Source: Endocalyx cinctus (taxonomy: Eukaryota; Ascomycota; Sordariomycetes; Amphisphaeriales; Apiosporaceae). Taken from it: a DNA stretch of 64,000 nucleotides. The notes under the pieces are model-generated. The model saw only the letters and a list, made by a program, of their open reading frames with translations. It searched no databases and had not been told where the DNA came from. Positions 1 to 64,000 of the stretch are shown here, piece after piece. Position 1 is the first letter of the stretch, and every line of letters begins with the position of its first letter. The position numbers and the translations under genes are program-made. The stretch is taken from positions 1-64,000 of the forward strand of contig BCKC01000009.1 in NCBI GenBank assembly GCA_001600455.1, written 5' to 3'.

Positions 1-95
1 CCTAACCCTAACCCTAACCCTAACCCTAACCCTAACCCTAACCCTAACCCTAACCCTAACCCTAACCCTAACCCTAACCCTAACCCTAACCCTAA
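1..95. repeat. Telomere repeat tract (CCCTAA)n
   Basis: An uninterrupted array of the hexamer CCCTAA runs from base 1 to base 95. In this orientation it is the C-rich strand of a TTAGGG telomere at the left chromosome end. The array stops abruptly at unique sequence with no degenerate transition zone. TTAGGG is the usual repeat of filamentous ascomycetes. Confidence 0.98.
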
Positions 96-100
96 ACAAA

Positions 101-418
101 TGTGCCCTATAGGTTGTTGAAGAAGACTCGGCGACACTCCCTGGCTTCCGTAAGTCGTCCATCCCGCATGACCACTCCGAGATTTGCAAGTATACGCATA
201 AGGAGGACGTGGGATATAAGCGGGTCAAAGGTGTCTTGGACGAGATGTTGGAGATCATCCAAACCAAGGGGGCTCAATCACCGAGCTCGAACACTTATAA
301 TGGGAGCCTCAGTGCTGAAAATGTGTATGGCATGGCGGTTGGACTAAACATGGCAGAAATGAAGCAGGAAGGTTTCAATTACAATGTAAGTGCAACCACT
401 GGCGGTAAACAGATTTGA
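101..418 (+). pseudogene. Fragment of a fungal alpha/beta-hydrolase (DUF676/NACHT-associated lipase-like) gene cut by the telomere
   Basis: An open frame (frame of base 209) reads without a stop from just after the telomere to 418. It includes IPHDHSEICKY followed by a Gly-Tyr-Lys-Arg-Val stretch. This resembles the end of the lipase-like domain found at the N-terminus of many fungal NACHT/ankyrin proteins, where HxDHxxICKF precedes a GYxxV helix; the His would be the catalytic-triad residue. No start codon or 5' part remains because telomere repeats replace it. The gene pointed away from the telomere, so its 5' end was lost. The family is assigned from a short motif only. Confidence 0.5.
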
Positions 419-1507
419 ATAATATGATGACGTAGAAAACTTGCACAGTTCGGAGACACGCCAGGCAAGACAGCTAATCCCAGCCCTCGCGCACGTAAGG
501 GCGACAACTCGGAGCCGGTCGTTGAGTTGTGACGACGCGCATGTCGTATTGTGCCACTTACTGCAAACTTTTTGTCTAGTATGTAGGCTATCACGAAAAT
601 GGAGGGTCGTTAGCTCTTCTGATAGGCGAAATTGTGGGCTGGGTGGCCTACCCCCGAGCTATTATAAAAAGACTAAATTTATGTAGATAGTTTAAATAGA
701 CGAACTTCTACTACAGTATATTTTGACCACTAGTTTGACTATGATAATCGTCCCCTTGTACCCCTCTATCCCTTGAATAAGCTACCTATTAGATCCCCCT
801 TTTCTAAATATCTAATAATACCGTATAAATTTAACAAATCCGTAGCTTGGCAATATTTTATAACCGTACTAAGTATTACTACTTAATCTACTTTATCCCG
901 CGCGGTAATTTATGATAGAATGGCAGGCACTTGCGGCTATACAGTGCATAAGCCCTTAGCTTCTTTAGTCGATTCAGCTAGGCACAACAAGCCACTCGGC
1001 TAAGGCAAACGCCAATGAAATTTCGAGGCAACAGAAAGTAAATGCCTATCGCTGCTTCAACTTTTCCTAATACGACCCTTATTGTAACCCTGCTCGCCGG
1101 TGTGGGAGGAGCGGAATTAAAGCGGGAATAGCCGTAGACATCAAGCCGATGATTCTCAAATTCCTTCTCTTTTCAGTTTCCGTTTTCTTCGCAATGACAC
1201 CCTCTGTGGCATTACCCCAACACGGACTATGCGGGCATTGTTTTTGAATTATCTTAATTCTTACCTACATTGAAGCTGAAAAGCGGAAAACAAGGGGCCA
1301 TACACGTCACACTCCGGTAATGAATCGAGCCTCGGTGTCCATCATCGCTTCCCGTGGCAGGCACCTATGCCAAGACGTCTGAGATGTATATGCTGTCTTT
1401 CGGATACTTGGAAGCCCCCTAATATTTCATCATTCCCTCTGTGATCTGATTGAATTTTATCTTCCCTATCCATATACATCCTATGTGAAGAAGCTTCTCA
1501 CACAAAA
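419..1507. other. Non-coding subtelomeric spacer
   Basis: Mostly AT-rich sequence with only short, unrelated open frames. I see no recognisable gene remnant. The last 100 bases before 1508 are the probable promoter of the PAQR gene. Confidence 0.6.
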
Positions 1508-2801
1508 ATGACCACGAAACGACGTCGCGGCTCGCTCCCAGTCGCCCACGAGGTTTTCGAGAAGGTATGTTTTCACTTCGATTCTTGTCCACAACAAACC
1601 AGACATCTGATAAGGATATCCTGACGAATTCATAGACCTATGCAACCAAGGAAGTACTTAACAAGCTATTGACTTGGGATAAGATCGGTTAGTCCTGACT
1701 CCCCCTTACTATCGAGCCCCCTTCTGACTTTCATTAGCTGTCTGGCAACGGTGAGAATGCTTCTACCTACTACCTCACTAGCACGTCTGCCTAATATACA
1801 ACACAGAGATAACGACTTCATTCATTCTGGGTACCGGTGCGTCTTCCGATTAAACAGTTATATCGTTATCTATACTAAGCGTGAGAAATCAGCCACGAAT
1901 CAAATTCCATCTTAGTAACAGTCAAATCTTTATTCTATATGCACAATGAATCAAGTAAGTCAGACCCATATTTTCTTCACCTCCAGAGCTTCGTTGGGCA
2001 CTCCCTCATATATCTTGTCGCCTAGTCAATGTCTACTCTCACCTGCTCGGTGCTGTCGCATTTCTTCTTGTCGGCTTGCATCTATATAAGGATCTTTGCG
2101 TTCGGTACGCCTCTTGCACCAGAGAGGACATCTACGCCTTTGTTGCTTTTATTGTCTCCGCCATCGCGTGCTTCCTTTTATCAGCTTTCTGCCACTTGAT
2201 CTCGAATCACTCTCATCGCATATCCAAGGTCGGCACAAGCATGGACTACCTTGGCATTGTTGTTTTTATTGAGGGTACCTGCCTCTCAGGCTTTTACTAT
2301 GGCTTAAGAGAACATAAAACACTCTTACATGTGTACTGGGGCATGGTAAGTTGGCTACCTAGTGCTACAGTTCTATAAAACAACTACAACGTGACTAACA
2401 ATGCACGCACGTCCAAGATCCTCGCCATTGGTGTCGTATGTATTATCGTCGCCCTAAGTCCTACCTTTCACACCCCAGCGTGGCGTTCCTTACGGGCCAC
2501 CACATTTATCAGCCTGGGACTCTTCTCGTTGGTGCCCATTCTCCACGGTATCCACCTCTACGGTTTCGAGACGCTCGAGAAGATGATGGGCTTGCGTTGG
2601 TCCTTTCTACAGGGCTTTTTCTATATCCTCGGCTGTATCATATTTGCGTCTAGGGTGCCTGAGCGATGGTACCCCGGAAAATATGACATCTTCGGAGCGA
2701 GCCACCAGATCTTTCACTTTTGCGCCCTCGCTGCTGCCGTCTCCCAGCTTAAGGCCCTTATAGTAGCATTTGACTACTTACACAGCTCATTAAATATCTA
2801 A
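1508..2801 (+). CDS. PAQR / haemolysin-III family seven-TM receptor (Izh-like)
   Basis: Seven exons join in frame: 1508-1564, 1636-1687, 1738-1750, 1807-1836, 1893-1954, 2026-2345 and 2418-2801. They total 918 nt, or 305 residues, the normal size for fungal PAQR proteins. Hallmarks in order are a WDKIAVWQRDNDFIHSGYR N-terminal block, the LFYMHNES-INVYSHLLG block leading into TM1, a Ser/His block (SAFCHLISNHSH) before LDY-like MDYLGI, and the C-terminal GKYDIFGASHQIFH with the conserved His residues of the zinc/hydrolase site. Known relatives are membrane receptors or ceramidase-like hydrolases affecting sterol and zinc homeostasis. Exon 3 is only 13 nt, and intron 6 appears to use an AAG acceptor after a CTAAC branch site. 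No frameshift or internal stop is seen, unlike its decayed neighbours. Confidence 0.9.
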
Positions 2802-3257
2802 GTTATTATAGAACAATATATTTCTAGCTAGGTGACAGCTAAGCAAAAGGGGTTTCTGATTTTTTTTTTTTTTTTCAATCTATAATTATGAGCCTGAGTA
2901 TCAACTGCTTGATATGATTTATAATTTGATATTCCTCAGCTTTTATCGTCGCCTCTCGTCTTGGAACGATTTCCTGGATACCTTTTACCTAGCCTGCGTG
3001 TGGCCCATCGCAACAGGCAGGATGCAACCATGTATCTTACAGTTTAAAAGCTATGCACCTAACTAAGTACTTGGCAAGAATCGGTAAAATAATCTAATTA
3101 TGCCAATCGCCAATGTCGGAAGACCTTTTTAATAAATAAATAATTGATAAAACCAAAAAGGGAAGACAAGAAAAGCTAACAGTTCCTCGAGTAACGATGA
3201 ATATAACTCAGGGTTATCCAATCCCTACCCTTCCTCGTAAACTTCCAAAGTTGAATA
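2802..3257. other. Intergenic spacer
   Basis: AT-rich spacer with a T tract near 2862-2875. No gene seen. Confidence 0.6.
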
Positions 3258-3957
3258 TTACACCGATCCACTGATGATAATATGCAGCAATTTTGGCTGT
3301 GAGTTACCAACTTTTTCGTGAAATAAAGCCCGACGAGTCAAAAGCTTCCCCAGGTTCGGCTCCTCGCCCCTCTTGGAGTTAACCGTCCCGTTCGGCGGCT
3401 GAGGTGTGAGATCAGGGAACCCGAGTTCGGCGCAGCGTGAGACCCAGGATTGCGCCCCCTCGAAGGGCAACATCTCGACCTCGGACTTGGTACCGGGAGC
3501 TGGGAGTGTGCCGTCCTTAAAGTAGTTCTGGATTGCTCTGGCTGTGCAGATGGAGGGTTGGGTTACTGAAGCGTGCTATACATTGGAATTAAAAGAGTTA
3601 ATTAGTCAGTCTTAGTTAAAGAGCCTTTCTCGTGCTGAACGTGTGGTGCGAGAAAAGACGATCGGATAGTGGGAAAGGAAAAGAAAAACTTACGCCGCGA
3701 GCCCTAATTGCCAAGAGGGAGCTATTCTTAAATCCTTCGCTAAGTCCCACGTGTTTCCTATGACGAGTAGAGGATTTTTCGTCTCCAGATCCCGGAAGCC
3801 GCCCTCGTAGCGCTCCTCGGACTCTATGCTCCATTGCCCGCAGATCGCCACTTGCGCGGCCGGGGTGTCACTTAGAAACCTGCTCCTCTCGCTTGCGACA
3901 CGGATGGGCTCGGTCAGGCCATCGAGAGAGCTGACCCTGGCGCCCGAGTCTATGTAT
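3258..3957 (-). pseudogene. C-terminal remnant of a TAP-like alpha/beta hydrolase
   Basis: The minus strand encodes the end of a TAP-type (tripeptidyl-aminopeptidase-like) hydrolase. Seen in order are CGQWSIESEERY, NPLLVIGNTWD (the nucleophile-distal strand before the catalytic Asp), a SEGFKNSSLL helix in a shifted frame, an intron, and then the TAP C-terminal motif TARAIQNYFKDGTLPAPGT. The reading frame shifts between GNTWD and SEGF. The region usually carrying the GHGS-like catalytic His is not visible. The N-terminal half, with the GxSxG nucleophile, is absent, and sequence beyond 3957 becomes AT-rich and unrelated. The gene is therefore both truncated and frameshifted. Confidence 0.75.
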
Positions 3958-6788
3958 ATTTAACCCAAAATATTATATATTTTTCTACTAAATACATTTA
4001 GCTAATGAAATATCGCAGAACTAAGCGCTGAAACTCTTTAGTACAAAGATGTATATCGCCTCGTTTGAATTACCAAGTCATACGTTACTACTCGTGGTTT
4101 AAAGTCCGTTTATTCAGAAGGCTCTCGACTTAGGCTTCCAAGAAAGCAAGACCACAGAGTGATTTGACCTGCTGCTAACCGTGCAGCTCACAGTCGAAGA
4201 TCGCGGAGCATCGATGGCTAAGATCTTCAGTCAAATGCGGTAAAGCTAGATGGTGATGCACTACGTTTATTCGATGATATAAAGCCCATGTCGTAAAAAG
4301 CTTACTTACTTTTCTGGCTACTGACCTATACCAAGGAAATTCAATATTTGAACTATGAAATGATCTTTTCAAATTCGACAAACTTTTGAAACAATTTATC
4401 TCGGTCTTTGCCTACAAAACGAGATCTGTTGAAATCCAGATCGGCATCCTCGGCTTTTAACGGAGTATAGTGCATAGTAAAGCGGTCAATTCTAGCGTCT
4501 TACAGTCTATTTTTCTGATCTTGCGGCCGTGGTCTAAGACCGACATTTGCTCCCTCGCCATCTTTGATAAAAAATTATTAAAGCTGGTCATCATAATAAC
4601 TCAGGAATTTGACGGTATTATGAGAATATTTCTTTCGGCCTTCTCGAGGACCTGTCTAGTTTGAGCTTCGGACTGGCATGCGACGTAGGGTCAACGGTTG
4701 TGTAATCAAGAACAAGCCGAAAGATTTGGGCTGGTGGAGGGGCAGGGCAGGGCACTAGCGCGTGGCGGCTATACCGCGCTACATAGGAACTTAGCGGCCA
4801 CTATCAGCCACTCATTATTAGGGTAAGAGGTGTCTATTAATTTCTATGTTATCCTACCATTTAGCTTGTCCCTCTAGTCACCACTGTCAATAGCTAGTAA
4901 AAAGAGAACAAAACAGAAGACTCTGTAAATTGGGGTCTTAATGAATGTTGATAAAACTAAAAGCTACTAACTACATATAGTCTTGTGGGGGAACTAACTA
5001 TACTAAGTTAATAGGCTCTGTGTTAGTAATCGGCTTTGCGTTATCCTGCACCGTTACACTAGTCGGTAACTATGCTAGAGCTGTCTCCTTTTCGAATTTT
5101 GAAGCACTCATGCCACCTTCCACGAAGGTAGTCATAATATATTATAGTTATTATGATGGCACATACGATATATTAAGGTAAATTGTAAGAGATTAGTGTG
5201 AGATAGGTTTCTTATGGAGTATTTGATAACATAGATTAATGCTTAAGAAGGAAAGTTTCTAGCTATTAGAATGTGCTATGAGAAGGCCCCTAAGTAGGCC
5301 TGAACCAGCCCTGATTCAACCTTAGTTCTAGTTCACTGCCTAGGCCCTTACAATTATTATTTATTATCACTACTTCTTATACTTCCTTACTTACTATATA
5401 TCACCACTCACCATACATCACCATTATACATCACCATTATACATCATTACTCATCACCATATTTACTTACTATTCATCACCACCATATATCACCACTCAC
5501 TATACTTAAGAATCGCGTGATTATAAACTTCTATATAGCTTGCCGACGGTTCCTTGTTAAAAAAGTAGATATCCGGAACTATTACAGCAGTTCCTAATAC
5601 TTTTTACCAGGCTGTCAGGAACCGCTGCAGTAGTTCCTCACATCCTATACCCAAAATACCTTCCAGTTTCGGCTTCTTCATTTATATGGGTTATTTAAAA
5701 TGAGGACTTCCAATCAAGTACTAAGATCACGGCTTGTTAAAAGGCGTATGCGGCTATGCTTGAGAGGGTTCTCCGTAGTGGCTTAGCAAACTAGGTATAG
5801 AATTCCTAGGGGTCACGTTTCCTGATTTTTGTATTACTGATATGGGACATTCTGAAGGAATCTTTCGTATATATTAAACGATTGTTGTCATTTAAAATTT
5901 TTATGTTTTGGAAAGTCAGTCTCGGGTCGGGTGGCCAGCTTGTAAGGTGCTATGGATGCTTGTTGGTTAGTTTAACTCTTTCGGTTTCCCAGCTCAGTTA
6001 AAATGGTACGAATTCTAAGCTAAATACGGGTAAATTATATAAAAATAACCAATAAGTTCGATGGACTATTTCGACGCAACTTCTACCAGACCAGAAGATA
6101 TCCAATAAAAAGGACGAAAATAATATAAAGAACTCCTGTTTCGTCGCTTTTCTCCAATGCTACTCGTAACTTATTTAGTCCGCCTCAGCCCACTTGACAA
6201 CATAGCCTTGAGATTCTTGTTTTTGCTAGATGTAGTAACCTAGTCAATGCAAATGTTATAGCTACGGAGGACGCGATCAAGTTATAACTAGAGCTCAGCT
6301 AGGTAGCCTAAGAAAATCCTTTTGTTAGTCTTACCAATTTAGACCTTACATATGCTGGAGTAAAAGGATGTATTACTATTATTAATATAAATAGACCTAC
6401 GTCTAAAAACACGCGTCCTTTAAATACCCCGTTGGTGGATAATAATCAGGCTTCCCAAGATATATCGGTGACTCCGTGAACGAGAAGGAAGCTTAAATGT
6501 TATGACCTGTTCGTTTTCAACTAAATTATGTATGATATTCCCAAGAACGATAAGTGGAAAAACTATAATATGTGTTTATAAATTCTAGAAATTCACTTCC
6601 TCTCGATATTTTATATGGCCAAATAAAAATTCCTTTAACTTTCAAATATGAAAATCTCTTATTATCTGCTATGAGGTTAATATACTGCAAAGATAACAAA
6701 AAAAACTATAACTAACATTTCGGAAGATTTCAACTTAGGCAAGTTAAATCATTTCCCTATAGAAGTAATAAACTAATAGACTTGCTTA
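3958..6788. other. Gene-poor AT-rich subtelomeric tract
   Basis: About 2.8 kb with no protein-coding remnant that I can recognise. The base composition is strongly AT-biased with many TA-rich words, as expected of old sequence mutated by RIP. It contains the CATCACCAT-type repeat listed separately. Confidence 0.6.
5385..5505. repeat. Imperfect tandem repeat of a TATACATCACCAT-like unit
   Basis: Variants of the word CATCACCAT(TATA) recur about eight times in about 120 bp, spaced by TA/TTA-rich links, for example CATACATCACCATTATACATC. It is a short degenerate satellite in the gene-poor tract. Confidence 0.7.
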
Positions 6789-7735
6789 ATGCCTCAAAGC
6801 GGCAGACAAAGTAAACTCAAAGTGGTGGAAACTTCTGGCGCAAAATTAGCCATTAGCGCAGCAGCTCCCGGAACACTAGTCATATTTCCCCGTTGTATCT
6901 TGTTATTAAACACAATGAATCGTACCAGACAGCCGACGATAGGTTATATCACTCCCCGGCAACTTATAAATAATACTGAAAAAACATATACCGAACTTAT
7001 CCAAGTCGAGTCTGAATGTATCAAAGCAACAAAATCACAGTCATCTCGAATGAATACCGAACTCAATAATGAGCAGTGGAAAGCTGTGACTTCTCGTCGC
7101 AAAATATTATTAAATAAGCATCAAGATTTCTTCGTAGCCTCGCAATGGCCCTCAGCGACGGAGCTTTTACGGAAATTACCTTCCAAGTATGCTATGCCTG
7201 CCAGGATGTGGAGGCATGGTATCCAGTCGCTTCTGGAATTACTCAGAAACCACCTCCCTGCAACATTAGAACATATGATATGATCACATTTATTCAATTT
7301 GCGTATTCCACACTAGTTCTCCTATACGAGATGGTTCCGGTTTTTGAAGATAAATGAACCGAATATCTAGGCGATCTCGGGAGATATCGGTAAGTAAATA
7401 TAGAAACCCCCCCCTTGCCTACTAGATACTAAATAAACCTAGTCTTTTAAGAATGCTTTCTCCTACTTTTACCTAAATAGCACTAATTTTACGAAATGTA
7501 GAATGGCTATTGAGGGTAATATTTATGACCGTGAGATCTGGGCATCAGTATCTTAACCCTAAAGCATCTAACAATTCACCAACGACGGGGAGCTTTTATC
7601 ATCATATAACCCTAAGCTCGCAGGGCCTAATGTGCTTCAGAAGCTATTTTACTATACGAAACCGCTTTGTGTGCCTATACCATTTCAACCCACACGAGTG
7701 TTTATTATGAGTTTATTTGATCCGATTATAAATAA
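6789..7735 (+). pseudogene. Decayed Est1/Smg7-like DNA/RNA-binding protein gene
   Basis: The plus strand carries LNNEQWKAV, then PSKYAMPARMWRHGIQSLLELL, then ITFIQFAYSTLVLLYEMVPVFED. This order matches the conserved alpha-helical core of fungal proteins annotated as Est1-type DNA/RNA-binding domain. Directly after VFEDK comes TGA where the family has a Trp-containing EDTW block, and the downstream TEYLGDLGRYR continues past this stop in the same frame. A later exon-like piece (NIYDREIW, then SPTTGxxYHH and FYYTKPLCVPIPF in different frames) is broken by stops. TGG to TGA is consistent with C-to-T change on the other strand. The intact family relates to telomerase recruitment and mRNA surveillance; this copy cannot encode it. 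Confidence 0.75.
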
Positions 7736-8347
7736 TGACCCGCGAATAGTCCTCCCTATCGACTCCGCTTTTGTTTAGGGTTAAACATCTTATTCGGCAA
7801 TGAATTACACAAATAGTCCATGTGTCGTGGTTTGGACTGCCATTTTTGGATGTCCGAACCCTAAGCATTTTCAGAAGGCAGAAACACCCGCACCCCCCGG
7901 CCGCTTACGTCGCCTGGCTCCGAACCATGCACCGCCGAGCTGTGCATTACTAGGTGCTGAGATAAACCACGTCCTAGCCAAAAACCCTGCGAGTATAAAT
8001 CAGTCAGTCCTGTACCTGCCAGGTGCAATTCCTGATATCATATGTATCGCAGAACGTGTAGTTACCTATTTATTTATCAGTACATCATTCATACTATCAA
8101 GCGCGGTTGGATTTCTTCCCATTTTTGCAATGCAAGCGGAATGATGGATTCGTTAACCCTAACCCAAATTAGCCGGATCCGAGAACGACTCGGGGAGTTG
8201 GAAACACCGGATGCTCCGCTTAGGGTTAGTAGGAACTCCGGCACTTCTGGGACCGTGGAAATACTCGGCGCCCTCTTCCACCGAATCATGCCGACGACAC
8301 CGATAACTTTGGGGGACTGCTGTCAAAGTACTGGGACATAACCCTAA
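7555..8347. repeat. Cluster of seven interstitial telomere-like AACCCTAA octamers
   Basis: Exact AACCCTAA or its complement TTAGGGTT occurs at 7555, 7608, 7775 (minus), 7857, 8155, 8220 (minus) and 8340. Four of the seven continue as AACCCTAAGC, and two as AACCCTAAGCATT. Fewer than one is expected by chance in 800 bp. They are single dispersed motifs, not a tandem array, between the Est1-like remnant and the 3' end of the ABC gene. They could be binding sites of a telobox protein or pieces of a degraded repeat family. The remainder of 7736-8367 holds no gene I recognise. Confidence 0.75.
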
Positions 8348-8367
8348 GCATTAAGAACTACGTATTC

Positions 8368-11300
8368 TCAACCACTCTTTATACCAGCTAGTACAAGTTC
8401 GTAGTAAGCTCCACGTTTCTCCAAAAGTCTTTCGTGCGAACCCGTCTCGACAATCCTCCCCTTCTCCAAGACGAGGATCACATCCGCATTCTTGATTGTG
8501 CTTAGTCTATGAGCGATTGTTATAGTCGTGCGCCCCCTCGACGCTTGCTCTAGTGCCTCTTGGATGAGGGCTTCGGATTGGGCATCGACGGCGGATGTAG
8601 CTTCATCCAGTGCCAATATTTTTGGGTCACGAACGAGGGCCCGAGCCAGCGCCAGGCGTTGTTTTTGCCCTCCGCTGAGTTGACCTCCGTGATTTCCCAC
8701 TGCCGTATCGAAACCGTCACTATTGATGTATTGGGTTAGCAGAGAGACAAGACTCTATCGGTAATCAACACAACGGTAGCTTACGGCAGTGACGTGATAA
8801 AGTCATATATGTTCGCTGTCTTGCACGCATCTACCAGCGCCTGATCTGGAACACTCTCACCGACGTCGGCGCCAGCCAGAAGATTCATCTTGATTGATCC
8901 TCTAAAAAATGCCGGCTCCTGACCGACGAATCCGATACATCGGCGGTAGTCGCCGATGTTTAGCGATGAGATGTCTAGCCCATCAAGAAAGATTGCACCC
9001 GTGGTAGGATCGTAAAATCGTTCAAGAAGCGACACGATTGTGCTCTTACCGCACCCGGTACGGCCGACCAAAGCAATCGAGGATCCCGCCGGAATAGTAA
9101 AAGAGATATCACGGAGGGCAAGATGTTGTGGTGCGCCAGGGTAGGCGAAGCTCACGTCTCGAAACTCGATGTGGCCGAGCGGAAAGTCGCCAGACAGTCT
9201 GATGCCCTTGGATGATTCGGGGTCTATAGTGGAAACCCGGGCAAATAGGCGTTTCAAGCCGGAGGCGGATCGATGGGCCTTGCCGATGTCGGGAGTGAAT
9301 GAGAAAAGCAGGCCAGCGGAGTAAGCGCTCATGATGATAGAAGCAAAAACAATGACGAATTGTAACAGAGTGTATTCGCCACGAAGCACGAGAGATCCTC
9401 CGTACCAGAATCCGAGAGCCATTGCTGCGTTGGCGCCGGCACGTGCGACAGCAAGCACTGCAGACGCCTTGACGCTGGCTTTGATGCCCTCCTTTGACGA
9501 CAATTCCAGTCTCTTTTGATAGTTTCTGAGAATATCAGGCTCGCGTGTCAACGATACTACGGTCTGCATCGCCATCACGGCTTCTCCGGCGTAGGCGGCT
9601 GACGCTCGAGCGTGTTTCTCGTTCAGCTGTTCAAATTTGCTTATGGTCCAGAGGCCAAAAAAACCACTGGCGACCAGCAAGGGTATGAGAGAGGCACAAA
9701 CTAGTGCAAACTTCCAGCCGTATACGAGACCGACAATCAGGCCGCTGACGAGAGTGGACACGGCAATCAAGATTGTACCCAAAGCATTACCGCTGATGCC
9801 TGCGAGGTCTGACACCTCGGTAGAAAGAAAGCTTGTCAGAGCGGCGGCAGAGTTCCCCGGCTCGTCGAAAAACGCGATATTCTGCGAAAGAATATGAGTC
9901 AATGCGCGTCGTCGAGTGCGATGTATCAGACGCTCCGAGAAAACGCCAAGAATCGATCCCTGAACGGCAAATGCCGCCGTCATTATGATTGCAAGCAAAA
10001 AGAACATCCACGCCCAGAAGTAAGGAGCGGAGCGGACACCGTAACCAAGATGGTAAGGGTCCACGAGTGTTTGGACAGCGTAACCGAAGAGTATTGCCGA
10101 TGCGGGCTCTTCGAATCCTGCGAGGATAGAGAAAATAATGCCGACAAGAACAAGTTTCCAATCCGCGGCACCTAAATCAAGGACGAACTTGATGATCGAA
10201 ACGAATGAGTCCGGGGACGCCTGTCTTTCGACGGGGTTCGAACTCAGTTCGGGTGTGGAAGAAAGATTGGCCTCTTTCTCGTGCAAATCGTCCGCAACTC
10301 TCTTTTCCACCGGTCCTCGAACTCTAGAATCTGTGGATATTGGATACTGTCCGTGGCGGCTTACGACATCGGATTGATCTTCACTTGACTCCTTCTGGGC
10401 GTGGACAAGCTGGAAATAACGCCCACGTTGACTCATCAAGTCATTGTGCGTGCCCTGCTCGACAAGTTTCCCGCTTTCAAGAACAGCAATGTGGTCAGAT
10501 TGCCGAATGGTCGAAAGCCGGTGGGCTATAACAAGTGTGGTGCGCCCTTCACCGGAAGCCCGTAGCGATTCTTGAACCTTATTCTCTGTTTTGGTGTCGA
10601 GCGCGGAGGTAGCTTCATCTAAGACAAGTATCTTGGACTCGGATACCAGGCACCTCGCAATCAGTACTCGCTGTTTCTGACCACCAGATAGCTTGCAGCC
10701 TTGAAATCCAACGAAAGTTTCGTATTGATCTGGAAGAGACATGATAAAGTCGTGTGCGTGAGCAAGCTTAGCCGCTCGCTCTACTTTCTCCCGTCTGTCC
10801 GCTGCCGATAAGGCGGCGGCTCTCCCGTCTTTGAAGCCTATTTCTATGTTCTCGAAAACGGACGTGTCAAACAAAAACGGATCCTGGTTGGCGACCTGTA
10901 TCTGACCTCTCAGCCACCGAATATTAAGATCCTCTATGTTCACGCCGTCGAGGGTAATTTGCCCATCAACGGGTTCGTAGAAACGCATGAGAAGCTTGGC
11001 GATTGAGCTTTTCCCCGCGCCAGACGAGCCTACGATAGCAGTCGTTTTACCAACAGGAAACTTGACGCTGAGGTTCTCGGTCACCGTGACGCCCTGGCGT
11101 GACGGATATACGTGCGTTACACCCCTGAATTCGATGCTGCCTTGGAGGTCGTCGAGTATCACACCTTCTGTAGAGGATGAGTCTATCGGGGAGGGTCGGC
11201 GTAGCATCTGGAACATCTTTTGGGCCGCGGCCGAAGCTGCCGAGAATGTCTCGGCAGTGTGCGCGACACTTAGCACGGAGAACGCAGCGGTCTTAAAAAT

Positions 11301-12294
11301 CAAGACGATAGCGACTACCGCCATGAGGGAAGTTGAGTGTCTACTCAAGAAGACGGAGCCTTGCCAGAAGGCGAGTGCCACGTTGAGATATCCCGTGCCT
11401 ACGGTAAGGCCGAGAAGGCTACTCGTGAATAGCTTGAGAGCCGTCCCTGCACTTTTCGCTTCGCTTAGGTTACCATCATAGTTCTGCACCACCGACTTTT
11501 GCAGCCTGAGGGCTGTAGTCTCCCTGATAGAGACTAGTGCATCCTCGGCGGCCGAGCTACTGCTCGACCGGGCTTGGACAGAACGTTTGGAGTACGGAAC
11601 GGAAATTTTGTGGCCAAAGTGGAAAAGCGCGAGGGTGAGGACGAATGAGCTGGAGAGGATCAACGTGAGCTTCCAGTACAGGATCAAACCGACTATCCAA
11701 GTCGCAAATAGAGTTCCGGTTGCGGTGATTGCGATGGAAAGCTTTTGTGATAAAGCATCCTGTACCGCGTTTAGATCTGCACCAAGTTGCGCAATGATCT
11801 GGCCGGTTCCGATGCCGTCGAAGATGGCCATGTTCTGACGTAGGAGGCTAGCCATGTACTGTATCCTCATCTGGCGAGTCATTCGAATCCCTGTGTAGGA
11901 GAAGCCAGAGAGTGCAACGAACCAAGCTATCAGAGCTGCCGCAGCTATGTATACAAGATACAGAGCTGATAGGTTTATGGCGTAATACGAGTCCGCATTG
12001 ATGTGATGACCACCCTTGTCATCGGCAAGAACGTTGACGAGCCGACCAAGAACTACCTGGAAGAAGGTTAGATAGAATAGCGCGACGTGGCCCTAGATAT
12101 CATACTGGCGGTAAGGTGACGATAACACCAGCGCCCAAAGCACTGATGGAGCTGATAACGATGACAAAAGCATCGGTGAGCGTAGCAAACTGGAATAGAG
12201 ACACGAAAGAAGCCTCGGAGTCTGGAAACCGTAGTTGCCGTTCCAAGATCTCGGTCTTGCGCGTCGACACGGACGGGACAGGTACAAGAGCCAT
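8368..12294 (-). CDS. Full-length ABCB (MDR/Pmd1-type) ABC exporter
   Basis: Three exons (12294-12106, 12056-8785, 8719-8368) join in frame to 1270 residues, typical for TMD-NBD-TMD-NBD exporters. The first half has Walker [10 protein letters not shown], signature LSGGQKQR and Walker [13 protein letters not shown]. The second half has Walker [10 protein letters not shown], signature LSGGQKQR and Walker [13 protein letters not shown]. Both transmembrane halves carry the [16 protein letters not shown] loops typical of the family. It would sit in the plasma membrane and export hydrophobic compounds. Intron 1 (49 bp) has GTATGA, a CTAAC branch site and CAG. The gene is apparently intact and is the nearest exporter to the RiPP-like locus at 17-21.8 kb. 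A role in exporting that product is inference from position only. Confidence 0.93.
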
Positions 12295-14128
12295 TGTGAA
12301 GCAGAATTGAATCAACAGAAGATATTATGTTGCACAATATACTCCAACACGACTCATTCTTCTCTGATACCAGTGATATGTGTGGCCTTTTCCAGTAAAT
12401 CGCAACAGGTCGAGTAAAACCACAATCTGGGTATGATAGTATGAATGTCGTTTGTGTGGCTGACGTGGCTGGCTTGTGATATGCCAGTAGGTGCGGATGG
12501 GATTGTAGGTACAGGGTGTCAATACAGCACGGTTGTTGCGCGACAACTCGGTTCATGACAACGGCGGCCACCGTGGTATGTCGAATCACTCTTGTCTAGA
12601 TGGCGTGCTAGGGATAACTGGTACGAGCTTTTTACTTGAACTTGATCCCTTGCGTTTGTGGCGGAATGCCTAAAACCACCTCTGCAATCTTACGGTGCCG
12701 AGCTGTCCAACCGAGAAAAGCATAGCCAAAGCGGGAAGTGCGGGAGAAGCACCGTGGCGCGTCGACCGCCTCAACGCTTGGCAGGGAATATACTTGGGCA
12801 TTACTTGGCGCTACATACAAGCTTTTCAACGACCATCGTCCTTCGCAAATGCAGCTCTTACTCGTGTGAAGAGGCAATGTTCATGTAACAACCGCCGAGA
12901 GCCTCACGACAACTTGTCTCTGCTACTCGTGACCAAAGACGCTACAGTCCTTCCTGACTTTTGCCTCGTTGATCTACGATATGCGCTTCGGAAGGTGGGG
13001 CCGAGAAAGGAAGCGGCGCCGCGCAGTGTCACAGACACAGGTCGCAGGATTCCCATACGAAGATACGTGTGGTAGTACTCGGATGTCCACGAAGCGGATC
13101 GATTGGCTCGTCCTGGTATGCTGCTATCTAGATTAGGTAGGTACTTAATGCGGGCTTTTCGAATACGTCGCAGCTGCGTGAACAATGTGTCTCCAAACTA
13201 CAGCCACGATGGACGTTTTCGTGACGTCATCAGAAAGTCGTTGGTGCGCTGTTATCTGTTAGATTCACCGCCTTTTCGTAAGTCGGCTCCTTTCATCCTA
13301 CAGTTGTTTTACGGCGGGAGCTGAGAAGACGAAATAGATGGGTTGAGGATGCAGAACAAACCCCAATGCTATGTGCAAGTTGATATAGACCGGCCAGTCC
13401 GTCAGCTCAGCCCTCGCGGTCTTGTTGGACTAGATAGGCTAGGCTGCTCGACGAGGGTGCGTCGCATTTTGAGAATTTTGTGGCGAGGAGTGATTCTTTC
13501 GCTTCGCGGTATTCATGCAAGGGACGTCTCTGTTGAGGGGTAATGACAGACGAGGTGCTGCCAACGTTGGTGCGCATCAGTCGGGTGTAGGGTGGGCACA
13601 TTCTTGCAAGTCATTCTTCGGTGGTAACCTTCCCACTTATTCGTCCGTTTGACGTCCTCGGGGATTCAGCTCCTCCCCGCACCATGCAGGGGCCTGCTTA
13701 CGGGAGGTGAGCTTGCAGCCCACATAACGTCCTGAGTTTACAATATTTACTGTGTTACACAAAAAGATAAGATAAGAAAACGACAGGGGTTTTTAAAGAT
13801 GGTCCCGTAGAGGCGTGTAGAAGACCCTTCGTAAACTCAGGCATTAGCTCACCCGGGAGCAATTGTTATTGACAGCGTCCGCCAAATGTGCGGCAACCTG
13901 CATCAACTATAATTACAGCGATACCACCCGCTAAATGCCCTGTAACTCTAGCGCTTTAAACCCCCTTAATCCACTATAACTTGTGGCAGTGGCAATAAAA
14001 AACTATAATAATGATCAAGATGCGATAACCCCCAGTTTGCAAATCAACACTTGAGTGTTTGAATACAATTTTACAAATAGAACCTGCCACCCGTCATAGA
14101 TACGAGGTACCAAAGGGTTAATCGACGA
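12295..14128. other. Intergenic region upstream of the ABC gene and downstream of the SAT4 gene
   Basis: Contains the presumed ABC promoter (right end of the gene at 12294). Short open frames at 12632-13185 on both strands show no family resemblance. It includes the dispersed repeat copy at 13708-13845. Otherwise nothing is recognised. Confidence 0.5.
13708..13845. repeat. Dispersed MITE-like repeat, copy 1
   Basis: About 138 bp that recurs at 39405-39543 in the same orientation with roughly 90% identity (about 11 substitutions and one 1-bp indel by eye). It contains an internal inverted repeat, CCTGAGTTTAC (13731-13741) and GTAAACTCAGG (13831-13841). Homology extends about 23 bp outside the left arm, so the arms may not be the true ends. 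Most differences between the copies are transitions. It has no coding capacity. Confidence 0.8.
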
Positions 14129-15536
14129 CTAGAGTGCGTGTGGTGTCTGGTAGATGCTATCGGCTTTGTCTAAATCGGCGTATGGATGATTGGGTACCAC
14201 GCGTCCGGTCATGGTATATGATTCGCTCGCTCCATGCGACATCATGCTATCGTCGCGGCTGGCGCTCCCCGTGATGAAGAATAGTGGCACACGGGAGACC
14301 CCGTCACGCACACTCGTAATCACAGACTCGACTCTACGATGATGGAAAATGGGATAGAGTGTAGGCAAGCATGCTGCTATAATTCCCACACCGACTTCGA
14401 CATACCCCCAGATAAGAACATTGGTCTCGGTACCTGTGCAGTTGGTTAATAACAATGGAAAATAGGCCAAGTGCGAAAGCTAGAGGGGAGTTGAGGCGTA
14501 CCGAATGTGTCACGAGAATCGGGGTTAGTTAGGAAAATATTCACCGTAACGATGGCAAGACGAGCGGTGCCTGCTGCGACCGAACTGAATCCAATAATGA
14601 GCTGTCATGATCGGAGTTGAATTGCATTGTCGCCACTTACCCCAGACCAACAAGAAACGTTAGTGAAATTAGAACTTTCTTTCGCATGGCCATCTGAAGC
14701 TTCCAGATCGGTGGCAGCGGGAGCGACAGGACAGCCAAGTCGGTCGCGATATCGGAAGCGGCATGAGCCAGCTGGATAGCTTTGTATTTTGAGCATTGCG
14801 TCTTGAATTCCTCGAATGTCCCCCATATCAGTTTAAGGTCGTGACCATTGCACTCTAAGACCGTTGACAAGAAAAAGGCAAGGGTCCAGAGAGCGATAAA
14901 CACAAGAATCGCGGCAGAGGCGATCTTAAACCCAGATCCAATGAAGATACGGCGATAAAACATAACCACGCTGCACTTCAAGGCGCCAAGCGTGAGAACA
15001 GTCAGAACTGCAGAAATGGCTCCGAACTAATACACGTGATGAGCTCAAGGATTCTTGAACTGGGAGGTTATACTGGCCGAGTTTGCTTACGATAGAAAGT
15101 TGATTGTCACGATACCCATCCAGCGAAATTCCCGTCTCTGGGTCGTACAGTGTGTGGTAACCGAGCACTCTCTGGGAAGCGCCTATAGATCACGCTCATC
15201 AACACGGGATGCAAGGGTGCGAATGACAGGGTGCTCATACCATAAACAAGGATGATGGCCAGAGCCAATTGGAGAAGCTGGACACATTTGATTAGCAAAG
15301 CACATTCGCAAAATGCCCGTGACTACAGGTTCAGGAACAAGAAAACCCACCAATGCCGCGAAGACCAACCAATCGTCGGTTGCCCATCTGGCCGCCTTGA
15401 TGCGACGTGAGCAATATCGGAGAGCCACACAAGCGGAAGAAATGACAAAAAGAACAGACGACGCGACATAAATGCCAGCCGGGGTGGGAGATGATGTCAC
15501 GGCATAAACGCCAGCCGGGGTGGAAGATGACACCAT
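14129..15536 (-). CDS. Fungal rhodopsin-domain (SAT4 family) integral membrane protein
   Basis: Six exons (15536-15351, 15277-15241, 15182-15091, 15026-14641, 14584-14502, 14433-14129) sum to 1089 nt, or 362 residues. It has about seven hydrophobic segments. The family blocks are visible: RWATDDWLVF after TM1, YGASQRVLGYH, KCSVVMFYRRIF in mid-protein, an external loop with paired Cys (LECNGHDL, TQCSKY), ATDLAVLSLPLPPIWKLQM, and a terminal TETNVLIWGYVEVGVGIIAACLP motif. Family members are plasma-membrane proteins of poorly known function, some resembling the PTH11 receptor and often found in secondary-metabolite clusters. The cytosolic tail is Ser/Asp-rich. No defects are seen. Confidence 0.87.
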
Positions 15537-17015
15537 GCTGGAAACAAAGCAGCAGGAAAGTCTGCGATATCGACAGTAGCTGGAAAGAAAATGAAAAGAC
15601 TCGATCTATTTACAAGAGAAGGCTAGGTGTACATGTTATATATCAAAAACGGCAGTCCTGAACAATTCTCCTTGCGTTGCCCCTCCATGCGTTATCATTC
15701 TAATAATAGGTCAGTGAATGGCACGGTTGGAGTTGTGACGACCCCTTGATCCTATGGCATCCTACTGTACTGTCTTATATCGAACCTCAAATCCTAGAAA
15801 CAAAGGAGCCCTCAGTTGCGCTACAGTCGAAGAAGTACTCTTTTCCAAACCCCTGCTTAGCCGCAATACCTGCGGGGCGTCCTTTTTACACCCCTATAAC
15901 TTCGTACAAAGAACTGGCGGATGACATGTCCGCTTTAGTGGAGTTAATAAATCCAACATGGTTTGCACATTAGCAACGGGGTTTTTCTTTACGGCGTTTA
16001 TCTTAATTATTTATATCGCAAGCGGTTAGCGCTTAGAAAAAGATCGAATAGGTTATAGATAGCTAGTTGGATTGCAAATAATTAGGCTTGTGGTAGTAGA
16101 AGCCTTCGTATCTATTGCTGACGCGAGAAATGGCTATAATAGGGTTCGCGATAGCTTCACTTTCGAGGCGCCAGCGAGGTCTGAAGAGCGAGCATCCATT
16201 TCACTGCTGTTCTCTAGGCTCGCTTACTACGCTAGGATGTGCTACGAAGGCACTGAGCTAGACTTCAGAACAGGTGTGGCGGATATTGATATCATTGGTC
16301 CCCGACCATTCGTGATGCATCTCTCCTATTGCCTATCTTCTTTGTATTTTGATTGGATACATTACGGCTTATGTCGTAGCGATTGGAGTTGCTCATGCAC
16401 AATCAATATTTCAAACCGACCAGGGAATAATGTAAACCCCTGAAACATGCATATAGCTTAATTGGTACAGTAAGAAGGTTCATAAATATTTTCAATTAGG
16501 CAGTCTTTATTATTAGTACCGAATCCGGTATCTCTTTTAAAACATTTCTTTCAATATTACCGGATTTGGTAATTACCATTTACAGTATTATACTAAATAA
16601 AGAAAGTTGGGAAGGGTGTACCCATATAAGTGGGGAAGAGCTCTCCTGAACCAAGATGATCCACTTTTTCTTTTATTTATTGAGAGGGAGAAATTAATTA
16701 GATAGAACTTAACATTGCCTATGTTTATTCCTCTTTCGTAACACTATTATTATTACTTTATAAGTGATAATAATAATCCAATTACTCCTAAGTAATATAA
16801 AAATTGGGAGTATCATAAAATGAAGAGAGAAATAGGCAGAGAAGACAGGGAGATGTAAATGTCACAAGGGGTATTATTGAAAGCAACGTCGAGAGAAACG
16901 AGCACATGATTAGCTTCCTAGGGAGGGCATTAAGGTTTATTTATGCACAAGTATATCGCAACAGGTACCGAGTATATATCGCCTGAGGAAGTCTCACTAT
17001 CCTGTCTCTATCGCG
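15537..17015. other. Intergenic region with possible gene remnants and hairpins
   Basis: Open frames at 15746-15973 and 16072-16443 (plus strand, 75 and 123 codons) are longer than average for this AT content, but I cannot name them. The second contains a GVADIDIIG stretch before a hydrophobic segment and could be a membrane-protein remnant. Near 16518-16572 an inverted repeat, TACCGAATCCGGTA versus TACCGGATTTGGTA, has one mismatch. Around 16745-16780 an ATTATTATTACTTxTAAGTGATAATAATAAT palindrome occurs. These suggest a degraded MITE. Confidence 0.45.
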
Positions 17016-17111
17016 CTAGATCTTGTAGTCGACGTCAACATTCAGCGGGGTGTCTCCATCGCGCTTGATCTTGTAGTCGACGTCAACATTCAGCGGGGTG
17101 TCTCCATCGCG
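17016..17111 (-). repeat. Two 48-bp tandem units inside the RiPP precursor
   Basis: Units 17064-17111 and 17016-17063 are each 48 bp (16 codons) and differ at a single base: CTTGA versus CTAGA on the plus strand, which is Lys versus stop in the gene. Such near identity indicates recent duplication or homogenisation. Partial similarity continues for about 15 bp below 17016. Confidence 0.92.
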
Positions 17112-17286
17112 TCTCTCTTTGAAATCGCGACTGTAGGCAATAGGGGTGCCAGGGGCGCCTGTTAGATATGTTATTTGTGTTTTTCTTTTTCAAAACACAA
17201 GGTGATTGGCAGGAATAATTACCCGAAAGCAGTGGTGATGCCGAGGACACGGCTGCGAACAGAAAGGCGAGAGTTGTGTACCTCAT
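17016..17286 (-). CDS. Kexin-processed RiPP precursor peptide (dikaritin-like)
   Basis: Two exons (17286-17223, 17158-17016) join to 68 residues; the intron (GTAATT...CTAACAG) is in phase. Residues 1-17 form a classical signal peptide ending in VSSA. A short leader (SPLLSGAPGTPIAYSRDFKE) leads to Arg37-Arg38. Two units follow: DGDTPLNVDVDYKI, Lys53-Arg54, and the same 14 residues again before the stop. Dibasic sites flank each unit, as in ustiloxin, phomopsin, asperipin and epichloecyclin precursors, which are cut by Kex2 in the Golgi and then oxidised. The Tyr-Lys-Ile at each unit end has the Tyr-x-Ile spacing of the Tyr-Ile ether in ustiloxins. A DUF3328 gene lies about 1 kb away, divergently transcribed. 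The number of repeats is small, and the end is cut by a stop where a Lys codon would lie (see findings). The core boundaries are inferred. Confidence 0.82.
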
Positions 17287-17431
17287 GGTTGGGTATCAGA
17301 AACAAGATGTGATTTTGTCCAATAATTGCGCCTAGTAACTGTGATTGTTTGTGTTTCACTCTATGTTGGAAGACTGAGATGAGAGTCAGAACCAAGGCGT
17401 CAAGCCGTTGTGAGGAAGTGGTTCCTTAACT

Positions 17432-17956
17432 TTATGTGCGTTCTGTTCGACGGACAACAACCCCGAAAAATGTCATTCCCTCGGGTGCATCCGTATAACC
17501 CTTGGATAACCAATTATTGGAACTACAAATCTCTTGGACTGTGGGTAATCTGGCTTTCTCTGGTAACAGGGCTTCCCACGCTGGTGTCCGTATCCAGGAA
17601 CGCTTTGATCCCGATGCGTGCGCCCCTCTCCAATTGAAATGAATAGCACCAACGAAATCGCGATGATAACATGGTCGTATTTCTGCTTCGACGCGCAGGT
17701 TGCATGATCGTCCCTCTCCAATCTTTGCTTCGCCTTTGCGCAGGCTAGAATAAGGCCGAAGGTGTGTAACACTACATGATCCTTCCTGGCCGATATTTAC
17801 CTCACCTTTGCGCAGGTCATGCATCACTTTCCTAAATAGTAGAACGGAGCCACCCTTATGAGCGATACTTCGAGATCCAATACGAGGAGAATTTAATAGT
17901 ATAGGCCAATCGAATTCCAAATCGACCACCCATCTTTCACTTTTGCCTAGCATCAA
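17432..17956 (-). CDS. Unassigned ORF with internal repeats between precursor and UstYa gene
   Basis: An uninterrupted 174-codon frame that I do not recognise. It includes two related segments, DLRKGEVNIGQEGSCSV and SLRKGEAKIGEGRSCNL, about 24 residues apart. The matching DNA repeats share CTTTGCGCAGG. It lacks a signal peptide and clear membrane segments. Because it overlaps the probable promoter zone of the precursor, it could equally be non-coding with repeated DNA. Expression data would decide. Confidence 0.3.
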   Translation of the reverse strand: MMLGKSERWVVDLEFDWPILLNSPRIGSRSIAHKGGSVLLFRKVMHDLRKGEVNIGQEGSCSVTHLRPYSSLRKGEAKIGEGRSCNLRVEAEIRPCYHRDFVGAIHFNWRGAHASGSKRSWIRTPAWEALLPEKARLPTVQEICSSNNWLSKGYTDAPEGMTFFGVVVRRTERT

Positions 17957-18264
17957 GAAGTGAGGATCGGAGGACTAGGAGCGGAGTTGAAATCTGGGAA
18001 TTATCCTGGCGGGTTACTTGGCTCCCGCGTTTATTCTAAACTGTATGAGTGGCTGTTATAGTGTATGACTTGTGCGTAAAGGCTTTTGGGTGTGAGAAAA
18101 AAGGCAAAGCATTCATACCAGAGCCCGCCAGTGCAGATTCTGAGTTTTCATTCCCATCTCCCAGGCAACAACATCTCGTGCGACCAACTGCTCTTGGTTT
18201 ATGCAGTGTATTCATGTTGAGATATTTGAAGCCCTTACTATCTTGCGAATAAGAGAAAGTCACG

Positions 18265-19303
18265 ATGTTGACTGATGAAGAAACCCCATTCATCACTGCC
18301 CCAGGCGACGAAGAAGAGAAACGCACCGTGGGTCGTCGGATGACTCATAGAAGATTTGGATATCCGATGCTGCACAAGGTCGCTTGTCTCTTTCACATTT
18401 TGCTGGTTACCTTGAACGTCACAATATTTGCAACATTGACAAAACCCATGAGAGTATACCACGAGTCAGACGATATGGGTTTGGATCGAAGATTGAGTGA
18501 GCTTTGACACAGAGATGTCTTGATGGCTGCTAATCATCAAGTTCCAGGTTCTTCCAAAGCTGCACTTGAATATGTCTTCGAAGAAGGGCAACCCCCATAT
18601 GAACCAAGTCCATTTGTTGGGCAGCCACGGGAGGAGCTTGACCAAGCTTGGGACAACCTACTACGAAGCAAGTTATACCACTAGACATCTAAAGCGGTAC
18701 TGACTGACATGATTAGCCCCCACATTCAAAATCACTGAATCTGAGCTAAAGGAGTTGAATAAGTCATCCATCGCACTAAAGGATGGCAGCGGTTACATTG
18801 CTTTTCTTGAAGCTGACCACATGCTTCACTGTGTCGTTAGTTTATATCACACGCTAAGGATACCAGTTGATTCTGACATCTCTGTAGAAAAGACTATATC
18901 AGACGCAATATCCACAGCATTATCCAGATGTGCTGGCAATCGGGGGACTCTCAGTTCACCACCAAGGTATTTCCAAAATAGTCACCCTCTCTTTCACCAA
19001 TTGGAGTGTTTTATACCTTTTGAGAGCTGATTAGTAACTTTGCTCATACTAGAACACTGTCTTGAAGTTCTACGGCGCGGCATTATGTGTAACGCTGATC
19101 TCACGGTGAATACCTACCTATGGACAGGCCCGGGGGAGATGGATGGGGACAAGTCTGGCCCGAGGAGATGTACAAACTGGAGTCGTATTCAGTCTTGGAT
19201 GGATGAGAGACGTTTGAGCATCATCACAAATGATGAGTTATTGGATATTGTGGTGCCAATGTCTGGTGACTCCGATGAGACGAGCGCCATGAACAATGAG
19301 TAA
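18265..19303 (+). CDS. UstYa-like (DUF3328) oxidative cyclisation protein
   Basis: Five exons (18265-18496, 18548-18667, 18717-18865, 18918-18966, 19053-19303) sum to 801 nt, or 266 residues. One membrane anchor lies at about residues 38-58 (VACLFHILLVTLNVTIFA). Next come YEPSPFVGQPREELDQAW (family PSPEVDxAW block) and GSGYIAFLEADHMLHC. The two HxxHC motifs that define the family are HMLHC (152-156) and HQEHC (182-186), the latter completed across the last intron, followed by LEVLRRGIMCNADLT. UstYa proteins act in ribosomal peptide clusters, forming ether or C-C crosslinks on the core peptide; single-pass membrane topology is usual. Intron 2 appears to be GC-AG (GCAAGT...TTAG); the GT alternative breaks the frame. 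The usual third block near the C-terminus is present as PRRCTNWSRIQSW. Confidence 0.88.
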
Positions 19304-19985
19304 CATGTCTATTTAACACGCCTCAGGTGAACCTAGGTTAATAATAGCATCCCGCGGGAAGTTTATGCTTCTGCTGTACCTAGATTTCTACATAGCTAGT
19401 ATAATCTTACAAGCATTCGAATTTTCAAGCCGTTGTCTCGAGAATATTACACTCGGAAGATCCCAAACTCCACCTCTGGTGAATTCATTCCGGGCATTAC
19501 CGTGTAATTGGCAACGAGCGCCGTCAAATGCAAGTTTAAGATCTCCATCAAGAGAGGCAACTGTTAAAGTCAAACTAAAAGAAGCAATAGTTTGTGCATC
19601 TGAAGATTGGTTTGGTAGTATCACAGTTATTACCCCGCCCTCCTCTTGCTACTATTAGATACATGTACCTATCAGAATTGACAGTTATGGATATAACCGA
19701 GTTACCTGATATAGTTAGCTGTCCAGGAACGACTTCCATCCCGCGACTGTTCCAGAGTACCGGTCATTGGTTATTCACCTTGTTGGTACAATGGAGATGA
19801 ATGACTGCAAGAGCACAATGGGGAAACCCCGCAACCATTCATTAAGGGGGTCTTTCTCCACTATAGATAGGTACACAGAGTCCGACCCAGACAAGGTCGC
19901 ATGCATGTGGCACTCTTCCTAATACATCATCTTTCTGCTCGATTCCACGCAACCTCCAGATCTGTAGACTTGCCTCCCAATAAAG
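19304..19985. other. Intergenic spacer before the FAD monooxygenase
   Basis: Short open frames on both strands (19365-19658, 19388-19624) resemble nothing I know. The last 100 bp is the probable promoter of the FAD gene. No gene supported. Confidence 0.5.
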
Positions 19986-21773
19986 ATGGGCCCAACTACT
20001 ATGAGACCCCTCGAGATTCTCATAGTAGGCGGAGGTATGCTCATTCTTTCATGAATAGTTGACAAATAATGGAAAAAGTACTTACCAGATGTTTATCGCA
20101 GGCATCGGCGGTCTCATGGCCGCTGTGGCCTTCCGTTCACAAGGTCACAATGTGACGGTATGCGAAATCCCGAATGGAACTGTTTCTTATATGAAAACTC
20201 ATCTTGCGAACTCAGATTCTTGAGAAAACGGAACTGGGTCAAGAAACCGGAGCGGCGGTGCACATTTGCCCGAATGCCCACGGCCTACTCCGCCGATACG
20301 GTATCCTGCCCGAGGAGTTTGGTGCCAACCCCGTCAACGGCGTGAGTACTCGCTTTAACACAAAGATATCAATCGTCTGATCCAGAAGCAGGTAGCAGAG
20401 TACTTCCATGACGGGACTTTGCGAAATGAAATCAACATCGCGAAAACGGCATCGATGTTCCCACACGTGAGCGCCCAAGCACAGGTATATACAGGACAAA
20501 CTTAACGAATGGAACAGTTGTGGGTTTTAGGCCACCGAATCGCGCTTCATGACAAACTCAAGGACGTAGCGACCAGTGCGGACGGCATCAACAGACCTGC
20601 GGTTTTGAAGACTTGTAGTCGGGTTGTTGAGGTTGACCCTGTGACAGCCACTGTAATCCTTGAGGACGGCACCAACATCAATGGAGACCTAGTCATCGGC
20701 GCGGATGGCGTAAGCGTAAGTGTGCTTACCCTCATGATATGTGCGGCATTCCAGGTCAAAATCGGACAGCCAGAGCTAATATTACTTACAACATCAGTCC
20801 GTCACAAGGAAATATGTCGCAGGAGATATAAAGCCATTCGCTTCGGGGAAAAGTGCTTTCAGGTTCTTCGTTCCGCACGATAGAATACGTGCTTGCCCCG
20901 AAACTCGCCATCTTGTAGAACAGGACGGAGTAATGCGCATCTGGTTCGGAAACGACCGACGGCTTGTTATGTACCCCTGCAACAACAATACGACAGTCAA
21001 TTGCGCAGCAATCCACCCGAGCTCGGAATCGGCAGCCAAAGTAGATGACGGTAAGCTTTTTGTTCGGAAACGTGCTTTCTCGTTCCATATACTGACCAAC
21101 ACTAGGTTGGGGCAGTGGTGTCAGCAAAGACACTCTCCTTGCCGTGTATAAAAACTTTGCGCCCGAGATAATGAGTCTATTCAAATTGGTGGATCCTAGC
21201 ACACTGCAGATTTGGTCGCTTCTAGACATGGACCGCATCCCGCGGTGGACAACCGGACGGCTAGCACTTCTCGGTGATGCTGCGCATCCAACCCTACCCA
21301 GTGAGTTCCCCTCGTAATTTACAGAATATCATCAAGGCTAATAGCTGGTATAGATCAAGGACAAGGCGGTATGAACGCCAAAGATACACCATGTTGATAC
21401 CGTCTCCAGGCGTATGCTAATATGTTTTTAGCCGGTATCGCAATGGAGGACGCGGTCTCTCTAGCAGTACTGATGCCACTTGGCATCTCGCCTAATGAGA
21501 TTCCCGAGCGACTAGAATTATATCAGGAAGTCCGCGATGAGAGAGCACACAGAATCCAAGAAGTATCCAGGGTAACTGGTGCCGATCTCGACGACCCTAT
21601 ATCCAAGTCGCTCAACAGTGAGTAGGCCTTTTAGATTCCGTACGGATTTGTCGCACTTACGCTAACAAACACCCGAAGTGTTCGAGTTCACTGTCTACAA
21701 CTTCGGACATGACGAATGGCAAAACTCTACAGAGCAGCTTAGTAATTGGGAGTCTTCGAGAACCCACATCTAA
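19986..21773 (+). CDS. FAD-dependent monooxygenase (salicylate-hydroxylase-like)
   Basis: Ten exons (19986-20034, 20102-20157, 20216-20341, 20392-20466, 20518-20715, 20798-21050, 21106-21300, 21354-21368, 21432-21617, 21679-21773) sum to 1248 nt, or 415 residues, as usual for group A flavoprotein hydroxylases. The motifs are in order: GGGIGGLMAAVAFRSQGHNVTILE (Rossmann FAD fold) split by introns 1 and 2, GADGVSSVTRKYVAG (DG motif), and GRLALLGDAAHPTLP then NQGQGA (GD motif). It hydroxylates an aromatic or otherwise activated substrate using NAD(P)H and O2. It follows the UstYa gene on the same strand with 680 bp between, so it may modify the same product; that is inference. Exon 8 is only 15 nt, and the last intron uses an AAG acceptor. 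Apparently intact. Confidence 0.9.
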
Positions 21774-22299
21774 GAAGGCGAGAGTGCTAAGCTATAAGTC
21801 GCAAGATGAATAGTGTCAAGGTAGAAGCTCATAGAAGCTTCTAGAAAAATAGGTGACGACGACTATTTGCCACCCTCGCAAGTATAAGACCAACTGTATT
21901 TTCCACTCTTTAGATACACACAGACACACAATGCAACGTTCGTTTTCAACCCATTGCTCGATATTCATGACCATGTCGACCGGCCAGCTCAACACGAAGG
22001 GAACCTTCCATAGATAGAAGATATGATCTCTATATGTGCCGGCTTGGTCACGATTGATAAAGAAAGCAGTATTGTCCGACTAGTAGACTGCCTGAGCTGG
22101 TGCGTCATTTTTGCCATTGGCTAGAGTACGAGCTATAGGAAATTAAAGGAATAGATATTATCAATGCGGAAGAGAATATGATGTATTTATTCTGAATTCA
22201 CGACATCGTTCTTATATAGGCCAATACCATGCAACCCCCCTTAGCGGTACACACCCCTTAACGGTACAGCAAAAAGTCTCCGCACCTATACAAAACCAT
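21774..22299. other. Intergenic spacer between convergent genes
   Basis: Separates the FAD gene from the decayed PNP-NACHT gene. No gene seen. It contains a palindromic-looking AAGCTCATAGAAGCTTCTAGAA near 21825-21846. Confidence 0.5.
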
Positions 22300-24305
22300 A
22301 ATACTTTACTATATTTAATTATATCCGGATTGGTGTCTTCTGTCGTAACGGAGATCTGCTGAAGAGAACCGATCCATTCGGTATCACATACGTATTCTCG
22401 AATCCGAGGAAGAGGTTGACTGCTGCACCACAAACATAACTTTGATGGATGTTCCCGTGCTTCTTTGAGTAAGAATCTAATGAATTCCTCAAAATCTCCC
22501 TCCCAGCGATCCCGACCTGGTACGTACTGCGGGTCTCCCTTGGTAACGTTTTCCACCTCATCGAGTCCATCAAGGAATATATAATAGGTGATAGAAAGCC
22601 CCGTTATGAGAAAATTAATCAATTCTTCCACGTACTTTGTGTTGTTTTCGTTAATGTTCATCATCCCTTCGATAGCAGTAGGGACGTTGTTGGGTTCCGT
22701 CGCGACCAAGCAGCCTACGAGTTCGCTGGCAATGCTGCGGAATAATTGGTTATTGGATATATAGGTATCATTGGACAGGAATTGGTAAATCGTAGTTATT
22801 ACGTGACACGTTCCTGGCAACGTAGTCGAAAGCTGCTGTGCATAGGAGTGTCTTCCCTGCCCCATGTTTCGCATTCAGCCAGATAATAGGGTGATGGTCT
22901 GAACCTTTGTCGATCCACCTACTAAATTCATCACGAGCGAACAGCCATTTGCAAGTACCAGGATATATATCCTGCAGTGAGTCATTGTAAGTCGCGTCGC
23001 TCGATCGGTTATCGATCTGTAGCCGTCGTCTCAACGCTGTCAATTTTTGGACTATCATGACTATATTAGTCCTGGATACTCCTTTTCGAAATTAAGATGT
23101 TGGGATAATATGACACGTACTCATTTTCTCGTGGCGGTCCTCCATCCTTTGCCGTTGCGCAGCTCTCCGTTCGAGGTCGGCCTTACTGCTTTCGTGCAAG
23201 GCTAGTTTTCTTTGACCTGCAGCATGATTAATATACCGATCCAGTGTAATAACCATTGTAAAGACGTAGATTCTCACGTACTTTGTTGCTCATGGTTTAT
23301 TTTATCGAGTTTATTATCCACTACGAATATTTTTCATTATGGCCTATGCATTCCAAACGCACAACTGACACGATTCTACTCACTACGCTCGATATCAGTC
23401 CATGAGGGCATGGTAGCCACATTCACGGGCCCTAGGACCTCTCTTGCGTATACCCCAGCCGCCAAGGCGGCATATTTGTGCCAGTCATCATTCTTGTGAG
23501 AGTCCGAGTAATCATAAATACCCCTGATCACAAGGCATCTAAGTTGATTCATCATCCCGGCAGCTTCCATCTCGAAGCAAAGAATGTTAAGCTCGTCGTC
23601 AGAGAAGTGCCTGTTCCTCGCTTCGGCATCTCTCATCACCACATTGTCTGACGCGATGGTTCCGTAATGCGTGGTAACTCTACGGGATTTCGTTCGCTCT
23701 TTTCGTTTCACCAGTCCTTCTTCCGAACAATCTCTGCACTCATCTTCAGATTCCTCATAATTAGATTGCCCCACATTACTAGTCCGATGAAGGTAGTCTG
23801 ACCGATACAATCGGTCCAGGGGGGGACGTTTGTGGTACTCTGGCATATATTCCATTCGATCCATATGTTCAGAAATTCTATCAGGCTTCCTTGGATCGTT
23901 TTGTAGTCGCTTGACCTCGTGACAAGATCTGGACATATCTTTGACGACTGTGGCAGCGCTGGTAAGTCCCACTGTTCCCATGGGCAAACAACCAATCACA
24001 ACGTGGTGACCAGCCAGGCGACCGAAAGCGTATAAGTTGTCGTCATTCACCATGGCCATTTCTGTCTCTTCAGGTTCCAATTCCTCATCTAGCATTGCGC
24101 ACGCTACTTGGTACTCTTCCTCGAGAGCGCAGATCCAACCAATGGTAAATAGTTCAACATTGAACTTAGACCTCGGAGGCTCATCGTCGCCGTTAGAGTG
24201 TTCGGGCTGAGAGGTAATGTCATGATTATTCCTCGTTGTAGTAAGGTCTTGGGACTCGTTGGAGGCCAACGTTAGGAAGGGCGGTATAGTAGAGATTGCC
24301 TCCAT
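22300..24305 (-). pseudogene. Truncated PNP-NACHT (STAND/NLR-like) protein gene
   Basis: The 5' exon (24305-23376) encodes an N-terminal phosphorylase-like domain: FTIGWICALEEEYQVA, YAFGRLAGHHVVIGCLP and, near the end, CFEMEAAGMMNQLRCLVIRGIYDYSDSHK. The central part that normally holds the MVGIGGG and LGDVVVS blocks is missing. A NACHT segment follows with Walker A HGAGKTLL and Walker B-like YYIFLDGLDEVE. The reading frame shifts between KTLLCTAAFDYVARN and FLSNDTYISNNQLFRS. After TEDTNPDI the frame ends without the rest of NACHT or any WD40/ankyrin repeats. Intact members are fungal nonself-recognition or cell-death proteins. The combined deletion, frameshift and truncation argue for a pseudogene. 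Confidence 0.72.
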
Positions 24306-26192
24306 TTGATCAACAGTTAAAAAGGTTGCCGTAGTGATAGAGTGTCCATTGTGGATGGGAATTGAAGTAATAATGCAAGAAAGATGGGTTGCACACGAGA
24401 GCGTTACTGTAGAAAGAACTGTAATGTGATCCTGGTATGAGTTTATTGGAAGAAATGGTACGGGAAGAGAAGAAGACGATTAAAAATAAATAAAACTATG
24501 CGACATGTGACTTTAGAATAAACCGAAAATCTGGAATACTGTAAGGAAATGAGGTGCGTGGAAGTGTAGGATGGGCGCAGTTATATAGACAAAGCAGAGC
24601 CGGTAGCTAGTTGTATTTCTCGAGAGCATAATGGTAACTTCATTGATTCTTTTCCATCCTAATTCTCTGAGTTAGGAGAAACTCTCCCTTATAAACACGA
24701 TCCCTTCCTATAATTCGCTACCTTTCGGGTAGCTGTAGGGGCGCTGCTGGTTGCATCCCCCTGCCCTGTAGTCCTTATCTCTGACATATACTAATTGTGA
24801 CGAGTACTTCATAATTAAGTATAGAAGGGATTAAATACTAGAGACCCTAGGTGCCTATTAATATTAAAGCCTTGGGTCGGGATTAACGGCTCACTCGCAG
24901 GCAAAAGCCGAATTTCTGTAATAATGAGAACTTAGGGCGGAAAATCGGCATCGTGAGTAGTTATCTCGGTATATGAATGTAGGCTCGACTCTAGAAAATA
25001 ATAGCAATTAGTAAAAAATTAACTCCCCGAGCACTATTGATTGGTTGTGTGTATCATGACTACTCCGTACTATCGTGTTTATCCAGCAATGGAGGGCTTT
25101 CCATATAAAAGTTTTCCCTTCTTTACACTTTCAACTTACACCAAGTTCGGTCAATAATTCGTCCCCGTATTGAGACCTAAGCAAGCGGCCGCTTTAATGT
25201 AGGGCCTCAGGGAAGAGCCTGAGCTAAGCAGAGCTTGAGTAGAGGCAGCAAGGGGTCATGTGACGTCAAGTGACAAGATTGACAGATTGACGTAGTATAA
25301 GAAACGTCCTTTAATCCTACCTATCTAGTCCTATAGATGCAGGCTAGGATAAAAAAATCGACAACCGATTATAACCAGACATTGAGTCTCACTACCAACG
25401 GCCTGCATTGATCGACCGTCACCTTGTCTAATTACCACTTGAGCTTTTAGATCGTCATATTACCCCGCCAATATAAATTATAATGACGAAGAATAGCATT
25501 TGGAGCTGTCAATGACAAATAAATTTGAGCGTATCATTGAATTTCGTTCGGTGTATACTAACAAGGGTCGAGTAAAACTTTTCCAACATGAGGGGCTTAG
25601 TTCTTGTTTATTAGGTTAATTAATAGGTAATCACTTATGTTACCCGTTTCATTCGCCGATTAGGGATAAATGGGGGGACGACCGGGATCAAAAAAAAAAA
25701 AAAAAAAAAAAAAAAAAGATGAAAAATAATTGTGCTGAGTTCCGTATGGGGGGGAGGGGGGAAACCGATAGAGCGACCTGGCAGACTCAGGCAAACCGAA
25801 TTTGTGAGCCGTGACGCTCTTAGTAATTGATGGAGTGAGTGGAAAACAACATATAAAAGACCAACAACATTATTGAAATAACCCAAATCAATATTATACT
25901 TATGAAAGATACCAAAAACACTGGGAGAAATTAAGTCTGACTAATTACGTCGAATTCATCATCTTGATTTACATTCCATCATGAATCGACAGCAAATCAT
26001 TCGCGTCGACCAAATGTAGGAGTCAAAGTCCACTTTCCTGGACGCCTCCCTACCTGCTAACCAAGTAATCGACACCAAATAGTTGGGACAAGTAAGTCAC
26101 TCCAGTCAAGATTTAGAAACCGTCAAATGCATCATTTTTGATTATTTTATTTTCTCGCTCTTCTCTAAAGAAAATCGAGGAAATACCGCTTC
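24306..26192. other. AT-rich intergenic region
   Basis: No gene remnant recognised over 1.9 kb. It contains a 28-base A run (25690-25717), listed separately, and TA-rich sequence. Confidence 0.5.
25690..25717. repeat. Poly(A) tract, 28 bases
   Basis: A homopolymer of 28 A on the plus strand with no recognisable retroelement 5' of it. It might be the tail of a decayed retroposon or simple slippage. The length may be affected by sequencing. Confidence 0.8.
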
Positions 26193-28100
26193 GTGAAAAC
26201 TGCAAAACAAAAGCACCGCAAAGAGAAGTTTGGCCGATACGTAATCCTCGTCGCACGTCGCATAAGTCACCAAGGCACTTTTCAAGGTCAATACGCAGTG
26301 GAGATTCGAGGGAAGTTCATTCCAGAGCTACTGTCAGACTTCTTTGAAAATGTCGACAATCTCTCGTTCTCGTCGCCTATTTCCTTGGCAAGCAGCATTC
26401 TTATTTTAACCTCAACGGTGCCATATTGACTAGACCCATCTAACTACGTACTTACAGGATGCGGAGGAACTGAAACTACTATTCTACACTCTCCGAACCG
26501 TTCAAGAGCGGTTGAATAATGAAAAAACCGCCGAGAGCCCAAACACCGGCAAGATTTTCGAACTGCAAGCTCTAAGTGATTTCACACAAGAATACTTCGG
26601 ACCGGTGATGCTCCAACTAGCCTCTCCTCTCTCGAGCCGTCTCGTATTCAATTTGATCACCTTTGGACTATATTTCCTCCACAAACTATGGTCCATAGTG
26701 TTAACAAGCTTGGGCAGATTCAACTATTCCAATCCGAAGTGTCCACGTACCGTGAAAACGAAGATGGTTCTGTCTCTTTCACTGTACATGGAGAATATCT
26801 AGACTCGGACGGCATCAGTGTTGGTTACGTCAGTCGTCAGACTTTCGGAATTAGAGGGTTTAAGGGGTTTATGTCAATATGTGACCTTCCGATTTTCCCG
26901 TTTCAATTGTATCCGGATTACGTACAACTACGGAATGAAATAATAGTTGAGCGTGGCGACGAAATACTACGACTCCAAGGCCGCCATCTTCAAGAGTACA
27001 AAGGCCATGCTCTAGACTAAAAAGAAAATAAGTTCAACGTAAGTACAACTTTTTATTCCTTTCCACCTGCAAATTGAGGGAAATATCTCCTAAATAAACT
27101 TGACATGATTAGGCTATTCGGTGGCTAAATAATTCACAGTCGCACGGTCGCGTCATGATTGATCCTGTTACTTTTGACGAGATACGACCGACAACTTCGA
27201 TAGTTCCGGATATCATAAAGACGCTGCAAGAGAAGGAACTCACCGACGAGCAGAAAATGTTGTTGAAACCAAGGCTTTATGGATTTAGCTTGGGAGATAA
27301 AGTCTGGGGTATGTCTCTCAATAGTTTGAACTGAATTTCTTGTTTCCCAATATCAACATACGTTCTAATAGGGTTTTCCATCTTTTTTTCTTCGCAGGGG
27401 AATTTGCATTTTCCAGACTCACTAAAGTGAAATAGGATGACGGGATGGTGGATTCCCTCGTACTTGACAAGAAACGCAAGGAATTCATCCGCTCCTTAAT
27501 TCATCACCACAGCCCCACGTCAGAGAGTGCGACATTCAACGATTTCGTTTGTGATAAATGAAAAGGCCTTGTCGGGCTTCTGGCTGGTCCGCCAAGTGTT
27601 GGAAAAACCTTTACCGACGAAGCTGGGCGAAACCTGGAAGGCTATCGTGCTCTTAGACGAAGCAGACGTATTTCTTGCCCAAAGGGACAACGAGAACTTA
27701 GCGCGCAATGCAATAACTTCCATTTTCCTTCGCCATTTGGAATACTATCAAGAAATTCTCTTGTCGACTACCAATCGGGTCGAGAGTTTTGATAAGGCTT
27801 TCGAAAGTCGCATACACTTTTGCTTTGAGTACGAAGAGCTTTCAGTCAAGAACCCGAGAATTGATTTGGGACAAATTCTTGGAAAGAGTTGAGAATAACA
27901 CGAATGTTCAAGTTGATTTGGACTCAGAGTTCAGGGCTCAGCTATCCAGCTTCGAGTTGAATGGAAGACAAATCAAGAACGTTGTTGGAATCTCTCAAGC
28001 GGCCGCTGCAGAAGAAAAGGGATCAATCACGGCTGAAGACATCAGGATCGCGCTGGATTTCACGTTGATCGCAAAAAAAATGAAGGGTTCTCAGAAATAG
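26193..28100 (+). pseudogene. Decayed DUF7025-AAA ATPase gene
   Basis: Exon-like pieces follow the order of the fungal DUF7025-AAA family. GRVMIDPVTFDEIRP and LLKPRLYGFSLGDKVWGEFAFSRL (DUF7025 end) are followed by DSLVLDKKRKEFIRSLIHHHS. Then comes the AAA core: GLVGLLAGPPSVGKTFT (Walker A) and WKAIVLLDEADVFLAQRDN (Walker B), and LEYYQEILLSTTNRVESFDKAFESRIH (sensor 1 and arginine finger). Stops interrupt it: TAG in LTKVK-stop-DDG and TGA in the GKGKGL loop. About 20-30 residues between Walker A and Walker B are deleted, with a frame change. The family is of unknown specific role and often multi-copy in fungi. This copy is not functional as read. Confidence 0.78.
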
Positions 28101-28355
28101 ATAAAAGGTAAGAATGTAAGAACCATCTAGGACATCAAATACGATCAACTACGATTAAATAATAAGTGACATGATATGTATTAATACTTTCCTTTTTTGT
28201 TTAACTTTAGGATCTTTAATAAATATATTAATTACTTCAAGCATTTGCCTTAATATATCGTATATGCCATCACACTTATATTTTAATTTTTTCACAAAGT
28301 TAGAAAAAGTTTCCCAACCCTGACCCATTTCCCGTACTAATCTCGTTCTTATTCA

Positions 28356-30011
28356 CTATTTAGTTTTTTCATCCAAGCCAAAGTTAGTTTCTAAATCAGT
28401 TCTTAATCCTAAACTCTTCTCCATAAAAACAATCAAAAACCCTAAAAGACTTAAGGCTAATCCAAACCACCAGATACCTTTTAAGCTAATCAAGTACACG
28501 CTAATAACCTCATTCCAAGTATCGGGGTTTAATACCTGCTTAGTAAAATGGGCATCGCTAGCGTACGCGTAAGCACCACCGCCTACGAGCATACTTCTGA
28601 CCTTATCATCGTGAATACGGAATACATTTTTGTCAAATATGGCATTAAAAAGAATAGAGGGTAACGTTACGCCCCAGATATAGCCAAATGTCTTAATAAA
28701 AGAATATATAGAAGCCGAAGAAGCCACGTCAGACTCAGAAAGCGCGGCCATGATGGCAGGAAGCATTGTCGAGATTGGAATGCCGGCTCCGGCAGCAGCG
28801 AAAAGCTGATAAAATACCCACGCGGCAGCCGGCGTGCTGGTGTCTAGAAGGGTAAACAGTCCGAATCCCAGGCTACTTAGTCCAAAAGCAACCCAATGCA
28901 ATATCTTGTAAGCCTCCGTTTTGCTGAGTATAACCCCGGCAACTCCGGCGGCTATAAGAATGCCCAGGGCTGATGGAAGGAAGTAAACGCCTGATAGGAG
29001 CACATTCGCTCCAACGCTACTTTGTAGATAGATAGGAATAAAGAAGAGCGTGGCTTGAGCCACGACTGACGAGAGGAAGGTTAACCCGTAAGCAGTGGCC
29101 GAAGTTCGGTTCCTAAACAAGCGCTCCGGAACCATGGGATTTGTCGCAAAATGCTGCTGCACGTGGAAGCTAGCCCACCCTACTGCGCCGAGAACCAGCG
29201 GTAGGATAACTCTGAAAGAGGACCAAGGATTCTGGATCCCACCCGTTACGAGCCCGTATAGGAGTGATACCATACTTGGGATAAATATAAAGTTTCCTAG
29301 TAGGTCGACTTGACGAAGCTTTCCTAATATAGTTGCCGACTGCGTGGTTGCGCCCGTTTTCATTTGCATTGTGAAGAAGATTGTCACTAGTGGTACGGCG
29401 CATATAGGTAAGTTGATGTAGAATACCCATGGCCAATTTCCACGACCGAACGCGCCGCCCAAAACCGGTCCCAAAGCAGAAGCGACGCCGGCCCCGGCGT
29501 TGACGAACCCAAGGTACTTGCCCCGGTGTCTCAGAGGAACCAGGTCACAACACACGACATCGATCAGCACGTAGATCCCGCCAGCGCCCGCTCCTTGTAT
29601 TGCCCGACCAGATATAAACATAGCTGGGCCTTTTGAACCTCCGGCCAGACCACTACCAAGAATAAACAGGATAAGGCAGACCATGACGGGGATCTTGCGT
29701 CCTAAAATATTGGCCAGTTGTCCAACAAGCGGATGGACAGCGGAAGCCGCGATGACGAAAGAGTTCGCAATCCATACATATTGTTCCTCGCCGCCAATCT
29801 CGTCCACAATTGTAGGAAGGGGAGTTGTGATGATAGTTGCATCAAGCGCGCAGATGAAAGCGAGAAGGGAAAGGGAGGCAATTGTAATCCAAAATCGAAG
29901 AGATCTTGGCTCGGATCTTGCTTTAGCAGGTGAATCTGCACGCATCGAATTCTCGCCGGAGGCAGGATGGTCGTTATCACGAATCGCGTCAATATTAATT
30001 GGTGATTCCAT
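28356..30011 (-). CDS. MFS transporter, DHA2 (14-TM) drug:H+ antiporter type
   Basis: A single-exon gene of 551 residues with a charged N-tail and 14 predicted hydrophobic segments. Diagnostic motifs are LDATIITTPLPTIVDEIGG after TM1, GQLANILGRKIPVM (motif A) between TM2 and TM3, and ALGPVLGGAFGRGNWPWVFYINLP (motif C and the following loop). DHA2 proteins export small organic compounds at the plasma membrane and are frequent resident transporters of secondary-metabolite clusters. It lies directly downstream of the P450 at 30579-32541 on the same strand (567-bp gap). Intact. Confidence 0.92.
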   Translation of the reverse strand: MESPINIDAIRDNDHPASGENSMRADSPAKARSEPRSLRFWITIASLSLLAFICALDATIITTPLPTIVDEIGGEEQYVWIANSFVIAASAVHPLVGQLANILGRKIPVMVCLILFILGSGLAGGSKGPAMFISGRAIQGAGAGGIYVLIDVVCCDLVPLRHRGKYLGFVNAGAGVASALGPVLGGAFGRGNWPWVFYINLPICAVPLVTIFFTMQMKTGATTQSATILGKLRQVDLLGNFIFIPSMVSLLYGLVTGGIQNPWSSFRVILPLVLGAVGWASFHVQQHFATNPMVPERLFRNRTSATAYGLTFLSSVVAQATLFFIPIYLQSSVGANVLLSGVYFLPSALGILIAAGVAGVILSKTEAYKILHWVAFGLSSLGFGLFTLLDTSTPAAAWVFYQLFAAAGAGIPISTMLPAIMAALSESDVASSASIYSFIKTFGYIWGVTLPSILFNAIFDKNVFRIHDDKVRSMLVGGGAYAYASDAHFTKQVLNPDTWNEVISVYLISLKGIWWFGLALSLLGFLIVFMEKSLGLRTDLETNFGLDEKTK

Positions 30012-30578
30012 TTCTTTTTTTTAATAGAAGAAAAATCATGTAGGTGATTGAAAAATGATATATGAAAGTTCGAAACGTGCCTGGGAAGAAGGAATGGCAA
30101 GACAGTTAACTAAGCATGATTCCTTCTTGAGCGCCTCATTTGCACAAAATGCTTAGCTTGAAAAGGGACCATACCTACATTGAATAAGTCGGAAAAAAAA
30201 GAGAAAATAGGAACGGAGAAAATATAGCAATGGTAGCCAAGCTTTCCGATCTTACTAACTCCTCATATCATTTTTCATTATCGTCCAACAATTAAAATTG
30301 CAGGGGGTTCCTTAAAGTAACCCTATAATATGCGTGACAAATCCTTGAAAATACATAATGACACATTACCCAACAACTGCCCACCCACTACACTACCTTC
30401 CAATTACCGGCCTTGTAAAATTTTCTTCTTTTCAATTAGTGCACACTACCATGAATATATTTATTGTAGAAATATGCATGTTGGTCACCTATCTGTTAAA
30501 CAAGTACCCATATTTGGTTACATATTACGTAGGTTTCAAGCAGGCTACCCCGGTCACTTCCCGACCAACTAGATCCCC
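30012..30578. other. Short intergenic region
   Basis: Contains the presumed MFS promoter and the 3' end region of the P450. No gene seen. Confidence 0.5.
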
Positions 30579-32541
30579 CTATTGCGCTCTTCGGTTTAAT
30601 TCAATAGGTATTCTTCTTCGCACCTTTACACGAAGGTCGTTGAAGAGGGGCACATTTAACCAGATCAACGGAGTCATTTTAGGCCGGGTCTTCATTGGCT
30701 CGATGTCGTAATTCAACACCATGGTGGCAATGAATATTTTGACTTCGTTGATTGCGAAGAACCGCCCTGGGCATGCGTGCAGGCCGAAGCCGAAGCCCAG
30801 GAACGCCTCGTCGATAGTAGCTCCGCTTTTAGATTTACTCTGTTTTGACAGGTTTGCCTGTGCGGTCGTGGTCTCGGTCGTGGGCGCCGCCCCAAATGCA
30901 TCGAGAACATTACCGATGGCATTGGCGTCTGCAAATCGAAATGGCTTGAATGCTTTGGCATCCGGATAGACCGAATCGTCATAGTGTATTGGTTCTACCG
31001 GAATCATGACCTTGGTGCCGAAAGGCAACTTTATGGCCGACTCGTCTTGCCCCAAAGTGATACCGTGTGGCTGAATGACCTAGTTTGCCCGAACTTGTTT
31101 AGAAAAAGTATGATGTGGATTTTTAATAGGGTTAGATATAGGCAAATAGATAAGTCTTACCCTCCGTGGTAGTCCTACGCTGTTGAAAGGTGTCAATCTC
31201 ATCGATTCACGGATAGTCGAGTCTACAAGCTTGAGCTTGGTAACTGCCTGCCGGGTCCATTTTCCGCCGGCCTCTTTCAGGACTCGGGCACTCTCTTCTC
31301 TCAATATTGATATAACGGACGGGTCTGCGCAAGCTAGATCGAGAATCACGTTCTGAGCCGTGTAACTGGTGGAATGCAATGAGATATCATTCATATAAAC
31401 CAATCGATGTAGGACCTTCTCGGGCTTTAGCTGCTTTGGATCGCCCGTAGCATAACATTCATCGATGATCCATTGAAGGCCGTCTTTCTGTTGTAGTCGA
31501 TATTTTACGTTAAAAACTCTCTGTACCCGCGTGGAGAGGCAAAGCTGGGGCATAGCTACTCACCGGAGGAGACCAGTCATATGATGGATCTACTTTTAAC
31601 CTGGCAGTTTCATGCAGTCTCCGCTTGACGAGTGGTAAGCACAGTGCGGAAACCCTCTGAAGCAGGAAGTAGGAGGTCCAGCCTACGGTTAGACCAGCTA
31701 AATATCTGAATGGCCAAGGAGTTGAGTTTATCATCACAGCTCCGATGAAGAAGCAAATAGAATGGTCCTGGACTCGCTCTATAAAGTCCATGTTGCGACC
31801 TAGCTTCATGTTCAGTTTTTTGTTTTCTTTTCTTCATTATTATTCGGGTAAAGAAGGACTTACACATATCTGGCCCACAGAAGGCGATGTTTGCAGCGCC
31901 TCCGATAACTCGCAGTGCAGACTTCCATATGTCGACGCTCTTCCACTCCTCGGTCGACAAACCCCACTCGCGGCGGAATCCTTCCTCGAGCTCCGCCGCA
32001 ATCGGAGGAGTGAGGATTCCAAGGTTGTGAGTGAGCTGATTCCGGATCAAGTTCATTTGAAAGTTGTTCTCCGCCACCTCATCATCCCAGATGGTCCATT
32101 TCGCCTGGATAGTCTCGTTTGAGGTCAAATGAACGTCTAGTATGGTGTCTGGGAGGCCGTAGACCTTCTTGATCTGCTTGGGTGGGACGACCAAGGACAT
32201 TCCCCGGTCAATCGACGGCAGTACAAAGAAGGAATTAGACCGGGAGTGCTAGGAGTCGAAGTGGATACAACGGTTAATAAGAACCCCTGCTGTCCAAGAA
32301 GTACAATGATTAGAGGACTCACCTTGGAGTAACCATCAAAGACCCATTTTCTAGTTTGTGTGATGGACCGAAGATTTGCTCTCGTCCGCGCGAATAATTC
32401 TTTACGTAGGCCAACGAAGGGTTGGGTTTTGAAAAAAGATATATCATTGTCTGATTTGCCCTGGCTCATATAGATGAATGTGATCAATACCAACAAGCCG
32501 AAACCAAGGGCCAACTCGTTATAGAATTGCATATGGTCCAT
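30579..32541 (-). CDS. Cytochrome P450 (microsomal, fungal)
   Basis: Starts at 32541 with an N-terminal membrane anchor (LALGFGLLVLITFIYM) and continues through at least five exons with phase-consistent introns. Seen in order are FVLPSIDRGMSLVVPP, AFCGPDMCRNMDFIERVQDHS, I-helix NDISLHSTSYT (the Thr is retained), K-helix RESMR (ExxR), FKPFRF (PERF-like), and the haem loop FGFGLHACPGRFFA with the Cys ligand. The order and the VRKxYGLPD-like KKVYGLPDT block resemble fungal P450s related to the ent-kaurene-oxidase group and many cluster P450s. Substrate unknown. Neighbours on the same strand are an MFS transporter downstream and an FAD-linked oxidase upstream. Intact. Confidence 0.9.
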
Positions 32542-33413
32542 GATTAATAGGTAAGCATGAAGTAATTGGTTCCGGATAATATGCTGAATTGTCAAAAAGG
32601 TGGATAGATGGTGTGGGTTGAGAGAGTCATTGAGCCCTATAGGGACGAACTTTATATGCGATCTTGAAAAGATAACAGAGAGAGCCTGGAGGACTTCGTA
32701 AAGTCTTCCACCTTCGGAACAAGCGTTACGTAAGCCAAGACCCAAAGTACAGCTCGACAAAAAGATACCTTAGATACATTCAAAGGTTAGATCCTGAGTA
32801 TTTAATATAATATTAGTGTGGAGGTACTATGGACTTGCATATGTACGTAGCATGTAGGCTTTCCAACAGAAATACTGCCTAGGGTTCAGGTGTTCAAGCT
32901 TCAGGCGAAACTAACTACCATTTGGGGGTTTTTATGGAACGCTTAAAACTAAGAGCCAACAAAACTTTCTATTGGGTAGGATCTAACTAGCAAGTTGATG
33001 TTTAATGATACACCATAGGGGTGCTGTGTTGCAATCAGTTACCCTCCAAGCTACTGATCATCCTCATCATCTCATTAAATGCTCGCGTATGTGTTGTGAG
33101 CTGGGAGGGGTTTTCTCCATTGAACGAAACAATTCAATGCATTATCTATTGAATAATCGAGGAGAAATATATTGCTTAAGCATCCAGCCTTTGCAACTAG
33201 TGATTATATCACCGCAACCAAACTTTACATAACTAGTTAATACTCCCTCCTATTTATTTCGCACGGTTGAAAAGTTCGGGGAAAAAAAAGTTAATATATA
33301 TTACGGCTATATAATAGTTCTAGTAAAATTATTAAATTACCAGCGTAAGCTTCAGGGATGGCAAGACCATGTTACGGTCTGTTATATTTGTGTCTGGATA
33401 TTTATCTACCTAA
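32542..33413. other. Intergenic region between FAD oxidase and P450
   Basis: P450 promoter and FAD-gene 3' flank. Open frames such as 33005-33232 are short and unrecognised. No gene supported. Confidence 0.5.
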
Positions 33414-35074
33414 CTACGTAAAAAGCTTGAACCCCCCTGTGCACGAGTTCTGGAAAACCCCGTCGGGGTCATACTTCTTGCTCGTATCCTGCAGCCTGCG
33501 TACATTATCTTTACCATAAGACTTAAGAGGGTCCTGGTGGGAGAAGGCATAGTTCCAATAGATGAAAGGAATTAAAGTGCCACGAGTAGCGGCGTTCTGT
33601 TTTATCCGCTCCAGTGCCTTCTTCATGAAAGCAATGACCTTCTCATCATCGCTCTTGTCGTCCCAGTACGACAAGAGAAGAACATTAATGACGGTACCGC
33701 CGGCGGCATCCAGACCCAGCACGTTGCCGCCGTTTGTGCTGCATTTCTCGAGAAGTGACACGGGATAGACCTGGAGTGTGTATGAACACATGAGCCCGGG
33801 GACATTCTTCAGAGGTTCGAGCTCCTCGCAATATATGTCACCACCTGTTATAAGCGTGTCGACATCTGCTTTGACGTTGATATTCATATAAACACATCTA
33901 ATTATCCACGAATGGCTGCTGTTAGGCTAGATCAAGACGGATGCAGAGGCGTGAGGACGTACCTGATCCCTGATTTTCCTGCATCCGATTGCTCTTTAAG
34001 AGCATCCATCACCGTCTGAAGTTTCATAGTGTTCATAGTCTGCGGTTGAACTTGAGTAGTGAATGGTGCGAGAGCGGGAGGTTTATCGACAGCTCGGGTA
34101 TAAGAGAGCTGATTGAGGCCGATGATATCGTTGCTGCCAAACACTTTAGCGTAGGCCAGACTGAGCATCAGATGCGTGTCGGGGTCAGCATCAACAGGTG
34201 TGACTTCCTTCACCAGGGCGGCCATCTGCTCGGGCCAGCTTTTCTTGGTGTAGAAAACCATGCCTGAATATATGTCTTTTTGCTCGAACGTTCGAAAATC
34301 AAAGCGAGTAACGATACCTTGGATATGGATTGTGTGTTAGCGATATCATACAGAACCTCAGTGTGTTGAGTACAATGATTCGTGTTTTTATACCAAAGTT
34401 ATTTCCACCACCACGTAATGCGACCCAAAGATCTGAATTTTCTTTGGCATTGGCATTGATAACCTCGCCCGAGCCTACAACCACCTCGAAATTGACTACA
34501 TTATCGCATATAAAGCCTTCACGACTTGAAAATAGCGAGAGACCGCCTAAATGAGAGACAAAATGTCAACGATTTCGAATTTTTACAATTAGAGCAGCCA
34601 AAACTTAGTAGTCCTGTACATACCCTGTGTTGTAAGGCCGCCAATACCACACACAGTAGCCATGCCACCTGCGACACCGAGGTTATGGGGTTTTAGATAT
34701 TCATATACGTCACCAAAGGTCTCGCCGGCTGCGACGTGAATGTTACCGTTTTCAAGGTTGATGCCTCGTAAGTTTCTAAGATCAACGGTGATGCCGTCAT
34801 GAACATTTGCACAGCCGGGCAAAGGCTGTCGGCCGACGGCTTTAATGGCGAATTGGACTTCAGAACCGAAGGGCCGAATAGTTCCCAAAAATGCGGCGAC
34901 TTCCTCCTTAGACCTCGGAAGAAATATGCATGCGGGGGATATATCGCTCTCTAATCCCGATAGATAGCTATTATTGAGCGAAGTGTATTCCTCGGAACTC
35001 TCGGGCGTGACGAGATGACAGTCAGGTAAGAATTGCCTGAGAGCCTGAATGGCTTCAGAGACGGTACGGTTCAT
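33414..35074 (-). CDS. FAD-linked oxidoreductase (PCMH/VAO type, BBE-like)
   Basis: Four phase-consistent exons begin at 35074 (MNRTVSEAIQAL). The PCMH FAD-binding fold is visible: ACIFLPRSKEEVAAFL, VHDGITVDLRNL, VAAGETFGDVYEYL, LGVAGGMATVCGIGGLTTQG/GLSLFSSREGF, and [43 protein letters not shown]. It ends with the C-terminal SYGKDNVRRLQDTSKKYDPDGVFQ motif of the family. Members oxidise C-O, C-N or C-C bonds of secondary metabolites. The loop that often carries the FAD-linking His (GGH) reads AVGRQPLPGCANV here, with Arg at that position, so FAD is probably not covalently bound through His. It is on the same strand as the P450 and MFS. No signal peptide is evident, so it is likely cytosolic. 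Intact. Confidence 0.88.
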
Positions 35075-37196
35075 GGTGAAGACTGGAACTACTAAGAACT
35101 ATAGGAGAATAGACATATGAGGAAGTTACAAGGGCAGGGCGAGTCGTGAAATATCCTTGGGGTGTTTTTTGCTCGAATACAATGGATATTAAAATTGAAG
35201 GGAGAGGGTTAAGCGGTGCTGTTGTTCTGTGAGAAAAAGGGAAAATGAAGGCGAGAGTGAAAAATTACCTACCTCTGGTATGTCATCTTTCTCGCTGACA
35301 ACAGACGGGGGCTCAAAAAAACATGTGTGGGGCTCGTCGTTTGTTCAAACACTCACAACGCCTTTGCTGCGTAGTGGTGTCTTATAGCCTACATGCATCG
35401 AGCCAACATACCTATTTACCTATTGAGTATCTGCAGTGCATAGCGTACTTAGGCCTACCGGGTCTGTCCCATGAACGCCACATGTAGTTGGTTTCGTAGG
35501 TGCATTGATATTAGTAGCTCGGATGTTCGTGTTGCCTTCCGAACTTTGCAGCCTGCAGCAGGTCGTATGTGATGCCAAGATATTTCTATTAGATATGAGG
35601 GTGAGCTGGGTTTGATCCTTCGATGCAACTTCCACATTTCGAAAGTTTGAAATTCGATCGGTGAACCGGTCGCATAAAGCAAGGCGGAGATATCGAAACC
35701 GCCTCATTAACTAATTGTGAGAGCTTTGTAATAGTTACATTAGATGCAGTTGCTATACATGGTTATGTACATAATTAGGAAGAAAAACGACTTTTTTACT
35801 ACTAAACTTTCTCAAGGCTTTGAACAGGCCCCAGTATATGGCACTGTACGGCTGCCCTGCCCGGAAGAGTCATATAGCGAGGTGCGGGGACCAGTAATTA
35901 ACCGTCACACTTGCTTCGCATACTTTGCCCCTCTTTTAAATTGCACCTATCCTAGGTATTTAGGTACTTAGATAGGCTGCCAGGTAATTGTGACAAGTGA
36001 CAATACCTAATTACCTATACTACTTGGCAAGACATACCTATTTGGTAGGTGCGCTTTTTTCCAATAATAGAATTATTATCTCAATCTTCCCGTTGTTATG
36101 TACATTACGGAGTAGAGTTTGGCGATAAGCCTATATATACGGAGTACATCGAGTGCCCCTTTATACGGATATTTCATATCTGGGGTCCACACGTCAGCTA
36201 AGTATTTATGCTTTTGGGGTTTCCTGCTTGCCTCCTTAGTCTTTCCCCATGTACGCGCCAGGTCTTGAAATTGAGCTATTACTCCACAGTAATTTTCACG
36301 CTTATAACTTTAATAGAACGTCAAGCTTACAATTTTTTTTGTTGGTGAATGGTGGGGGTAATAGCTGTTACGTGGTTCAAGATCAGTCTTCGTCGCCGTC
36401 GCTCTCGTCAGCAAGGCCCTTTTCCGGAGGCTTTTCAGTCAGGGGAAAGATTAGGGGAGAAAATATCCTGGTCGCTAATAAATTTCTTAAGCATCCATGG
36501 AGGTATCCAAAAAATATGATTCATTAGAGAGCAGTATTATAGTTGGTACATTCATCTAACAACTCAGGTTGAAGGTTCCTCTGTCAGCTGTAAACTTACC
36601 TCTAGCTACAAAGTACATAAATAGCTACTATGTAGACGTACTAGGATAGAGGTGGTAGGAATCGGCTGGATGGTGATCAGCGGATGGCTTATCCGACTAC
36701 TACCAACCCCGCTTCTTGCGTACCAACTTCTAGTAGCCTCGATCTTTCCATGAACCCGCAGATAAGTGCGGTGCCGGCTTCTCTGTACTTCTACCATACG
36801 AGAGTACCGTATTAGTTTCCGATGTGGCTGTACCGCTGGTCACACACTTATCTCGTTCTTGTTGAGGATAAGGCTCTTCATAATTATTGGTAAGCCTGCA
36901 GCGGCAATACTTGGATTCTGTGATGAGTGACGTCGAATATAAGCTGAGAAATAGTTTTTCAGATCGATCTAATGATTATTCACATAATGTATCTCGTCAT
37001 GATGTTGTAATAACGATCGAGCTTAATATTGGTCATTATCTTCATTAGTGCAGTGGTTGGTTGGTTTTACACTAATCATTCTCATCCTGCCCACAGCTAA
37101 ACTCTACTGTACAGTCAATGAATTAATCATATTATCCATCGAGTGCCTGGTTAATCAAGCAGTGAAAACATCCTGGCCCCAAAATTCTAACTTAAC
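35075..37196. other. Long intergenic region with palindromic AT-rich pieces
   Basis: About 2.1 kb without a supported gene. A CCTATC...GATAGG palindrome (about 35945-35976) is followed by a GGTAATTGTGACAAGTGACAATACC inverted repeat near 35980-36010. Two TACGGAGTA words near 36108 and 36140 recall the ends of fungal MITEs. Open frames at 35420-35707 and 36249-36527 are unrecognised. Confidence 0.45.
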
Positions 37197-38576
37197 TCAA
37201 TGTCGTGACGGGACTGCTACTAAAGGGATCTCAGTACTAGTCTGTCTATGACCACCCTTAGATGAATCGGTGTCCTTGATAGTTGCATAGGGATGAGGGT
37301 GATTAATACTCGCGTTATCCCTGTTAGGCGGATAGTCGGAAGGGGTATCCACGACTGCACTCGCGCTATCCCTATTTGTGAAGCGAAGAGAGATCTGCGA
37401 AGCCCAAGTACTAAGGAGAGCGTAGAAAGCAGTCTCTTCCACGATCCCAGTCCAAAATGACCTTGCGGCTGGAGCACACCCAACGATGATGGCAATGCTC
37501 AATTCGACAATTCTAATCAGGCTTTAGCTCTTAAAATACCCTGGCAATAGCTTAGGATCAAATTGATAGGCCAACTTACGTCAAGATTACGGCCGTGGAA
37601 ACGTCTATCGACTTACCAGAAAGCGAGTCGATTTTAAAATCCAGAGCAACGGCGCTGGCAACAATGCCTCTGAAAATTTGGTCAGTTCTCAAGTTTCTGT
37701 GGGGGCTGTATGTATGACTTACAATGAACCCGTAAAAAAGATTATCACTAATCCAATCTTCTTCTGGATACTTAGATGAAGTCGGAGGATGATGGGAATT
37801 GGGATAATAAAGATGACAGTGTCAGTTATCACAGCTATGCCCCCAAGAGCAACGCCCACGACCGAATTGAGGTGAGTGCAATCAATCACAAACTGAAGGT
37901 CGACGTCTGGTGAATATGGAGTACATTTGGTGGCGTTATACACATTGCTAATGAAATAGGCTAGGCCTGTAGCAATTAGTGTAAACCAACAAGTGACCCG
38001 CACCCAGGTTTGGATACCGAATATTCGCAGGTACAACGCAAGAATGGGCGCTTTCGCAAACCACGTCGCTAAGCCAGCAAAGATGGCTTGAGCAACGATA
38101 AGCTGTAAGGAAATAATTTAGATGCTTAAATACGTTTAGGCGTGTAGGAAGATAGGATGGGAGAAACCGCTATTTACAAATGGGACACTTACCTGAGCTG
38201 TGAGATAAGGTGAAGCCGTCCCAGCAATATACGCTAGAATACATGTTAATCGAAAGGAAGCCGGTAAAGAACAAGAGGTTTATCTTCACCTTTCAAGAAT
38301 TGATAAAATATACCTTGCAATGCAGCCAACAATATGATAGCTATTATGGCAAGATCTTTAAGATTAAGTAAATTGATAGTCAGCAAATGCAGTGTCTTTC
38401 ATTCTTTCATATAAGTGAAGGGATATCTCACAGTCATCGGCATGAAGCCTGCGGCTCGATTTTGCATCCCAGCATACTCGAATCGCAACAAAGACCGCAG
38501 TTACAACCACTAGTGAGGTTCCAACGCCAAGTAGAACTTCAGTCCCGTGTTGAGCAGCTGCCAAAGGGTCAGCCAT
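37197..38576 (-). CDS. Second fungal rhodopsin-domain (SAT4 family) membrane protein
   Basis: Begins at 38576 (MADPLAAAQHG) and has about six exons with matching phases; exon 1 ends at 38432. Blocks seen are RLHADDYLAIIAIILLAALQ, AYIAGTASPYLTAQ, IFAGLATWFAKAPILALYLRIFG, paired Cys in the loop (TKCTPYSPDVD, IDCTHLN), DTVIFIIPIPIILRLHLSIQKKIGL, and a terminal VDVSTAVILTLIELSIAIIVGCAPA. This is the same architecture as the protein at 14129-15536 but not closely similar in sequence. The cytosolic tail is rich in Ser/Asp/Asn. The family is unknown in function, with some receptor-like members. Intact. Confidence 0.82.
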
Positions 38577-39368
38577 AATGACTGGATGTGGTATAAAAAC
38601 AGGTTCTGCCTGATCTTAAGATAGCCGGATAACAAGAGGTTAAAATGATTAGATGACTGGAGATGATAGTAATTTGTAAATGCGTGGTAGATCTCGTCCA
38701 GGAATTGGCATCAAAACAGAGAGGGAAAGCCGAGTAACCTGTGAAAAGAAAAGCGGATAGAAAGGGTCAACTGGACTAGAGACAGGCTGGATTTTGACAA
38801 GAGATAGACCTGTACAAAAACTTTCAGCCTCAAGACAAGACAGTAGTGATAATTACGATTTGCCAAGCTGGAACTTTCGTCGCAGCCCGGGATCAGAAAC
38901 CAGCGATGGCCGGTTTCACTAAGAGGGGGAGGGGGTTATTGCCATCGTACAGTTGTTCCAGACAACTACATTTATTATGGGCTAACTAGCCCTAAGAAAC
39001 TGTATTCATGTATCTACTCCAACAAATTTCGATTTTACATATTGGCTTGTACTCCGTACCAACTGCATATTTATGCATCGAAAGCATGCAATGCAAGTGG
39101 GGCTAACCTTGGCTGGTAGGATCTCTTACGTGTATCCTATATATCAAAAAAAAAAAAAAAGTTAGGTTCACCGCTACCTATAAGGAATCAAGTTACATCA
39201 TAAAATAAACATGGAAGGGTGATGCAGCAAGCATATCTATCCTGCCCACCGGCATAAATATACCATGTAACAGCTAAGAGGACCTAATTACTCTTAACGA
39301 GCCTGAAAGGGGCGTAACTAAGAGTTGTCTTAAGCGCTTTGTCTTAATTTAACCGACAGTCATGCATA

Positions 39369-39414
39369 TGCAAGCTCAGTTCTCGTGCATATGCAAACTA
39401 GAACTGAGCTTGCA
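39369..39414. repeat. Perfect 14-bp inverted repeat with 18-bp loop
   Basis: TGCAAGCTCAGTTC (39369-39382) is exactly complementary to GAACTGAGCTTGCA (39401-39414). The right arm overlaps the start of dispersed repeat copy 2. GCATATGCA also occurs twice in it. Not seen next to copy 1. Confidence 0.85.
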
Positions 39415-39543
39415 GCCCACGGAACGTCCCAAGTTTACAATTTTTACTGTGCTACACAGCAAAGATAATATAAGAAAACGACAGGGGTTTTTAAAGATGG
39501 TTCCGTAGAGGCATGTAGAAGACCCTTCGTAAACTTAGGCATT
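39405..39543. repeat. Dispersed MITE-like repeat, copy 2
   Basis: About 139 bp matching 13708-13845 in the same orientation. The inner arms are CCCAAGTTTAC (39428-39438) and GTAAACTTAGG (39529-39539), less perfect than in copy 1, which suggests this is the more mutated copy. No coding capacity. Confidence 0.8.
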
Positions 39544-40081
39544 GTCAAGTTCAGAAAATTTCTTCTTTTTCTGGAAGATGATGGGTTGCCTAATTGGGTT
39601 GTTTTGAAATGGCGTGAACTCAGATTGGCTTGCAGCAGACATAATTAGTGGAGGAGGCGCGGTGCATTTGATTATAACATCACGAAGCCCACTAATTATA
39701 AACCAACTGGTCCATGTCATTCGGGACACACGATAGCACAACCAGACAACTCATTGCCAGCCTTTCAGCGGTTACTTCTTAAGGGATTTGTTGGTTTCGT
39801 ACTCCAGCATGCATGACCAACCACTTAATAGCAATGGGTACGTACGGGAAAAGTCTTTAGAGCTTAAAGTAATAGAGATTTGGGATTTCTTTTGCTTGTA
39901 TTATTTTAAACTAATAATAACTTATTACATACGCCACTTAACTCTACCACGCACTCAGTTGTGTAAAGTTAGTGTTAAGCCTTTATATTATTTATAGTTA
40001 ACCTAAACTAGTCAGGTACCGTGTAATGCCCCAGGAGAAGAACACTGAAGGAGCCCCAACGACACTAGTACACCAATCTTT

Positions 40082-41382
40082 TCAAGTGCGAAGTCTTACA
40101 TGCACCGGCATACCGTCCTTTGGATGTACCTAACAAGCAGAAAATCTATTAGAAAATACCTTTGTCTCCTGATATTCTCGAGAGTGAGCAAAATACGGTA
40201 CTTACGGCTGCATCGCCAACGGGATAGCACCGCTGACCATTGACAACATGCGAAGGCGTTGCGCTTATACCACTAATAGTAAAGACAAAATCTTGAGCAT
40301 TTCTCCTACGTATAGACATTACCCAAAAAAATTAGGCTTAACCACTTACCGTTGCTGGTCCCATTCATCCCAAGCTTGCTCGATATCGAAGGTTCGGGCC
40401 GTAAGTACAGTCACTAGCTTCAGCTGAGCCAGTGCGAGCTCCATGCCGATACAGCTGCGCGGCCCTGTGATATTATATAATTAATACCTCGTCTCTAACG
40501 CAACAGAGCTGTTGTGTCTTATCTCGGACGTATTATACGTACCAGCGGAAAATGGAATCCACGTATCCTTTACTGGCCGGAGAGGGTGCCCTTCACCAAC
40601 TAACCAGCGATCGGGTAGAAATGTGGTGGCATCAGGCCAGTAGTCTGAGCTAAGGTGAATTCCGTGAACGGACAACCAGAGACCGCCTCCCTTGGTGGGA
40701 TATTGAATATCTGACCCGGGGACCGTCAGATAGTAATTTGACTGTCCTTCTCGCATAGTAGAAGCGAGAGGGTACAATCTTAGTGTTTCTTTAATTACGG
40801 CTAGTGTATATGGCAGTGAATTGAGTAGGTACGGCGACTGCTGCAACTGCCCAGCGGTTGAGTTCACGTCAGCTCCAAACACCGAGTCGTGCTCAGCTCT
40901 CAATTTTGCAAGGCAATCGGGGTTTTCCTCGAGACACTTAACAATAAAGCAGATGGTAGAAGCTAGCGTGTCGTGACCTGCGAACATGAAAGACTTGATA
41001 TTACTGATGAGAATATTCACGAATCTCCCATCTGGGGTTTGTGGGAGCGTGGTATCCCTTCCCGTCGTGAGCGATGCAAGAGCAACGTCAATCAGAGTCT
41101 GGGCTTTGCCACTTTTCAGTCCGTCTTCGTCTAGGTTTATCCTTCTTCGGATCTGAGGCTCCAAGGCCGCTTGAATGATCCGGTTGTTTTTGGCAATACG
41201 GCTACGATGCCAAGGAGAGTACTTCATGAGCAAGCGGCCAATTGGAAAGGTCATTTGCCCCATAGCAAGCATCTGCCGATAGAATGCGCTCTGAAGCGGG
41301 CTAGCTTTGGATCTTGTTTGTTCGCGTAGGTGTAAATCTCTGCGAGGTTTAGTTGTAAGCATGGCCTCTTGTCTTTTTTTTT

Positions 41383-41413
<31 letters not shown>

Positions 41414-42170
41414 GGGGGGTATGAGCACTGAGTTTCTCTCACATAGTTGCCCTGGCAATGACATCGAATGAAAGGTTTGTAGTTCTCTTTTCAAGTTGAA
41501 TGACAGGCCCCCAAGTCCCCAATGGACCGGCCGATTCCTTCAAACCGTTCACGAACACCAGGACTTCGTCGATGAGATCTGGTAGGAATGCGGTGACATT
41601 GCGAGGAGAGAAGCAAGGGTTCAAAATATTTCTCCATCTCTTCCACTCCTCTCCCTCGGTTGACAAAATGTCTCTATTGGCAGTCAATGGAACCAGGTAA
41701 TCAGTGAGAAAGGATATTTTGGGAAGACTGTCAACCTGGGTGAATTGAGCTGCCGCGTCGGCATCGTAAACCAGAGTAAAAAGCCCTTGTGCTGGCCATA
41801 AGTCTAGATAAACAATTGGCGGCAATTTACTCTCACCCGGGAAGAATTCCGCAAAATTTTCCGCAAGCCATGTATGAAAGAGGTATTTATTCACATCTGG
41901 CGGATGTTGCTTTTGAAATTTTGCAAAAATCGGGAGATGGCCGAGCCACAACGAATGTGACGCGACAGGCTGGATCTTGTGTTAGATTGGAGGACATGAG
42001 AGCGTATCAAGCGTAGGGATGGTAAATATCAATGAACTTACAATTTTTTGACGCTTCAAAGAGGCAATAATGGAACGACATTGATACCCATGGTAGAAAA
42101 ATTTAGATATTGCGTAAACAGCTATTATTAGAAGGGTTTGCAAGGTAGCGATGCTAATGAGATAATACAT
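40082..42170 (-). CDS. Cytochrome P450 with homopolymer-bearing intron
   Basis: N-terminal anchor LISIATLQTLLIIAVYAI at the start (42170). Five or more introns are in phase. Motifs are FLTDYLVPLTANRDIL and EWKRWRNILNPCFSPRNV, I-helix SFMFAGHDTLASTI (AGxDT complete), K-helix KETLRLYP (ExxR), FLPDRW (PERF), and haem loop IPFSAGPRSCIGMELA, the last joined across an intron. The 3' exon ends HPKDGMPVHVRLRT. The exon pair RATM/DLHLREQ spans an intron of 103 bp (41442-41340) that contains a T19G27 run. Read without that intron the frame is broken, but splicing restores it, so I call the gene intact. Substrate unknown; likely an ER monooxygenase. Confidence 0.86.
41374..41419. repeat. T19-G27 homopolymer run inside a P450 intron
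   Basis: A run of 19 T directly followed by 27 G on the plus strand. In the transcript it is C27A19, between the GTGAGA donor (41442) and CAG acceptor (41340). The G run on the template strand could form a G-quadruplex. Its exact length may be a sequencing artefact. Confidence 0.85.
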
Positions 42171-43928
42171 ATTGTGCGGCTCTTAAAAGAAGAGTACGCA
42201 TATCCTTCGTCAATATTGTTAACGACAAAGACCTTCATAAAGGAACGCCAATTTTAAAACAAAAAATTTACTAGTGTTTGCTATACTGTATTTACAGTCT
42301 GAATACAAAATATAATGGAGGGCGGGAGCGAAGAATGCACAAAATTCACCTTCCGTGCATGCAACTTAGCAAGATGAAGAGCGACTCAAATTACAGAGAC
42401 TTCTTGCCGCCGATAAAAAAGATTGTGAGACAATGAAATCTATTATTGATAAAAAGGGTTGGCAGTGTTCTGGGCGACTGTGTCTGGGTTCGATCCCGTA
42501 GGTGATCTAATGTTGGTATACCTCGGCATATTCCTTACGAAACCACCATGGGTCCTCTCTTAATTATGTGGTACTTGCGGTACTTCGACGAAACTTCTTG
42601 GTCCAATATAATTATGTCAGAGTTAGGTAGCGGGTGTTTTTGCGTCCGGTTCAATATGAACCAATAGCATGCCATCATCGACAGGACTTGTTCTAAGAAG
42701 TTATCACTATCCGACGAAAGAGCTTGTTACTCGTAGTAATTAAAGGATTCTTTCATCTGCGTGGGATTTTTTCCACTGCCTAAGCATTCACCAACACACT
42801 ACAATTATGCATCTCTAATTAATTGGTGTGTGAAATTTCCAACAAAGTATACAGATAGGGTTCCATTGCTGTCACTTCCACCACTTGTAAATACGACCAA
42901 AGTCTAAATATTCAGTCATGTATACCGACGCCAAGCATAAGTTCTACTTATAATCCATAATCAGTGGGTATGTGAATGGGCTAATGGGTTGGTGCCTTAC
43001 GTTCTATAGGCTCGGCTACTCGCATACTTTTCGCAGAATATCTCTCCTCCATTAGGCAGGTCACATACGGTTCACGTTATCTCGCACTTTTATTAGACAA
43101 TAATCGATAGTCTTCAATTTTCTGTCATGATGGTAAGGTATGAAGCTACTACCTAATAAATTCCTAAGATACCAACACCAAGTTAGGGTCGCATTGCTAG
43201 TTATAACATGTGGTTAGGATGACCGCCTTCGTGACAAGGGTCCATATTTAAAGCTTACATCCACTCAGAAGGGGTTATGTTACACGCAGGGTGTCATTTC
43301 ATTACAATGTTGTTGGGGACTTTCACGGGCCAATAAGAAGAAAAGATGCATGAAATGAATTTGAGAAGGGGCTCTAAACAACCTCCACCTAAAGGTAAGG
43401 TACTTTTTTGTTTTGTGTGGGTAAACTCCTTCAACAATGCAACACCAAGATGCAAGTAAGCCTGTTGTTTGTTGTGCCATAGCAGATGTGGTCATCTACA
43501 GATCTTTGATTGGCGAATTGGTGGACTCCATTAAGGTAAGATAAACCAACCACATGGTACCTTCTTCCAAACTAGCAAGACATAGACAGCATTAACCCCT
43601 TTTAAAGGTTTCTAGTGGTAATTACGCCCACCTTGGGATAAACTAAATTTTGAGGTTATAACTGAATCTACTCCACACTAACGTTTATATCCAATCTCAA
43701 ATGCAACCCCGTGCTAACATACATTAACTTAAAATTTAGAACCTCTAATTTGCCACGCCAGAGTTTATTCGAGCAGGGTAGGAATGGACTTTTGACATAA
43801 TTTGACAGTACAAGTGATAATTAACAGCAATAGCTAACAACCTAACCCTGAGCGACTGTGCCTCAATCATGCTATTACGAACCAAGCATGCTTCCATAAG
43901 AACTAGGATTTTTTGGTGCTCTTGGCGG
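42171..43928. other. Intergenic region
   Basis: No coding remnant that I recognise in 1.75 kb. A tRNA-like pair of promoter words (TGGCAGTGTTCTGG at about 42461, GGTTCGATCC at about 42488) is discussed under rejected items. Confidence 0.45.
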
Positions 43929-46220
43929 TTACATTAGAGAGTCATTGTTACCTTGTCGTGCCTTGACACTAACCAATGTTTTCCGAAGAGGCAGAGTGGT
44001 TGACCGCCACGACATCCATCTCGGCGCTTCAGGCTTGACGAGTTTAATGTCGTAGTTCTTAATGATCTGCACGAGTATCACCTTCATGACTGCCGAAGCA
44101 TAGTACCGCCCAGGGCTATGACTCATTAAACTTGGTTAGTCGAGTATATTACCTCAAAACACAAATAAACGAGTTTGTGGGGGCCGATGATAATCATACC
44201 ATGCCATTCTTCCTGTTCCCCAAACGTGCCATGAGTTGTCGACATCCGTCAGCTTAGACGGTTTGGGCTGGAAAAGCCCTGGGGTGGGTGTATCTTTTTG
44301 CAAGTATTGGCTAATGTACGATGGATTGACAAAGCGAAAGCCATTGAAACTAAGAGGATCCGGAAAATAATTTGGACTCTGCATAATCGACCGTACTGGC
44401 GTGCAGGCCCAGTCACCAACGTTGAGTTTGGTACCATCGGCAAACTCGAACGGCTGCAAAGCTGACCTCCGGGTGCTCACTAAAAAACCTTGTTAAAATG
44501 AAATTGCAAGCATAGAAGTCTATGACGTATGTCAGAGCAAGACTTACTGGCTTCAACGGGCGTTAGGCGAGCCGATTCCTTGATAAAACTATCGAGGAGA
44601 TAGAGACCCTGAGCAGTTCGCTCGAAATCGGGGTAATCCCTGTCTACTTCTTTGCGTAGTGGTGCAAAGTACTCAGGATGGAGGCATAGATCATGAACAG
44701 CAAATACAATAGTCTGTAAATCGCGTGAATGAAACTCGTTAGCATCCGATTTTTTGGGGGCGGGTAAACTTCCTCCTGTGGTAATGATATCGAGCTCACA
44801 GTAGACAAGGCATGAACAGAACCAAACCATATAGCCATTAGTTCATGCACGATGCGTTGAGCGGTCCACGGCTTCTGCCGTGGTGAAGTCTCCATGATCC
44901 ATTGGATGCAATCAGCCTACACTGAATCAGTATAACGCTTTCAATAGTAAGATAGAAACCTTCCTACGTGCTTGGGCACTGCTTTCCCCAAATTTGCGCA
45001 TTCTCTTTCCTGGCACCTTAGCTCAGCAATCGGAAGTAGAGTGTTGTAAATGGTGTCTTGAGATGACAGGTGGCGACTCATAATCTTTCCAACGATCCTG
45101 AGATAGGTTAGTTTTGACGTCTGCTAGTTATTATGAGCTTCTAGACATACGGTGATAAAAATGAGGGAAGAAGTCTGATTATTTCCGCACATATGAGAGT
45201 TTCCTCGATGTATGCCCTGGCGCGGTCTAAAAAAACTTCATTTTTCGCTAGAATAGAGGTAAATATGGAATTAGCCATGCGTCAGCTGTGGGGAGCGACG
45301 GTTAATTCTCACCAAGCTCTTCGCCAAAGAATGAGACTGAATTGGACAGCACTACCATATCTACGATAACAGGATAAATTTGACAATGAATCGATTCTGG
45401 GAATTATTATCAGCTTTGAGACTATCACGAATTGTCTATCCACACTGACCGTCAACGACTGGCTGATGCTCTAGAGCTTTAGCAAACTGAATAGCGTTCA
45501 AGATGCGCAGATGAGGTAAAATATTGGACAGATTGTTGGTAAGCAGAGTACGAAGCGTCCGGACAAAACCAACGCCTTCGGTTCCCCGCACATTGAACCA
45601 GTTGAAACGGGACATGGTATATACTGGTTGCAGCATCTAGAGAATAAATTAAGCAATTGTTTCACGCGCTGGTTCCGAAGTGCGTACCTGCTTGGAGGCG
45701 GCTTGAAGAGAAAGGACCGTGTCTGAAGCACGGTCTATTTCTCTGATCTGCTCTTCAGAGGAGATGAAAACATAGCGGTTGTCGGGGGAAAATACTTCGA
45801 ACGGGCTTCCGTTAGACTATAATTAATGTATTAGCCACCTTGTCAATATTTCACGCTGAAAATGTACAATAGGTATTTGTGCTGAAGTCAATGAGTTGCT
45901 TACCCGTTCGTAAAGGTCCTGAATAATAGTTGTTCCATTCAACAAGTACTGAGCTGCCTTTATTTGTTTCAACATTATTGTACGAACCTAAGCCTTGAAT
46001 GTCAGCCAGAATTCTCATGAAAAGTATAAATTCAAAGGTATAAATTGGCACATACACGGGATACTACTTTGAAGTTCCATACAAGAATGAGTAGCACTAG
46101 AAGGCCAAATATAACTGCTGAAAATAGTTCATTATTCCTGAGACGACCTTCAAGAATTGTAGAGCCGTGATTGAATTTATCTGTTACGTTCATGTTGTTA
46201 TTGTCAGGTTTTCCTATCAA
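43929..46220 (-). CDS. Cytochrome P450 (multi-intron)
   Basis: Starts at 46220 (or at a second Met at 46193) with the anchor ELFSAVIFGLLVLLILVWNF. Many short introns (about eight) join in phase. Exons read LLNGTTIIQDLYER, SPFEVFSPDNRYVFIS, PRQKPWTAQRIVHELMAIWFGSVHALSTV (I-helix region, GSVHA in place of AGxDT), K-helix KESARLTP (ExxR), FADGTKLNVGDWACTP, FNGFRF and the haem loop WGTGRMACPGRYYA, completed across an intron. The I-helix acid-alcohol pair is not canonical, as in several fungal cluster P450s. On the same strand as the P450 at 40082-42170. Substrate unknown. Confidence 0.8.
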
Positions 46221-47492
46221 TTATGTGAATCAGAAAAGTTTTGTAAAAAGAATGATAAGTTTGAACAGTGATTACTGAGTCACGATCAGATTAGCAGCTG
46301 GATTAATAGAGGTTTTTTATATTTGGGGTGGAAGGATTAGAATAGGAAAGGATTTTCTAGTAATGAGCTTAACAGAATAATATATGCATAACCGAATCCA
46401 AATTGATCCTTTGTGACCAACATGAAGGATTTATCATTGGAACTTCATTATCTTTTAATATTTGCTTGGCACAAGGGGTGTGCATTCACTCAGTTACGTA
46501 TAATCCCGTACGAAACAAATGCTTATCTTAAACAAACTGAGCCGTCGTAGTCGAATAGTCTAGATAGAGTGAGTGTTATATAAGTCAAAATGTGGGTAAA
46601 TACTAACTATCAAGTGTTATAGCCTATTATGAAGCAAAACCGATTCGTTTTTACTAATGACTGTAGAGATGCGCGATGATATTTGATCTTGTTGTTTAAA
46701 CTTTATTCTATGTAATTACACTAAATGCCGGACCGTCCCCCCCCCCCAAAATTATTAGAAGTGACGCCACAGCAAAACGTTTTAAGCCACGACGGTATGT
46801 TTAACAGTATCTAGACTACAAAAATGGTTTATACGTTTGAACTATATTCTTGATTCTTATAAGTATCTCATCCTGCCTGAGTAACCGCCAGGGCTCCCAT
46901 ATGGAAAGTTGCGACTCGTCTGCTCACGGAGCTACTAATTTCTCCAAGTCTCAGAAAGTGAATATGGATTGAGTCAGGCATATGATCAGATAATCCAGCT
47001 GCACCATAGCACATCTCTGGGGTGGGTAAATATCTTAAGAACGTGTCATAAGTTCTAATAATACCGAAAGGAGTGCCATTCACGTTTTGGAGATAATGAG
47101 CACCGAGGAGAAGTGCATATACCGATTGAGGGGCATTCTCAGCACGCTCTATAAATCTCCTTGTTGTCTAGTAAGTATTTCCGGACAGCGTAAAAAATCC
47201 TGCGACTGAGGCTACAATACTTAGCAGATCTGTCGTAACTACATCTTCTAGACTTCAAGATTTAGGATGATCAAAAATTGATAAAGCTTGCTTGAATTGG
47301 GATGGAAGATTGCACGAAGCGGGAAGGGATGTCATTCACTAAACATTAAGCGTGATGAATACAGCTGGAAGATGTGACAGTGCCGATCCGGCGTTGAAGC
47401 CTACTTGGTTTTTCTAACGTAGAAATAATATGCCAGGCTCTCTAAATCATTTTTGACCGGTCTTGAAGAATTATCCTTAGTACTGTCTATAT
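46221..47492. other. Intergenic region
   Basis: No gene supported. An 11-base C run lies at 46737-46747. The short open frame at 46868-47083 is unrecognised. Confidence 0.45.
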
Positions 47493-49916
47493 TTATGTAT
47501 TTCCAGCTGGACGGTGGCGAGACCAGCTCCTTCGATCGCGAGAGTATCGTCGACGATGCTCGTCTTCTCGGACTACATAAGACCAACCATCCCCGTTTCT
47601 CGTTCGCCGTCTGGACTCCCGGGAACTAGGCCTACTAGCACTTATATTATGCGGCCTTGAGTTTTGCCTCGACGTGTAGTGAACATCTCCCATCCAGGAC
47701 CCGTCGAGTGTGCCTCGCCTAGATGGCAGTCTCCTTCCTCGGAGACTATCATCAGTATCGAAACTCATATTCCGCGACGGCCTAGCCCGGCGGACAGTAT
47801 ATAAGTAGTTTTCGGATGGGCGATAGCGCTCTCGTGGCGATCGCGTTCTTCTCCGGGTAGACACCACACCGTGGTGTCGCGACGGAGTAATCGGGTCCTC
47901 GTCCGATCTGTAGTATTCCTCGGGACTTGCGTACTCTTCTAGGTCGGTCCCCGCCGACGTCTCCTCTACAATGTGCCGGGCCCAGTCGGTGTTAGCCCAG
48001 GCCGGACGCGGCGGGTTGGGGAAGGTAGCTGCCCTAGGGATGTCGGCACCCTTGCGAACTGGTTGTGGCTCGGCACCGTCGTCGCCGCCACGCCCAGCCC
48101 CTGTCTGTAATGGGCTGGTATACGGAGACTCGCCGTTTTGGACTTCTGCGACTCTCTCCAGATTACTACCACTTCTTGCTTCCGCGGCGGACTCGGAAGG
48201 GGTGGTCTTTTCTGTTTCTTTCTCGAGGACGATAGGGTTGCGTAGGGTCTCGCGCTGCCGCGTTTGTTTTCGAGTAGCTTCTGGTTCCTCAAAAACTACT
48301 CGTCTCTCCTGTTTTTCATCGTGCGTAGGAGATGAAGCTTTCCGTCTTTCCGCTGCTTCACCACGCTTGATCGAGGTCTCTGTAATATCTGGGGGGCTCG
48401 ACATATCCTCGTGAATGCCGTCTTCGTCGTCTTCGTTAACCTCGACCTCATCTTCCGCGTCGTATTGTGGCGTCCACTCGAGAAGAAGTTGCTCCACGGC
48501 TTCGTGTCGAGTCCTCTCGGCCCGTCGTGATAACCAAGGATCGTATGGTTCTCCGTCAAACTCTGCCGGGTATCTAGCCCTCTCCCTTTCCCGCAGTTCC
48601 GCGTCGGTGAAATAACGCAGTAATCGCGGCGTTCGGCGAATTCCTCCGACGCTTCCGGCTCGTGGTCTTGATGCGGACGAGTGGTTGCGTGGTGCGAGAA
48701 CCTGCATTTCGGTTCCGGGATACTCTTCGCGATCATCCCAAGTCATTTCACGCTCTCGGCTTTCTAGGCGATCTCGATCGCGATCCCGCTTCTGCGTCAC
48801 AATTACTTTTTCGATGTACCTAGGTTTATTTCTGCGCTCGCTTTCGATGCTGTCTTGGCTATCTTCCCGACGACTATATCTTGAGCGATAGTCAACGCTA
48901 TCTCGATGACGGTTGACACGCGGCCTTAGTGATTGCGCGTCTGTCTCGTCCTGAATAGGGGACTCTGACTGGTCACTTGAGTACGAATCGTCGTTTTTGT
49001 TATATATTCTGTTCTTGATGATTATGGGAGGGGGCCTGTATGAAGGCGAACCAAAGGCTCCGCGTGATGAAGGAAGGGGGATTGGAGGGCGACTGGAGAT
49101 GTCGCGGTTCGAACGGCGGATGGCGATGTCATCTTTGCTGCTGGACCGTCTCGTCTCGGTCGGTCGAGGGGTGATGTCGGATCGGCTCGACCTTCGTTTC
49201 TCGTCGTGCGCCTTCGGCGGTGGCGCTCTGCACACATAGACGAGAATAGCACTCGCATAATTCGATCGTAGGAACCTCTTCGTCAGTATAATCTCAATTT
49301 GTCGGAGTTCCCAACGCGTCTCAAGATCGGTAGCCTTCGTGTTCGCTTGCTGCAGGGTCTTTATGATTTGATTTTGCTGACTGTCGGTAAGAGTTGCTAG
49401 TTTTTGGAATATGGTTTTGGATCCCCTGTCCAGTATACCTAGTCGGCGCCTGATCTCCGGCAGGGTGATAGTTTCTTCGGACAACATGCATCGATCCCAG
49501 TGATCGGGTGAGATTTGGGTCTGGTCGATGGCCTGATATGGCCGAATGGACCATATTCTGTATTCCATCGACCCGTCCCTCATCTCCGTCGCGGGAATTA
49601 GAGAAGCTATGATGTCCTGGGCTCCATAGGGCTCGAAAACAGTTTGGTCGTCGACGTTCCTCGGCTGTTGGCTAGATCTAGCTATAGATGCAAAGTGTTT
49701 CTTTAGTACCTGGCGCCCATTTTCGTCATCAAGACCTGGTCTCAGGTATGTATTCAATGAACCTAGAAGACGGCTATCCCCGTGTGGAAAATTTTCACCG
49801 GGTTGCTCAAGTCTCTGAATTTTATTCTCTGCCGTGCTTGAAAATGAGCGTGCTACGGGCTGAAATGATACACGCTGTGGGGGATGAGATGCCGGGCCTT
49901 CGACAAAAGCAATCAT
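47493..49916 (-). CDS. Arg/Ser-rich low-complexity protein of unknown function
   Basis: A single open frame of 807 residues from ATG 49916. The N-terminal 200 residues look folded (EPYGAQDIIASLIPATE, EETITLPEIRRRLGILDR, FLRSNYASAILVYVC). From about residue 215 onward the protein is charged and disordered, rich in Arg, Ser, Glu and Pro, with many SRR/RSRD/RER runs. The folded part resembles the C-terminal segment of fungal proteins that begin with the PF17111-type N domain, encoded directly upstream at 50130-51711. The two frames may be one gene joined by an intron or two adjacent genes. No signal peptide or membrane segment. Function unknown. Confidence 0.65.
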   Translation of the reverse strand: MIAFVEGPASHPPQRVSFQPVARSFSSTAENKIQRLEQPGENFPHGDSRLLGSLNTYLRPGLDDENGRQVLKKHFASIARSSQQPRNVDDQTVFEPYGAQDIIASLIPATEMRDGSMEYRIWSIRPYQAIDQTQISPDHWDRCMLSEETITLPEIRRRLGILDRGSKTIFQKLATLTDSQQNQIIKTLQQANTKATDLETRWELRQIEIILTKRFLRSNYASAILVYVCRAPPPKAHDEKRRSSRSDITPRPTETRRSSSKDDIAIRRSNRDISSRPPIPLPSSRGAFGSPSYRPPPIIIKNRIYNKNDDSYSSDQSESPIQDETDAQSLRPRVNRHRDSVDYRSRYSRREDSQDSIESERRNKPRYIEKVIVTQKRDRDRDRLESREREMTWDDREEYPGTEMQVLAPRNHSSASRPRAGSVGGIRRTPRLLRYFTDAELRERERARYPAEFDGEPYDPWLSRRAERTRHEAVEQLLLEWTPQYDAEDEVEVNEDDEDGIHEDMSSPPDITETSIKRGEAAERRKASSPTHDEKQERRVVFEEPEATRKQTRQRETLRNPIVLEKETEKTTPSESAAEARSGSNLERVAEVQNGESPYTSPLQTGAGRGGDDGAEPQPVRKGADIPRAATFPNPPRPAWANTDWARHIVEETSAGTDLEEYASPEEYYRSDEDPITPSRHHGVVSTRRRTRSPRERYRPSENYLYTVRRARPSRNMSFDTDDSLRGRRLPSRRGTLDGSWMGDVHYTSRQNSRPHNISASRPSSRESRRRTRNGDGWSYVVREDEHRRRYSRDRRSWSRHRPAGNT

Positions 49917-50129
49917 GACTCTAGGAGGGTTCTGCCAGAACCTGATACTTGACCTTTTTACAACTTCGAGATGAGCAAGCGCTCGGGCCTGGCCTCCAGT
50001 TTCGTGTCGCAGTATACTAGTACAGAGAATGCTCTAGGTTAGTAATTTCTCCCTTGTTTAAGAGAATAGCCATAAAATTTAGAAAGTTCCTTTATACTCT
50101 AGAACCAAGACATTAGTTCGATAGAATCC

Positions 50130-51711
50130 TTAAAAGTCAGAGGCGCAGGATGTCTTCACGTACCACTCATGCAATATTTGAACCTGGCCAGGGCTCAGAA
50201 ATGCTAGTTTCTGGGTTAATTCTTTCCCGGGGTGTCCAAAATGGTAGCGTCCTCGAAGTTTACTTTTCAGCATGTGCTCGAGAACAACTGGTAGCTGGTA
50301 CGCGCCATCGTGTTGTATCACATACGGTATAATCTGGGTCTCTTGTTGATTTGAGTTTTTCCTTGTGGCATCTAAAGCTCCCTGGGTACCTTTGGTCCTC
50401 AAATCTGGGAGTCCCTTGCCATTTTCCGTCTGGTCCAGAGGTAGGGTTGCCGTGTGAGAAGTTTGACCTTGATATGAGCTGTTAGTAAACATTTACGATC
50501 TCACGAAACTATTACAGTATTGATTAGATGAAATCTTTTGCACGTACTATCGTTTATAGCTCTCTTAGTTCCGGCTCCAGAGTTTAAGATATCCATTAGA
50601 GGCAGCGCAGCTTTACTTAGAAATCCATGTGCTGATTGCAAACGCTAGTAACTCGTCAGCTCAAACCTATTAGGGACGTTCTAGAAATTCATCATATAAT
50701 TTACCGATTTATCTCGACTCTCTCCGTTAGCACTAGGTCTATCCGCTTGCACTGGTGCCTCCGAGAAAGAATCCCTGGAACCTGTGGAGCTGATGCCGAC
50801 GTGATTAGAGACTAGATTGCTTCCGTTTTGATCTACAGAACTTTTAGGCGCTTCCTTCTTCTGTATAACGTCGTTGGGCCGAGTGTTGCCTGGCGCCGCT
50901 TGTGACGATGTTCGTTGTCGGTCCCTTTGACTGGGCGTAGATGAAGTATCACGCCCCTTGCTTAGACGATTCCAACCTTGCAACTGCGCCTCAACTGCAA
51001 TGGCGCGCAGTTCCTCGGGGCTCGCGACTTGGTTGATGATCGTATAGGTCTCGAGCTTCAATCTTGTTCCTTCCTGGATCGATTTTCTTATTCAAAGTCA
51101 GTCAGCTACTACTGTCCGAGAGAACCTGCGACGTACGACTTGGATCGTTGGTGGCCAAGAGACACGATTTGAAGTAGCAATACCAAATCAACCTTATAGC
51201 CTTTGAGTTTTCCACAGTATCTGTCTAGTTTGGATTCTTTAGAGGGCCACCAAAGCTTTTCCCACGACCCGATATGATGCGACGTGAGCTTCGTTTCGAT
51301 GGGGATTTGCGAGCCGGACGTATAATGGATAAGGCTTTTATTGAATTCTTGCAGTTTTCTGACAAGACTTTCCTCTATTCCGGGCTCCGCGCTGTCCAGA
51401 ATGACGGCCTCAATCCGCCAAAAAATTACCAGGCATCGATCGGCGGTATCCTTGACCTTAACGAGCGAAGTTTCCGTAAAGAGATGAAGAGGCTTCCCAC
51501 TTCGAATGTGGACCAGTTCTTGTCCCAAGAAGCTGTAGATCTGCTGCAGTGTCGACGTAGTCGCATAAATTTCCTCCACGATATCCTGGAGGCTTTCACG
51601 CGAAGACCGGACACGGGAAACGTACTTTCCAAGAATTTGGGCTAATTGAATTCCGAACCCAGCGATACCGACTACCGAACCGGCTGCTCCAAGTACGGTA
51701 ATGGGATCCAT
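50130..51711 (-). CDS. Fungal N-terminal (PF17111-like) domain protein
   Basis: ATG at 51711 starts MDPITVLGAAGSVVGIAGFGIQLAQ, the usual start of fungal proteins with this helical N-terminal domain, also present in some NLR-like and azaphilone-cluster proteins. It continues SRESLQDIVEEIYATTSTLQQI and KVKDTADRCLVIFWRIEAVIL, then LERY-type segment LDRYCGKLKGYKVDLVLLLQIVSLG. Further exons (51061-50681 and 50492-50130) are Ser/Gln-rich, with SPGQVQILHEW near the end. A GTACGT donor follows LHEW, so it may splice on to the ORF at 49916. Exon borders between 51109 and 50493 are approximate. Role unknown; regulatory or nonself-recognition adaptor is only a guess. Confidence 0.6.
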
Positions 51712-52743
51712 TCAAGGGGGCGTGTCGTGAAAATCAATTCATGACTTCTACCAACAACATCAGCTTCTGAAAAAGACGCGATGTCTAGAAGAAATAGTTG
51801 AAAAGGTATTAACGCAAAAAGGGTATCATCTCACTTTATGTGGAAATATTTACAGCAGGCTTGCTTACATGGTATAAGCTCAGCTCCTACGCTTATCGGC
51901 AGGCGACTGGAAGCAGCAGTTGGGGGCCGCGAATAATGATTCGATCGCTTACTTGATGGCTGCGGAGCTGACGATACATCAGGCATAGCCAATGATTTAC
52001 CACGGATCTGATCAATAAGTCTAACGTAATTCATCTTCTAAGACATAAAACTTTTTTCTCAGCTCGGCGTTAACACTTTTTATTTATTATTCTTGAACAT
52101 GGCTATTTATGAAGAATTAATATCTAGCTGTAATATGAAACCCAGAGATAATCAAGTTTTTATACAGAGTAAATATGGAAGCTTTACCTGGATCTGTACC
52201 TATTTAAATCCCCCGTGGGTTCCTCTAACCACATTTAGTAGGGCTTTACATTACCCTCCAAACCTTGTCAAAACTTCATCCAATACTATTGGAAAGCATT
52301 CTTTTCTCAAATATCGCCGAGTGACCGTTGCAGCGCTTAGACACAATATTATATCCATCAGAGTGCGATAATTAATGCCAAGGTAGTGAAGTAGTTAATA
52401 TAACAAGTTATAAGAACAGCATGAATCAATACAACACAATATCCAACGATTGGTCACCACAATCTTGTGGGTTATTTCCCTTCGCATATGATCAAGAATC
52501 AATCACATGTATTGCTGGCCTGATGGCCACTGTTTCAAGCCAAACTTGGCTCCCCTATTTATCATGTGGCACATTTCAGAACAACGTCGCCTACTCGCAT
52601 GGCTATTAGTGAAGTCCTAATATTATTTTCATAAATACCTATATAATCAGCAACCGAGGAGAAAAAAAAAAAAAAAGCTCAATACTCAATACTCTATTAT
52701 AGCAGGAACATCAAATAACACGTCTTCTAAATGCTAGCAAGTC
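51712..52743. other. Intergenic region
   Basis: Contains an A tract near 52662-52675 and short open frames. The minus-strand frame at 51831-52034 (MNYVRLIDQIRGKSLAMPDVSS) ends at a possible GTAAGC donor and could be an exon of an unmodelled small gene, but no partner exon was found. Confidence 0.4.
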
Positions 52744-53719
52744 ATGTTTCAATTAATCTTCTCGCACCTGCTGCCGATGTTAACTGCATCTTTCCACCAG
52801 CAATCAGAATGCGTTTACGAGGGCTTAGACAACACGCATGCTGCAGATTATCCCGGCTACGTTACTTATAACGTGAATGGAACCATGATGGTGGTTCCTA
52901 TACCGATGCAGACGGCAAGGACAGTCATACCACCGGAGTACTCGATCCTAGAGGGGGCCTACCGGGAGCTTGTGCCTTCGTTTCCGCAGGGTTTCTATCC
53001 CATGCTGGCCTACGGTGTCCAGTTCCATGATTTTCAGCTTATTCCAGGCGTAAATGCTCTGCCGGACTTCTCTGTATAACTTTCCAAATCTTCTCAGCTC
53101 TTCGATTTCTCCTTGTATCGGAACGTAATTTTTAAGGGCAGAAAAGTGTTCAAAGAATGCAGTCTAATCGCATGCACAACTACAGGAAGCCGATTTTCAG
53201 TTCCCGTTTATCGATTTATTGGGCGACAATGCCACCTCGTTCGTCTATCTGCCCTCACTCGTTCTGACGGCGACGAACGTGCTTGCCCTTACCCTTACCA
53301 CGCAGTACGGTATTGACGTGAACGCGGGGTACTTCTCCCCCGAATGTAACGCGTACGCGGCGCTTCCCGACGGCAGTTCCCAGCTCAGCGTGGCCGACGT
53401 GGCCGACGACCCAGGTCGAAATTTGACCATCATCGCTAGGCCGTTGGAGGAACCGAGTGAGATGCCATACGATATTGCCTTCTTGAAGAATGTGACGAAT
53501 CAAATGCTCTTTGCGCAGCCTAGCAACTGCGACTATTTCGCGACACTGTTCAACACAACGCTCTCGGACCCGCCGAATGAGCCGCTGCCGGTAAAAGGCC
53601 AGATTTATTCACACATGGACCCGTTCAATAAGCCGATGGCTTGGGAGGAGGGCATTTTTGGGTGGAGGTATAGCGCTGGACGAGCGGAGAGCCCCGTTCC
53701 AGTTCAATGTGCGCCTTAG
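52744..53719 (+). CDS. Secreted protein, acetoacetate-decarboxylase-like fold suspected
   Basis: Two exons (52744-53073, 53201-53719) give 282 residues; phases agree and the sum is a multiple of three. A signal peptide (MFQLIFSHLLPMLTASF) is followed by YVTYNVNGTMMVVPIPMQTARTVIPPEYSIL. Then come YPMLAYGVQFHDFQL and a second exon of beta-rich sequence with several N-glycosylation sites. The PIPMxxARxVIPPEY block resembles the substrate-cavity entry of the acetoacetate decarboxylase superfamily, which is found in secreted fungal proteins of unknown activity. The catalytic Lys cannot be placed by eye. Intron 53074-53200 has GTATAA and TTTTCAG borders. Confidence 0.55.
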
Positions 53720-55010
53720 GGGCAGAGAACGTAGGCCTATAGGCCTCACCGAGAGGAATATGGGCTGTGTTTTTTGAATGCCCATTCTGACACTTTTAAT
53801 TAACAATTCAATAAAGGAAGTCATCATAAGAACATCTAGGTCACATAGATCATAAAATACTTGATTAAACTATATATATATGAATGAATTGGAATATAGC
53901 TTATGTAGCTGCTACTAAGTGTTAGAGCTATCAATTCGCATGGGCCGCGACATACGTATAGGCTGATAGGGTGGTGAAGTTGCAGTAACATTAGTGGACG
54001 TATACCCTGTACACTATTCACAACAAAGCTTGGCGCAATCTTTTAACAAAAGACCCTCTTCAACAAGCTGCAAAGCAAAATATTAATTGTAAACAAAATA
54101 AAAACAGCCTTTTAATGAATTAATGTCTCGGCAGCAGAACGAAGAAAGACGACGAGAAACACACTTAGCACTATTAGGAATCGAGGCTAATACTTGTTAT
54201 CAATCGGCATTCGATACTGCCCAGCTAACGGAGCCCGGGCGTCTAGAGCGCTAACTAAGCCGACCGGGACTAGAAAGTTCTAAAGGACGGAAGAGCGCGG
54301 CGATAAGTCAGTGTGCATTGGATACTCGTGTCTTATTATTGATTCTAAATTAGCCCCTTTTTTGGAAATATGATTGGTAACAAACCTTCTGTAGTTTTCT
54401 TAGCCTCATTGCGTGATAACTAACCTATCATAATCTTCAGTCGGAATATCTTGTGCTTAGTACGAAGATCAAAAAAAGAAAGAAAAAAAGGTCGTAAATC
54501 ATGCATGCTTCATGACATATTGATAACTGATTAAGCTTACCTACTTTTACTAAGGCTACCCGGAGAGTGACCGCCAGGACGTAGCTAAATATCTGCTATG
54601 TACGGAGTATGTGACAAATGCCACTGACAAGCGTAGACGGTGACAAGGGTCATAGGTGGTTTTATACAGGCAGACAGGATAATGCAAGGTGAATCAGATA
54701 AATGTACAAAATGATTTCAATTTTCTTCTAATTAACTGACCGTTCATTAATTTTTGGTTAGTTGACATAAATCCGAATAATCACCGGCTTCTAAAAACTA
54801 TCAAAAAGTCATAGCCATGACGTATAACTATCCCCCTTGTTAAACATATTATCTGTCGTATTTCATTATTATTATTACTGTTATTTTTATTATTATCATT
54901 TAATGAGTTTTGTAAAAGATGAAAAAGTATTTTCGTCTCTCTTATGAAATAACCTTCGTGTACTGCGGGCCTCTCTCTTCGTGGCACGATACACCTAGGT
55001 AAAGCCCTTT
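53720..55010. other. Intergenic region
   Basis: AT-rich sequence with ATTATTATTA-like runs (54866-54898). No gene remnant seen in 1.3 kb. Confidence 0.5.
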
Positions 55011-57014
55011 TTATTTTCTTGTTGCCCATTTTTGCAAGTGTGTCACCAAGTCCTCGTCGTATACCTTCTTCAATATGTCTGAATCTGCTTCCAAAGAGTC
55101 CTCTTCTGTACGGAACCGAAGAGAAAATCCGGCTGCATCGTTATTTCTCAACGGTCCTCGCCATAAGCTTGGTCGCGTCCAGTTAGGGTCAGATTCCGGC
55201 ATGCCAAAAATCACTCTGGGGGCGGGATATATCGTGAGGATGCGAGTAGTCGCCATTACGTGAGCAGCTGACGTATGAATTCCTCCAGATGACCTCGCGG
55301 ATGCTGCGCTAAGGCGGGAGATCGACTGATATGCTTTAGTATAGATACGGCTTTCATCCACGTCGTCTACCGCAAGGAGCAAGACTCGTGCAGGAGAAGT
55401 GGAGTTTGATTTGGGGAAAGATCGTTCTTGGTCAAAACAAGTTGGATTTGGTACACTCAAGTCCGAGGTAGCGGTTTTACGGCTGCCGGTTCGCCCGATG
55501 CTGAAATGTTCGTCGGTTTTAGAGTTTGTGAGTATAGCTGAGCGGGCGCGAAAGACCGGTTTTACAACCTCGTACATGTAGCTGAGAGTGCTTAATTGAC
55601 GCCACGAGCTCGGATCTTGCTCGTCCTTCTCGACTAATCTCATAAATTCGCCCCAGAACTCTTTGCTGTCCCCAACCGCGGACGCCAATATCTGTTGGAG
55701 CCAGTCATGCGAAGCCGGAGAAACTCCGAGCTTGAAAGCACAAAAGATCATTTCGTCCGCTGCTTTAAGTCCGCAGGACAGAACGGCATCTATGCTATCA
55801 GCCGGGACTCCCCGCTGGTACGATCCGTGTTTGATTGCTTTGGTAAATGCGTCGAAAAGCAGATTTCGGCGGTTTCTAATGGCCGCGATCCATTCCAAGA
55901 CGTCTTTTGAGGAGCATTTCCCGTTCAAATATGCGTTCAGGGCATCCTTGTAGTACTGCACAGATGGAATATCGATGTTAATGCGCAAGTTGAGATGCTC
56001 GTTAGCCTTGCGGCCATGGCAATACAGAGCGGCAGTATTTGCTATCGTCGTAGATAGACGAACAATCATCTCCTTCTCACTTAATGATATGGGCAATTGC
56101 GCAAGTCGATCAGGTTGTATCGTCTCTCTCTCTGTACACAAGCCCAAGTCCTGTTCGGAGAAAAGGCACATGCCGGTACACATCTCGACAACGTCAAATG
56201 ATTCGAAAGTCCAGAGGTCATTGGATAGGGACATTGGGCCTGTTCGCTGAAGACCAGGTTGCCGAATCATGAGGAGGTCTCGGTACGTGCTACAATTTGC
56301 TGGTTTAGTAAAGTTGTTGACTTTGGTGTGTGGTAGCGAGAATGTGACGGCATGGTATTGAGGAGAGCGGAAAGTCGATCCGGAGCTGTTATCTCGGCTC
56401 AATATGAATGCAGCGTGCCCCGTTAAAAGAGCTGGAGTGTTGGAAGACGTTTCTGTGGGTCGTTTCTTTTTATTGGTCTGAGATTGAAAACGTGGGAATT
56501 TGCCGGACAGAAAGGTTGCTGCATCATACGTCGCCAGATAGCTAGATGCAAGTGATTTCGCGAAGGATTTGCTCTTCGAGTTTGAATTATTCTGGTCTTT
56601 TTTATTCTCTGTGTTACCCGACATAAATAAACTTTGTGGTAGTTCTTCAAACATTGTGACGGCATCACTGCTTGGTTCTTCATCCCCGGGCCATTCGAGT
56701 TGATGGTACTTTACGATAGTCTCTTTCGAACTGCCACTTGGGACTAGTGTAGCGATCTTGAAAGATTCTCTAGGAGATGTTATTAGTAGTCCCATGATGA
56801 AACTGGCACGAAGAAAAGTTTTCCAGTCGACAAGCTTGTTGTAAAGCAATTCTATAAAGAAAGAACGAATGAGGTGAGGTGATGGCGGTCGACAGGATTC
56901 GAAACACTTTGGTATCTTCTGCTGTAACTGTGGTGGTTTTATTGGTTTTATTGTTGTTCCAACACATCCGAGCCGCGAGGGTTTTAATATAACTCTATTA
57001 TCTATTGCGTTCAA
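55011..57014 (-). CDS. Unrecognised 667-aa protein divergent from a P450
   Basis: An uninterrupted 667-codon frame. The first Met is at 57014, but the Met at 56795 (MGLLITSPRESFKIATL) is also plausible because the sequence before it looks less conserved. No signal peptide, membrane segment or familiar enzyme motif. Visible blocks are LLTGHAAFILSRDNSS, YHAVTFSLPHTKV, YRDLLMIRQPG, ENTAALYCHGRKAN-like NTAALYCHGRKANEHLNLRI, SSKDVLEWIAAIRNRRNLLFDAF and TRILTIYPAPRVIFGMPESDP. A Ser/Asn/Lys-rich insert lies at about residues 135-155. It shares a roughly 760-bp promoter region with the P450 at 57771, and an MFS transporter and Zn2Cys6 regulator follow. It may be an unlisted core enzyme; function not assigned. 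Confidence 0.75.
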   Translation of the reverse strand: MNAIDNRVILKPSRLGCVGTTIKPIKPPQLQQKIPKCFESCRPPSPHLIRSFFIELLYNKLVDWKTFLRASFIMGLLITSPRESFKIATLVPSGSSKETIVKYHQLEWPGDEEPSSDAVTMFEELPQSLFMSGNTENKKDQNNSNSKSKSFAKSLASSYLATYDAATFLSGKFPRFQSQTNKKKRPTETSSNTPALLTGHAAFILSRDNSSGSTFRSPQYHAVTFSLPHTKVNNFTKPANCSTYRDLLMIRQPGLQRTGPMSLSNDLWTFESFDVVEMCTGMCLFSEQDLGLCTERETIQPDRLAQLPISLSEKEMIVRLSTTIANTAALYCHGRKANEHLNLRINIDIPSVQYYKDALNAYLNGKCSSKDVLEWIAAIRNRRNLLFDAFTKAIKHGSYQRGVPADSIDAVLSCGLKAADEMIFCAFKLGVSPASHDWLQQILASAVGDSKEFWGEFMRLVEKDEQDPSSWRQLSTLSYMYEVVKPVFRARSAILTNSKTDEHFSIGRTGSRKTATSDLSVPNPTCFDQERSFPKSNSTSPARVLLLAVDDVDESRIYTKAYQSISRLSAASARSSGGIHTSAAHVMATTRILTIYPAPRVIFGMPESDPNWTRPSLWRGPLRNNDAAGFSLRFRTEEDSLEADSDILKKVYDEDLVTHLQKWATRK

Positions 57015-57770
57015 TGTATCTAAATTACATGATCCGAGAAGCTTCAGCTGAATGATTTAATTTCATGGTTAGTTGAGAAGCGGTCTGCTACGGACATTGT
57101 CTAATAACTAAAATATCCTCATGTTTAGCTCTGGAGTTCAGCTGTTCTAAGTTACACGCCACGAGATGACCCTGTGACCCTGTAGCAGGAGTAATTTGAT
57201 GTAGTCTTCATGTGCGACTTTACTCTTGCTTTGATCTAAATTTACACAACGAAGTATAATACTGTATTAAATAGTAGATATGTTGTATATTCTCGTTAGA
57301 TTTTTCTTTCTTAGTAATAAATAGTTGGACTGCCCAGACACGCCACTAGTATAAACGATTTTAAAATATCCAGCCCGGATTATGTGGCGGTGTAAGGTAA
57401 TAGATTATGTACTATGTATATAGTATTAGTTACCTAGTTACCTATATAATCGGTCATTTCGACGGGTATGTGTCTCGAATCAGTCGCGTTTATTTTGGGT
57501 TAGTAAATTCTATGTATTCATGATCTTTCAACGTTCTAGAACATGGTCCAAACTAATTTCCGAGTCTAGGCATTCTTAGCGGTCGTTCAAACAAGCTTCG
57601 ACCCTATTGCTCCAGAAATAAGGGGTAACTGACCAGATCGGTCTACTATGACCGAAATCAAGAGTCTATATCAATGTGCTGAAGAATGTATAAGAGACAA
57701 GAGAGGGTGGGGGGAACAACATGATACCACAGATACGAGACAAGTCCATAGCCAAAAGATTGACTTCATC
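57015..57770. promoter_or_regulatory. Shared divergent promoter region between the 667-aa protein and the P450
   Basis: A 756-bp spacer between divergently transcribed genes. Palindromic TA-rich words (for example TACTATGTATATAGTATTAGTTACCTAGTTACC at about 57410) occur. No consensus factor site can be claimed by eye. Confidence 0.45.
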
Positions 57771-59717
57771 ATGGCCGGTAATTCTATCACGTTTCTATTT
57801 ATTCCTGCAGTATTTGCAGGTTTCTCACTTTTGTACTACCTAACTCTCGCCATATATCGAATTTACTTTCACCCTCTTAAAAGTTTCCCCGGTCCTAAAG
57901 CTGCTGCCGTGACAAAATTATATCGAGCGTGGTTTCAAATTGTTCAAGATGGAGGACAGCTCCAGCAATGGAATATATTACATGAAAAATATGGTACGTT
58001 ATAATAGTGTTCAGATATATGTATATATCATATAAGTAATTTCTTAGTAACAATATGATACGTAGGCGATATTGTGAGAATAGGACCTAATCAAGTAAGC
58101 TTGTTCAAATATATTGCGGAATAATTATATGCTATAAATGTTTGCTAATGAGAGTTTTCTTTTCTTTTCTTTTTCTCAATAAAAAAGCTACATTTCTCGA
58201 ATCCTGCCGTGTTCGATGACATGACATCCTACGCTTCGCCTTTCACCAAGAGTGAAGATTTTTGGGAATTTACAGGGCAGTCCGACGCAATTCTGGGCAC
58301 GAGTGACGAAAAGAGACACAAGGAATTATTCAAACCGGTCGCCAGTCTCTTCAGTCTCGCCTTCATCAAAAGTTTCGAGCCAGTTGTATGGGATCACGTA
58401 CGTATCTTTCGGTGCTAATTACCTTGGAGCTTTTCCTTAGATAGTTACACAGCTGATTCGTATATTAGACAACGAAACTTTGTCAGCTCCTACATCAAGC
58501 AGGTGATGAGCCTGTTAACATGGCCATGGCATTTCGTGCTCTCATGCTCGACAACGTGCTTGACTTTGTTTTTGACGAACCACCTCAAGCCCTCCGTGGG
58601 TTACAAGACCTGGCGTTTTCTTCTCAATATCTTTTAGCATCGTACGATTTCATGGATTGGAGCGGGACTTGGCCGAGGCGTAATTTCCCGCTACTCTTAC
58701 CGGCTGTGATCCGAATGTTGCCGCAAAAGGTGTACAAAGCTGCTCTGCCGGGTGATTATACGATGGCAAAATTCATAGAGGTAATTAAAAGGCTAAATCT
58801 TACAAAACCAAAGTTTTGGGTTCATCGATTTACTAAACCGGGTTTACTTCTTATAGATGACGCGCGAGACTATACGAGATAGGCTGGCCGTTGAGAAGCT
58901 AGAATGGAAACGAGACTGCTTTTTGAGTCGATTCCCCGAGGGTTCCTCGCTCGAATACTTGACGCAGGAAATGACTGTGACAGTGTTAGGTGGGATTATT
59001 GATGCGTCAAATGTTCTTCAGTATGGCCTCTTCCATGTGTGCTCCGATGATAAGTTAGAAAAAAGCATCCAAGAGGAAATCGACTCGGTATGGCCCGTAA
59101 CAAGCAAAACTACCCCTGAGACGGTAGTGCTCCAGAAGCTACCAATGCTAGTAAGTCAAAATATATTTACGCACAATTACCTAAGCTAAGACAAGTTTTG
59201 CAGACGGGTGTAATTATGGAGAGCCTCCGTTTAACACACGGTATCATCTCAGGACCCCCGCGGACTACCCCTGTAGGAGGCGCTATGTTGGGTGGAGCAT
59301 GTATCCCCGGAGGTACGACGGTGACTACTTCATCATATTATCCAGATATGAATCCGGCTGTCTTCCAGGATCCGGAAACCTTTCTACCTACGCGATGGAA
59401 GAATGCTTCTCCAGAGATGACAAAGTCAATCTGTGCTTTCTCGAAAGGGAGACGGCAGTGCCCCGCAAAGCAGATGGTGATAAACAAGATCTATATTGCG
59501 TTCGCGGCCTTATTACGCGAGTTTACCTTTAAGGCTCATCAAACTACGTAAGGGAAATGTGTATACCCCACGGAAGGGCGAGAACTACAGTGCTAACTAG
59601 ATCATTAGGATCGAAGATTTCGACATGAAGTCGTACTTGTCCGGGCACTTCAAAGGCCGGCCATTTCATGCAAAGATACTGCCGCGGGGAAATGCTATTA
59701 CTGAAAAGACTAAGTAG
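57771..59717 (+). CDS. Cytochrome P450 (fungal, trichodiene-oxygenase-like order)
   Basis: Starts at 57771 (MAGNSITFLFIPAVFAGF), which gives a membrane anchor, then YRIYFHPLKSFPGPKAAAVTKLYRAWFQ, the common N-terminal block. In order follow GDIVRIGPNQ, LHFSNPAVFDDM, QSDAILGTSDEKRHKELFKPV, TVTVLGGIIDASNVL (I-helix), KxxLRL-type ESLRLTHG (ExxR), ETFLPTRW and haem loop FSKGRRQCPAKQMV. The last exon ends YLSGHFKGRPFHAKILPRG. About six introns, all in phase. The I-helix AGxDT is replaced by GGIIDAS. Family resemblance is to P450s of cluster enzymes with FHPLxxFPGP ends. It lies in the same cluster as the MFS transporter that follows. Confidence 0.88.
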
Positions 59718-60632
59718 CACGTTCGTAAGTGTTCATTCGCAGGGTAGACTAAGGAGAAAGTGTACTGGGTGTTCTTTTAGGAGAATCTGCTTAGAGGTAG
59801 TCGCAGTGAATATTATTCTTTTAACTCAGAAAGTCCTATGTAATTATCGTTGCTTTGGAAGGATAAGGGTTTGTCACTGAGGATATTTCCCCCTATTCTC
59901 TAAATATGCCACTAAATATTTACTTTTCTCTGCCCTGCAGTTATAATTTTATAATGCAATTCTATTACTTTGAAGCAATTTTCATTTCAACGCAGTCACG
60001 ATTAAATTAGTTAGCAGATATGAACTCAGTGAGAGAGGCCTCTTCCGTGTTTGATGTCGAGAAGGTGTAATAAATAATTCGCTCGGTAAATAACCGCTAA
60101 CCTCTGACCCAAGTCATGATGTCTATTCCGCCTAGATGGGTGGCGCATTAACTACATCAAATAACCAGATGTTATAATCTCATGAAACCTACCTACATCT
60201 TGCAGCTGAAGAGCTAATAATTATAATATCCCCTGAGGAGCACATTCCCTATAATAGCGCTAGCTTAGCGTTCTAGCTTCGCTAACAGAACTGGCCGTTT
60301 ACTATTCCTAGTTGTTTAGGTTGGGATTAGCATAGGAAGAAGATGATTTTCCCTGAAGTCTAGACTCTAAAGTTTTTACTCTGTCAAGGCGCGCTATGAA
60401 ATTGAACTTGATGATATTAACCTACTTGTTTATTTGTCCAAAGGGTTCCATACTCTCTCATCACCCCCCTTTCTCTATCACCTAAGTACTGCCCAGCGAG
60501 GCGAAAATCCCCCATTGGTGCAGCCCTCTTATTTTTTTTTTTTTTACGGTATCCAATTGGTATTAATTAAAGGCTTCTCTCTCACCCTCACCCTCTCCCT
60601 CTCCTTCTCTTCGCAAAAATATATGTGCGTTA
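59718..60632. other. Intergenic region and MFS promoter
   Basis: No gene supported. A pyrimidine-rich CT tract (about 60574-60612, CTCACCCTCACCCTCTCC repeats) sits just upstream of the MFS start, as in many fungal promoters. Confidence 0.5.
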
Positions 60633-62045
60633 ATGGACGGTAAAACGAGAATCCCCGTCTTACTCCGGCTCCGCAGCTCCAAAGGCTTTATCATTTTCAC
60701 TGTTGGGTTGGCCATATTCTCCGATATCTTTATTTACGCCCTCATCGTGCCCATCTTACCTTTTGCGTTAGAATCGCGCGCTTATATTAACCCGTCTGAT
60801 ACGCAGACATGGATCGGCATCTTGCTAGCTGTCTACGGCGGAGCTCTTCTCTGCGCCGCTCCCATCTGCGGATGGTTCGCGGACCACACCACCTCCCGAC
60901 GAATACCCATGCTCGCCGGTCTAGTCGCACTAATTGCGTCGACGGTGATTTTGTGCGTGGGCCATAGTATTGCCATGTTAGCAATAGGGAGGGCCTTGCA
61001 GGGAGTATCTGCCGCCATTGTTTGGGCGGCAGGACTGGCGTTGCTCGTTGATACCATGGGCGCGGATGATGGCGGCGGTATAGGCATGGCGATGGGGTTT
61101 GTGGGCTTAGCTATGAGCTTAGCAATGCTGGCCGCGCCTTTGCTCGGCGGTATTGTTTTTGCTAAGGCAGGATACTACGCAGTTTTCGCCATGGCCTTTG
61201 CGGTCATTGGATTAGATATCGTCTTGAGAATAGTGATGGTGGAGAGGAAGATCGCGGCAAAATGGCTTCATACAGCCCCGGATTTACACCTTGAAAATAC
61301 CGAGGCATGTGAAGTATCCATGGATACCGTACCTGGTTCTGTCAGAATACCGGTGACCGAGAAGTGGACTCGAAAATCGCCCTTCATTGTCCTGTTATCG
61401 TCTCGAAGACTACTCTCGGCTCTATGGTGTAGCCTAGCGATGACGATAGTGTTTACCGTCATGGATACGACTCTCCCATTATTTGTCAAGGACACGTTCT
61501 ACTGGGATTCGCTTGGTGCTGGTCTGGTATTTCTACCCATCGTTCTAGGCTCCTTCTTAAACCCGTTAATCGGACAGCTCTGCGATAGGTATGGACCACG
61601 CTGGTTCGCCACGACGGGGTGCGTTGTGGCCTGCCCCTGCCTTGTCCTCCTTCGCTTAGTCCACGAAGACAATATACAAGATAAAATTCTGCTTTGCGGA
61701 CTACTCGCTATTGTCGGGGTTGGTCTTAACCTAACCATGACGCCTATGATAGCTGAGATCACATATGCAGTTCAAGAAAAGGCACGTGGCCAGCCTAAAG
61801 AACTCTTTGGGAAGAACGGTGCTTATGCGCAGGCGTATAGTTTATTCAATGTATCTTGGTCCATCGGGGGTTTAATTGGGCCCTTGCTGGGTGGGTTAAC
61901 TAATAACGCCGGGGGTTGGGGAACATCGACATTACTTTTGGGTGTTATTGCTATTGTTACGGCCATTCCTGCTGCAATATGGACGGGTGGGAGCATCTTT
62001 GGGAAGACTAAAGTACTTATTGATAAAAGAATAAGACTCGCATAA
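60633..62045 (+). CDS. MFS transporter, DHA1 (12-TM) type
   Basis: A single-exon gene of 470 residues with 12 hydrophobic segments. ALIVPILPFALESRAYI follows TM1. WFADHTTSRRIPMLAG is motif A. GRALQGVSAAIVWAAGLALLVDT is the family TM4-TM5 motif. LAMLAAPLLGGIV is the antiporter-like motif C. GQLCDRYGPRWFATTG is the motif A repeat in the second half. DHA1 proteins are proton antiporters for drugs or metabolites. It follows the P450 at 57771-59717 on the same strand and could export that cluster's product. Intact. Confidence 0.9.
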   Translation: MDGKTRIPVLLRLRSSKGFIIFTVGLAIFSDIFIYALIVPILPFALESRAYINPSDTQTWIGILLAVYGGALLCAAPICGWFADHTTSRRIPMLAGLVALIASTVILCVGHSIAMLAIGRALQGVSAAIVWAAGLALLVDTMGADDGGGIGMAMGFVGLAMSLAMLAAPLLGGIVFAKAGYYAVFAMAFAVIGLDIVLRIVMVERKIAAKWLHTAPDLHLENTEACEVSMDTVPGSVRIPVTEKWTRKSPFIVLLSSRRLLSALWCSLAMTIVFTVMDTTLPLFVKDTFYWDSLGAGLVFLPIVLGSFLNPLIGQLCDRYGPRWFATTGCVVACPCLVLLRLVHEDNIQDKILLCGLLAIVGVGLNLTMTPMIAEITYAVQEKARGQPKELFGKNGAYAQAYSLFNVSWSIGGLIGPLLGGLTNNAGGWGTSTLLLGVIAIVTAIPAAIWTGGSIFGKTKVLIDKRIRLA

Positions 62046-62535
62046 TTACTTATTTGTTAAATACTTGGAATAATTCGAGAACTATTATCGCATTGATAAT
62101 TAAAGTATTGATGGCTCTGCCTATTAATTTTTTTTCAGCAAGTCTCAGACCTGCACTAGGTATACTTGTTTATGTTCGTAACGTAATTATAACTCCATTA
62201 CCGGAACAAGAAAGTAAGTAGTGTATATCTAGGTAATCGTACTCGAGCAATATTGTAAGGTTACTGATAAGTGTCAATTAACTGTCCATGCGTATGAGCT
62301 GAGATACCAACCTTCAGCCTAGGCGGTATCTACTATTGGTAGTAATAGGAGGTGATGATTAGCTTGGCAGCTTGGTTAAACTTAGCTTTCAACTGATAGA
62401 CCTCTGTCAAATATTGTGATGATCATGGACGTCGCAAGGTTATATGAGAATCACACATAGGTTTAGATACAGCTGTAATGTGTGTATGCATATGTTTAAT
62501 ACATATTTAGTAAGTAGGTATGTTGACTAGTCCGT
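62046..62535. other. Intergenic region
   Basis: Spacer between convergent genes. No gene seen. Confidence 0.5.
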
Positions 62536-64000
62536 TCATAGTATCCCTCCACCCTTCCAGGTATACCATGCTGTGGCCTCCTCAGTGCCCAAAAGACTGG
62601 TTAAGAGAATCTTTCCAAACTCTTCCAAATCTTGGGGTACATCGTGATTTAGTATACTCGTCACATGTTTGACCGTCACGGCTAGCCGTGGTTTACTTCT
62701 CCATGCCATTGCAAAATCCGTCGCGTTTCGCGAACGCCACAGGTGAGCCGATAGCGTGAACAACTGACACGATTCCAGTCTGGAGTCGCATAGTGATATG
62801 GTTTCGTCCTTGCTATAATATTGATCGGAAAATTCTTTGGGTCTAGGTATCTTGATGTTCTCGAAATGCTCCACCGTGCTTGATAGTACGCGCTGCGTCA
62901 TCTGAAAGTAGAATGTAATGAAAACGGTCCTTCTCAAAGACTCGCGTAGCGCCTAGTCTTTTAAAAATTCCCCGGTAGTTGTAAGTGGAAAAAGTGGTAG
63001 GTCGCTCGGGTAATTTCTTAACTCAGATCCCAGTTGAGCATCCCCATCGTGGCGGAGATGCTGTACCAGAGTCATAGTCGCGTCTATAAGCTTGGCAGAT
63101 CCCTTGTCAGCTGCCGCTCGCGCCATATGCGAGTCATCAAAAAACAACATCATCTTGTATAGAAGTACGGCATGTACATATGCCATTATATCATGCACTT
63201 CAGACGTGGGGATGGGTGCGGATATGAGGGCGAGATACCTAGAGATGATTATACCACGAATGGTATCGCTGTTGACGGAATTTTTGGTGCTGTGAAGTGC
63301 ACAGCTCGATACCACATCTATGACATATTATCAGTTCAAGATACATAAATGTTTTCCAAGTTAGAAAGCTTCTTGATACAACATACCCTCGATAACTTTT
63401 GGCACAGAATCTTGGTACAGCGTCGGGTGGCTCCACGCTGTCCTGAATTCACGTAACATATTATCCGGGGCAATCTTGAATTGTTCCACGGCATATGCTA
63501 TACGATTCTGAATAAATTGGACGGTAAGCATCGTTTGCGGCGTCTTGATACTAGAGACGACGGGGGACGGCTGCTGAAGTGGCAGGCCCGGCATATCGTC
63601 CACGCCGGAAGGTGATTGACCTGGGAACACGGAGAGATCGGGAAAACCTTCGCTATGGTTAGGGATCTCTAGCGTCATAAGTTGACTTCTATCTGAAATG
63701 GAATCCGTCTGAGAGAAAGAATTTATCGACTGCGATTGGTCTTCGTTGAGGATAACATCCCAGGTAATATCTGGGTTGAGAACTGATCCAATAGTGATGG
63801 ATGTATCTTCTTCAACCAACGGATTAATCGTAACAGCACTCGTTGAGATATTATTTGAGGCAACAAAAGAATCTGGCTCCACAGAATGAATTTCCCTAAT
63901 ATGAGGGTAGTAGCATTCGATTCTTCGCTGTGCACATCGTAAGCATTTGGGTTGGCGGAGGTCGCAACGCCTCTTAGATTTCATACACGCAGCGCAAGAC
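62536..64000 (-). pseudogene. Zn2Cys6 transcription factor, 5' end cut by the window and an in-frame stop inside
   Basis: The zinc cluster CAACMKSKRRCDLRQPKC, then two Cys as LRCAQRRIEC (C-x2-C-x6-C-x6-C-x2-C-x6-C), is complete at the window edge; only the first residues are missing. After an intron (VIEG to DVVSSCALH) the regulatory domain continues: ISRYLALISAPIPTSEVHDIMAYVHAVLLY and LVQHLRHDGDAQLGSELR. At 62953-62955 the frame has TAG, and the same frame goes straight on as ALRESLRRTVFITFYFQMTQR, the usual W-x-x-ESLRRT block of such regulators. A Trp-to-stop change (TGG to TAG) is the simplest reading. The factor is thus probably truncated by about 140 residues. It is the only pathway-type regulator in the window. 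Confidence 0.7.

Follow-up and report, generated by a model that had tools for sequence, protein, structure and literature searches.

A probable RiPP locus near a chromosome end of Endocalyx cinctus, with a divergent member of a conserved fungal precursor family beside its UstYa gene

What kind of peptide is specified by a small gene that repeats one core sequence beside a gene of the DUF3328/UstYa family, and does that core have relatives elsewhere? We addressed this question for a locus of Endocalyx cinctus contained in the first 64 kb of the 2.44-Mb contig C9 (genome 44.8 Mb), hereafter called the window. A CCCTAA telomere array occupies window positions 6-95, which places the precursor/UstYa locus about 17 kb from the chromosome end, in a subtelomeric setting.

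The precursor and UstYa genes

The precursor gene lies on the minus strand (17286-17016) and, in our sequence model, has two exons whose spliced coding sequence is in frame and encodes 68 residues (MRYTTLAFLFAAVSSASPLLSGAPGTPIAYSRDFKERRDGDTPLNVDVDYKIKRDGDTPLNVDVDYKI). Exon 1 (17223-17286) carries the signal-peptide-like start MRYTTLAFLFAAVSSASPLLSG, and is followed by a predicted GT-AG intron of 64 nt (17159-17222), located exactly where the initial annotation had put it. Exon 2 (17016-17158), which is also recognised by the profile of external relatives described below, contains the leader, two core units and the stop. Core copy 1, DGDTPLNVDVDYKI (17067-17108), has RR before it and KR after it, while the identical copy 2 (17019-17060) is directly followed by the stop. 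At the nucleotide level the two 48-nt units agree in 47 of 48 positions, with the sole mismatch inside the stop codon, and about a dozen nucleotides past the stop (17004-17015) resemble the start of a further unit. The signal-like start, the leader, the two identical copies and the Arg-Arg and Lys-Arg bounds that had been proposed for this gene are all present, the signal peptide being judged by hydrophobicity (peak of 2.09 from residue 6).

The dibasic pairs, RR ahead of copy 1 and KR ahead of copy 2, are Kex2-type sites at which cleavage is putative. The units between them are tandem and 16 residues long, above the minimum of 8 used for units of Kex2-processed repeat proteins (KEPs), and both copies have a Tyr at position 12, as looked for in a dikaritin core. 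Splicing and expression of the gene are predicted from its sequence; the start of exon 1 resembles that of the paralogue in locus L034, and both clear paralogues (see below) can accommodate an intron at the corresponding position.

The UstYa gene is transcribed divergently, on the plus strand (18265-19303). The 978 nt between the two start codons (17287-18264) include a 42-nt direct repeat of 79% (17703-17744 and 17775-17816). The gene model has five exons and four predicted introns, one of them GC-AG, and encodes a protein of 266 residues. Exon 1 (18265-18496) contains the start and a hydrophobic stretch (about 39-57), exon 2 (18548-18667) is followed by the GC-AG intron, exon 3 (18717-18835) holds the first motif, HMLHC (residues 152-156), and exon 4 (18888-18966) leads to exon 5 (19053-19303), which completes the second motif, HQEHC (residues 182-186), and adds the CNAD...W block and the stop. 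Exons 3 to 5 agree with an alignment of relatives, and exon 5 also with the PF11807 match. The protein matches PF11807 with an E-value of 6.3e-36 and aligns over its full length with eleven relatives, at 36-46% identity, which bears out the description of the neighbour as a DUF3328 protein with both HxxHC motifs.

The external UstYa protein search and the first PDB search used a 296-aa model that lacked one intron and the second HxxHC motif. The PDB search gave one non-significant match (E 0.56), and none at E <= 1 with the alignment as query; the predicted structure of the relative P0003, from 11 sequences, has a pLDDT of 52 and was discarded. Among characterised proteins, CctR is described in PMC12435403 as a membrane-associated, dimeric, copper-dependent DUF3328 oxidase with paired HxxHC motifs. 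The window UstYa shares with CctR and other DUF3328 copper enzymes the paired HxxHC motifs and an N-terminal membrane helix; the likeness is one of sequence, and the substrate of CctR is a non-ribosomal cyclic peptide (PMC12435403). By analogy with the published CctR work, the window UstYa may also depend on copper, form a dimer and have the same membrane topology.

Relatives of the precursor and of its UstYa partner

The initial annotation did not place the core in any described family. The window precursor alone, compared with 5.8 billion proteins, gave seven candidates, none at E <= 10. Within the whole genome, exon 2 found itself and one weak match, C3:4920261 (E 0.52), located 2.3 kb from a UstYa match. 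The match belongs to a precursor of two units, DGTTKIDPDEGFNVKR and DGTTGMDPDEGF, which begins with MRYT like the window precursor. When used as query against the whole genome, it retrieved a second precursor, C2:2214580 (E 5.6e-6), and also the window (E 0.1). The C2:2214580 precursor has units DGTTEFDPDTAFKARR and DGTTEFDPDTAF, preceded by a more divergent unit, and lies 2.1 kb from a UstYa match. Both clear paralogues were thus obtained by a protein search blind to UstYa, and each has a UstYa match less than 2.5 kb away. The zones within 3 kb of such a match make up about 0.5% of the genome.

Two further family loci have a single core, out of five in total: a precursor on C10 with no visible signal exon, beside a UstYa gene, and the precursor at C3:262419, with a signal-like exon, beside a UstYa gene of another class. 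The composite-query matches at C10:865761 and C3:262419 arise by construction and were not taken as evidence. A match at C14:160142 (E 0.88 with the C3 precursor as query) was discarded, as it is far from any UstYa match and looked like chance; translation of one strand at this site revealed no precursor.

The alignment of the window precursor with its two paralogues brought up 34 hypothetical proteins (P0013-P0046) at E <= 10, of which 30 fall below E 0.001, so that the paralogues bridged the gap between the window precursor and its external relatives. Twenty-four are named, all fungal, and ten come from unnamed contigs. The named ones include proteins of Podospora, Xylaria, Cytospora, Hypoxylon, Septoria, Pseudocercospora, Paecilomyces and Aspergillus ellipticus, which we take to span Sordariomycetes, Dothideomycetes and Eurotiomycetes. 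The core, far from being isolated, is a diverged DGTTEFDPDxx[F/L/Y] unit with two paralogues and 34 related proteins; the protein search that had been proposed as a check fails with the precursor alone and yields homologues through the paralogue alignment.

The 34 external proteins contain 86 units, in which D1 and G2 are present in all 86, T4 in 84, E5 in 82, F6 in 81, D7 in 79, P8 in 69 and D9 in 82. Position 12 is Phe in 52 units, Leu in 22 and Tyr in 10, and only nine of the 34 proteins have a Tyr in any unit. In the 53 units trailed by another, position 13 is Lys 44 times and position 14 is Ile once, and the spacing is 16 residues in 28 of the 53 intervals. Copy number ranges from one to four, with three or four units in 20 of the 34 relatives, and DG[TSA]T is directly preceded by KR in 44 of 84 cases and by RR in 24. 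The window precursor resembles these proteins in its RDG-x-T start, the 16-residue spacing and the KR/RR boundaries, and its core retains D1, G2, T4 and D9 of the family; it differs in that P L N V replace E5 F6 D7 P8, and in the Tyr at position 12.

A profile of the 34 external proteins finds window exon 2 at E 5e-7 among 11,071 open frames, a value that is not fully independent of the window, because the 34 were retrieved with an alignment that included its precursor. When the core was shuffled, with leader, dibasic sites and copy number fixed, none of 2,000 shuffles reached the real score of 29.1 bits against this profile (best 25.7), which indicates that the core match is not due to chance. 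Independently of the window alignment, the external Xylaria member P0019, as a single query for the entire genome, hit three loci at E <= 10, namely C2:2214478, C3:4920261 and the window, the last at E 0.0092. On this sequence evidence the window precursor looks like a divergent, subtelomeric member of the conserved DGTTEFDPDxx[F/L/Y] family.

The UstYa genes follow the same division. PF11807 has 48 matches in the genome, often to single exons. A profile of the second motif block, built from the window UstYa and ten relatives and therefore including the window's own protein, gives four UstYa genes 103-115 bits (window, 115 bits; C2; C3; C10), and the other scanned matches, a set that leaves out C10:1593702-1594452, at most 49. 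All four genes of the window class among those scanned adjoin a family precursor. Among other fungi, just three strains appear by name in the UstYa list as well as in the precursor list. These are Xylaria curta, Paecilomyces variotii No. 5 and Aspergillus ellipticus, and each has the two on same-sized contigs (94,895, 124,012 and 353,065, respectively), a same-contig reading that derives from equal sizes and not from seen neighbourhoods. The pairing of repeat precursor and DUF3328/UstYa gene therefore recurs at paralogous loci and, by equal contig sizes, in three other strains. This is the reverse of what would have told against the initial annotation, namely homologues with no conserved repeat and no DUF3328 neighbour.

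These observations bear on whether the precursor could give a secreted linear signalling peptide, pheromone-like, with the UstYa neighbour acting on something else. Conservation of the core over three fungal classes, as we assign them, is what a signalling peptide would show. According to PMC7329392, mating-factor and pheromone precursors built in this way have no DUF3328 neighbour, with three exceptions. Here, however, proximity to UstYa recurs at the paralogous loci, the UstYa class tracks the precursor family, and precursor and UstYa occur together on same-sized contigs in the three other strains, which makes a linear signal with an unrelated neighbour an unlikely explanation.

A decaying paralogue, that is, a subtelomeric copy that no longer functions, would be in line with the divergent window core, its mere two units, the remnant of a further unit past the stop and the position about 17 kb from the telomere array, as well as with the sister locus on C10, where a single core stands without a recognisable signal exon. 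Yet the window units are identical except at the stop, and the precursor and the five-exon UstYa gene are both open, with both HxxHC motifs intact, so that we consider decay improbable.

Neighbouring genes

The flavin enzyme and the ABC and P450 genes nearby had been suggested to complete the pathway, in which the ABC gene is a conjectural member at most. The flavin enzyme is real: an FAD-dependent monooxygenase-like gene (PF01494) with several introns lies on the plus strand at 19987-21775 (ends approximate), and its joined exon pieces match FAD_binding_3 at E 3.8e-18. Its role in the pathway is conjectured from sequence and position. Related flavin enzymes are found near the C2 and C10 precursors, and they also accompany UstYa genes that lack such a precursor (L039, L042); L034 has a Pyr_redox_2 gene instead. 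Of the five family loci, three (window, L040, L055) have a flavin enzyme, but that of the window shares just 25% identity with its counterpart at the C10 precursor, and we do not count it as a conserved member. The P450, together with MFS and berberine-bridge-type (BBE) genes, is set apart at 28-42 kb, beginning about 9 kb past the UstYa gene, and these look like a separate cluster.

On the other side, on the minus strand at 14129-15605 (ends approximate), is a gene for a fungal rhodopsin-domain membrane protein (PF20684; E 6e-26 for 14637-15026), whose link to the locus is uncertain. It was rejected as a fixed third member: among the five family loci, the window and L056 have a match that passes the Pfam cut-off, the matches at L034 and L040 fall short of it, and the one ORF tested at L055 has none. 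A test of 39 of the 48 UstYa matches and 137 rhodopsin positions, among 158 matches listed and with exons of the same gene dropped, placed a rhodopsin match within 6 kb of at least 5 of 31 UstYa clusters, where 1.3 would be expected (a count attained in 44 of 5,000 shifts), and within 10 kb of at least 7, against 2.1 expected (15 of 5,000). Given these locus and shift-test counts, the proximity is a weak and unspecific trend.

Pfam scans that covered the majority of reading frames between 0 and 28 kb, except the plus strand of 17.5-20.0 kb and most minus-strand frames of 8.5-12.5 kb, detected no tyrosinase. Because of the excepted frames, and because intron-split genes can escape, as the flavin enzyme did until its exons were joined, this absence counts as weak evidence.

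Probable product and significance

The earlier proposal of a Tyr-x-Ile ether amounts to an ustiloxin/phomopsin-like product, in which UstYa would join the Tyr-12 side chain to Ile-14. The core end D-Y-K-I does fit the D-Y-x-I of the EDYXI motif given for ustiloxins and phomopsins in PMC6339444, and each window copy would yield an identical 14-residue peptide with Ile at its C terminus. The family, in contrast, does not conserve these residues: Tyr-12 occurs in 10 of 86 external units, and the frequencies at position 13 (Lys, 44 of 53) and position 14 (Ile, 1 of 53) make K-I look like a linker. In addition, the window UstYa belongs to the class that goes with DGTTEFDPD precursors, and the tyrosinase homologue UstQ is reported as essential for ustiloxin (PMC6514808), but the scans of most 0-28 kb frames showed no tyrosinase, a weak point as explained above. 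We therefore give this ether little chance.

Judged from sequence, this is a probable natural-product locus. The repeats, the UstYa gene, the paralogous pairs, the 34 relatives and the class match indicate that the core is not an orphan and that the locus is of RiPP type, and we are fairly confident that it is a RiPP locus of the repeat-precursor and UstYa type, holding a divergent member of the conserved DGTTEFDPDxx[F/L/Y] precursor family. In the mechanism that we propose, the signal peptide would direct the 68-aa precursor into the secretory pathway, Kex2 would presumably cleave behind RR and KR, and removal of the basic residues would leave two identical peptides of about 14 residues, DGDTPLNVDVDYKI. 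UstYa, anchored in the membrane as a dimer and carrying two copper ions at the paired HxxHC motifs as in CctR, would then oxidise one peptide side chain, by cross-linking or hydroxylation, probably in the Golgi lumen, and the modified peptide would be secreted.

The locus shares with the dikaritins (ustiloxins, phomopsins and asperipin-2a, with victorin listed among them) a putative signal peptide, repeats between putative Kex2 sites and a DUF3328/UstYa neighbour (PMC6514808 and PMC9233826), and differs from them by another core family, two copies, and no tyrosinase or peptidase in the scans made. Victorin is reported in PMC9233826 to be cyclised through its C-terminal Phe, so that a Phe-ended core, usual in the DGTTEFDPDxx[F/L/Y] relatives, has a precedent. 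The architecture is also that of the KEPs (PMC7329392 and PMC6339444), 22% of whose genes are near a DUF3328 gene according to PMC7329392. Both surveys demanded at least three repeats, and the window precursor, with two units, is KEP-like in build but not a KEP by the survey cut-off; the 20 external relatives with three or four units may be in the survey tables. Section 10 of PMC6339444 names several conserved motifs, and DGTTEFDPD does not figure there. The core strings and the family motif strings returned no paper from the open full-text literature, a scope outside which lie survey supplements, tables and figures and most subscription papers, so the family may be listed somewhere. A Tyr-less core alone is not new, since three abundant types of Tyr-less precursor beside DUF3328 genes are described in PMC7329392. 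According to the same survey, most repeat-peptide types are restricted to one genus.

What may be new is a precursor family of the repeat-precursor/UstYa kind, of which the window holds a divergent member. Its DGTTEFDPD core is kept over what we assume to be three fungal classes, is mostly Tyr-less, and travels with its own UstYa class. As a speculation that we hold to be doubtful, the family could be a conserved system of oxidatively modified, secreted peptides of filamentous ascomycetes, constrained strongly enough to suggest action on a conserved receptor or target and not as a lineage-specific toxin, in which a dedicated UstYa class usually modifies Phe or Leu instead of Tyr; the subtelomeric window paralogue would have gone its own way and converged on the D-Y-x-I end of ustiloxin and phomopsin cores, and the rhodopsin-domain protein, which is near UstYa genes of this genome more frequently than chance predicts, could take part. 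If confirmed, the family would provide an identifiable set of substrates for a little-understood family of copper enzymes, and the window member would be a naturally occurring variant that could help to identify the modified residue.

Gene content around the precursor and UstYa pair

On the telomere side of the window, a gene for a Haemolysin-III-related membrane protein (HlyIII, PF03006; 2022-2798) lies about 2 kb from the telomere. A minus-strand ABC transporter gene (8380-12092) encodes ATPase domains as well as two membrane regions. Between the starts of the precursor and UstYa genes there is a 42-nt direct repeat (79%; 17703-17744 and 17775-17816), which could have a regulatory role. Beyond this locus, the minus strand encodes pieces of PNP_UDP_1 and NPHP3_N (NACHT-like) proteins (22212-24479), resembling fungal genes of the NLR type. 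Two P450 matches and pieces of FAD_binding_4/BBE lie at 28359-41897 together with an MFS transporter and the second rhodopsin-domain gene of the window, possibly as a separate secondary-metabolism cluster.

Other repeat precursors in the genome

An additional repeat precursor, with LIYGYGYDKR contained in several units, was observed on contig C4 (L035 1815-2459, about 480.4-481.1 kb), with a UstYa match about 2 kb away. Yet another, with SEIDVADAFKR-like units, lies roughly 30 kb into contig C6 (L017 503-727), close to UstYa matches.

Rhodopsin-domain genes and UstYa clusters

The first rhodopsin-domain (PF20684) membrane protein gene of the window is found at 14129-15605. Genome-wide, among the matches listed, 5 of the 31 UstYa clusters have a PF20684 gene at most 6 kb away, versus 1.3 expected from random shifts; these membrane protein genes are thus commoner near UstYa clusters than expected across the genome.
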